40,081 nucleotides of DNA from Chlorobiaceae bacterium (GCA_013334975.1 JAAXWL010000013.1:1-40081), one strand, 5' to 3'. Positions 1 to 40,081 are shown, counted from the stretch's first letter. A program made the numbers and translations. Notes: generated by a model from the sequence alone, not told the origin.

Positions 1-703
1 TGTCGATTTCAAAGCGCTTTGCCCCGAGCGTTACGCCCTGGTATATCCTGACGTTGTTGCCGATCTCGCAGGTCTCTCCGATCACCACGCCTGTGCCGTG
101 ATCGATGCAGAAATACTCTCCGATCCGAGCTCCCGGATGGATATCGATGCCGGTTTCGGAGTGAGCCATCTCGGAGATGATCCGGGGTATGAGAGGCACA
201 CCCAGATGAAGCAGGGTGTGTGCCGTCCGGTGGTTAATCATGGCCCGTATCGAAGGATAGCAGAAAATGATCTCGCCGTGGCTTTTTGCTGCAGGATCAC
301 CATCGTAGATCGCCTTTACGTCGGTGCAGAGCACCCGTCTGATTTCCGGAAGCCGTGCTATGAAGGCCCGTGCGGCCGCAGAGGCGTCGTCGGGCGTGAT
401 CGTTTGCAGGGTATTGCCTGTTTCGAACTGCCGAACGCTCTGTATCTGGCCTGATAGCAATTCGTAGATTTTTTCGATCCTGACTCCGATGAAATGAGGC
501 AGCGATTCCCTGTGAAGAATGGGAGCACCGAAATAACCGGGAAAAATCACCGCCCGCACAAGATCGACGAACTCACGGAGCTTGTCGATCGATGGCAGCT
601 TCTCTTCCGGATGCGACACATAATCGCAATTGGCGGTTCTGTCGCTTGCAAGAAGCACAACCGCCTGCTGGATGAGGTCAATGCCGTTCTCTCTGATATC
701 CAT
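1..703 (-). CDS. cysE: Serine O-acetyltransferase, C-terminus cut by window edge
   Basis: The reading frame starts at ATG 703-701 and runs off the left edge, leaving about 234 residues. It should acetylate serine with acetyl-CoA to give O-acetylserine, the substrate of the CysK encoded 21 bp upstream. The visible protein has an alpha-helical N-terminal region followed by left-handed beta-helix (hexapeptide repeat) sequence. The acetyltransferase core motifs are clear: HRTAHTLLHLG, then IHPGARIG, CIDHGTGVVIGETCEIG and the start of VYQGVTLGA-type sequence (here IYQGVTLGA). The long N-terminal part resembles the larger EpsC-type serine acetyltransferases. No good Shine-Dalgarno sequence precedes the ATG, which suggests translational coupling to cysK. 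The family call is secure; the gene end lies outside the window. Confidence 0.93.
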   Translation of the reverse strand, partial: MDIRENGIDLIQQAVVLLASDRTANCDYVSHPEEKLPSIDKLREFVDLVRAVIFPGYFGAPILHRESLPHFIGVRIEKIYELLSGQIQSVRQFETGNTLQTITPDDASAAARAFIARLPEIRRVLCTDVKAIYDGDPAAKSHGEIIFCYPSIRAMINHRTAHTLLHLGVPLIPRIISEMAHSETGIDIHPGARIGEYFCIDHGTGVVIGETCEIGNNVRIYQGVTLGAKRFEID

Positions 704-724
704 GAGTGTGATTGTTGGTGTTCT

Positions 725-1678
725 TCAGATGGAAGCCGGTTCGTTCTCGAACTGGTAAAGCAGCGTTGACAGGTAGCGTTCACCGGTATCGGGCAGGATG
801 ACCACGATGCGCTTGCCTTCGTTCTCGGGACGCTGTGCCAGTTGCAGCGCGGCGTAAACGGCCGCTCCAGACGAGATGCCGATAACCAGTCCCTCGGTAC
901 GGGCAAGCTTCTGGCCGGTTCGAAATGCCTCCTCGTTCCTGACCGTGATGATTTCGTCTATAACCTCTCTATTGAGGATATCCGGAATAAATCCGGCGCC
1001 GATACCCTGGATCTTGTGCGGGCCCGGTTTGCCACCAGAGATGACCGGTGAGTCATACGGCTCAACTGCCACGATCTTCACTTCCGGGTTGCGCTGTTTG
1101 AGCACCTCACCCACACCGGTGATCGTCCCTCCGGTACCGATGCCGCTGACAAAAATATCCACCTGACCGTCGGTGTCATTCCAAATCTCCTCGGCTGTCG
1201 TGCGCCGGTGAATCTCCGGGTTTGCCAGGTTTTTGAACTGCTGCGGCACAAACGCATTCGGCAAGCTCTCTTTCAGCTCATCAGCCTTGCGGATCGCCCC
1301 GCCCATGCCTTCCGGTCCGGGAGTCAGCACCAGCTCAGCACCCAGCGCCTTGAGCAGGTTACGGCGTTCGATACTCATGGTCTCCGGCATGGTAAGGATC
1401 AGCCGGTATCCTTTTGCGGCGGCAATAAACGCCAGGGCGATACCAGTGTTACCGCTGGTCGGTTCGATGATCACGGTATCATTGTCAATCAGCCCATCCT
1501 TCTCGGCGGCCTCGATCATGGAGAAGCCAATGCGGTCCTTGACGCTGCCTCCTGGATTGAAATATTCGAGCTTTGCGACAATAGTGCCAAGGGCGTGGCT
1601 TTCACGGCCAAAGTTCTCCAGCTCCAGGAGCGGGGTGTTACCGATCAGGTCGGTAAGTTTTTTCGCGATGCGTGCCAT
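725..1678 (-). CDS. cysK: Cysteine synthase A (O-acetylserine sulfhydrylase)
   Basis: A 317-residue PLP enzyme that makes cysteine from O-acetylserine and sulfide in the cytoplasm. The PLP lysine sits in PGGSVKDR (Lys47). The substrate-binding loop TSGNTG follows near residue 74, and the phosphate-binding glycine loop GTGGTITG lies in the middle of the protein. Length is normal for CysK. It lies directly upstream of cysE, so the two genes form a compact cysteine-synthesis unit. The 175-bp gap upstream carries an inverted-repeat site, TACC-N8-GGTA at 1770-1785, that could be an operator. CysK rather than CysM is favoured by length and neighbour. Confidence 0.95.
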
Positions 1679-1769
1679 GGTTGCAAGATGTTTGTTGAGA
1701 GAAATTTGTTCTCTTACAAGATCGTCATGACCGCACGAACAGGAAATCCCGTTGATAAGGTATTTTATC

Positions 1770-1785
1770 TACCGCAAACAGGGTA
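1770..1785. promoter_or_regulatory. Possible operator upstream of cysK
   Basis: TACCGCAAACAGGGTA has the form TACC-N8-GGTA and lies 92 bp upstream of the cysK start. Similar dyads occur at 4924-4939 (one mismatch) and 29384-29399. No regulator can be named, and a 4-bp arm is short enough to occur by chance. Confidence 0.25.
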
Positions 1786-1805
1786 AAAAGAGCTGAAAAG
1801 AGAGA

Positions 1806-1828
1806 TTTTTCCTTCGATACAGGAAAAA
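1806..1828 (-). terminator. Weak terminator-like hairpin after the response regulator
   Basis: TTTTTCCT and AGGAAAAA form an 8-bp AT-rich stem with a 7-nt loop. On the minus strand it is followed by a pyrimidine-rich stretch ending in TTTT. It lies just downstream of the response-regulator stop codon and upstream of the cysK promoter region. The stem is weak, so function is uncertain. Confidence 0.35.
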
Positions 1829-1853
1829 GCCACCATGCGAGGAAAAGAATCCC

Positions 1854-2510
1854 CTAAATGTAGTAATCGATCGCATCGACCAGCCCGGTTTCGATCGCAT
1901 ACCGCACCAGTTCAGACCGGCTCGACACATTCAGTTTGCGGTAAATATTCTTTCGATATGTCGTCACGGTACTGACGGTTACATTTTTACGGAGCGCGAT
2001 CTCCTTGATGCTCAACCCGCCCGACAGCATCCTGACTATTTCAATTTCCGAAGGAGTCAGCAAGAGCGACTCAGCCGTCTGCCCTCCGGATTTCACGAGG
2101 AGATCAAACAGTTCTCGGGAATAGTGTTTTCTGCCGTTGAGCGCTTCTCTGACGGCATGAAGAATCTCCGTCAGCTCATCGGTTTTCATGGCGATGTTAC
2201 CGATTCCCTCTCGGTTCAGCTCTATAACCTGCTGTTTGCTGATCGAACCCGTCAGAATCAGAATCGAGGTTGCAGGATAGAGTCGTTTCAGCCAAGCCAG
2301 CTCACCGGTCGAACCATATTCGAAACGCACGGGATCGATAATAAGCAGAGCGATATCCTGTTTGCCGAGCAATTCTTGCAATTCGTGTTTTCGCGAAACG
2401 GCAACTACCCTGAAACCCGATGCCTGAAGCATCGACTTCAGTGCCTCGGTAATCAGAAACTGGCCATCCGCTATCACCAGAGATACTCCTGATCTTGTTT
2501 TCTTTTTCAT
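1854..2510 (-). CDS. NarL/LuxR-family response regulator
   Basis: About 218 residues starting at ATG 2510-2508, which follows a GGGGA ribosome-binding sequence. The frame is open further upstream to 2672, but that stretch contains a strong terminator hairpin (2596-2624) and is not credible as coding. The receiver domain (about residues 8-125) has a phosphoacceptor aspartate in LLIIDP (Asp59), TGS around beta-4 and a conserved-type lysine in AMKTDE. The usual acidic pair is reduced to Ala-Asp (residues 14-15). The C-terminal LuxR-type helix-turn-helix runs from LTPSEIEIVRML to the end. No histidine kinase is adjacent, so it is an orphan here. It sits between two sulfur-assimilation units; control of them is possible but unproven. 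Confidence 0.88.
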   Translation of the reverse strand: MKKKTRSGVSLVIADGQFLITEALKSMLQASGFRVVAVSRKHELQELLGKQDIALLIIDPVRFEYGSTGELAWLKRLYPATSILILTGSISKQQVIELNREGIGNIAMKTDELTEILHAVREALNGRKHYSRELFDLLVKSGGQTAESLLLTPSEIEIVRMLSGGLSIKEIALRKNVTVSTVTTYRKNIYRKLNVSSRSELVRYAIETGLVDAIDYYI

Positions 2511-2595
2511 CGTTATATCCCCAACACCACTCATCGTTCGTTGTTGAATCCGCTGCCCTTCCTGATAACATCGGCGTTCGGCCCTTGGTTTTAAC

Positions 2596-2624
2596 AAAAG
2601 ACCGGAAGGGCGTTCCGGTCTTTT
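2596..2624. terminator. Strong bidirectional intrinsic terminator
   Basis: AAAAGACCGGAA and TTCCGGTCTTTT form a perfect 12-bp stem around GGGCG. It lies between the O-acetylhomoserine sulfhydrylase and the response regulator, so these are separate transcripts. It also argues against the longer start of the response regulator. Confidence 0.85.
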
Positions 2625-2668
2625 CTGGCATACTCTGTATTCATCTTCGACAAAATCAGCAGGAACTA

Positions 2669-4036
2669 TCATACTCCAACAAGGACATCGTCAAGAGCTT
2701 CGATAAGGTCGTCGACATGCTCCAGGCCAACAGAAAGCCGGATCAGGTCTCCAGACAGTCCGCTCTGCAGGCGCTGCAGTTCGGTAAGCTGGCTGTGCGA
2801 GGTGCTGGCCGGATGCAGGATCAGGCTCTTGGCATCACCCACGTTTGCCAGGTGCGAGAACAGCCTGATCGTGTCGATGATTTTTACCGCCGCATCATAG
2901 CCCCCCTTCACGCCAAACACTACCATACCGCCGAAGCCGTTTTTCAGATCACGGGATGCCAGCGGGTAGGACTGGTCGTTCTTCAGGCCTGGATAGCGCA
3001 CCCAGGCAACCTTTGGGTGTTTGGCAAGGTATTCGGCCACCTGCAGAGCGTTTTCGGAGTGCCGGACGATGCGTAGCGGAAGGGTCTCGATGCCCTGAAT
3101 GAAGATCCATGAGTTGTCCGGCGAAATGCAGGCACCCAGGTTCCTGAGCGGTACCGTGCGGACGCGAAGTGCGAAGGCGATCGGAGCTAGCGGCTCTGGC
3201 AGATCGATAGCCCATCGCAGACCGTGATAGTTACTGTCCGGTTCGGTGAAGAGCGGATGACGACCGGCTTTCCAGTCGAACCGTCCTGCATCGGTGATGA
3301 TACCACCAATGCCAGCGCCATGTCCACCGATCCATTTGGTAAGTGAATTGATGACGATGTCTGCCCCAAGCTCGATGCTCCTGAGCAGGTACGGTGTGGT
3401 GAAGGTTGCATCCACGATGAGCGGAAGTCCGTGGCGATGCGCCACTTCAGCCACAGCCCGGACGTCGGTGTAGTCGAGCACCGGATTGCCAATGGTTTCA
3501 ATGAAAATCGCCCTGGTTCTTTCATTGATGGCCTTCTCAAAGTTCGACGGGTCCTTCGGGTCAACAAAGGTCACGTTTATGCCGAATTTGGGCAGAATGG
3601 CATCGAACTGGGTGTAGGTGCCTCCGTAAAGATTGTTTGCCGAAACGATGTTGTCGCCGACCTCGGCCAGGGTGATGATGGCGGAAAAGATAGCCGAGGT
3701 TCCGGAGGCCAGTGCAACCGATGCGGCTCCACCCTCAAGTTGGGTGATCCGCTGTTCGAGAATGTCGGTTGTCGGGTTCATCAGTCTCGTATAGATATTT
3801 CCGAGTTCTCTGAGAGCAAACAGGTTGGCGGCATGTTCAGTATTCCTGAACAGGTACGAACTGGTACGGTAGACCGGTACGCCGCGTGACAGGGTTTCGT
3901 CGACCGGCTGGCCGGCATGCAAGGCAAGGGTTTCCAGACGATACGCATGCGGAGAGTCTGGCTGCGGGGTTCTGTTCTCTTTTTTGAAAATACGATTGAT
4001 CAAGAGACGTATTCCCTCTTTGGGTTCAATAGACAT
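2669..4036 (-). CDS. metY: O-acetylhomoserine sulfhydrylase (MetY-type, Cys/Met metabolism PLP enzyme)
   Basis: About 455 residues from ATG 4036-4034, which has GGAG about 9 bp upstream. An in-frame ATG at 4117 would add a 27-residue tail unlike the family and is not preferred. The enzyme should convert O-acetylhomoserine and sulfide (or methanethiol) to homocysteine (or methionine). The PLP lysine lies in INSLTKWIGGHG. The family hallmarks YTRLMNPT, LASGTSAI, NNLYGGTYTQF and SLILHPASTSHSQL are present. Length (over 420 residues) fits MetY better than cystathionine gamma-synthase. It ends at a strong terminator. Direct sulfhydrylation here can use sulfide or a thiol, which matters if the downstream locus releases reduced sulfur. 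Confidence 0.9.
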   Translation of the reverse strand: MSIEPKEGIRLLINRIFKKENRTPQPDSPHAYRLETLALHAGQPVDETLSRGVPVYRTSSYLFRNTEHAANLFALRELGNIYTRLMNPTTDILEQRITQLEGGAASVALASGTSAIFSAIITLAEVGDNIVSANNLYGGTYTQFDAILPKFGINVTFVDPKDPSNFEKAINERTRAIFIETIGNPVLDYTDVRAVAEVAHRHGLPLIVDATFTTPYLLRSIELGADIVINSLTKWIGGHGAGIGGIITDAGRFDWKAGRHPLFTEPDSNYHGLRWAIDLPEPLAPIAFALRVRTVPLRNLGACISPDNSWIFIQGIETLPLRIVRHSENALQVAEYLAKHPKVAWVRYPGLKNDQSYPLASRDLKNGFGGMVVFGVKGGYDAAVKIIDTIRLFSHLANVGDAKSLILHPASTSHSQLTELQRLQSGLSGDLIRLSVGLEHVDDLIEALDDVLVGV

Positions 4037-4169
4037 GATTATGCTCCGTGAAATTATTAATCGTTTGATACTCTGGTCTGGTTTCGGAATCGTGCATCCG
4101 ACAATCATACCCGACATCGACCGCGTTTATTACCATTACCTGGTTTGTGCAACATCATCCGCCGCATAA

Positions 4170-4628
4170 TCACCCCTTGTCCTGTTTATTCGGTTGACCG
4201 AACAACCTGAAGCGTTGCAGATTAAACTGGAAGTAGAGATAGCATCCGAAACAGAATCCCGACAAAGCAATTACCGCTGCAAGAGCTACAACCGCTGAAA
4301 TAATCCAGCCGATCAGAGGCAAGCCTGCCATGAAAAAGAGCTGCGCAATGCCGAGTAAAATAAGGGCGATCGAGTTGTTAAATCGCATAAGTCCGGCATC
4401 CTCGGTCGCTGCCGTCCGGATTTTTTCAGCAAAAAACTTTGAACCGAGGATATAAATCAGGCTTGCTCTCTTTCCGTACACCACTGCGGGTAAAAGTATC
4501 ATAAATAACAGGGTCGTAACCAGTGGCTGACTGATGAGAAACCCGATAACGATCCCGGTCAGAAGAAACCACCGGTTAAAGGTTACGATCGGTAAAGGAA
4601 TGCAGGGGGTACTCTTCTTGATAGTCAT
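4170..4628 (-). CDS. DUF4395-type integral membrane protein
   Basis: About 152 residues from ATG 4628-4626; an upstream in-frame ATG at 4661 would add 11 polar residues. The protein has paired hydrophobic segments near residues 20-55 and 95-140 with a short cytoplasmic stretch of FFAEKIRTAATED-type sequence between them, matching the DUF4395 family architecture. Function is unknown; members are often found near thioredoxin or sulfur-metabolism genes. It precedes metY on the same strand with a 133-bp gap, so cotranscription is possible but not shown. Confidence 0.65.
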   Translation of the reverse strand: MTIKKSTPCIPLPIVTFNRWFLLTGIVIGFLISQPLVTTLLFMILLPAVVYGKRASLIYILGSKFFAEKIRTAATEDAGLMRFNNSIALILLGIAQLFFMAGLPLIGWIISAVVALAAVIALSGFCFGCYLYFQFNLQRFRLFGQPNKQDKG

Positions 4629-4681
4629 GTTATATTGCTTTGAATCGTTGATGCAGTTCACAATCGTTTTTTGGAACAGAT

Positions 4682-4720
4682 AAAAAAAAGCCGGATCACT
4701 GATGTTGTGATCCGGCTTTT
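4682..4720. terminator. Strong bidirectional intrinsic terminator
   Basis: GCCGGATCAC (4690-4699) and GTGATCCGGC (4707-4716) form a perfect 10-bp stem with a 7-nt loop, flanked by A8 on the left and TTTT on the right. It ends the minus-strand flavoprotein/exporter transcript and separates it from the DUF4395 gene. Confidence 0.9.
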
Positions 4721-5069
4721 GAAGAAATCTTCCATTGTATTTCCTCAGGGTCTGCCGATCATCATCATCCGCTGCCTCCGGTCATCACCGTTTTGGTGAC
4801 AATAGCCTGACAAAAATCGGGGATGTTGATGATGATCCACATAATGCACGTCGTCGTTTTATTGTTCAAAGCGATCAAATAAAAGGAGTTGAATGCGCTT
4901 TCCCATGATCTGTACCATAAAAATACTATGAACATGGTATGATACACTACCAGAAAACTCACCGACAGAATCGTGATGCTGCGACTGAGATTTCACTTCG
5001 CAGTCAAAGCACGCTGTCATGCTGGCAGCATGACGGTCATAGCCTTTAAAACGGCTGCGCAACATCAGT
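4721..5069. other. Intergenic gap, no convincing gene
   Basis: A 65-codon minus-strand frame (4962-4765) starts with GTG and encodes a hydrophobic peptide, but has no ribosome-binding sequence or recognisable family. A near-palindrome TACTATGAACATGGTA lies at 4924-4939, resembling the TACC-N8-GGTA dyads elsewhere. Otherwise nothing is seen. Confidence 0.4.
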
Positions 5070-5483
5070 TCATGACTTTCTCGACGCTCCGGGAGATTCG
5101 TTACGAATCTCATCAGAGGTAACGATCCACGCACCGGCGATCCCGGCATCCGGGCCGCGCCTCGACCTGATCCTCTCCAGAAGCGTCTGAAAAACCGGAC
5201 CGGAGGAGTCGCTCTGAGACGCACGACCTTTGATCTGGAAACTCACAAGACCTTTGGTGACGTTGACCGCCACGGCTCTCCCGCTGGCCGCGCTGTCGAG
5301 CAGATTGGTGTGACTCAGGGAGCCTGCGAAACCTTCGGCAAAGGCAAGGGTTTCGTTGTCAAATGTCGTCAGCGACCCTTTGGCAACAACGTGGGGCTTA
5401 CCGTCAGCACCGATGCTGCCGACGACCTTCACGCTCTCCCGGTCATTGAGAAGCTGAATGAGTTCTTCGGGTAGTTTGCTCAT
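5070..5483 (-). CDS. FMN-binding split-barrel protein (pyridoxamine 5'-phosphate oxidase family)
   Basis: A 137-residue protein with the small split-barrel fold used by pyridoxamine-phosphate-oxidase-like flavoproteins: an N-terminal helix (LPEELIQLLNDRE), then SIGADGKPHVVAKGSLTTF as the first hairpin, SHTNLLDSAASGRAVAVNV, and FQIKGRA. The family binds FMN or related cofactors, but substrate and reaction cannot be predicted. A distant paralogue is at 9877-10350, at the other end of this same-strand cluster. The start was chosen as the only good ATG. Confidence 0.8.
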   Translation of the reverse strand: MSKLPEELIQLLNDRESVKVVGSIGADGKPHVVAKGSLTTFDNETLAFAEGFAGSLSHTNLLDSAASGRAVAVNVTKGLVSFQIKGRASQSDSSGPVFQTLLERIRSRRGPDAGIAGAWIVTSDEIRNESPGASRKS

Positions 5484-5525
5484 GTCTGTTCTGTTTTGAT
5501 GTTTTGGTAATATGGCAAGCAGTAA

Positions 5526-6098
5526 TCAGGAAGGAACGGACTTGCCGATGGAAAATGCCTGACCGATGAAAGAACCGATACCGTGATAACCCCGATGAGC
5601 TGGATCGAAAACGATCGGTCTGATTTTGAGTATGTCGGGCAAACCGTCTTCGGCAAGCACCGCCGCATCAGCCTTGACATCGACGATCTGGCCGATGAAC
5701 TGGATATGCACACCGATTTCGACTGTCCTGAAAACGCGGCACTCAAGCACCAGAGGAAACTCCGCCGCGTATGGGGCGTCAACCACATCACTGCGAACCG
5801 GGGTCAGGCCTGTTGCGGCAAACTTGTCGGTATCACGACCCGATACGATTCCGGCATAGTCGGCTTCAACAGCGTTAAGTACGGAGGGAATTCCGATGGT
5901 GAAGGCCTTTCGCTGCAGAATGGCCTCATAGGTGTACCTTGTCCGGCGTACCGAAACGGCAACACATGGCGGCTCTGAAGAGCACACCCCTCCCCATGCG
6001 GCATTCATCAGGTTCGGTCGGCCATCGGCATCGTACGTTCCGATCAGCAGAACGGGTGTGGGAAACAGGAGCGTCCTGGCTCCGAGAGACTGTTTCAT
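5526..6098 (-). CDS. Flavoredoxin-like flavin reductase (DIM6/NTAB split-barrel family)
   Basis: A 190-residue protein with the flavin-reductase-like FMN-binding split barrel: FPTPVLLIGTYDADGRPNLMNAAWGGV near the N-terminus, then PPCVAVSVRRTRYTYEAI and FTIGIPS. The later DYAGIVSGRDTDKFAATGLTP stretch is typical of flavoredoxins. These proteins bind FMN and pass electrons to or from partner oxidoreductases in anaerobes. It lies 42 bp upstream of the smaller split-barrel protein and downstream of the ABC exporter pair, so the set may be cotranscribed. The physiological partner is unknown. Confidence 0.85.
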   Translation of the reverse strand: MKQSLGARTLLFPTPVLLIGTYDADGRPNLMNAAWGGVCSSEPPCVAVSVRRTRYTYEAILQRKAFTIGIPSVLNAVEADYAGIVSGRDTDKFAATGLTPVRSDVVDAPYAAEFPLVLECRVFRTVEIGVHIQFIGQIVDVKADAAVLAEDGLPDILKIRPIVFDPAHRGYHGIGSFIGQAFSIGKSVPS

Positions 6099-6200
6099 AG
6101 GTTTTTCTCGGTATGGTTTTCGTTGAATCCGGCTCTGTCATCAGCAAAGAGCCTCTTTTCATGGCCAGGCAATGTCAGATGATCACGTCGTTACAGCTCT

Positions 6201-7958
6201 TCATGCGGCCTTATCCTGCTCGCTCCAGGCATGGTACAGGCGCCGGTAACTGCCTTGCCTGCCGAGCAGTTCGGCATGGGTACCCGACTCGACAATCCGT
6301 CCATTTTCAAGCACCACAATCCGATCCATCTCACGCACGGTGGAAAGCCGGTGTGCGATAACCAGAAGAGTTCGTCCTGCCGAGACTTTGTGGATGGCTT
6401 CCTGCAGTATCTCCTCGGCACCGGAGTCAAGACTGGAGGTTGCTTCATCAAGGATGAGAATCCTCGGATCGAAAATCAGTACCCGTGCCAACGACAGAAG
6501 CTGGCGCTCTCCTGCCGAAAGTGTGGATGCCCTCTCCGAAAGCACGGTATCGTAGCCTTTCGGCAGGCACTGGATAAACGAATCGGCGCCGACCAGCAGA
6601 CAGGCTTCGCGCACGCGAACCGCAGTTATGTCCGTCCTGAAAAAACGCACGTTATCAAGAATCGTGCCGGCAAAAAGCGTCACATCCTGCTGGACAATGC
6701 CCACGGTTCGTCTGAGAGCTTCGAATGGCCAATCGCGGATATTGACGCCGTCGATGGAGACAACGCCTGTTGTGACATCGTAAAACCTGGTCAGCAGGTT
6801 CATGACAGAGCTCTTTCCGGCTCCGGTAGCCCCCACAAACCCGATTTTATCACCGGGAAAGACAGAGAGGTCTATGTCATGCAATACCGGATAGCCTGGC
6901 GTGTATTCCAGCGAAACCCCCTCAAACCGGATGGCTCCTGAGACCGGCTCGGGTACGCGGCAACAACCCTCGGCTATATCAGGCATTTCGGCGAAGGTGC
7001 GACCGATACGCCGGAAGGCAACAATAGAGGCCTGCAATATATTCATCTGCATCAGGATGATGCTGATCGGCTGGAAAAACCGCCGGATGTAACCGATAAA
7101 TGCGTACAGCACGCCGAACGAGACGGTGCCGTGAATCACCCCCTGACCACCGAACCACACCAGGGCAGCCACAGTAAGATCGGCAAGCGTTTCGGTGACA
7201 TTAAAAAAAAACATGAACCGCCGGTTCTCACTCAGTGATGCCGCCAGATAGGCTTTGTTACGCGCATCGAACCTTCTGGACTGCCTCGTTTCCTGATGGA
7301 ACATCTGGACAACTGACATGCCACCAAGGTTTTCGGACAGAAATCCAATGAGCAAGCCGAGGCGCCGCCGGGCTTCAGCGTTGGCCGCTTGCAGGATTCT
7401 CTGGAACTGGATCACGGTCACAACAATAACCGGCACAAGCAAAAAACAGTACATGGCCATCTTCAGATCGAGACGCGCCATAAAAATCATGATAAAGCCA
7501 AGAGTGAACAGGCTCCTGATCATGTAGGCCAGGAACTGGGTAAAAAAATTGTTGAGCGCCTCAGCATCGCTGACCACATTGGTCAGAATACGACCGGGGT
7601 TGTAACGATCGAAATAGCGCAGAGAGAGGCTCTGTATGTGCCTGAAAAGATCGATCCGGATGGAACGGACGATCATGAGCCCGATCCGTTGCAGGAGAAT
7701 CTCCTGATACCATGCAACGCCGAACGAAAGGAGCACGATAACGAGATACACTGATGAAATACGCAGGATTGCCCGGATATCAGGGTTTGAAGAGGAGATA
7801 TACCGGTCGATCACCTCCCTGACAAGCAGCGGCTGTGCCAGATCGATCAATACAACGACCACAATCAGGATGAATGCGAGAGAAAAACCTCTCCAGTGCG
7901 GTTTGGTGTATGGAAACAGCGTTGAAACCCACCCCTTCTGCGATAACGTGTCCTTCAT
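6201..7958 (-). CDS. ABC exporter half-transporter, catalytically competent subunit
   Basis: A 585-residue type I ABC exporter: about six membrane helices in residues 20-320, then a nucleotide-binding domain. The Walker A GATGAGKSS is near residue 377, signature LSAGERQ near 479, Walker B with catalytic glutamate ILILDEATSSLD near 503, and the H-loop IAHRLST near 535. Its start overlaps the stop of the upstream half-transporter by 4 bp (7955-7958), so the two are translationally coupled and almost certainly form a heterodimer. The signature serine-glycine-glycine is changed to Ser-Ala-Gly. The exported substrate is unknown; lipids or drugs are typical of the family. Confidence 0.92.
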   Translation of the reverse strand: MKDTLSQKGWVSTLFPYTKPHWRGFSLAFILIVVVVLIDLAQPLLVREVIDRYISSSNPDIRAILRISSVYLVIVLLSFGVAWYQEILLQRIGLMIVRSIRIDLFRHIQSLSLRYFDRYNPGRILTNVVSDAEALNNFFTQFLAYMIRSLFTLGFIMIFMARLDLKMAMYCFLLVPVIVVTVIQFQRILQAANAEARRRLGLLIGFLSENLGGMSVVQMFHQETRQSRRFDARNKAYLAASLSENRRFMFFFNVTETLADLTVAALVWFGGQGVIHGTVSFGVLYAFIGYIRRFFQPISIILMQMNILQASIVAFRRIGRTFAEMPDIAEGCCRVPEPVSGAIRFEGVSLEYTPGYPVLHDIDLSVFPGDKIGFVGATGAGKSSVMNLLTRFYDVTTGVVSIDGVNIRDWPFEALRRTVGIVQQDVTLFAGTILDNVRFFRTDITAVRVREACLLVGADSFIQCLPKGYDTVLSERASTLSAGERQLLSLARVLIFDPRILILDEATSSLDSGAEEILQEAIHKVSAGRTLLVIAHRLSTVREMDRIVVLENGRIVESGTHAELLGRQGSYRRLYHAWSEQDKAA

Positions 7959-9874
7959 GGCAGATCCTCCGGACAGACAACCTGAAACACCGCAGGCAGA
8001 GCATCAGGCTCCTGCCGTTCATTATCAGGGAAGTCTTTCGGAAAATATGCCTTATCGTCATCATTCCCCTCTTTGCCATCGTCACCGGAAAAAAGGTTGT
8101 TCTGGAGCGACCACTGAAAGGCATAATACCCCTCACTGTCGAGCAGTGTTTCATGGCTGCCCCGCTCGACAATCCGCCCCTCCTGCAGCACGAGGATTTC
8201 ATCGGCGTGCTGCACGGCGCTGAGCCGGTGTGAAATGATGATTGTGATCTTGCCCGATGAAGCCCCGCCACCAGAGGATGCCTTCAGAGTTCTGAGGTTG
8301 TCGAGTATACGACGCTCGGTAGTGAGGTCAACGGCACTCAGGGGGTCGTCAAGCAGCTGGAACGGTGCGTCTTTATACAACATCCGGGCGATGGCCAGAC
8401 GCTGTTTCTGGCCTCCGGAAAGTCTTGCGCCTCGCTCTCCGACCTCTGTATCGTACCCCTCGGGAAGCTGGAGAATGCTCTCATGCACGACCGCAATGAC
8501 GGCACAGCGTTCAGCTCTGGCTTCATCGGGCTCTTCGTCGGAAAAACCTATGTTTTCAAGCACCGTTCCAGAGAAAAGGAACCCTTCCTGGGGGACGCAG
8601 GCTACCCCCTTTCGAAGCGTTGCGAGCGAATAATCGAGAATATCCCGGCCTCCGATGCGGATCGATCCTGACGGCGGATCATAGAGACGTATCAGAAGGT
8701 CGGCAAGGGTCGACTTGCCGCTGCCGACAGCGCCGATGATGCCGAGCGTCTGGCCTGGCCTGACTGAAAAGGAGAGATCGTGCAGAACATCGTGATCGCT
8801 GCCGGGATAACGGAACGTCAGACGATCGACCAGAAGATCGCCATGAAAGACCTGCCCGGTCAGCGCACCTGGCCGATTCCGGATCTCGGGCTCGACGGAG
8901 AGCAGCGTCGCCAGGCGGTCAAGCGATGGAACCGCACGCTGGACGATGTTGATGACATTGGACAATTGCTCCAGCGGCAGACGTAAGAGCACCGCATACA
9001 GGGTGAAGGCGACGAAATCGCCGAGCGAAATGGCTTTCGTGGCCACAAGAAAACCACCATAACCGAGGATGAACACAAAACCGATGTTGACCATCAGTGG
9101 CACCAGAGAGGAGAAGAGCGCCGAAAGACGGGCAAAACGCATCTTTTCTTCGAATATTGCTTCAGCACGCTGTTCGAAACGGCTGTTGAACACAGCCTCC
9201 TGACCAAAGGCTTTCACTGCGCGCACTCCCCATACGGCCTCTCCGGTCACCTGGGACATGGCATCCAGCGCCTCCTGGGCGCGATGAGACTGGCTCCTGA
9301 TGGCGGGCCCGAGTCGTCTGACCAGAACAGGAATGAAGAGCAGCGGCCCGACGGAGGCAACCGACAGTTTCCAGTCCACGTGCACGACCATCTGCCAGAA
9401 GGTACCAATGAGAGTGGCGATACCCGTGACGGACATGTTCAGACCGAGGGTTACCAGGTCTCCGACAATGTCAACATCGCTCAACGCATGCGAAATCAGT
9501 TCTCCCGAGCTTTTCGTGTGGTAATAGGAGGGCGACAGAGTACTCCATTTGGCGAAAAGCTCCCTGCGAAGCGTGTATGTCAGCTCACGCCCTTTCATGT
9601 GCGTCAGGAACCGACCTGCCCAACCGGCAATGACACGGCCGGCGCCTACGGCCACGATCATCCGGGCAAAACCGGCAATATCGCCCTCTCCTGCATGGCC
9701 ATAGCGCAAGCTGTCGGTCACCTGGCCAAGCAGTCGAGGAATCCATGTTGCCAGAACACAGCTTGCCGCAATAAAAAGTATACCCGTAATGTAGGATGAC
9801 GGGTTTTGCAGGCAATGCACTGTGACGATCCGTAATCCAGACATGGGTTTCAGTAGGCGCTGAAAAACCATCAT
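7955..9874 (-). CDS. ABC exporter half-transporter, degenerate-site subunit
   Basis: A 639-residue type I ABC exporter with six membrane segments in roughly residues 25-330. The nucleotide-binding domain has Walker A GAVGSGKST near residue 381, signature LSGGQKQR near 483, and H-loop ISHRLSA. After Walker B the usual catalytic glutamate is aspartate (LLDDPLSAVD near 508). That is the pattern of the noncanonical site in heterodimeric exporters such as TM287/288 and BmrCD. The partner encoded next has the glutamate. A charged C-terminal tail of about 40 residues rich in Asp, Glu and Lys extends beyond the usual end. It follows the split-barrel gene at 9877 with almost no gap. Confidence 0.92.
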   Translation of the reverse strand: MMVFQRLLKPMSGLRIVTVHCLQNPSSYITGILFIAASCVLATWIPRLLGQVTDSLRYGHAGEGDIAGFARMIVAVGAGRVIAGWAGRFLTHMKGRELTYTLRRELFAKWSTLSPSYYHTKSSGELISHALSDVDIVGDLVTLGLNMSVTGIATLIGTFWQMVVHVDWKLSVASVGPLLFIPVLVRRLGPAIRSQSHRAQEALDAMSQVTGEAVWGVRAVKAFGQEAVFNSRFEQRAEAIFEEKMRFARLSALFSSLVPLMVNIGFVFILGYGGFLVATKAISLGDFVAFTLYAVLLRLPLEQLSNVINIVQRAVPSLDRLATLLSVEPEIRNRPGALTGQVFHGDLLVDRLTFRYPGSDHDVLHDLSFSVRPGQTLGIIGAVGSGKSTLADLLIRLYDPPSGSIRIGGRDILDYSLATLRKGVACVPQEGFLFSGTVLENIGFSDEEPDEARAERCAVIAVVHESILQLPEGYDTEVGERGARLSGGQKQRLAIARMLYKDAPFQLLDDPLSAVDLTTERRILDNLRTLKASSGGGASSGKITIIISHRLSAVQHADEILVLQEGRIVERGSHETLLDSEGYYAFQWSLQNNLFSGDDGKEGNDDDKAYFPKDFPDNERQEPDALPAVFQVVCPEDLP

Positions 9875-9876
9875 CT

Positions 9877-10350
9877 TCAGTTATCCGACTTGCAGAACCG
9901 GTCCAGATGCCGGAAAAAGGGACGAGCCTGCTCTTCCTCGGCCTGACGCTTCAGCGGTGACTCATCGATCACCTCTGTCGGCTCGATGACCCACACACCG
10001 CTCAGGTCGACCTCTCCCAGTATTGCACGACTTTCGATGTAGTACTTCTGGAACAGGGTTCCGGTAATGTGAACCTTGACAGGTCGTCCCTTGATCTGGT
10101 AATTTTCACCACGTCTTCCCTGGACAGCTATCGAAACCTGGCGTTCAAACCAGAGGGCGCCGACAAGGTTATGATTTGTTCGGGATGACTCCAGATGCTC
10201 CAGGTAGAGGATATTGCCCTCTTCGGAGATCCGGAAAAGACGACCGGTAACAACATTTGGCGTGCTCTCTCCGTCGATGGTGGCCAATGCCTTGAAAGCC
10301 GTTGCATCGTTGAAAAGTGAAATCAGTTCTTCAGATAATTGAATGTTCAT
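9877..10350 (-). CDS. FMN-binding split-barrel protein (pyridoxamine 5'-phosphate oxidase family)
   Basis: A 157-residue protein related to the one at 5070-5483: LSEELISLFNDATAFKALATI, NVVTGRLFRI, the SSRTNHNLVGALW stretch and YQIKGRPVKVHITG match the same fold. The C-terminus is longer and charged. It is the first gene of the exporter cluster and its stop codon lies 2 bp before the ABC exporter start. Its start is within 10 bp of repeat copy R1, so the cluster's promoter would have to lie in or beyond that repeat. Function beyond flavin or cofactor binding is not predictable. Confidence 0.8.
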   Translation of the reverse strand: MNIQLSEELISLFNDATAFKALATIDGESTPNVVTGRLFRISEEGNILYLEHLESSRTNHNLVGALWFERQVSIAVQGRRGENYQIKGRPVKVHITGTLFQKYYIESRAILGEVDLSGVWVIEPTEVIDESPLKRQAEEEQARPFFRHLDRFCKSDN

Positions 10351-10355
10351 CTCAG

Positions 10356-10589
10356 TAGTGTTACGTCAATGGTAAATAGTCGTTTTTCCTTTTATCATCG
10401 AAATCGGTATCCAAATCGGTATCGAGTTCCACTTGAAGGAGGATAAATAAAACACGCCGTTTCTTGTTGTTATTACCATAACCATCAGATAATTAAACTG
10501 ATAAAGCCAGAATCCGGTTTTCTGTTTTCACACAAATAATCGATTTCGATACCGATACCGATTTCGATTCGGATAAGTAGATGACACTT
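10356..10589. repeat. MITE-like interspersed repeat, copy R1
   Basis: A 234-bp noncoding element. It begins TAGTGTTACGTCA and ends with GATGACACTT, so its ends are short imperfect inverted repeats (AGTGTY...). Inside are subterminal arms built from CGATACCGAT-type units: ATCGGTATCCAAATCGGTAT near 10405-10425 and CGATTTCGATACCGATACCG near 10541-10560. Copy R4 at 34372-34644 matches it over its full length in the opposite orientation. No open reading frame is present. R1 lies immediately upstream of the split-barrel/exporter cluster. Confidence 0.75.
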
Positions 10590-10644
10590 TAACATACGCC
10601 ATTTTAAGCTTGATATATCAGTAGTACCTTTGTCTGGTTTGAAA

Positions 10645-10800
10645 TAGTATCACGTCAACGGTATAAGAACGTTTGCCTGCCTGATATCAAAATCGGGTTC
10701 CATATCGGTATTGGTATTGATCTTCACGGAACGCTGTGACAGAAAAATTTTCACCTGGTAATCAGGACAATTAAAAGAATCGATTTCGATGTTGTCAGAC
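10645..10800. repeat. Degenerate interspersed repeat, copy R2
   Basis: Starts TAGTATCACGTCAACGG, matching the left end of R1, followed by the ATCAAAATCGG and ATATCGGTATTGG segment and, near 10780, AATCGATTTCGAT. The right end has decayed. It has the same orientation as R1 and lies 55 bp after it. No gene is present between here and 11163. Confidence 0.6.
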
Positions 10801-11162
10801 GCCTCTACGACATAGGGCAGACAGATCACCACCTCATCTGCGGTAAACGAAACATGTCCGGTCCCGGTGCGGCTGACGATTCGACAACATTAACCCGTGT
10901 CTCGCGTTATGAACCGGGTTATGACATCAGCCGCCCGAAGCCGGGGCAAGCAACGAAGGAGCAATCGATCACAAGGAGTAGAATGACCGACATCCCTCTG
11001 CCTGCGCGGAACAATAAACGATACAAATGCTCAGAAGAGCTTACATCTCCTATAAAAATACCCGATACAGGGTAATGAACACCGGCTCAGGAGGAGCCAT
11101 CGCCCAACGAGTGCGGGGACTCAACAGGCCGCGCTACTCAAAGAATTCGCCGTAAAAAACCG
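10801..11162. other. Intergenic remainder, nothing recognised
   Basis: This stretch lies downstream of the arylsulfotransferase-family gene. A 73-codon plus-strand frame (10854-11075) has no recognisable motif and is not accepted. No clear terminator for the minus-strand operon was found. Confidence 0.4.
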
Positions 11163-12605
11163 TCATCTGGATATCACGCAATAATCCGTATCCCTTGAAT
11201 AACCACGAACCCCGTCCACAGGCGTCTCCCGTTGACGACCTGCAGGTGCGGCACCCGGCACACGAAACGTCGACCTGTCGAGCGGCGGGATCTCTCGCTC
11301 GACAGGTTTTTCAAGCTGGGGAACCCATCCATACGGTGCACGGTATGCGCGATAGACCATGTTCATGCCCCCTCCCGGCCCGCGGCCCGCACTTAAATGG
11401 TACGGACTGATATACTCCCAGACAATCCTGTGATCTTCTGTTACTTCGAATACACGCCCATCCGAACCCTCAGTAATCAGGGTGTTGCCGTTCACAAAGC
11501 GTTGCGCGCTGCTGATGAACGGACTGTAAAAACGTGCCGCGTCAAGAGGAACGTCGAAACCTGCTTCGAATGGCGTATACTGCCAGACGATTTCGAGCGT
11601 CACCGGGTCGATTTCAAGAACCCGCGAATAGTCGCGCAAGGCGTTCATCCGACCGTTCGGAGCTCCCGGGCTCGCCTCACCGTAACCTGCCCAGCCGCCG
11701 TTATCGAAAAGAAGCAGGTTGCCTTCGCCGGGCAGACCTCGAGGAATCAGATGGGCATGGTGCTGGCCGATGATCCATCCAAGCCGCTTCTCCCGCTCGT
11801 TGCCGTCATATCGCGGGCCCAGTTTCCAGACAATCTTACCACTCTTCTTTTCGATGATGGCGATGAGATTTGCCTCACGCGCATCCCAGATCAGGTTGTC
11901 GGGATGGAACCTGGCATCACCAGCATCGAAATGGCGGTTTGGGCCAAGCGCAGAAAGAGAGTTGATATGCAGCCAGTCACCAAGTCCACCCTCGATTGGC
12001 CGGAGATTAGGATCCGAAAAAATGATGCGTCGTGCCTCTTCGTCGAATTCAAGCTCTTCGAAATGCTCGTTGGCGCGCCACTCCCAGACGATAGTGCCAG
12101 ACCAGTCAACTTCGATGATCTTGTCATCGATCAGTCTCTTTTCCGAGATAGCCGTGTTCAGAACCTCTTCATGCACCAGAATCAGGGTATTGCCCTCACC
12201 GGTTTTTGGATCGAGACCAGGCGCATAATAGCCTACCGGATTGCCTTCACGCTGGAAATCGTGATGCTGCCGGGCAACCCAGCGGGGTTCTTCACCGGGG
12301 TCAGAAACAAACTCGGTACGTTCAAAACGCCAGACAATAGTACCCTCCCAGTCGACCTGAACAAGATCGAGCTGGTCCTGGAAGCCGTACCTGGGGTTGC
12401 GTATACCGGTACTGCCGAACACCTGGCCACCCGGAAGAAGTTTGTTAGGAAAACCGTGCAGTCCCTTCCACAACTGGACTTCACGACCGTTCATATCGAT
12501 GAGCAATGCCCCCGTTTCGGCAGCCTGGAGAATGGTATAGCCGCCCCAGGCCTCTTCGGGGTTGTAAATGGTAACGCCTGTCGGATAAATGGTCGGGTGA
12601 CCCAT
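11163..12605 (-). CDS. Arylsulfotransferase-family beta-propeller protein, no signal peptide
   Basis: A 480-residue protein with repeated propeller-blade motifs of the form DW-GTIVW (residues 84-94 and 166-176) and related blades KSGKIVW, TLEIVWQY and DHRIVWEY. ASST-type active-site motifs are present: DWLHINS (210-216), QHHAHLIP (281-288) and NGNTLITEGS. Classical ASST enzymes transfer sulfate between phenols in the periplasm through a histidine. This one starts MGHPTIYPTG with no signal peptide, so it is predicted cytosolic. It has a good AAGGAGAT ribosome-binding site and lies 70 bp after a radical SAM gene as the last gene of the nitrogenase-like operon. The real substrate may be a sulfated or sulfonated compound, but this is inference. 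Confidence 0.82.
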   Translation of the reverse strand: MGHPTIYPTGVTIYNPEEAWGGYTILQAAETGALLIDMNGREVQLWKGLHGFPNKLLPGGQVFGSTGIRNPRYGFQDQLDLVQVDWEGTIVWRFERTEFVSDPGEEPRWVARQHHDFQREGNPVGYYAPGLDPKTGEGNTLILVHEEVLNTAISEKRLIDDKIIEVDWSGTIVWEWRANEHFEELEFDEEARRIIFSDPNLRPIEGGLGDWLHINSLSALGPNRHFDAGDARFHPDNLIWDAREANLIAIIEKKSGKIVWKLGPRYDGNEREKRLGWIIGQHHAHLIPRGLPGEGNLLLFDNGGWAGYGEASPGAPNGRMNALRDYSRVLEIDPVTLEIVWQYTPFEAGFDVPLDAARFYSPFISSAQRFVNGNTLITEGSDGRVFEVTEDHRIVWEYISPYHLSAGRGPGGGMNMVYRAYRAPYGWVPQLEKPVEREIPPLDRSTFRVPGAAPAGRQRETPVDGVRGYSRDTDYCVISR

Positions 12606-12675
12606 GATCGATCTCCTTGTGTTGTCTTGTGTTGTACTGTAATCGCCGTGTTCACTGACAGTTCGTCAATCCGCC

Positions 12676-13926
12676 TCAGCGGATTCTTGACAGATCGGTG
12701 TCGGGATGGTTTCCGCATCGTCGATAATCGTCGAAATCGGTTGTAATACCATAGGCCGCCTTGATCCGCTCCAGACCCCTGGTCAGGCGGACATAATAGT
12801 CGAGAGACGGGCTCTTCTGATCCCGGAATGGCGAGTTCGGACGTGGCACCCAGACGACAAAAAATGCCGGAACCCCATGCCTGGCAAGGGATTCGGCTTC
12901 CGCAAGTGTCGCTTCAAGCGCCTCCTCTTCGGTTGTGAATCCGTATGGCGTTGCAAGCTCAACACCACCAACGATTCCGCTCGAAACGTTTCCCCTGCCA
13001 AAAATATCGACGGCGCGTATGACTCGCTGCTTCCAGACCTCGTAACCACCGACCGCTTCGGCCTTGCCGGGGCATATCCATCTGAACTTTTCAGGGTCGA
13101 GCACTTCGAGATCGCAGGTGTAACTCATCAGGCCGGTAGTATCGTACAAACGCCTTAACTGTTTCTCGCTGTATGCCGAAGCAACAAGCTGACTGGGAAA
13201 TTTCCTGCTCCCGAAGTGCTCTCCAATCGCCTGGAGCAGTTCGATGTACAGATCGACCTCCCTGTCGAACACCTCCTGGCCTTTAAGGATCGAGCCGCCG
13301 GTAATACAGAAGGTGCAGAATCGCCCCTCTTCCCTGAGTGCCTCTCGCACGACTTCGGAGACATCCTCCATCCTGAGCTTCGGGCGCACAGGACGTCCTT
13401 TTGTTTTGTTGTTGTTATGGATCTCGCAATACAGGCACGAGTTCTTTCCAAAGTGGCACACGGTGGACAGGAGAATGCTCAGCCGTTGAGGCCGGGCGCT
13501 GATGACATCCTTCATCGGAATGCCGGAAGAGGTCACCAGATCGTAGTAGCGTGGTTTTTCCCAGAATTCCACGAACTCGATGACTTCATCCCCATCGATC
13601 AGGGCCGGACGACCGTCAACCAGATCGACCAGGTAAGGCTCCTTGTCAGTGGAAACCGATTCGACGACAATCGAGGTACCATCCCTCAACAGGAGTGATT
13701 CCGGCACATTCGTATCGGTATAAATTCCATCGCGCGAACACCAGATCGCGCTTCTCAACTGGTGTACGGCAGGATCGAGTCCGTCGAGGGCGCGCCGTGT
13801 GTAATGGACTCCACGACGCTGAACATCGATCTTGAGAATAATCAACCGGGGAACATCCGGATATTTTGACACAACATCCGACAACGTCGATTCCCTTTCG
13901 TGGACACGTTTTAATGCGACATTCAT
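12676..13926 (-). CDS. Radical SAM protein, BioB/ThiH-like, divergent paralogue
   Basis: A 416-residue protein with an N-terminal domain of about 150 residues followed by a radical SAM barrel. The cluster cysteines are Cys157, Cys164 and Cys167 (C-x6-C-x2-C), not the common C-x3-C-x2-C. Downstream motifs are TGGSILKG, the RWICPGKAEAVGGYE segment and SSGIVGGVEL. These align with the three tandem paralogues at 18.8-22.6 kb, though the protein is clearly more distant. It lies 49 bp after the NifK-like gene and 70 bp before the sulfotransferase-family gene. It could mature or modify a cofactor or substrate of the nitrogenase-like enzyme; nothing in the sequence says which. Confidence 0.85.
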   Translation of the reverse strand: MNVALKRVHERESTLSDVVSKYPDVPRLIILKIDVQRRGVHYTRRALDGLDPAVHQLRSAIWCSRDGIYTDTNVPESLLLRDGTSIVVESVSTDKEPYLVDLVDGRPALIDGDEVIEFVEFWEKPRYYDLVTSSGIPMKDVISARPQRLSILLSTVCHFGKNSCLYCEIHNNNKTKGRPVRPKLRMEDVSEVVREALREEGRFCTFCITGGSILKGQEVFDREVDLYIELLQAIGEHFGSRKFPSQLVASAYSEKQLRRLYDTTGLMSYTCDLEVLDPEKFRWICPGKAEAVGGYEVWKQRVIRAVDIFGRGNVSSGIVGGVELATPYGFTTEEEALEATLAEAESLARHGVPAFFVVWVPRPNSPFRDQKSPSLDYYVRLTRGLERIKAAYGITTDFDDYRRCGNHPDTDLSRIR

Positions 13927-13975
13927 GATTGACTCTCAGTTTGATGAAATGATTCAGAACCGATAAGAATGGAGA

Positions 13976-15283
13976 CTACGTAAACGATCGGGAAAGCATC
14001 GCGCTGCCAATATCTTCGAGCAGGGCGGTTGCCCCCCTGTAGCCGGCATACCCTCGATGGATCACCACCCGATCGGCGAGCGGGAAGGAAACCGGCAGGA
14101 ACGGCACACCAAGCGAGTCGGCTACCTTCGCCTCCAGTGCGCTGCCCAGCACCACCTCCGCACCACCTGAAAACACGATATCCTGGATTTCTGCATGGTC
14201 TTCGCTGAAAAAAACCTCTGCTTTCCAGCCATCAACCAGGCCGGAAAGTCGCTCCCGGATCGCACCCATCGACTCTTCGGGCGGATTGTCGGTAATAATG
14301 AGTGTCCGTGGCAGCAATCCGAGCGTTCTGCCAAGAAATTCACCTATCCCGACAACCTGCGCACTCTCCGCCACCAGGGCAAACTCGCGCTGAAATCCTG
14401 CACGGTAATAGATATCGGCAAAACCGGCAAGCTGTCGACCCAGTCGCGTCTCTTCTGCAGCAACAAATCGCTCTGTCCGATCGGTATCGAGCCCAAGCCG
14501 ATCCGAAACTGCATTGAGCAAGCGGCCGGCAGCCGATCCAACCGGCAATCCATCGAGCAACACCGATGGCGTGCCGTAGCGCTCTTCAAGCAACCGGGCG
14601 GGAGCCTCACCCCAGACAGATACCGAGATATTGAGCACAGCCTCCGGAACGTATCGCCAGTTGTCAGGCCCCTGTCCGTAGCCAATCAACAGGTTCGGAC
14701 TGAGCCCGATTCCCTCCAGCAGTCGTCCGATCTCTTCGAGGTTGCCAGCCCAGAAGGGATCCTGACGCGGGATAATGCCCCAAATGTTCACCAGGTTGTC
14801 TGTCGGCTTCTGCCGACCACCCGACAAAGCAGGCAACTGTTCGATCAGCGCCCTCACGGCCAGTTCGTAGCCCTGATGCACCGCACCGCGAAACCCTGGC
14901 GTATTGGCATAGACAATCGGAAAGCGCTGTTCAAGGCCCTCCTTAGCCATGGCAGGAATATCGTCCCCGACCATCTCCGTCGAGCATCCGGAAACAATGA
15001 AATAGAGTTCTCCTTCGACAACCTTGATCGTATTCTTAAGCTGCTCGCGAAGTCGGGAACTGCCGCCGAACACGATGTGCTTCTCGCCGATATTGCTGCT
15101 GGAGACCGGCGGCCCGCCAGACGAATCAGTTCCGGGTCCAAGACGGTTGACGCCGAGATAATGCTGCATGCCGCAACCCGTATTACTATGGATGACGGGC
15201 ACCGCACCCTCGATTGCCTCGATCAGTTGAAGTGCGCCATGCAGGGCACAGGAATTTCGCGATCCATCGATATGATAAGTCAT
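13976..15283 (-). CDS. Nitrogenase-like component 1, NifK-like subunit with three P-cluster-position cysteines
   Basis: A 435-residue member of the nitrogenase component 1 superfamily. It has exactly three cysteines, all at P-cluster positions: Cys12 (NSCALHG), Cys37 (NTGCGMQH) and Cys100 (SGCSTEMVGDD). The 25-residue spacing of the first two equals that of NifK, BchN and BchY. Other family marks are GEKHIVFGG, TPGFRG and a C-terminal SFPLADR...GYRGA stretch like the end of NifK. It starts 2 bp after the NifD-like gene with an AGAGGTG ribosome-binding site, so it is coupled. It should form an alpha2beta2-type catalytic component that receives electrons from the NifH-like protein. Shorter than NifK (over 500 residues), lacking its long N-terminus. 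Confidence 0.9.
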   Translation of the reverse strand: MTYHIDGSRNSCALHGALQLIEAIEGAVPVIHSNTGCGMQHYLGVNRLGPGTDSSGGPPVSSSNIGEKHIVFGGSSRLREQLKNTIKVVEGELYFIVSGCSTEMVGDDIPAMAKEGLEQRFPIVYANTPGFRGAVHQGYELAVRALIEQLPALSGGRQKPTDNLVNIWGIIPRQDPFWAGNLEEIGRLLEGIGLSPNLLIGYGQGPDNWRYVPEAVLNISVSVWGEAPARLLEERYGTPSVLLDGLPVGSAAGRLLNAVSDRLGLDTDRTERFVAAEETRLGRQLAGFADIYYRAGFQREFALVAESAQVVGIGEFLGRTLGLLPRTLIITDNPPEESMGAIRERLSGLVDGWKAEVFFSEDHAEIQDIVFSGGAEVVLGSALEAKVADSLGVPFLPVSFPLADRVVIHRGYAGYRGATALLEDIGSAMLSRSFT

Positions 15284-15285
15284 GA

Positions 15286-16698
15286 TTACTTCACCTCTTT
15301 TTTAATATGCCAGTTGGGACTGCGCTGAAGCCACGACTCTTTGTAGGGCAGGGTAACCGACGCAAGCCGCTCTCCGAACGAACGATTCTTCAGTGCCACT
15401 GAAATACGCTGGACAAGATTGAGCGTACCGTTGTAAGCAAGTATCCGGGTCTGTTCAAGAGAAACGACCGGGAACCCGAGCCGGGCAACCTGACCCGTAT
15501 GGGCGCCGTCGCCGATATACAGGTCGGGAGCGAATCGTCTGAGGATATTCAGCTCCTCGAAAGGCTGGCCGTCGGCAATATGAACCTGAAGTAATGGATG
15601 GCGGCTTGCAAGCAGCTTGAGCTGCGCTATGTGCAGCACGTCGAGATGAGGTACGGTGATGCCGGCAATCTCTCCGCCAGATTCCTCAACCAGCTTCGCT
15701 ACCTGGAGGGCTGTCGATGGTGAAAGCGACAGATAGACCCGAATACCTGAAAGAGTGAAATCTCCAAGTTCACGGCGAACCCTTACGGACTCCTGACGAT
15801 GCAACTCCGCAGCGGCTTGTCCGACACCTGCGGCTTTACCGACGTCGAGGAGCCACCGACCGGTAGCTTCAAGCCCCAATGGACGTTCGATCTCCAGGTA
15901 CGGCACGTCGTACTCTTCGCGAAGCACGGTTCCGAGATAATTATCTGCATCATGGTTGAGCGAAATCGAAAATCGTGCTTCGGTTGCTTCAACGAAAGTC
16001 CAGATCGAAGCATTGTCAGGCAGAACGTTAAGTTCGAGACCAAGCGCTGTCAGCAGCCGCGTGACCTCCTGGAGATCTGAACGATGTTCAGCGACTGAAA
16101 ACAGGTTGACCCGCCCGTTCCGACCTCCTGATTCTCGTCCTCCTGCCAACTGTCTGAAAATTGAATGCAGGGCTATGTCATATCCGGTCAGTGCGTTGCG
16201 GGATGCGAACCCGGTCACAAATACCGGAATGACCGGCAATTCGAGTTCCTCCCGGAGTTCATCAACCACCGCCTGGATATCGTCGTTGTTGATCGCCGCC
16301 ACCGGACTCGAAAGGATGAAAATCACTTCGGGATCATAGGTACGGTAAGCTGTTGTCACCGCCTTGCGGAGCTTCCGGTCGGCCCCCATGATGGTATCTT
16401 TCTGGTCGAGATTAGTCACGATCCAGTTTCCCCGACCCTGGGCTACCTTGTGGTACAGAGCCGCCACCGCGCAACCACGTGGAGAGTGAATGACCGTCGC
16501 ACTCTTTTCTATGCGACAGAGGATGTTGAGCGCATGCAGAAGGTCGTCATTCGAACTCTGGGAAAAGGTCCTGATCCGTTGGACGACCTCCTGGCCGGCA
16601 AATTCCCTGACAGCAGAATCGGCAGGCCCGATCCATGCGTTCAGCGTATCGATTCGTTTTTCGCGAATACGTGGCGCTCTCTTTTTCAAAAGGATCAT
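15286..16698 (-). CDS. Nitrogenase-like component 1, NifD-like subunit without FeMo-cofactor ligands
   Basis: A 470-residue member of the nitrogenase component 1 superfamily with only two cysteines. Cys76 in HSPRGCAVAA matches NifD Cys88; Cys61 (NILCRIEKS) is 15 residues earlier and does not fit NifD Cys62. NifD Cys154 is replaced by serine (ILSSPVAAINNDDI). The FeMo-cofactor cysteine region reads SLNHDADNY, with no cysteine, and the cofactor histidine region reads VVSLEQTRILAYNG, with no histidine. Nitrogenase, VnfD/AnfD and methylthio-alkane reductase chemistry at such a cofactor is therefore unlikely. The protein is 27 bp after nifH-like and 2 bp before the NifK-like gene. The C-terminus ends in a basic tail (WHIKKEVK). 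By hand alignment only, so residue matches need confirmation. Confidence 0.88.
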   Translation of the reverse strand: MILLKKRAPRIREKRIDTLNAWIGPADSAVREFAGQEVVQRIRTFSQSSNDDLLHALNILCRIEKSATVIHSPRGCAVAALYHKVAQGRGNWIVTNLDQKDTIMGADRKLRKAVTTAYRTYDPEVIFILSSPVAAINNDDIQAVVDELREELELPVIPVFVTGFASRNALTGYDIALHSIFRQLAGGRESGGRNGRVNLFSVAEHRSDLQEVTRLLTALGLELNVLPDNASIWTFVEATEARFSISLNHDADNYLGTVLREEYDVPYLEIERPLGLEATGRWLLDVGKAAGVGQAAAELHRQESVRVRRELGDFTLSGIRVYLSLSPSTALQVAKLVEESGGEIAGITVPHLDVLHIAQLKLLASRHPLLQVHIADGQPFEELNILRRFAPDLYIGDGAHTGQVARLGFPVVSLEQTRILAYNGTLNLVQRISVALKNRSFGERLASVTLPYKESWLQRSPNWHIKKEVK

Positions 16699-16725
16699 GA
16701 TTTCGTTCCTCTCGGGCTTTGCCTG

Positions 16726-17601
16726 TTAAATTGACTCCATCTCTTGCACGACACCGGTCTCGACCTCGAAAATCCTGTCACCCCATTTCCTGGCCCAGCG
16801 CTTCAGCTCGGGAACGTTAAGCGGTTTTGGTATTACCGAATCCTGGTTTTCATCGATAAAGCGCGCAAGGTTGCGATAGACCTCCGCCTGCCCGGATTCC
16901 GGAAGCGCCTCGATGACGGTCTTGCCATAGAGTTCGCTTTGCGCCACCGTGATGGACCTCGGCACGTATCCGATAACCGGTACGGCACTCTCGGCTGCAA
17001 AGTCGTCGATCAGTGGCTGTGAATAGGAGTGCTGGATACTGTTGGCGATCACCCCCCCAAGCCGGGCGCCACCCGACGGAGCGTACTTGTTGATCGCCTT
17101 GAAAAGGTTGTTGGCCGCAAAAATAGCCATAAAATCCGATGAGGTCACCACGAACGCCCGTTCGGCGATGCCGTCACGGATGGGAACGGCGAAACCGCCG
17201 CAAACCACGTCTCCAAGCACGTCATAGAGCACAAAATCGGGCTTGTACTCCTCGAAAACCTTCAGATCCTGAAGCAGTTCGACGGCGGCATTGATACCCC
17301 GGCCCGCACAGCCGACCCCCGGGACGGGACCACCTGCCTCGATGCAGAGAACACCGCCGAAACCAACCGCCGAGATATCTTCGAGCCTCACCTTGCTTTG
17401 CTCTCTTAGGGTATCGAGCACGGTCGGCAAATCGTTGCCTCCGCGCAGAATCGTCGTGGAATCACTCTTCGGATCGCACCCGATCTGGATAACCCGGTAT
17501 CCTGCCTCGGCAAGAGCCGCACTGATATTGGAGGTTGTGGTGGATTTGCCGATACCTCCCTTTCCATAAATGGCGATATGCCTTCCTCTCTTTTCACTCA
17601 T
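16726..17601 (-). CDS. NifH-like ATP-dependent reductase (iron protein homologue)
   Basis: About 291 residues from ATG 17601-17599, preceded by AAGGAG at a good distance; an in-frame ATG at 17673 would add 24 residues not seen in the family. The Walker A GKGGIGKS is at residues 13-20. The two cysteines that would hold the inter-subunit [4Fe-4S] cluster are Cys98 (VGCAGRG) and Cys134 (VVCGGFA). Arg101 corresponds to the arginine that is ADP-ribosylated in nitrogenase reductase. It should form a homodimer that passes electrons to the component encoded by the next two genes, driven by ATP. It is not BchL or BchX by sequence feel, and no nif, anf or vnf accessory genes are nearby. Confidence 0.93.
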
Positions 17602-17970
17602 GACAGTAATCTCCTTGTTCTCTTGTGTCTTGTATTTTCGCTGCGGAACTGTCCACATGCATATTTTCACCATTTCTTAAGAAGCTCATGTACCATTGGC
17701 GTACTATGATCTCCTCTTTTCGATACCGATACCGATCTGGACAATTCACCTGTTCGCTTTTTTTCTTCCATCGGTATCCAAATCGGTATCGGATTTCAGT
17801 TGGAATCTCGATTGAGTTCTATACTGACCTCAATTTCTGTTGCCGCTGACTACCTCACTCATCGAGTTTCTGATTCAGTGAGAAGAACGCCGTTCTTTGC
17901 CTGTTCTCTCTCTGACTCGATGCAACGAGAAAGGGCCAAAACCGCAATCGCCGTCCTGTTCCCCGCTGTT
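17602..17970. promoter_or_regulatory. Gap upstream of the nitrogenase-like operon: likely promoter region with a repeat
   Basis: This 369-bp gap separates the SDR gene from the NifH-like gene and probably holds the promoter of the H-D-K-rSAM-sulfotransferase operon. It contains a perfect palindrome TTCTTAAGAA at 17674-17683, the imperfect dyad GTACCATTGGCGTAC near 17690-17704, and repeat R3. No sigma-54 type GG/GC element was recognised, so NifA-type control is not supported. Confidence 0.45.
17719..17793. repeat. Short palindromic derivative of the interspersed repeat, copy R3
   Basis: Two CGATACCGAT-type arms face each other: CGATACCGATACCGATCTGG (17721-17740) and ATCGGTATCCAAATCGGTAT (17770-17789), separated by about 30 bp. 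The sequence matches the subterminal arms of R1 and R4 with the middle lost. It lies upstream of the NifH-like gene and could fold into a hairpin in its leader if transcription starts beyond it. Confidence 0.6.
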
Positions 17971-18765
17971 TCAATGAGCCTGTGCTGGGGGCTTCAGGGG
18001 AGTACCGCCAATATTGAAACCTCCGCCGGAAACGTCCAGCAGGGCTCCGGTTATGAACGAAGCTTCATCGGACAACAGCCAGACGATCGGCCTGGCAATC
18101 TCGTCCACATTAGCTGGTCGTCCAAGCGGTATCGATGAAGCGATCTCGGCATAACGATCCGGATCGTTTGTATACTCAGCCGTCATCTCGGTGATAGTGA
18201 AACCGGGACGCACGGCTACGGCCCGAATGCCTTCGGCGGCGACCTCCCTGGCCAGCCCGACCGTAAAGACATCGACGGCTGCCTTTGACGAACCATAGAG
18301 GCTGACACCTGGTCGTCCGCCAATGGTTGCAGCCATCGACGAAACATTGACGATCACCCCTCCCTTACCGCCATGTGCTGTGGACATGCGCCTGACCGCT
18401 TCGCGCGTTGACAGGATCAGGCCTGTCACGTTGGTCTGGAAAAGACGGGTCAACAGAGTGGCATCTGCCTCATCAACCCTCGTTCTTCCGCTGAGTACAC
18501 CCGCGCTGTTCACCAAAGCCGTAAGAACTCCAAGACGCTCCGTGACCTCTTCAAACATCCTTTCGATATCTCCTGGGCAGGCAATATCGGCCTGAACCGC
18601 AATCACCCTCACCCCCGTTTTCTTCAACTCTTCGACGAGCAGTTCCGCCTCCCGCTCCCTGCTCCGGTAATTGATGGCAATATCGTATCCCTTTCGGGCG
18701 GCCAGTCTTGCCGTCGCCGCGCCGATACCGCTTGCACCCCCTGTTATAAGCAACACTTCTGACAT
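17971..18765 (-). CDS. Short-chain dehydrogenase/reductase
   Basis: A 264-residue classical SDR with the NAD(P)-binding TGGASGIG (residues 8-15), the NSAG motif (NSAGVLSG), catalytic serine in NVSSMAA and the YGSSK active-site motif. The C-terminal substrate region resembles 3-oxoacyl-ACP reductase/glucose-dehydrogenase types, but no substrate can be assigned. An arginine in NYRSREREAE after beta-2 suggests NADPH preference. It begins 14 bp after the stop of a radical SAM gene with a GGGAGA ribosome-binding site and is the last gene of the upstream transport/rSAM cluster. Confidence 0.9.
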   Translation of the reverse strand: MSEVLLITGGASGIGAATARLAARKGYDIAINYRSREREAELLVEELKKTGVRVIAVQADIACPGDIERMFEEVTERLGVLTALVNSAGVLSGRTRVDEADATLLTRLFQTNVTGLILSTREAVRRMSTAHGGKGGVIVNVSSMAATIGGRPGVSLYGSSKAAVDVFTVGLAREVAAEGIRAVAVRPGFTITEMTAEYTNDPDRYAEIASSIPLGRPANVDEIARPIVWLLSDEASFITGALLDVSGGGFNIGGTPLKPPAQAH

Positions 18766-18779
18766 AATGATCTCCCGGA

Positions 18780-19991
18780 TCAGACAGCCGCAAGCGGCTG
18801 GACTTGTCTGTTGAACACCGGAAGCGTCTCCTCTTCGATCCGGTAAATATCGTTTATCGGAGACTCGGGCGTAGGTGAGCAGTCGTAAAGCTCGTCCCAG
18901 GTGTATCCGTTACGGCGAAAAATCCCGGCAACTTTGCGGAACAGGTCGATATGCCACTCCGGTTCGGGGGCTCGGTGACCTTCGAAGGCGGAGCCAGGAT
19001 TCGGATTCCAGCTTGTAACCAGGCAAAGGACCCCTTTGGAGGCGAGGTATTCTACGCCTTCCAGCGTAGACTCCTTTGGCTCGATGCCTGCCACAATATT
19101 CGAGCGCACCTTGCCCCTGCCAAACACCGCCACCTCGTGCTCAAGCGTCTTGACCCAATGCCCCCAGCCGCCGGACTCGATCGCCTTGCCGGGGCAGATT
19201 GCCCTGAAAAGGTGCTTGTCCCATATCTCGATGTTGGTCGCTATCGTGCGGAATCCTGCCTCCTTGTACTTTTCGATAACGCTCAGGTCGTGCGGTGCTC
19301 CGATGACCGCCGTGCCGTTGAAATCATCCAGTCCTGTATGCTCCCGAATCGAATCGGCCACATCCAGATAGTACTCCACTTCGCGCCGTTCAGCCACGAA
19401 TCCACCGGTGAGTGTAAAGTGACGGGCTCCGTCAAGCCGGTACGCCGCCGCAACCGTTTCTCCGATCTGATGCGGGTATTTCCATCCAATACCTTCCGCT
19501 TCACCATAGGCCTGCTTTGTGGCGTTGATATTGCAGAATTTGCAGTCGCGCCCCTTCTCCCTGAATGCACATTCGTTGCTGTATGCAGTCAGAATCGCCC
19601 CGTTGCGTGTGTAGACCGCAAGCGTGTTCATCGGCGTGCCATCTGAGGTTTTTTCCGCATAATATTCAGGCCGGTCAAGGAACTCGATCGGAAAGATCAC
19701 TACCCCCTTGTATGTCAGATAATAGACATCGTTCTCAAGGATGAAGGAATACTGTGACCGCCGATCCCACTTGATTGGAAAAGTCAGGCCGTGCGGCGAC
19801 AGAAAGCCGGCGGGGAAATGGATACCGACATGGTGTTCATGGTCATATTCGAAAACACAGTGGACCTCTTCCTGGTATTTTCCGGTGATATCGAGGTTCC
19901 TGAAAATGCGTGGATCGAAGCTTATCCCCTCCACACTGGTCGCAATCTTCAGTTCCAGTTCCCGATACAGTTTATCCTTGATGGTGCTCAT
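18780..19991 (-). CDS. Radical SAM protein, tandem paralogue 3, intact
   Basis: A 403-residue protein. Residues 1-120 form an N-terminal domain of unknown function, and the radical SAM cysteines are Cys141, Cys150 and Cys153 (C-x8-C-x2-C in SNECAFREKGRDCKFC). The barrel carries TLTGGFVAERREVEYYLD, RAICPGKAIESGG and SNIVAGIEP, a BioB/HmdB/ThiH-like layout. It has an AGAGGAG ribosome-binding site. Together with the copies at 20058-21271 and 21381-22592 it forms a head-to-tail tandem array, and the short SDR gene follows. The reaction is unknown; the family logic predicts a 5'-deoxyadenosyl radical at the first step. Confidence 0.88.
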   Translation of the reverse strand: MSTIKDKLYRELELKIATSVEGISFDPRIFRNLDITGKYQEEVHCVFEYDHEHHVGIHFPAGFLSPHGLTFPIKWDRRSQYSFILENDVYYLTYKGVVIFPIEFLDRPEYYAEKTSDGTPMNTLAVYTRNGAILTAYSNECAFREKGRDCKFCNINATKQAYGEAEGIGWKYPHQIGETVAAAYRLDGARHFTLTGGFVAERREVEYYLDVADSIREHTGLDDFNGTAVIGAPHDLSVIEKYKEAGFRTIATNIEIWDKHLFRAICPGKAIESGGWGHWVKTLEHEVAVFGRGKVRSNIVAGIEPKESTLEGVEYLASKGVLCLVTSWNPNPGSAFEGHRAPEPEWHIDLFRKVAGIFRRNGYTWDELYDCSPTPESPINDIYRIEEETLPVFNRQVQPLAAV

Positions 19992-20057
19992 GCTGTTGAC
20001 TCCTCTGTTGTTTTTTATGCTTTTCTCTTTTTTTTAACCTTGGTTCTCCCTGCGTTC

Positions 20058-21271
20058 TCAGACCGCCTGCGCTTCCGATGCCTGCTCATGAAATACCGGC
20101 AGGCTCTCGTCCTCGATCCTGTAGATGTCATGGATGGACGATACCGGAATCGGAGCGCAATCATAGAGCTGATCGTAGGTGTAGCCGTTTCGTCTCAGGA
20201 TAGCGACGACCTTTTTGAACAGGTCCACGTGCCACACTGGTTCCGGTGTACGATGCCCTTCGAGGGCGGAGCCGGGATTCGCGTTCCAACTCGTCACGCC
20301 GGAGAGCACCCCTCCTTTCGAAGTGAGGTACTCGATGCCCTCCAGCGTGGACACTTTCGGTTCAAGGCCAGCCACGATATTCGAACGGACCCGCCCCTTG
20401 CCGAACACTTCGACTTCATGGTCGAGAGTCTTTATCCAGTGGTCCCAACCACCTGACTCGAGTTCTTTGCCAGGGCAGATCGCTCTGAAGATGTTTTTGT
20501 CCCATATCTCGATGTTGGTCGCTATCGTGCGAAACCCTGCCTCCTTGTACTTCTCGATGATGCTCAGGTCAAGCGGAGCACCGATCACTGCGGTGCCGTT
20601 GAAGTCGTCAAGTCCGGTATGCTCACGGATGGCATCGGCCACCACGAGGTAATACTCCACCTCGCGCCGTTCTGCCACGTACCCACCGGTAAGCGTGAAG
20701 TGGCGTGCCCCGTCGAGTTTATAGGCGGCAGCGACCGTCTCCCCGATATGGTGCGGGTATTTCCAGCCTATGCCCTCCGCCTCGCTGTAAGCGTTTCTGG
20801 TCGCATTGAGGTTGCAAAACTTGCAGTCACGACCTTTTTCATTGAGGGCACACTCGTTGCTGTAAGCGGTCTGGATAGCACCGTCCTGGTTATAGATAGC
20901 AATGGTGTTCATCGGCGTTCCGTCGAAGGTTCTCTCTCGGTAGTACTTCGGGCGCTCAGCGAACTCGACCATAAAGAGGAGCTCCCCCTTGAGCGCGAGC
21001 TAGATAACGCCATTGTCGGAGATGAATGAATAAGGGGAGCGACGGTTCCACTTCGTCTGCACGGTAAGTCCCAACGGAGTCTGATACCATGCTGGAAAAT
21101 GGATTCCGACATGGTGTTCATGGTCGTTTTCGAAAATACTGTGGACCTCTTCCTGGAATTTGCCACCAATGTCGAAATGGCTGAAAATGTGGGATCGAAA
21201 TCAACTCCCTCCACATCGGCAGCGATTTTCAATTCGAGTTCCCGGTACAGTTTTTCCTTGAGTATGCTCAT
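20058..21271 (-). pseudogene. Radical SAM protein, tandem paralogue 2, broken by a frameshift and a stop codon
   Basis: The frame starts MSILKEKLYRELELKI like its neighbours, with a good GGGAGGGA ribosome-binding site. After VDFDP, near 21200, one base is missing and the homology moves to another frame (IFSHFDIGGKFQEEV...). That frame then meets TAG at 21002-21000, where the paralogues have a tyrosine or phenylalanine. Beyond it the frame is intact from 20972 to the end and retains the cysteine motif SNECALNEKGRDCKFC. A 304-residue C-terminal product could start at ATG 20972 but would lack the N-terminal domain. Two independent lesions make a sequencing error less likely but do not exclude it. 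Confidence 0.85.
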
Positions 21272-21305
21272 TCCCTCCCCTTTTCAGTTTTGTTACCTTG
21301 CCGAC

Positions 21306-21335
21306 GGGATGCAGGCTCATTCAGCCCTGCGTCCC
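21306..21335 (-). other. Intercistronic hairpin between radical SAM paralogues 1 and 2
   Basis: GGGATGCAGGC (21306-21316) and GCCCTGCGTCCC (21324-21335) pair with one mismatch and one extra base. There is no U-tract, so it is more likely an RNA-stabilising or processing hairpin than a terminator. Confidence 0.4.
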
Positions 21336-21380
21336 GCATATTCTTTTTCTGTTGTCTGTTTCTTCAATCGAGCGATCTGC

Positions 21381-22592
21381 TTACACAGCTTCGGCCGTTG
21401 CGAAATGCTCCTGGAAAACCGGTAGCGTCTCGTCCTCGATCCTGTAGATGTCATGAATCGGAGTGATCGGTGCCGCATAGCAGTCATAGAGCTCGTCGAA
21501 GGTATAGCCGTGCCTTCTGAAGATTCCTGCGACCTTCCTGTACAGATCGATATGCCACTCCGGTTCCGGAGAGCGGTGGCCTTCAAAAGCCGATCCGGGA
21601 TTCGGGTTCCAACTGGTCGCAAAACAGACAACACCCTTCGATGCAAGATATTCGATCCCCTCAAGCGTAGACTCTTTGGGCTCGATGCCTGCGACGATGT
21701 TCGAACGCACACGACCCCGGCCAAACACCTGGACTTCATATTCAAGCGCTTTCACCCAATGATCGTATCCGCCAGACTCGATATCTTTGCCGGGGCAGAT
21801 AGCCCGGAAAAGGTTCTTGTCCCATATCTCGATGTTGGTAGCCACCGTCCGGAAACCGGCCTCCTTGTATTTATCGATGATACTCAGATCGAGCGGGGCA
21901 CCAATCACGGCAGTGCCGTTGAAATCGTCAAGCCCTGTATGCTCCCGGATAGCGTCGGCCACATCGAGGTAGTACTCGACCTCACGCCTCTCCGCCACAA
22001 AACCGCCAGTCAGCGTGAAGTGGCGCGCACCGTCTTCCCTGTAGGCGGCAGCAACTGCTTCACCGATCTGGTGCGGGTATTTCCAGCCAATGCCTTCGAT
22101 CTCTCCATAGGTGTGTTTGGTCGCATTGATATTGCAGAACCTGCAGTCGCGTCCTTTCTCCCTGAATGCGCACTCATTGCTGTATGCGGTAAGAATCGCT
22201 CCACCCTGGGTATAGAGGGCAAGGGTGTTCAATCGAACCCCATCTGAGGTTTTGAGTCCGTAATAGGTCGGACGTTCAACGAATTCAACCGGAAAAATAA
22301 TCGTACCCTTATGTGCCAGAAAGAACACTCCATCCTCAACAACGAATGAGTATGGCGACCTGCGATCCCACTTCAGGGCATAGGTCAACCCATGGGGGGA
22401 GCGAAAAAAGGCGGGGAAAAGAAACCCGACATGGGACTCATGGTCGCCTTCAAAAAGGCAGTGAATCTCCTCCTGGTATTTGCCCCCCAGGTCGAGATGC
22501 CTGAATATTTGCGGATCGAAATTGATACCTTCAACACCGGTGATGATTTTCAGTTCAAGTTCCCGGTACAGTTTTTCCTTGAGTGTACTCAT
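21381..22592 (-). CDS. Radical SAM protein, tandem paralogue 1, intact
   Basis: A 403-residue protein closely similar to the gene at 18780-19991 along its whole length, with the same cysteine positions (141, 150, 153; C-x8-C-x2-C). TLTGGFVAERREVEYYLD, RAICPGKDIESGGYD and SNIVAGIEP are shared. It is the first of the three tandem copies in transcription order and follows the ABC ATPase gene by 82 bp. Duplication within an operon suggests either heteromeric assembly, dosage, or divergence in substrate. The N-terminal domain has two histidine-containing stretches (GDHESHVGF) kept in the paralogues. Confidence 0.88.
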   Translation of the reverse strand: MSTLKEKLYRELELKIITGVEGINFDPQIFRHLDLGGKYQEEIHCLFEGDHESHVGFLFPAFFRSPHGLTYALKWDRRSPYSFVVEDGVFFLAHKGTIIFPVEFVERPTYYGLKTSDGVRLNTLALYTQGGAILTAYSNECAFREKGRDCRFCNINATKHTYGEIEGIGWKYPHQIGEAVAAAYREDGARHFTLTGGFVAERREVEYYLDVADAIREHTGLDDFNGTAVIGAPLDLSIIDKYKEAGFRTVATNIEIWDKNLFRAICPGKDIESGGYDHWVKALEYEVQVFGRGRVRSNIVAGIEPKESTLEGIEYLASKGVVCFATSWNPNPGSAFEGHRSPEPEWHIDLYRKVAGIFRRHGYTFDELYDCYAAPITPIHDIYRIEDETLPVFQEHFATAEAV

Positions 22593-22674
22593 GGTCAGCT
22601 CCTGTTGATGATGTTCTTTTGTTATTGTTGACTGATTACCGGCATGCCCTTCGGCTGCCTGCGCCCATGGTCAT

Positions 22675-23451
22675 TCAGATAGCGAATGAAAAATGGTGCT
22701 CCGTATGCAGCATGAACTCTTCAAGTACCGACTCCTTCATGTCTGCAAAATCGTGACCTGCCCTGTCACGCGGTCTTGATAGAGGAACGCTGATAACCTT
22801 CTGGATTCTGCCCGGCTTGGCTGACATGACCACGATTTTGTCAGAGAGATACAAGGCCTCCTCCACATCGTGTGTCACCATGATCATCGTGATATTCTCC
22901 TTCTTCCATATCCGTTCGAGCTCACGATGCATGTACATCCTCGTCAGAGCATCAAGTGCGCCGAGAGGTTCATCGAGCAAAAGAATTTTCGGCTGGTTGA
23001 CCAGCGCCCTGGCGATGGCTGCACGCTGTGACATGCCTCCCGATAGCTGATACGGGTAATTTTTCCCGAACCCGTTCAGACCCACGAGTTCTATGTGGCT
23101 GTCAACGATCTCCTTTTTCTCTTTTTCGGTTTTTCCGATAATCCCGAGAGCGATGTTCTTTTCAACTGTCAGCCAGGGAAAAAGCCGATGGTCCTGGAAA
23201 ACTATTCCACGATCAAGGCTGGGACCATTGAGCCGTTTGCCGTCAAGCAGGATATCTCCCTCATATTCCGCTTCGAGGCCAACGATATGGCGGAGCAGCG
23301 TAGTCTTGCCGCAACCGCTCAAACCGATAATCGAAACAAACTCCCCTGGGTTTATGGACAGATTGATGTCTTCAAGGACATGGATATCCTTGTCTTTGCC
23401 GGAATAGGTCTTCCTGACATTCCTGATCTCAAGTGCTCCTCTGTTGTTCAT
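22675..23451 (-). CDS. ABC transporter ATPase, sulfonate/taurine/nitrate type (SsuB/TauB-like)
   Basis: A 258-residue ATPase with Walker A GLSGCGKTT (43-51), Q-loop in VFQDHRLFPWLTV, signature LSGGMSQR (136-143), Walker B ILLLDEP (156-162) and H-loop VTHDVEEA. The Q-loop context and signature are typical of the SsuB/TauB/NrtCD group. It energises import by the two permeases encoded just upstream. Only 3 bp separate it from the preceding permease stop. Substrate class (aliphatic sulfonate, taurine, nitrate, pyrimidine) cannot be decided from the ATPase. Confidence 0.9.
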   Translation of the reverse strand: MNNRGALEIRNVRKTYSGKDKDIHVLEDINLSINPGEFVSIIGLSGCGKTTLLRHIVGLEAEYEGDILLDGKRLNGPSLDRGIVFQDHRLFPWLTVEKNIALGIIGKTEKEKKEIVDSHIELVGLNGFGKNYPYQLSGGMSQRAAIARALVNQPKILLLDEPLGALDALTRMYMHRELERIWKKENITMIMVTHDVEEALYLSDKIVVMSAKPGRIQKVISVPLSRPRDRAGHDFADMKESVLEEFMLHTEHHFSFAI

Positions 23452-23454
23452 GAT

Positions 23455-24231
23455 TTATCTCGTTAGCCTCCATTTGGAGAATATTATTTCAAGCTTCTGC
23501 ATCAGGTAGTTCATCGTGAAACCCACCAGGGCGATCGTAACGATGCAGACAATGACCAGATCGATATTCGAAGTCTCCCGGCAGGCCCACATCATGTCCC
23601 CGATGCCGCCTCCTGACGAAATGAATATTTCGGCGGCAACAACCAGCAGCCACGATACGCTCAGCCCTATTCTCAGTCCGGTGAGCGTGGATGGAAAACT
23701 GGATGGCAGAATGATTTTCAGGAATCTTCTGATTCTGCCGAACCGGAAGACATTGCCCACCTCGAAATACTCCTTCCTGATGCTCCTGATACCCTCGACG
23801 GTATTGAGTGCAACAGGGTAACAGGCCCCGATAGCGATGAACAAAACCCGAGATGGCTCACCGATGCTGACAAGCACCAGCAAAGGAGCGAATGCGGGAA
23901 TCGGTACCTGACGAACCGCGTTGAACACCGGGCTTATCATTTTTTCCGCGATCCTCGACATGCCGATCATGATACCGATCACATAACCGACTGAAGCGCC
24001 GATCAGAAATCCTTTTGAAACCCGGATTATGCTGATCAGAAGGTTCTCGGCAAGCAGCCCCTCTTTCCAGACTTTCAGGAACCCATTGAGGACATCCGAC
24101 GGTGACGGAAAAGTAAGTGCATCAATGATACGGGCTTTCGAAAGGAAATACCATATCAGGAGCAGCATCACAGGAAGGATGCTTCCCTCCACAAACCTCT
24201 TGAGCATTGCTTTGTCAATTATTGCATTCAT
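23455..24231 (-). CDS. ABC permease, SsuC/TauC type, second subunit
   Basis: A 258-residue permease with about six membrane segments and the cytoplasmic coupling loop EVGNVFRFGRIRRFLKIILPSSFPSTLTGLRIGLSVSW (partial motif: EVG...LPSSFPSTLTGLRIG). It is a paralogue of the permease upstream. Together they would form a heterodimeric channel, whereas SsuC and TauC normally act as homodimers encoded by one gene. It is 26 bp from the upstream permease and almost abuts the ATPase. Confidence 0.9.
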   Translation of the reverse strand: MNAIIDKAMLKRFVEGSILPVMLLLIWYFLSKARIIDALTFPSPSDVLNGFLKVWKEGLLAENLLISIIRVSKGFLIGASVGYVIGIMIGMSRIAEKMISPVFNAVRQVPIPAFAPLLVLVSIGEPSRVLFIAIGACYPVALNTVEGIRSIRKEYFEVGNVFRFGRIRRFLKIILPSSFPSTLTGLRIGLSVSWLLVVAAEIFISSGGGIGDMMWACRETSNIDLVIVCIVTIALVGFTMNYLMQKLEIIFSKWRLTR

Positions 24232-24257
24232 GAGCTATCTTGCTTTCTTTATATATT

Positions 24258-25040
24258 TTATACGTTCTTGCGATGCCATTTCATCAACGATGACTCCAAC
24301 ACTTCGAGCCCTCTGAACATGACATACCCAACTGTTCCGACGGTGATGATGCCAACATAGACGATATCCATCTGGAACAACTGGCGACCCCAGACGATCA
24401 TAAAACCGACACCTTCACTGGCAGCTATGAGCTCGGCTCCGATGACACTCATCCATGAGAAGCCAAGCGACAACTTGATCCCCGTGAAAATCGAAGGAAG
24501 CGCCGCAGGAAAAAGCACCTTCCTCATCAGCTTTCCGTTGTTGAACTCGAATGCACGCGCAACCTCGAGATAGACAATGGGCACACCGTGTATGCCTTCG
24601 AAGGTGTTCAGAAGCATCGGAAAGAACGCAGCCAGAGAGACAAACACGATCTTGAACTGCTCGTCGATACCAAACAGGATCATCAGAAAAGGCACCCAGC
24701 CGAAAAGCGGCACCTGGTTGAACGAAATGAGCAATGGCGTCAATGCCCGCTGCAGGCGTGGGACAAGCGCCATGAGAACGCCCAGGAGGAATCCCGCTCC
24801 CGCACCGATTGCAAAACCACTCAATACCCGCACGACACTGCATCTGAGATGGCCGAAAAGCTCTCCGGTAGACAACATGTCGAGCAGCAGAGCGTAGATC
24901 CTGTGCGGAGGAACGATGATCTGGGATGGAAGAATTTCTGTGGTTCCAACCACTTCCATGGTAATCAGCAGTAACAAGGGAACAAGAAGTCCCAGAAAAA
25001 CCGTTGAAACTTTATTTCTGTCGATTGATAGCATGATCAA
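24258..25040 (-). CDS. ABC permease, SsuC/TauC type, first subunit
   Basis: A 260-residue permease with about six membrane helices and the binding-protein-dependent transport loop (EVARAFEFNNGK..LFPAALPSIFTGIKLSLG). Its start overlaps the end of the MFS gene by 4 bp (25037-25040, ATGA), which shows tight translational coupling between an ABC importer and an MFS carrier. Function as in the second subunit. Confidence 0.9.
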   Translation of the reverse strand: MIMLSIDRNKVSTVFLGLLVPLLLLITMEVVGTTEILPSQIIVPPHRIYALLLDMLSTGELFGHLRCSVVRVLSGFAIGAGAGFLLGVLMALVPRLQRALTPLLISFNQVPLFGWVPFLMILFGIDEQFKIVFVSLAAFFPMLLNTFEGIHGVPIVYLEVARAFEFNNGKLMRKVLFPAALPSIFTGIKLSLGFSWMSVIGAELIAASEGVGFMIVWGRQLFQMDIVYVGIITVGTVGYVMFRGLEVLESSLMKWHRKNV

Positions 25041-26266
25041 AACTCCTCACTGATGATCTGATTGACTGCCCCGGCTTCACCAAGGCAAGCCTTATGAGTA
25101 TTGAGATTTCTGTAAAGCCTGATACCCAGCAGGAGATAGAAAGGCACAAAGACCGGAAAAACGGCCCACAGACCAACCCACTCCCCCGCAATGCCACCAA
25201 GAACCGGTCCGATGATCGAACCGCCCATGGTAAACAGGGCGAAAATACCCGCTGTTTTGCCTTTACCGGCGCTCGCTTGTGACAACCGTGTAACGTTAAC
25301 CAGGTTGAACATGCCAAGACCAAGTCCGATAAGCGCTGCGCCAGCAATCATGTATGCCGGATGGCTGAGAATCGAAAGCGCCGTCAGGGCGAGAAGAACA
25401 ACCAGAATACTTGCCAGATAGAAGCGGCGCTGCCCGAGACTTCCCAGAAGTCGCCACAGAAAAAACAGGGCTCCGATATAGACGATCCCTTCCAGAGTCA
25501 CCAGCATCGATGCGGTCTCTGTCGTGAAGTGGAACACCCTGATGGCCGTCACAACGATGAAAGCGCTGAAGCAGGAGAAGGTGCCCATCGTCAGAGCCTC
25601 TGCAAGAGATGCATCCAGTACCTCCACATCCCTGAACAGGCTTCTGATGTCGGCGATCCGTTCGCTGAACGATTCAGGTTTCGGCCGTTCGGTTCCGGAA
25701 TGATACCTGTCAGGAAAAAACACGAGCGCTGCTATGAGCAGACTGATACAGATGCAACTGATCACGACAAAAGCAAAGGGTAGACCAAAGTGTCGGCTGA
25801 CAACCGCACCGAAGAGCGGCCCGAGAAAAACGAATCCGAACGAGTGCGCCCCCCTTTGCCAACCGGCCTTGTCGTTGCCAGTGTTTTTGAGCAGATCGAG
25901 AAAGACGCTGGTCATCGGGACAAACCTGAATGCCATGAAGAACCCGATAATCGACACATAGACGCACAAGGAGTAAGAGGTTCTGACGACGACAGGAAAC
26001 AGCATATACAGCAGAGCACTTGACAAAGCTCCGAACAGAAACACTCTTCTCGGCCCGACGCGATCCACCAGCATACCGACCGGCAGAACGGTCAGAAGCA
26101 TACCGATACCCTGTACCCCGCCAATGAAACCTATCTCCGATGTACCCGATTCGAGATCGACCGCATACAGTGTCGTTGCTATCTGTCCCATCCCAAGACT
26201 GAGCCCCATCAGAACAGAGATGAACACGAACTGAACAAGCACCATGCTGGTATCCTGCGCTTTCAT
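25037..26266 (-). CDS. Major facilitator superfamily transporter
   Basis: A 409-residue protein with about 12 hydrophobic segments. The loop between helices 2 and 3 reads GMLVDRVGPRRVFLFG, the classic MFS A-motif. The second half is typical of drug/proton or small-molecule carriers. Coupled by 4-bp overlaps on both sides, to the 60-codon ORF upstream and the permease downstream, it belongs to the import operon. It may export a product or by-product of the imported compound, or act as a second importer. Confidence 0.88.
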   Translation of the reverse strand: MKAQDTSMVLVQFVFISVLMGLSLGMGQIATTLYAVDLESGTSEIGFIGGVQGIGMLLTVLPVGMLVDRVGPRRVFLFGALSSALLYMLFPVVVRTSYSLCVYVSIIGFFMAFRFVPMTSVFLDLLKNTGNDKAGWQRGAHSFGFVFLGPLFGAVVSRHFGLPFAFVVISCICISLLIAALVFFPDRYHSGTERPKPESFSERIADIRSLFRDVEVLDASLAEALTMGTFSCFSAFIVVTAIRVFHFTTETASMLVTLEGIVYIGALFFLWRLLGSLGQRRFYLASILVVLLALTALSILSHPAYMIAGAALIGLGLGMFNLVNVTRLSQASAGKGKTAGIFALFTMGGSIIGPVLGGIAGEWVGLWAVFPVFVPFYLLLGIRLYRNLNTHKACLGEAGAVNQIISEEF

Positions 26267-26445
26267 AGTTCCTTACTCCCCAACCAGTCAACATGGCCGA
26301 AGCAGCATTCCCCAACAACACCATGCATCTTCATAAACGCTGTGAATGCCGGACTGGATTTACCCGCCCCGTCCCGCAAACCGGGAGGTCTGACCTGTTC
26401 CGGGTAATTGAGCAGTTCCGAAAGTTTTTCTGAAAAGCCTGACAT
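26263..26445 (-). CDS. 60-residue small protein, translationally coupled to the MFS gene
   Basis: The frame begins with ATG 26445-26443, which has a strong AGAGGA ribosome-binding site 7 bp upstream, and its stop overlaps the MFS start (ATGA). The peptide is soluble and mildly charged, with a central FTAFMKMHG stretch and a C-terminal CCFGH motif (ECCFGHVDW). I do not recognise a family. Two adjacent cysteines and a histidine could bind a metal or cluster. Coupling and ribosome-binding site are the evidence that it is real. Confidence 0.6.
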   Translation of the reverse strand: MSGFSEKLSELLNYPEQVRPPGLRDGAGKSSPAFTAFMKMHGVVGECCFGHVDWLGSKEL

Positions 26446-26479
26446 GAGTATCCTCTTGATCCGTTAAGTGTTCAATACC

Positions 26480-26514
26480 TGCGGGAACCCGTCAACCACA
26501 TCCGGATTCCCGCA
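26480..26514 (-). other. Intercistronic hairpin after the binding-protein gene
   Basis: TGCGGGAA (26480-26487) and TTCCCGCA (26507-26514) are perfect 8-bp arms, with further CCG/CGG pairing inside. It lies 18 bp after the binding-protein stop codon and before the small ORF. No U-tract follows, so partial termination or 3'-end protection, giving more binding protein than permease, is likely. Confidence 0.55.
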
Positions 26515-26531
26515 TCAAGTCATCATTCACA

Positions 26532-27569
26532 TCATTTCCAGTACCCTTCGAGCTGGAGGTCACTGAGTGCCGCATTGATATAGCTTCTGTCAACCCACGT
26601 ATCGAGCTCGACCGTCTGCCTGATCAGCCCGAGCCTCTTTGCATCAGCTATCGCACCGGCAAAGTGGTTGAGCAACGCGGGCGTCAGCGTCGGGTTGTTG
26701 ATATCGCTCAGCGGACGTCCCTTGTTGTCTTCGGTAAAATCTGCCGCTGCCACGCCCGCCTTGGCGTTAGCCGTCAGGACACCCTGACGGTGCACCTCTT
26801 CGGAACCCCATTTCGCTGCTTCGACATACCGCTTCACAAAGCGCCGGGTGATAGCGGGATAGGCGTTGGCAAATTTCTCGGTGACAAACAGCCCTCCATA
26901 GGCACGAAAATCTTTAGGATACTCCTTTGTCGATCCGATAATCCTGACAATGCCCTGGTTGCGGAGCGCAAAAAGATTGTTTCCGCCAATGCCGACGTCG
27001 ATGGTCCTGGCTTTCAGTGCTGCAAGCAGGTCAGCCGTACCGAGGTTGTAGATCCTCACGTCGCTCTCTTTCAGGCCGTTGGCAGCCAGAATGCGTGAAA
27101 GCGCCAACTGCGTTGCCGTACCCTTGAAAACGCCTACACGTTTTCCTTTTGCATCCCTGATCGACCTTATCGGAGAATCTGCCGGGGTAGCCCAGTAGTA
27201 GTCCAGTCCGTTGATCGAGTTGGCAATGAACCTTGTTTTCAGCCCGGCTGATTTTGACACAATGGCCGGAAGATCACCGATAAACGCAAAATCGAGCGTA
27301 TTATTGGCAAGAGATTCGTTGACCGCAGGGCCGGCCCCCTTGAAAATGTTCCACTGGATCTCGATACCCTCCGTCCTGAACTCCTGTTCGAGCAGTCCGA
27401 GATCCTGAAGTACGCCGGGCGTTCCCCAACCGTAAGGTTTTCCATAACCTCCAGAGTAGGCCGAGCCGATTCTTATGACCTTCGGAGCCGGCGCATCTGC
27501 GATGACCGTATGCTCACCAAAACCAAGAAGGGCGGCAACTGTAACTATTTTTATAAACAGACGTTTCAT
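26532..27569 (-). CDS. Periplasmic substrate-binding protein, SsuA/TauA/NrtA-like
   Basis: A 345-residue protein with a signal peptide of about 24 residues (KRLFIKIVTVAALLGFGEH..., cleavage near VIADAPA). The mature part has the NMT1/SsuA-like fold: IRIGSAYSGGYGKPYGW, NIFKGAGPAVNESLANNTLDFAFIGDLPA and KGKRVGVFKGTATQLAL, typical of aliphatic-sulfonate binding proteins. It should deliver substrate to the ABC permease pair. It is 33 bp after the porin gene, so outer-membrane entry and periplasmic capture are coupled genetically. Confidence 0.9.
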   Translation of the reverse strand: MKRLFIKIVTVAALLGFGEHTVIADAPAPKVIRIGSAYSGGYGKPYGWGTPGVLQDLGLLEQEFRTEGIEIQWNIFKGAGPAVNESLANNTLDFAFIGDLPAIVSKSAGLKTRFIANSINGLDYYWATPADSPIRSIRDAKGKRVGVFKGTATQLALSRILAANGLKESDVRIYNLGTADLLAALKARTIDVGIGGNNLFALRNQGIVRIIGSTKEYPKDFRAYGGLFVTEKFANAYPAITRRFVKRYVEAAKWGSEEVHRQGVLTANAKAGVAAADFTEDNKGRPLSDINNPTLTPALLNHFAGAIADAKRLGLIRQTVELDTWVDRSYINAALSDLQLEGYWK

Positions 27570-27602
27570 GACTGAATTCTCCTTTTTCTTGATGGATTCG
27601 TA

Positions 27603-28979
27603 TTAAAAACTGTACTGAACCTGGGCGAGTAACTGGTTTCGCGGACCGCTGTAGGTTGCCGCAACGTGCTCTCCAAGGTTCACAATGTTGTAGTTCAACT
27701 GAAATTTGGTCGTCTGTGCAAGGAACCAGTTGAGACCTATGGTCGTGATTTCGGTCACGTTGTCGGTCTCGCTGGTATCGCTGTCCCACCAGTCAAATCG
27801 CACAAACGGCTGAATGGTCGTCGGGTACCAGTCGTCATAACGATCCTGTGCTTTGTAACCACTGACAAACTGCTCGCCGATGTTGTAAAAGATGGTCAGA
27901 GTCTGCCCTTGCTTTGTCGTCGAAGCATCCTTTCCGTGCACAAATTCGTAGGTAAAACCAATCGGTGTGTTGACGTAGGACAAATCCGCCCCTGCGCGCC
28001 TGACATCATACTGGCCCAGTGCAGTTGAAAATGCACTGCCATTGTAAATGGAGCCACCTGCAGAAAGTCCGCGGAATATGGAAGAGTAATCGACGGGAGC
28101 ATTGAACACCAGTCTGCCAGCGATATCCTTGCGACCGTTGTTATCGATAGCGTTCGGACCGGAACCGTTGAGCAGGCCAATCGAGTATTCGACTGGAGCG
28201 ACACGGTAACGGAATGCTGCATCATACTTCGGGAAAAGGTCACCTTTGAGAACGACGCCGATATCCCTGGCATCGAGACCAAAGCCGTTCGAGGGAAATG
28301 CGCCCGAATTGACTCCTGCGTCGAGCGCACCCAGATTCGCCCTTGCAGATTGCGCACTCAGGATTGTCGGTTTTTTGTCTTCAGCCGCAAGCGCCTCCAG
28401 GCCAAACGGCTTTTTCTGCTGACCGACAATAAGCTGGAGGAGCGACCCCTCCGGATCGAGTGAGGGACGGAAATGATAGCTGATGTAAGCGTCGAGAGGC
28501 TTGAGCGTATAGTCGGGAGTGGCGTTACTCGCGTTCAGTCCGCTCGGGGTCACCACACTGAACAGGTAATTGATGTTGCGACCCTCCTCGTAATCACGTT
28601 TCAGGTTGCCCTGAAAGTTGAGGATAAGCGCATTCAGCGAAAAACCTCCCTGGTTGTCCTGCGGGTTGCCGAAGTTATTCCTGTAACGGTTCTCGAACCG
28701 GGAATACCGGAGTTGAGCGATACCGGATACAAACAAAGGACGGAGCGTCTGCGCTGTATTGCGCTCGTAGGTACGATCCAGCCTCTCCTGAAGTGTTGCA
28801 ATCTCCGATCTGACGCCTTCAAGCTCTTCTCTGGTCACCACCTGGTCAGTGTTGGCCGAACCGGCATCGCGTCCGTTCTCCTGTACTGACTCTGCTTTCA
28901 CCTCTGCATGAAGCGCATGGCCCCCGGCAAGATATGCGCCCAGCAGCAGTACAATTATTTTTGTATTTCTTTTTTTCAT
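27603..28979 (-). CDS. Outer-membrane porin, phosphate-selective porin O/P-like
   Basis: A 458-residue protein with a signal peptide (KKRNTKIIVLLLGAYLAGGHA) followed by a short coiled-coil (TREELEGVRSEIATLQERLD, about residues 48-70) and a long beta-barrel with alternating aromatic strands. It ends QVQYSF with a C-terminal phenylalanine, as outer-membrane barrels do. OprO/OprP-like architecture suggests uptake of anions such as sulfonates or phosphate esters. It is the first gene of the accessory operon and has a long, structured leader upstream. Confidence 0.87.
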   Translation of the reverse strand: MKKRNTKIIVLLLGAYLAGGHALHAEVKAESVQENGRDAGSANTDQVVTREELEGVRSEIATLQERLDRTYERNTAQTLRPLFVSGIAQLRYSRFENRYRNNFGNPQDNQGGFSLNALILNFQGNLKRDYEEGRNINYLFSVVTPSGLNASNATPDYTLKPLDAYISYHFRPSLDPEGSLLQLIVGQQKKPFGLEALAAEDKKPTILSAQSARANLGALDAGVNSGAFPSNGFGLDARDIGVVLKGDLFPKYDAAFRYRVAPVEYSIGLLNGSGPNAIDNNGRKDIAGRLVFNAPVDYSSIFRGLSAGGSIYNGSAFSTALGQYDVRRAGADLSYVNTPIGFTYEFVHGKDASTTKQGQTLTIFYNIGEQFVSGYKAQDRYDDWYPTTIQPFVRFDWWDSDTSETDNVTEITTIGLNWFLAQTTKFQLNYNIVNLGEHVAATYSGPRNQLLAQVQYSF

Positions 28980-29024
28980 TTAGAACTCCTTGTTCAACAG
29001 TTTGAGTCTTAGAGAAATTCACAT

Positions 29025-29092
29025 AAAAAAACCGATTCCTGTTACATAGAAATCGGCCTCGCCATAACAGCGCCTGCTATTTCAGACAGCGC
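29025..29092 (-). promoter_or_regulatory. Candidate attenuator in the porin/transport operon leader
   Basis: On the minus strand, CCGATTTC (29056-29049) pairs with GGAATCGG (29039-29032) in an 8-bp stem with one wobble pair, followed at once by T7 (29031-29025): an intrinsic terminator before the first gene. A first hairpin (GCGCTG at 29092-29087 with CAGGCGC at 29076-29070) sits near the expected transcript start. An alternative pairing CTGTTA (29070-29065) with TAACAG (29044-29039) overlaps the terminator loop. The arrangement looks like attenuator or riboswitch control; no known riboswitch class was recognised. Confidence 0.45.
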
Positions 29093-29097
29093 ACTAT

Positions 29098-29126
29098 ATC
29101 ATAAAGCAAGACAATACGTCACACAA
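29098..29126 (-). promoter_or_regulatory. Predicted sigma-70-type promoter of the porin/transport operon
   Basis: Minus-strand TTGTGT (29126-29121), a 17-bp spacer and TATGAT (29103-29098). Transcription would start near 29091, giving a leader of about 110 nt that contains the candidate attenuator. Confidence 0.45.
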
Positions 29127-30106
29127 TAAATGACCCCAGATATGACATCGCTGCCAACAACATGCCCTCATAGCATTTTCCTCCGGAAAATATTTTGAAT
29201 TATTATTTTAACCTGTCGTCAAGACTCATAACACTGTGCAGAGAGACGACACCAGACACCTTAAAACTCACCAACTTCTCTTTAAGATAAGTATCAACGA
29301 TATTCTCATCCAACGATCACCGACAAAACAGATCGACCCAATAAAGCAATTTCTCAAAACCATAACAAGCATTTTAATAAAAATACCACAAAGATGGTAT
29401 CTCATTTTCTCCAATTCTGAAACAGAATAAATTATTATTCAAACTATATAATAGAGCATATAATTGAAATTTTCCATACAGTCTTTACGGTATTTTAATA
29501 CCACAATACAGCTACCCGGCGCATCTTCATAAAGAGTCTGAAAAAACATATAAAAACAAACGGACAAAATATCTTATTTATTTTATTTATTGCACTTAAC
29601 AAAAATAACGACCCCGAAAAAACGATAAATGCAAGCTATAATCAGGATAAACGAAACAGTAATACGATCCTGAAAACCCAACCACCTGTGAGCTTTTTTT
29701 ACCGGCAGACACCTCGATGCTCGTCACAAATCTGACAAACTCTGTTTCCACATTTTCTGTCAGCGATCAGGGTAAGTTCACAACATCTTCAAACATTACT
29801 CTTTCGTCACAGAACTTATTGTAAAAACTCTCATCCCGGTAGGTATATGACTGGATGATAACCAATTTGTGGTATTATTATGGTAGCTATCATGAATAAG
29901 TAAAGAATTCACCTAACTTCGAATCATTATATAATAAAAGCCGGATGGAACACGACAAACCGATGTGCTTCTGAACAATACCGTTTATCAGAACATATCC
30001 GTACACTACTCTTCAGCGAGTATCAGGACACGGCTCCCGTTTATCATATTCCCACCGGACGGGATATTTCAGTCTCAGAACATCTCTTGATTTAAAAAAT
30101 ATAATC
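29127..30106. promoter_or_regulatory. AT-rich divergent intergenic control region
   Basis: About 1 kb with no credible gene (a 64-codon frame at 29236-29430 has no support). The 10-mer AATACCACAA occurs three times: 29382-29391 and 29497-29506 on plus, 29867-29876 on minus. The first lies inside the dyad ATACCA-CAAAGA-TGGTAT (29383-29400). The inverted repeat GGTATT-TT-AATACC lies at about 29489-29502. A TATAAT-like sequence near 29929-29935 could be the promoter for the BadF-type operon. Confidence 0.45.
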
Positions 30107-30979
30107 ATGAAAAAACATGAAATTCTGGCTGACGAAAGGGTTTCCGATCTTCGGCAAACAACGGTCATTGGCATAGATATCGGTTCGCGCCAGGCAAAGG
30201 CCGTACTGGTTCATGGCGATGAAATCCATACATCGATCACCGCCAGCGGAGTCGATTCACAGGAGACCGCCGAAAGGCTGATCAGGAAAATCGGGAAACA
30301 GACCGGCATCGGCCGCAACGACATCGCCTTCGTCGTCGGTACCGGTTATGGGCGAATAGCAATCGATTTCGAAGAGTTTCCATCCGAAGTGGTTACCGAG
30401 ATTTCGTGCCACGCGCTGGGTTCTCATTTCCTGAATGCAGGAACGAGAACGATCATCGACATTGGTGGGCAGGATTCGAAAGCCATCAAGGTCGATCACG
30501 ACAACGGACGCGTCGTCGAATTCGTAATGAACGACAAGTGTGCTGCAGGAACCGGACGATTTCTTGAAAAGGTTGCCGAGCTGCTCGATTACAGTCTGGA
30601 AGAGCTGGGTGAAAAAGCCCTTCAATCCCGGAAAAAGCTTGAAATCAGCAGCCAGTGCGTGGTATTTGCCGAGTCCGAAGTTATTTCACTCAAGGCAAGG
30701 GGGGAAAGGCGTGAGGACATCGCGTCGGCTATCCATTTCGCTTCGGCTCGCCGTGTACGCAATCTGGTCAATCGCCTGGGACTGGAACCAGAACTGGTCT
30801 TCTCGGGCGGCGTCTCTAATAACCAGGGTATGAAACACGCTCTGGAAGAGCTCATCGGCCATCCGATCATACAGACAAAAATTGACATGGTCTACGCCGG
30901 AGCACTTGGTGCGGCCGTTTTTGCACAACGTTATTATGAAGGTGTCAGGTCAGCAACGAAAACGGGGGTATTCGCATGA
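30107..30979 (+). CDS. BadF/HgdC-type ATPase (2-hydroxyacyl-CoA dehydratase activator family)
   Basis: A 290-residue ASKHA-fold ATPase. Motifs are GIDIGSRQAK (phosphate-1), DIGGQDSK (phosphate-2) and FSGGVSNN (adenosine). The cysteines expected to hold the [4Fe-4S] cluster between the two monomers are Cys145 (NDKCAAGTGRF) and Cys184 (SSQCVVFAES); their spacing of 39 equals that of HgdC. It hydrolyses ATP to push one electron at very low potential into a partner protein. Its stop overlaps the next start (ATGA). No ribosome-binding site is visible at the ATG. It is a near-duplicate of the N-terminal half of the next gene. Confidence 0.93.
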   Translation: MKKHEILADERVSDLRQTTVIGIDIGSRQAKAVLVHGDEIHTSITASGVDSQETAERLIRKIGKQTGIGRNDIAFVVGTGYGRIAIDFEEFPSEVVTEISCHALGSHFLNAGTRTIIDIGGQDSKAIKVDHDNGRVVEFVMNDKCAAGTGRFLEKVAELLDYSLEELGEKALQSRKKLEISSQCVVFAESEVISLKARGERREDIASAIHFASARRVRNLVNRLGLEPELVFSGGVSNNQGMKHALEELIGHPIIQTKIDMVYAGALGAAVFAQRYYEGVRSATKTGVFA

Positions 30980-32985
30980 AACTTTCAGACGTCATCGATC
31001 CCCGGCTGCTCGATGCTATCGATGGCAGCACGGTACTCGGCATCGACATAGGATCGAGAGGCTCCAAAGCAGTGCTGTTGCGCGGTAATGAACTTTTCGT
31101 CACCCAGGTAGCGACCGGAGTCAACATGCAGGATACCGCCGACGAGCTGCTCGACGAACTCCTCGACGTAGCAGGGATCGGCCGCAACGACATCGCATTC
31201 ATCGTCGGTACCGGTTATGGCCGCGTCGCGCTGCAATTCATCCGGATACCGAGCGAGATCGTCACGGAAATCTCCTGCCATGCGATGGGCGCACATTTCC
31301 TGAACGCCGACACTCGAACCATTATCGATATTGGCGGTCAGGACTCCAAAACGATCCAGGTAGACCCGAAAACCGGTAAGGTCTCCAGATTCATTATGAA
31401 CGACAAGTGCGCAGCCGGCACGGGACGATTCCTTGAAAAAGCCGCAAGCCTTCTCGAATTCACCATCGGTGAACTCGGACCCGCTTCGCTTCGGGCCGAA
31501 TCATTCCCGGAGATCAGCAGCCAGTGCGTCGTATTCGCCGAATCCGAGATCATTTCTCACCGCGCCCGGGGCGAAAGCCGCGAATCCATCGCCGCAGGGC
31601 TGCACTTCGCCTCAGCACGTCGCGTAAAGAACCTGATCAGCAAGATCCCCCTGGAAGGCGCCCTGGTCTTCACCGGTGGCGTCTCGAACAACATCGGCAT
31701 GAAAAAAGCACTGGAAGAGCTGATCGGCCTTGAGATCACCCCTTTCAGACTTGACCCTGTCTATGCGGGCGCGTTGGGTGCGGCCATCTATGCCCAGCGC
31801 CTCCTTGCCGGACAACAGGAATCGGATGAAACTGAGGAAAGCCTCATCGAAGCGAACATCAGCGACCTCATTGAGCGTACGGCGGAAGCTGAAAAGAGAT
31901 TCATTGCCCGTACAGACGTAAAAAAGATCGGTCATCTCTGCAACTACACGCCGATCGAGCTGCTCTCGGCATCGGGGGCGGCACATACCCGCCTCATGAA
32001 ATGCGGAACACCGGATATCGTCTCACGGGGAGAGCTGATCACCAAGAGCGTCTTCTGCGACCTGACCAAAAGCGTACTTGGCCATTTCACCGAATTGGAC
32101 CCACTGTTTGCAGGACTTGACCAGGTGGTGACCTTCTATACCTGCGATTCGATAAAAGCCACAGCAGAAGCCATCGACAATTTCTTCGTCGAATCGGTCG
32201 GTTATGTCGTCCCTCGCAACGGTAACCGTGAAGAGGGCCGGAAATTTTTCCGCCAGCAGATTCTCAATTTCCGCGACGACCTTGCCCGCCTCACCGGCCA
32301 CAAAGTTACCGACGACGAACTGTCGGAGCAGATCCGCCTGTACAACAAGGCTCGCCGCCTGATCCGCGATATATCGGAACTCCGCATGCGTGATCAGCCT
32401 CCACTCAGTGGACGGGATTTCCTCGAGATCACCAGGGCATTCTATTACCTGCAACCGGAAGAGCTGCTCGTGCTGCTCGAAGATATCTCCCTGAGGTTGT
32501 CGAGCACACCAGAGTCCGGCCCGAGGCCGCTGAGGCTCATGATTTCAGGCGGCATCATAGCCGAAGGCGATCGTCGCATCCTCGACCTGATCGAAGATGA
32601 AATCGGTGCCCGTATCGTCGTCGAGGATCATTGCACCGGACTCAGGCCGTTCTATCATGAAACCGACGAAAAAATCGATCCCTGGCAGGCACTGTCAAAC
32701 GCCTATCTCGACCAGGCACCTTGCGCAAGGCAGGTACCACTCGACAATCTGCTCGATTTTTCCACGCAACTTGCCAAAGTGTACCGGGTTGACGGGGTGA
32801 TCTACACCTACCTCAAGTTCTGCCCGTGCTACGGTATGACCAAAAACAGATTTGTCCGGCAATTCCAGGAGCTGGAACTGCCAGTGCTGGAACTCTCCCA
32901 CGACTACTCGCAGGGAGACACAGGCCAGATCAAGACCCGACTTGAAGCATTTATTGAAGTACTGAAAGAAAAGCAGGAGGTTTAA
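30976..32985 (+). CDS. Fusion of BadF/HgdC-type ATPase with a 2-hydroxyacyl-CoA dehydratase-like domain
   Basis: A 669-residue protein. Residues 1-275 repeat the ATPase of the previous gene almost residue for residue (GIDIGSRGSK, Cys145 in NDKCAAGTGRF, Cys184 in SSQCVVF). After a linker, about 310-665 is an HgdB/HgdA-like domain with several cysteines: HLCNYTPIELL, SVFCDLTKS, TCDSIKATAE, EDHCTG and FCPCYGM. Such domains carry a [4Fe-4S] or larger iron-sulfur cluster as the electron acceptor. Activator-acceptor fusions are known in the family but less common than separate genes. The partner is probably the following subunit. Confidence 0.9.
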   Translation: MKLSDVIDPRLLDAIDGSTVLGIDIGSRGSKAVLLRGNELFVTQVATGVNMQDTADELLDELLDVAGIGRNDIAFIVGTGYGRVALQFIRIPSEIVTEISCHAMGAHFLNADTRTIIDIGGQDSKTIQVDPKTGKVSRFIMNDKCAAGTGRFLEKAASLLEFTIGELGPASLRAESFPEISSQCVVFAESEIISHRARGESRESIAAGLHFASARRVKNLISKIPLEGALVFTGGVSNNIGMKKALEELIGLEITPFRLDPVYAGALGAAIYAQRLLAGQQESDETEESLIEANISDLIERTAEAEKRFIARTDVKKIGHLCNYTPIELLSASGAAHTRLMKCGTPDIVSRGELITKSVFCDLTKSVLGHFTELDPLFAGLDQVVTFYTCDSIKATAEAIDNFFVESVGYVVPRNGNREEGRKFFRQQILNFRDDLARLTGHKVTDDELSEQIRLYNKARRLIRDISELRMRDQPPLSGRDFLEITRAFYYLQPEELLVLLEDISLRLSSTPESGPRPLRLMISGGIIAEGDRRILDLIEDEIGARIVVEDHCTGLRPFYHETDEKIDPWQALSNAYLDQAPCARQVPLDNLLDFSTQLAKVYRVDGVIYTYLKFCPCYGMTKNRFVRQFQELELPVLELSHDYSQGDTGQIKTRLEAFIEVLKEKQEV

Positions 32986-32987
32986 AC

Positions 32988-34268
32988 ATGTCGAATACCG
33001 CAACGGAACTCAAACTTGTCGACCTTGGAAAAACGAGAGGTACCGACAGGAAACCGGCCGTCAGAAAGGAGCTGCAGAGCCAGCTCGATTATATCCGCCA
33101 GAGCAAGGTTGACCACATCTACTCACCGGCCGTCAACAAAATTTACGATCTGGCGATGAGCTACGTGGAGGACGCCGAGAAGCACGCAAACAATGGCGGA
33201 AGAGCCGCCTGGACCATGGGACTCTGGGACTGCCCGTTCATATACGCCCTCGATATCGTGCCAATCTCGTTCACCGAACTTGGCCGGCTCGGATCGAGCG
33301 ATGCGCTGACCATCGCCGAGGACTATTTCCAGTTCCCGAAGGAGACCTGTTCGATGGTCGGAGCACTCCTTGGCGAATGGTTCCTTCGCCGGGACACGAC
33401 TGTCAGGGAGCTGGTAGTGTTCAACGCCTCATGCGAGCCGCTGAACATGGGTTACGAACTGATCGCCGCTGAAGGATACAACGTTTATCGCTACGAATCG
33501 GTCAATCACCCCCGCAGCAAGGATTCCGCACGTCTCGAACAGCAGATCCGGTTCCTCACCGAAGAGCTCGAAGATCTGGCGATTCGCCTGACCGGCAAGC
33601 CGGTCGATCTCGGGAGACTCAACGCTGAAATCGACAGAGCGAACCGGGTTCTTGCAAAGGTACGGGAAATATTCGATCTGCGGCGAAACAACCCCCTCTA
33701 TATCAAGAGCCTCGCCACCATGTTCCTGCTCATGGGAAGCAGCCACTACTTCGGCAAACCGGAAGAGTATGAAGCGACACTGGAGCTGTTGATCGAGGAG
33801 CTTAAAACGGCGGAGTTCATCCCTTCGCCTAAGGGCAAAATCGTACCACTCGCCTGGATTGGTGGTCGCGGTCAGGAGTTCGGAGTCTACAAAACTATCG
33901 ACGACTGCGGCGGGGCAATCCTCTCCTGGTCGACTCCGAACTCCTGGACGCACGACCTGCCAAAACTCGATAACCCGCTCGCATCGATCGCGACGCACAT
34001 CCTGGGAAAAACCGGAGGTCACATCATCGGCTCGCCAGTCCTTCGCCTGAAGTACCTTGAGGATATCATCAGAAGCTTCGACTCGAAAGGGATTCTGTTT
34101 TATTCTTACGTCGGCTGTTCGTTCGCCGGAATTCACCAGGAGATCCAGAGAGACCACTTCCAGAAACTGGGCATTCCTTCGATCAGCCTCGAGGGGACGT
34201 TCCAGGTCGGGCCACCTTCCGGGCAGTTACTGACAAGAATCAGGGCGTTCGTTGAAATGCTTACATGA
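32988..34268 (+). CDS. 2-hydroxyacyl-CoA dehydratase D-component-like protein (HgdB / double-cubane family)
   Basis: A 426-residue cysteine-bearing member of the HgdA/HgdB superfamily, with a perfect AGGAGG ribosome-binding site. Cysteines appear in GLWDCPFIY, KETCSMVGA, NASCEPLNM, DDCGGA and YVGCSFAG, at the family's cluster-binding places. The superfamily includes dehydratases for hydroxyacyl-CoAs, benzoyl-CoA reductase subunits and the double-cubane cluster protein, an ATP-driven reductase of small molecules. It may pair with the C-terminal domain of the fusion protein just upstream. No CoA-ligase, CoA-transferase or acyl-CoA gene is nearby, so a non-CoA substrate is possible. Confidence 0.85.
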   Translation: MSNTATELKLVDLGKTRGTDRKPAVRKELQSQLDYIRQSKVDHIYSPAVNKIYDLAMSYVEDAEKHANNGGRAAWTMGLWDCPFIYALDIVPISFTELGRLGSSDALTIAEDYFQFPKETCSMVGALLGEWFLRRDTTVRELVVFNASCEPLNMGYELIAAEGYNVYRYESVNHPRSKDSARLEQQIRFLTEELEDLAIRLTGKPVDLGRLNAEIDRANRVLAKVREIFDLRRNNPLYIKSLATMFLLMGSSHYFGKPEEYEATLELLIEELKTAEFIPSPKGKIVPLAWIGGRGQEFGVYKTIDDCGGAILSWSTPNSWTHDLPKLDNPLASIATHILGKTGGHIIGSPVLRLKYLEDIIRSFDSKGILFYSYVGCSFAGIHQEIQRDHFQKLGIPSISLEGTFQVGPPSGQLLTRIRAFVEMLT

Positions 34269-34327
34269 GCAGGGATCTACTCTAACGGATAACGGGTTCT
34301 GAACAAAAACGTATATCAGTCTTGATT

Positions 34328-34366
34328 TCAGCTATGACTGGTAACCAACCCACCTGTCATAGCTGA
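34328..34366 (+). terminator. Hairpin after the dehydratase-like operon
   Basis: TCAGCTATGAC (34328-34338) and GTCATAGCTGA (34356-34366) form a perfect 11-bp stem with a 17-nt loop, 60 bp after the last stop codon. There is no U-tract, so it may protect the 3' end or act with Rho. Confidence 0.5.
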
Positions 34367-34371
34367 GCGTA

Positions 34372-34644
34372 TAGTGTCATATCATACTTATGATGACGTA
34401 TATTACGAAGTCATTGACTTATCCAGATCGAAAACAGTATCGGTATCGAAATCGATTTTTTATGTGAAAGCAGAAAACTTGATTCTGGCTCTATCTGTTT
34501 TATTATCAATTAATTATCACAATAAAACACAATACTTGATGAGTTTTTTTAGCCTCTTCAAGTGGAACTCGATACCGATACCGATTTGGATACCGATTTT
34601 GATGATAAAAGAAATTCCGACTATTTACCGTTGATGCGACACTA
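34372..34644. repeat. MITE-like interspersed repeat, copy R4 (inverted relative to R1)
   Basis: A 273-bp noncoding element beginning TAGTGTC (34372-34378) and ending GACACTA (34638-34644), perfect 7-bp terminal inverted repeats that read as GTGTC...GACAC with a TA on each side. CGATACCGAT-type arms lie inside (34440-34460 and 34570-34600). Its reverse complement matches R1 along the full length, including TCAAGTGGAACTCGATACCG-type sequence and AGCCAGAATC. A TA target duplication would fit mariner/IS630-type mobilisation, but no such transposase is in the window. Confidence 0.75.
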
Positions 34645-34705
34645 TCGGCACACCCCAATATTCTCCTTATTTTTTTAACAACTTCAGTTTGTTCAAAAGG
34701 CAGGA

Positions 34706-35482
34706 TCACTTCTCCGCCGCGAGATTGATGCGGCGGAAGGTCTCGAAGCAGGTACCGTCGGGCTGGAGGGTGCGTTCGACCATACGCTCAACGACTTCAT
34801 CGCGGAACGGAACCCTGAGCGATTCAGGAAGAACTGCAAGAAGCGGCACAATACTGGGCTGATCGATCCAGCGGATCATGGCATCCCGCTCGGGAAAGAA
34901 GCGGTCGGCATTGCCGCCCCAGACCCTGACGTTCCTGAGACCGCTCTCTTCGGCAAGCTCTGTGTAGGCCTCAACTGAGGGCATATACCAGGGCCACTCG
35001 TAACCAGCGAAAACATCAGCGAAACGATCGAGTGCCATTATCTCACGGACGACACTGAAAAAGTTCATGCAGTTGCCCTCACCCGCGAAATCGAAACGCA
35101 CCCGCCCACCGGGACGGAGCGCTCTGCGGACATTTCCAAGAAGCCTCCGGTGATCCTTCACCCAGTGCAATGTAGCGTTCGAGAACACGACGTCAAACTC
35201 CTCCCCGAAATCGAGATCATCGATGTCCATAACCATGAATTCAAGATTGACGGTCTCATTCGGCATAGCGGCCTCGATCATCCCTTTCGAAGCGTCGATA
35301 CCGAGCACGCGGCCCTGTGAAAGCTGTCCGGCGATCTGAAGCGTCAGGGCCCCGTCGCCGCACCCAAGATCGAGCACGCTTTCGGTACCCCGGAGATCGA
35401 GTTCAGCAATCACTTTCGCTCCCCACTCCTTCTGGTGAGCGGAGGCCTGCTCATACTTTTTACCGTCAAATTCATGCGCCAT
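34706..35482 (-). CDS. Class I SAM-dependent methyltransferase
   Basis: A 258-residue methyltransferase of the trans-aconitate methyltransferase/UbiE-like group. SAM-binding motif I is VLDLGCGDGALT (residues 36-47), followed by VLGIDASKGMIEAA and motif II-III FDVVFSNATLHWVKD. The C-terminal part, with GGRVRFDFAGEG, YEWPWYMPS and the RWIDQPSI region, resembles trans-aconitate methyltransferases. The acceptor is unknown. It is a single gene, transcribed away from the cytochrome-porin, and lies just outside repeat R4. Confidence 0.88.
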   Translation of the reverse strand: MAHEFDGKKYEQASAHQKEWGAKVIAELDLRGTESVLDLGCGDGALTLQIAGQLSQGRVLGIDASKGMIEAAMPNETVNLEFMVMDIDDLDFGEEFDVVFSNATLHWVKDHRRLLGNVRRALRPGGRVRFDFAGEGNCMNFFSVVREIMALDRFADVFAGYEWPWYMPSVEAYTELAEESGLRNVRVWGGNADRFFPERDAMIRWIDQPSIVPLLAVLPESLRVPFRDEVVERMVERTLQPDGTCFETFRRINLAAEK

Positions 35483-35813
35483 GATGGTTGTGAAATATGG
35501 TTAAGGGTTACTTGCGGAAGAGCAGGAAAACACAGTGATCCTCCCGGACTGAGAAACGAAAAGAGGTTGGGGGCACCCGGAATCCTCATTTTTCTATGTA
35601 CAAAGAGTATAATGGATTTGCAAGAGGCGGGTTTCATACACAACAGACTTGCGTATTGTTCTCTCGAACGAAAAACAGGGGTTCATCAGTATTCAGGACA
35701 TCAAACAGCTCTTCAGTCCAGCCGTACAAAAAAAATTCCTGCAACCGGAAACAACTTTCCGGTTGCAGGAATAACTGCATTATCAACGATTTTTTTCCTT
35801 ACAACTCCTCTCC
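35483..35813. other. Gap between methyltransferase and cytochrome-porin
   Basis: Holds the terminator at 35728-35771 and the presumed promoter region for the methyltransferase. Plus-strand frames here (for example 35435-35833) have no recognisable sequence and are rejected. Confidence 0.5.
35728..35771 (-). terminator. Strong intrinsic terminator of the cytochrome-porin gene
   Basis: TTCCTGCAACCGGAAA (35736-35751) and TTTCCGGTTGCAGGAA (35756-35771) form a perfect 16-bp stem with a 4-nt loop. On the minus strand it is followed by a run of eight T (35735-35728). Confidence 0.95.
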
Positions 35814-37073
35814 TCAGAAGCCTACCTGCGTAAACAACTGGAACGAGGTCGGGGCAGTATAGTCAGAGAGGCCTTTCTTTTGATCCACATCGACATACTC
35901 AAGACCAACCTTGGCATTTGGCCTCAGCATCACCGCAACAGCCGGAATCATTTTTGTCATTTTACCATTCAGATCATCCTTGAGATATTCATAGCGGACA
36001 ATGCCGATCAGCCAGGGATAGAACCAATAGTCGCCTTCGAGAGAATACGCCGTTCGTTTTCCGTAATCAATGTTTGTATCAAGAACTTCATTGAAATTGG
36101 CATACTGCCCGAGAAGACGAAGTGCTCCTGTGGTAGCTTCGATATCGAATGAATAAGCGCTTTTCGTCAGACCCGCGAGGTCTTCCTGATTGGCTGGGCT
36201 CGTACCCTTAACGGATTTCAGATAGCTCACTCCGAGAGTGATTGCGTTATCCATGCCGACATGTTCTATACCGTGAGAACCTCCGTTACCGCTGAGCAGT
36301 CCGTGTCCTCCTAACTTGAAGGTCGCCCTGATAAATTTGGAGTCAGCGATATTACCAGCGTCTTCCGGATCCTCTGTCCCGTTTCTTCCAATACCGGCAG
36401 TCAGAGAGTAGCCACCGTTCGAACCGGTATCTGCGGCATATCTTAATTCTGCTCCTCTGCTTACAGCAGGCATTGTTGTGGTATAACCATCTCGCTTCCA
36501 CCCCGGCCTGGCCGAAAGAAGCACCATTCTTTCCGTGATACCAACTTCACCGAGGACGAGGTTCAGTCCCGGCTTGAAGCTCCACATCAAGTTGAGCTTG
36601 CCCCATTCAAGACCACCTTCGTTAATGGCAAAATCACCAAAGTAGGTAATCTGATCCGTAACGGTGCCGGCAAAGAAGGTTTCAAGGTCCTCAACAATTT
36701 TGGTTCCCTTAAATGATCCGGAAACCTCATCCTTGGGAGTATATGCCCTTATTTTGCCCAGAAAGCCGAGTGAAGGCATATTGGGCATATCTGACGGCCA
36801 GATCGCATCAGGGAACACCTTTTTGTAAGACTCCTGTCCCAGCTGGATCGGCTCTTCTTTCACCATCTCTTCATCCTGACCACCCGGGAAGCGGTAACCA
36901 TTGTTCCTGAATGCCTCGCCAAAACCGTTTCTTATCGGAAACGCACTGTGACAGGTCGAACAGGCCGTGTGGTATTTACGGGCAAAAACAGGTAAAGCCG
37001 AACCTTCCTGACTCCATGCAAATAACGGCATCATGCATAGTAGTGATACATACCATTTATTGTATCTCCTCAT
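35814..37073 (-). CDS. Fused monoheme cytochrome-porin, Cyc2-like outer-membrane protein
   Basis: A 419-residue protein with a signal peptide (residues 1-26, ending near GSALP). A single heme-c motif CSTCH lies at 38-42, inside LPVFARKYHTACSTCH...NGFGEAFRNNGY, the N-terminal pattern shared by Cyc2 and its relatives. The rest is beta-barrel: alternating strands, aromatic girdle and a C-terminal phenylalanine (TQVGF). Cyc2 proteins take electrons from Fe(II) at the cell surface. Related porin-cytochromes of unknown role also have this layout, so iron oxidation is inferred, not shown. Good AAGGAGAG ribosome-binding site; single-gene transcript ending at a strong terminator. Confidence 0.82.
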   Translation of the reverse strand: MRRYNKWYVSLLCMMPLFAWSQEGSALPVFARKYHTACSTCHSAFPIRNGFGEAFRNNGYRFPGGQDEEMVKEEPIQLGQESYKKVFPDAIWPSDMPNMPSLGFLGKIRAYTPKDEVSGSFKGTKIVEDLETFFAGTVTDQITYFGDFAINEGGLEWGKLNLMWSFKPGLNLVLGEVGITERMVLLSARPGWKRDGYTTTMPAVSRGAELRYAADTGSNGGYSLTAGIGRNGTEDPEDAGNIADSKFIRATFKLGGHGLLSGNGGSHGIEHVGMDNAITLGVSYLKSVKGTSPANQEDLAGLTKSAYSFDIEATTGALRLLGQYANFNEVLDTNIDYGKRTAYSLEGDYWFYPWLIGIVRYEYLKDDLNGKMTKMIPAVAVMLRPNAKVGLEYVDVDQKKGLSDYTAPTSFQLFTQVGF

Positions 37074-38011
37074 AAAACTCTCCTTTTTTTGTTACGAAGG
37101 AATGAAATGAACGCGAAAGAAAAAACAAAGTATTTTTTACACCCAAAAATCAATAAGAGTAAAAATCATGAACCGCTTCACACATTAACAATCGTTAAAC
37201 ATCAAAACAAACACACAACAATTCGTCCGTATCAGATACATGAACGGTTATGATGATTTATACAAGTGAAATTCAAAACAATGGATACCAGGCAAAATCA
37301 GGGTAATCCGGGTGGTAACGGAGTCAAATCAGGTCTGGTCTGGTCTGGTTTCGTTTGGCTTGGCCACATCGGAAACGCTACATCGAGGCTCACGTTCCGT
37401 TGTGCTCATCATGCTGTTATGGCATCATAAAACCATGATGGCATAAAAAAAGAGTATCGCAAGAACACGCTCTCTTTTTCGTTCCCGAAGAACCGGATTC
37501 AACCTGTATAATCGTACAATCAAGAGCGTTATCTAAAAAAACAGTGCTTGACGGGAGAATGCATACGGCTTTATGACCGGCCACAGAACCTTTGAGAAAA
37601 CCGTGATAATTACACGATACTCTTGTTTTCCGGATAACCGGCGATACTTTAAAAAAAAGGTATGCCGTGGATGCTTGAGAAGTAGTTACTATATCTGATC
37701 AATCGGAGAGCAATAAATTACAGCATCACACTCTTGTAATTTAATCAACCTTAACAATTATGCAAATTTTTTCTTAACGATTGTTAAAAAAACCATCTTC
37801 CACAAAAACAGGCACAATGCCAAAGGAAACCAGGTGCCGCATCACGCTTCTACTGTCGTCAAACCAGAAACAGTACCAAGCTACAGGAAGTTGATTTGAT
37901 GGAGAGAGACCATAACCAGTTTCCAGGAATTGCGCCGGTTACCTGATATTGAGTATCTTCAGATTCAGTGCGTGATCATTCACCAATCTCTTTTTCAAGG
38001 AGCCATCGTCC
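37074..38011. promoter_or_regulatory. Regulatory gap between the cytochrome-porin and proA
   Basis: 938 bp without a gene. Two near-palindromes of form TTAAC-N4-GTTAA lie at 37185-37198 (TTAACAATCGTTAA) and 37774-37787 (TTAACGATTGTTAA, its exact inverse complement). A half-site TTAACAATTA lies at 37751-37760. The first is about 112 bp upstream of the cytochrome-porin start. A GGTCTGG-type short tandem repeat (three TCTGG units) occurs near 37333-37347. The stretch near 37415-37445 can form an imperfect hairpin (ATGGCATCAT/ATGATGGCAT). Confidence 0.5.
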
Positions 38012-39274
38012 ATGACCGAACACGAAGCCATCGTCAAACACTTGAAAGCCGTTCAGAGCGCCAGCCGTGCCATTGTAACGCTTGAAGAGGAGAGCATCAA
38101 CGGAGTGCTCTTCGATCTTGCCGACCGTATACCTGCTGCGGCCGGGTCAATCCTTGAAGCCAACAGGAAAGACCTTGAACGAATGGAGCCTGATGATCCC
38201 CGTTACGACCGGTTGCTGCTCAACGAATCGCGCCTGAAATCGATCGCTTCGGATATACGGAACGTCGCCGCCTTGCCCTCACCCCTTGACCGGGTGCTTG
38301 AAGAGCGCACGCTTTCCAACGGACTGCAACTGAAAAAGGTGTCGGTACCGCTCGGTGTAATCGGCATCATCTACGAATCGAGGCCAAACGTCACCTTTGA
38401 TGTCTTCGCGCTCTGCCTGAAATCGGGAAACGCAACCGTGCTGAAGGGGGGCAGCGACGCAGCCTCATCGAATATCGCCATCGTCGAGCTGATCCGGACG
38501 GTGATCAGCGAACGCGGACTCGATCCTGACATGATCTTCCTGCTGCCCGCCGAACGCGAAGCGGCTCACATCATGCTCAACGCGGTTGGCTATATCGACG
38601 TAATCATCCCGCGAGGCAGCCAGCAACTGATCGATTTCGCGCGAAAGCACTCGACCGTGCCAGTGATCGAAACCGGAGCGGGCATTGTACACACCTATTT
38701 CGATGAAAGCGGCGATCTGTTCATTGGTCGCGACATTATCTTCAACGCAAAAACGAGACGTCCCAGTGTCTGCAATGCGCTCGACACCCTGATCATACAC
38801 CAGAGCCGCATCGACGACCTGCCGGTGCTGGTGGATGAGCTTGAAGAGAAAATGGTGCTGATTTTTGCCGATGAACCGGCTTACTACAAGCTGCTGGGCC
38901 GCTATCCCGACGAGCTGTTGCAGATGGCCAGTCCCGAACATTTCGGCACGGAGTTCCTGTCGCTGAAGATGTCGATCAAAACAGTTGCCAGTCTCGAAGA
39001 GGCGCTCGACCATATTGCGCACTACAGCTCGAAGCACAGCGAGGCGATCATCGCTTCCGACCAGTCTGCGATCGACAGCTTTCTGAAACGGGTCGATGCC
39101 GCAGCGGTCTATGCCAACACCTCGACGGCATTTACTGACGGAGCCCAGTTCGGACTCGGCGCAGAGATCGGTATCAGCACGCAGAAACTCCATGCAAGAG
39201 GGCCGATGGCCCTCAAAGAGCTGTGCAGCTACAAATGGCTCATCACCGGCCAGGGACAGGTGAGGCCCGCCTGA
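38012..39274 (+). CDS. proA: Gamma-glutamyl phosphate reductase
   Basis: A 420-residue NADPH-dependent reductase of proline synthesis, turning gamma-glutamyl phosphate into glutamate 5-semialdehyde. The aldehyde-dehydrogenase-like fold is recognisable: [25 protein letters not shown], the IPRGSQQLI segment, and the catalytic cysteine Cys254 in [11 protein letters not shown]. Length matches the family. It has an AAGGAG ribosome-binding site and is followed after 1 bp by an ABC ATPase gene. Ordinary housekeeping gene. Confidence 0.96.
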
Positions 39275-39275
39275 G

Positions 39276-39968
39276 ATGCTCGATGCACGCAAGCTCATAA
39301 AATCGTATGCCCTGCCGGGCCAAGCGCCGCTGAGAATCCTCGACGGCGTCAACCTATCGGTAGGGCCGGGCGAAATGGTAACCATCATCGGTGCATCCGG
39401 CAGCGGCAAAACCACGCTGCTGAACCTGCTCGGCACGCTCGACACGCCAGACGAAGGGGAACTGCTTTTCGACGGCTCCCCGATATTCCAGGCAAACCGC
39501 TGCCTGCTCTCGAAAAAGGAACTGGCCACCCTCAGAAATCGTAAAATCGGTTTCGTTTTCCAGTTCCACCACCTGCTTTCTGACTTCACGGCACTTGAAA
39601 ACGTCGCCATGGCCGAGTTCATAGGCACCGGCAAGCTCAAGCCCGCCAAAGAGCGTGCAGCCGTGCTGCTTGAAAAGCTCGGTCTCAAGGCACGCCTTGA
39701 CCACCTCCCATCGGAGTTGTCGGGCGGAGAGCAGCAGCGGGTCGCCATCGCCCGGGCGCTCATGAACAACCCGAGGCTCGTGCTCGCCGACGAGCCCAGC
39801 GGCAACCTCGACAGCCGCAACAGCCGCATACTCTACGAACTGATGGCTTCACTCAGCAAGGAGCACCAGACCTCGTTCGTTATCGTCACACACAACGAAG
39901 AGTTCGCCGCCACCGCCGACCGCTGCCTCCACATGCAGGACGGCCGCTTGCAGGCGTGCGGGGGGTGA
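39276..39968 (+). CDS. Lipoprotein-releasing/MacB-type ABC ATPase (LolD-like)
   Basis: A 230-residue ATPase with Walker A GASGSGKTT (39-47), signature LSGGEQQR and Walker B LVLADEPSGNLD. The last is the LolD/MacB hallmark. It would power a LolCE- or FtsEX-like membrane partner in lipoprotein release or a related extrusion step. The start is 1 bp after proA, so the genes are coupled although functionally unrelated. The partner permease is not in the window. Confidence 0.9.
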   Translation: MLDARKLIKSYALPGQAPLRILDGVNLSVGPGEMVTIIGASGSGKTTLLNLLGTLDTPDEGELLFDGSPIFQANRCLLSKKELATLRNRKIGFVFQFHHLLSDFTALENVAMAEFIGTGKLKPAKERAAVLLEKLGLKARLDHLPSELSGGEQQRVAIARALMNNPRLVLADEPSGNLDSRNSRILYELMASLSKEHQTSFVIVTHNEEFAATADRCLHMQDGRLQACGG

Positions 39969-40005
39969 TGCTGACTCATCGATTTATTTACTATACTGAA
40001 ACGCT

Positions 40006-40081
40006 ATGCCACACGCTTTAGAAATCAAATACGGCTTAACCGCTCAGGAGTTGCTCGATGCAATCGACAAGCGATTCCGCC
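40006..40081 (+). CDS. Unknown gene, N-terminus only
   Basis: ATG at 40006 opens a frame to the window edge reading MPHALEIKYGLTAQELLDAI and onward. A TATACT sequence at 39992-39997 ends only 8 bp before the ATG, and no ribosome-binding site is visible. A leaderless or weakly translated start is possible. No family is recognised from 25 residues, so it may not be a gene. Confidence 0.35.
   Translation, partial: MPHALEIKYGLTAQELLDAIDKRFR

Follow-up and report, generated by a model that had tools for sequence, protein, structure and literature searches.

Which metal cluster does a nitrogenase-like enzyme of a green sulfur bacterium carry when most of the known ligands are missing from one of its subunits, and which known enzyme does it represent? 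The question arises from three adjoining minus-strand genes, K, D and H, in the 40,081-nucleotide stretch of DNA that we analysed (hereafter, the window), which is one contig of a 2.79-Mb genome with a completeness of 99.69% whose closest named relatives are Chlorobiaceae MAGs. We conclude that D and K are very probably the IsrD and IsrK subunits of an assimilatory anaerobic sulfonate (isethionate-type) reductase, predicted to share one interface [4Fe-4S] cluster and to work with a radical SAM partner, IsrB. The genes of the locus that bear on this assignment are the following.

11163..12605, minus strand: arylsulfotransferase-family (ASST) protein (Pfam Arylsulfotrans), found repeatedly in chlorobial and clostridial isr loci
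12676..13926, minus strand: divergent variant radical SAM gene, the next one after isrK in the direction of transcription (NF045502, 191.5 bits; C-x6-C-x2-C)
13976..15283, minus strand: isrK-like gene, 435 aa, NflK/IsrK, K-lineage catalytic subunit with three putative cluster cysteines (Pfam Oxidored_nitro, 223 bits)
15286..16698, minus strand: isrD-like gene, 470 aa, NflD/IsrD, D-lineage catalytic subunit with one putative cluster cysteine (Oxidored_nitro, 216 bits)
16726..17673, minus strand: isrH-like gene, NifH-type ATP-dependent reductase (Fer4_NifH, 324 bits)
17971..18765, minus strand: SDR-family dehydrogenase, a frequent isrH neighbour in Chlorobia
18780..19991, minus strand: isrB-type variant radical SAM gene, copy 1 (NF045502, 462 bits; C-x8-C-x2-C)
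20058..21271, minus strand: isrB-type gene, copy 2, frame broken (ORFs 20058-20972 and 20909-21271; TGA and TAG within the match)
21381..22592, minus strand: isrB-type variant radical SAM gene, copy 3 (NF045502, 463 bits; C-x8-C-x2-C)
22675..27569, minus strand: SsuB, two SsuC-type permeases, an MFS transporter and an SsuA-family sulfonate-binding protein, predicted sulfonate uptake (ABC_tran)

The isrH-like product scored 373 bits against the nifH model, below the cut-off of 394, and its two ligand cysteines (122 and 158) are both conserved. Likewise, the SsuA-family protein matched SsuA_fam with E=1e-38 and 133 bits, below the cut-off of 163.5. In the divergent gene at 12676..13926, the regular C-x8-C-x2-C motif was not found. 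Copies of the ASST gene that are 65-67% identical also stand in the isr loci of four clostridial genomes.

Upon comparing the two catalytic subunits with solved structures, we found that each belongs to a distinct lineage: K scored 258.8 bits to MarK versus 52.8 to MarD, and D scored 148 bits to MarD versus 52 to MarK. The best solved relatives were MarK (9d9u_C) for K and MarD (9fmg_A) for D, both from the methylthio-alkane reductase (Mar) of R. rubrum, and single-chain models with a mean pLDDT of 74-78 gave the same two best matches. D and K were folded as separate chains, and confidence was low at K residues 35-68 and 101-118, which overlap or border on the cluster loops, so that these models give no information on ligand geometry. 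In trees built without the R. capsulatus proteins themselves, the IsrD and IsrK clades were recovered with SH-aLRT supports of 100 and 98, respectively, each adjoining Mar/Nfl.

The Mar structures provided the reference for the ligands. Its P-cluster is held by MarK Cys32, 56 and 121 together with MarD Cys66, 91 and 158, and its [Fe8S9C] cluster by MarD Cys270 and His429 (PMC12552129); all of these residues were found at their published numbers in the PDB sequences. We aligned 75 proteins, including MarDK, NifDKEN, alternative nitrogenases and BchNBYZ, and followed the aligned positions through two samples. The first comprised 25 sets in 23 of the 98 Chlorobia genomes of the class. For the second, we scanned bacterial and archaeal genomes, found 121 relatives and kept the 80 best loci, with 80 D proteins and 82 K proteins (at least one MarK is among the latter); the carriers include Chlorobiaceae, Geobacter, Clostridium, Ruminiclostridium, Paenibacillus, Lachnospiraceae, Treponema, Rhodopila, Rhodopseudomonas and Anaeromyxobacter. 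The codons concerned are given below, with overall counts referring to the best 80 of the 121 loci and Chlorobia counts, for D, to the 24 proteins covering the site.

15248..15250, minus strand: K Cys12, P-cluster position 1 (25/25 Chlorobia; 82/82 overall)
15173..15175, minus strand: K Cys37, P-cluster position 2 (25/25 Chlorobia; 81/82 overall)
14984..14986, minus strand: K Cys100, P-cluster position 3 (25/25 Chlorobia; 81/82 overall)
16546..16548, minus strand: D Asp51, P-cluster position 1, column of MarD Cys66 (Asp in 70/80)
16516..16518, minus strand: D Cys61, not a ligand (Cys in the window only; Ser, Ala, Gly or Asn in relatives)
16471..16473, minus strand: D Cys76, P-cluster position 2, proposed fourth [4Fe-4S] ligand (24/24 Chlorobia; 79/80 overall)
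16303..16305, minus strand: D Pro132, P-cluster position 3, column of MarD Cys158 (Pro in 75/80, Ser in 5/80)

By direct count and alignment, K has exactly three cysteines, 12, 37 and 100, in the columns of MarK Cys32, 56 and 121, and D has only Cys61 and Cys76, of which Cys76 alone stands at a P-cluster position, in the column of MarD Cys91. This is as an initial annotation, made from the sequence by eye, had described it, save for one detail: the third D position, read there as Ser, is Pro132, and Ser131 adjoins it, one residue off. Window D thus reads Asp51, Cys76 and Pro132 at the three positions, and the two subunits together retain four of the six P-cluster cysteines. The absence of the cofactor cysteine and histidine of NifD, also claimed initially, held as well, with Asn248 in the column of MarD Cys270 and Asp397-Gly398 in that of Arg428-His429. 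Among the D proteins sampled from Mar and other Group IV enzymes, Cys is universal at positions 1-3 and in the cofactor column, and the Arg-His pair is present in 10 of 13; among IsrD proteins, position 2 alone is kept of all P-cluster and cofactor ligand positions.

The conservation of these cysteines is far beyond chance. No other window cysteine is conserved among the 80 D and 82 K proteins, and Cys61, which the initial annotation had named as a possible further ligand that would complete a P-cluster, is ruled out as a fifth ligand, since it is Cys in 1 of 80 sequences, that of the window itself. An obligatory ligand role for Asp51, by analogy with BchB Asp36, is unsupported as well, given that Ser, Asn or Gly takes its place in 9 of the 80 D proteins. 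The locus of Pectinatus haikarae, in turn, encodes the one D protein that lacks Cys76 and, as its partner, the one K protein that lacks Cys37 and Cys100. The chance of independent losses meeting in one genome is near 1 in 80, and this co-loss in one species is suggestive of a single shared cluster. Within the Pectinatus order, a search for more cluster-less homologues gave none at that protein's similarity level.

We then asked what the genomes themselves can say about a FeMo-type cofactor. NifB, NifDK and NifEN were all absent from the window genome upon searching the 99.69%-complete assembly, in which the nitrogenase-fold proteins are BchNB, BchY, BchZ and the window D and K. We rejected the notion that an incomplete assembly hides nif genes, as the sole extra PF00148 fragment (contig C59) reads as the N terminus of BchZ and the completeness is high. 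Of 31 other carriers, six had no NifB or only weak partial matches to it, and three of these six encode just two PF00148 proteins, which leaves room for one D and one K only. Several of the NifB-less carriers are MAGs; Lachnospiraceae NC2004 carries no MAG label. As the enzyme occurs in NifB-less genomes, it cannot depend on a NifB-made cluster there, in agreement with the missing cofactor ligands. Membership in the nitrogenases proper (NifDK) was rejected on the P-cluster and FeMo-co ligands and on the absence of NifB and NifEN.

The same observations bear on whether the window enzyme could be a methylthio-alkane reductase, with a P-cluster and [Fe8S9C], that cleaves the C-S bond of thioethers. 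MarDK is its nearest solved relative in both sequence and fold, and the chemistry proposed here is also C-S cleavage. We nevertheless consider Mar membership very improbable and rejected it, because two of the three D-side P-cluster cysteines, Cys270 and Arg428-His429 are missing, the genome has no NifB-type gene, and the Mar sequences form a separate clade.

A closer match in ligand number is offered by the bacteriochlorophyll enzymes DPOR and COR (DPOR cluster ligands, PMC12518044). In the alignment, the organism's own BchN and BchY have Cys-Cys-Cys at the three positions, its BchB has Thr-Asp-Cys and its BchZ, assembled from two contig fragments, has Ser-Cys-Ala, such that D Cys76 shares its column with the BchB Asp and the BchZ Cys that serve as fourth ligands in DPOR/COR. 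A further tetrapyrrole reductase of this kind would account for the same total and type of ligands, 3+1 at equivalent positions. It is, however, hardly credible as a description of the window enzyme, as BchNB and BchYZ are already present in the organism, phylogeny and context point to sulfur assimilation, and the three-cysteine subunit comes from the K lineage instead of that of BchN/BchY, on which ground DPOR/COR membership was rejected. Hence, the initial claim of a 3+1 set distributed in the opposite way to DPOR/COR is upheld. One shared [4Fe-4S] cluster, with no FeMo-type cluster and with this opposite distribution, is a well-supported prediction; that each DK half holds one such cluster, and that the four cysteines converge on it, is what homology suggests.

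The family with this pattern has a name. The enzyme and its 3+1 cysteine set, which defines the family, were published in 2024 by Morimoto, Uesaka, Fujita and Yamamoto in mSphere as isethionate reductase, IsrBHDK (PMC11423573). In that work, R. capsulatus required nflBHDK and ssuCAB for anaerobic phototrophic growth with isethionate as sole sulfur source, isethionate lyase could substitute for nflDK, and isrBHDK with ssuCAB conferred isethionate-sulfur growth on R. sphaeroides; IsrDK co-purified as a redox-active Fe-S protein, judged by a 410-nm band that dithionite bleached (PMC11423573). IsrD was described as having one conserved cysteine (Cys74) and IsrK three (12, 37 and 99), with Pro or Ser at the third IsrD position and no FeMo-co ligands, and the cluster was compared with that of DPOR NB (PMC11423573). 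The window locus shares the features of this family, namely the cysteine pattern, the clades, an isrB-type radical SAM gene linked upstream of H, and an SsuABC-type sulfonate ABC transporter. Ssu-type transporter components lie close to HDK at most Isr loci, and family loci of Rhodopseudomonas and Rhodopila have the order B-H-D-K, as in R. capsulatus, with radical SAM proteins 49-53% identical to those of the window. The published cysteine pattern, gene order, synteny and clade position thus argue for Isr membership of the window proteins. The cysteine pattern itself being known, what is new is the presence of the enzyme in Chlorobia and Geobacter, a spread absent from the discussion in the main text of that paper (PMC11423573), and the multiplication of IsrB. 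Among the papers available for our literature search, we found none tying Chlorobi, nitrogenase-like enzymes and sulfonates together.

We found IsrB-type genes to accompany IsrHDK strictly. With a threshold of 333 bits against the variant radical SAM model, chosen after the scores were seen, proteins at or above it occurred in 23 of the 23 Chlorobia that are Isr-positive and in 0 of the 75 that are Isr-negative (Fisher p about 7e-23), while the model's own cut-off gave 23 of 23 and 13 of 75; an IsrB-type gene was also present in 25 of 25 other carriers tested. The motif C-x8-C-x2-C is kept in 80 of 81 of the radical SAM proteins. Isr is patchily spread in Chlorobia (23 of 98 genomes), and within a single chlorobial genome the copies that score above 440 bits can number as many as six or seven. 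Nearly all chlorobial IsrB copies belong to one radiation (support 100), in which several paralogue groups are common to three or more genomes.

What IsrB does in the window enzyme can be approached by analogy with R. capsulatus, where isrB is essential for growth on isethionate (PMC11423573). As R. capsulatus needs this radical SAM protein, the 'simple electron relay' with which the initial annotation had described the cluster goes beyond the data, while its companion statement, that ligands for a FeMo-type cofactor are lacking, stands. Given that IsrB is essential, it may either make a cofactor or generate a radical for a step of the reaction. In the first case, it would build a new cofactor, not of the NifB type, in the emptied FeMo-co cavity of IsrD, where other residues would hold it, and the 3+1 cluster would be a relay only. 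The need for isrB in R. capsulatus (PMC11423573) and the strict company of IsrB and IsrHDK speak for this, as do the near-invariant IsrD residues Asn137-Asn138-Asp139-Asp140, Gln378, Glu381, Trp463 and Lys466, which have no assigned role. We nonetheless hold it to be unlikely, because IsrD has no conserved Cys or His ligand (the cofactor column holds N, D, C, S or K), the columns of MarD Arg428 and His429 vary as well, and IsrB is unrelated to NifB and MarB beyond the radical SAM motif (PMC11423573).

In Chlorobia, one or two IsrHDK sets stand beside as many as six or seven IsrB-type paralogues, and IsrD has no cofactor site; this could also mean that IsrHDK binds no substrate itself and serves to carry electrons to radical SAM enzymes, which would cleave the C-S bond. 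Against this, radical SAM enzymes normally receive low-potential electrons from ferredoxin or flavodoxin, and R. capsulatus pairs a single IsrB with IsrHDK, and we regard such a carrier as distinctly unlikely. The simplest hypothesis for the multiplied IsrB is that its different copies are partners of one IsrHDK core, perhaps for different sulfonates. The strict co-occurrence, the high copy numbers and the paralogue groups kept across species also gave rise to a more far-reaching, tentative idea of a modular desulfonation system, in which one cluster-simplified IsrHDK core serves several IsrB partners, each with its own sulfonate or related organosulfur substrate, with IsrB setting the specificity; we see this as possible, though doubtful.

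Returning to the isethionate-type reductase that we favor, we suggest the following sequence of events. IsrH, a NifH-type [4Fe-4S] ATPase, would pass single electrons, with ATP, to the [4Fe-4S] cluster where IsrD and IsrK meet, with IsrK Cys12, 37 and 100 and IsrD Cys76 as its ligands. From there, electrons would reach a sulfonate in the cavity that holds [Fe8S9C] in Mar, without a FeMo-type cluster, and the C-S bond of the sulfonate would be cleaved reductively with the radical SAM partner IsrB. The sulfite thus released would then be reduced for cysteine synthesis; the evidence for sulfite release from isethionate is genetic and comes from R. capsulatus only (PMC11423573). As the chlorobial loci are richer than R. 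capsulatus in radical SAM genes and in other genes, the substrate of the window enzyme may not be isethionate.

Overall, a little-known published enzyme can now be placed in green sulfur bacteria, and its metal site gains strong comparative evidence from the four cysteines that alone are kept by the family, from the loss of three of them together in one species, and from the NifB-less carriers. Apparently, a nitrogenase relative near the Mar branch gave up its large clusters and went back to a single [4Fe-4S] cluster, with most ligands now on the opposite subunit from that in the bacteriochlorophyll enzymes. Since Chlorobia have multiple IsrB partners, the role of IsrB can be tested directly.

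Among known systems, the Isr of R. capsulatus resembles the window enzyme in the B-H-D-K gene set, the Ssu-type transporter and the radical SAM partner, as well as in its three-cysteine IsrK and one-cysteine IsrD, the Pro/Ser at the third D position, the lack of FeMo-co ligands and its MarD-adjacent place in the tree. R. capsulatus, however, needs one isrB, whereas the window has three IsrB-type genes (one of them broken) and a divergent one; the ASST-like gene, small flavin-type proteins and double-cubane reductase-like genes of the window are companions unlike those in R. capsulatus, and the first D position is given as Arg for R. capsulatus (PMC11423573) but is Asp51 in the present alignment. 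Mar (PDB 9fmg and 9d9u; PMC12552129), a Group IV nitrogenase-like enzyme, is the nearest solved relative and also cleaves C-S bonds for sulfur assimilation, but has a six-cysteine P-cluster and an [Fe8S9C] cluster on Cys270/His429 that is presumed to be made with MarB, while the window enzyme has no cofactor ligands and lacks two of the six P-cluster cysteines. Mo-nitrogenase (NifHDK) shares the fold, the NifH-type reductase and the presumed heterotetramer architecture, and differs in the same two sets of ligands, as well as in the NifB and NifEN that the window genome lacks. BchYZ and BchNB are alike in having one [4Fe-4S] cluster with three ligands from one subunit and the fourth from position 2 of the other, and no FeMo-type cofactor, but act on tetrapyrroles and have BchY or BchN as the three-cysteine subunit, whereas that of the window enzyme belongs to the K lineage.

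The arylsulfotransferase-family protein encoded in the window (11163-12605, minus strand) shares 65-67% identity with the copies that four clostridial genomes (L085, L087, L090, and L093) carry at their isr loci, which hints that a larger set of organosulfur genes was transferred. Further genes lie near the isr locus of the window:

2-4117, minus strand: genes assigned as serine acetyltransferase, cysteine synthase, and O-acetylhomoserine-sulfhydrylase-like
30107-34268, plus strand: genes for two BcrAD/BadFG-type ATPases and HGD-D proteins, near the isr locus

The first three assignments, made by reading the translations rather than by a family search, are consistent with sulfur assimilation. 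One of the two ATPases carries an HGD-D/double-cubane reductase domain as a fusion; the region also encodes a second HGD-D protein. Genes of these types also stand beside HDK in several Chlorobia (L029, L031, L032, and L034); they are predicted to encode a second ATP-driven low-potential reductase accompanying the sulfonate genes.

Paralogues of the IsrB-type radical SAM partner of IsrHDK occur in tandem arrays, both in the window (18780-22592) and at the chlorobial loci L028-L036. A chlorobial genome with one or two IsrHDK sets can hold as many as six or seven copies with high scores, and several paralogue groups are common to different species. A frameshift splits the middle one of the window's three IsrB-type genes in tandem (20058-21271, minus strand) into two overlapping ORFs, with a TGA and a TAG inside the match that spans it, reflecting either a pseudogene or an assembly error.

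The IsrDK pair of Pectinatus haikarae (L117; D at 10001-11398, K downstream) is full-length, and three of the four proposed cluster cysteines are replaced, by Thr in D and by Leu and Val in K; it is possibly a cluster-less homologue. An additional Group IV D/K type, found at L177 (1-2998 and 10649-13556; genome of L084), retains all six P-cluster cysteines and the cofactor cysteine. It falls outside the methylthio-alkane reductase (Mar) group in the D and K trees alike and, unlike Mar, lacks the Arg-His pair.
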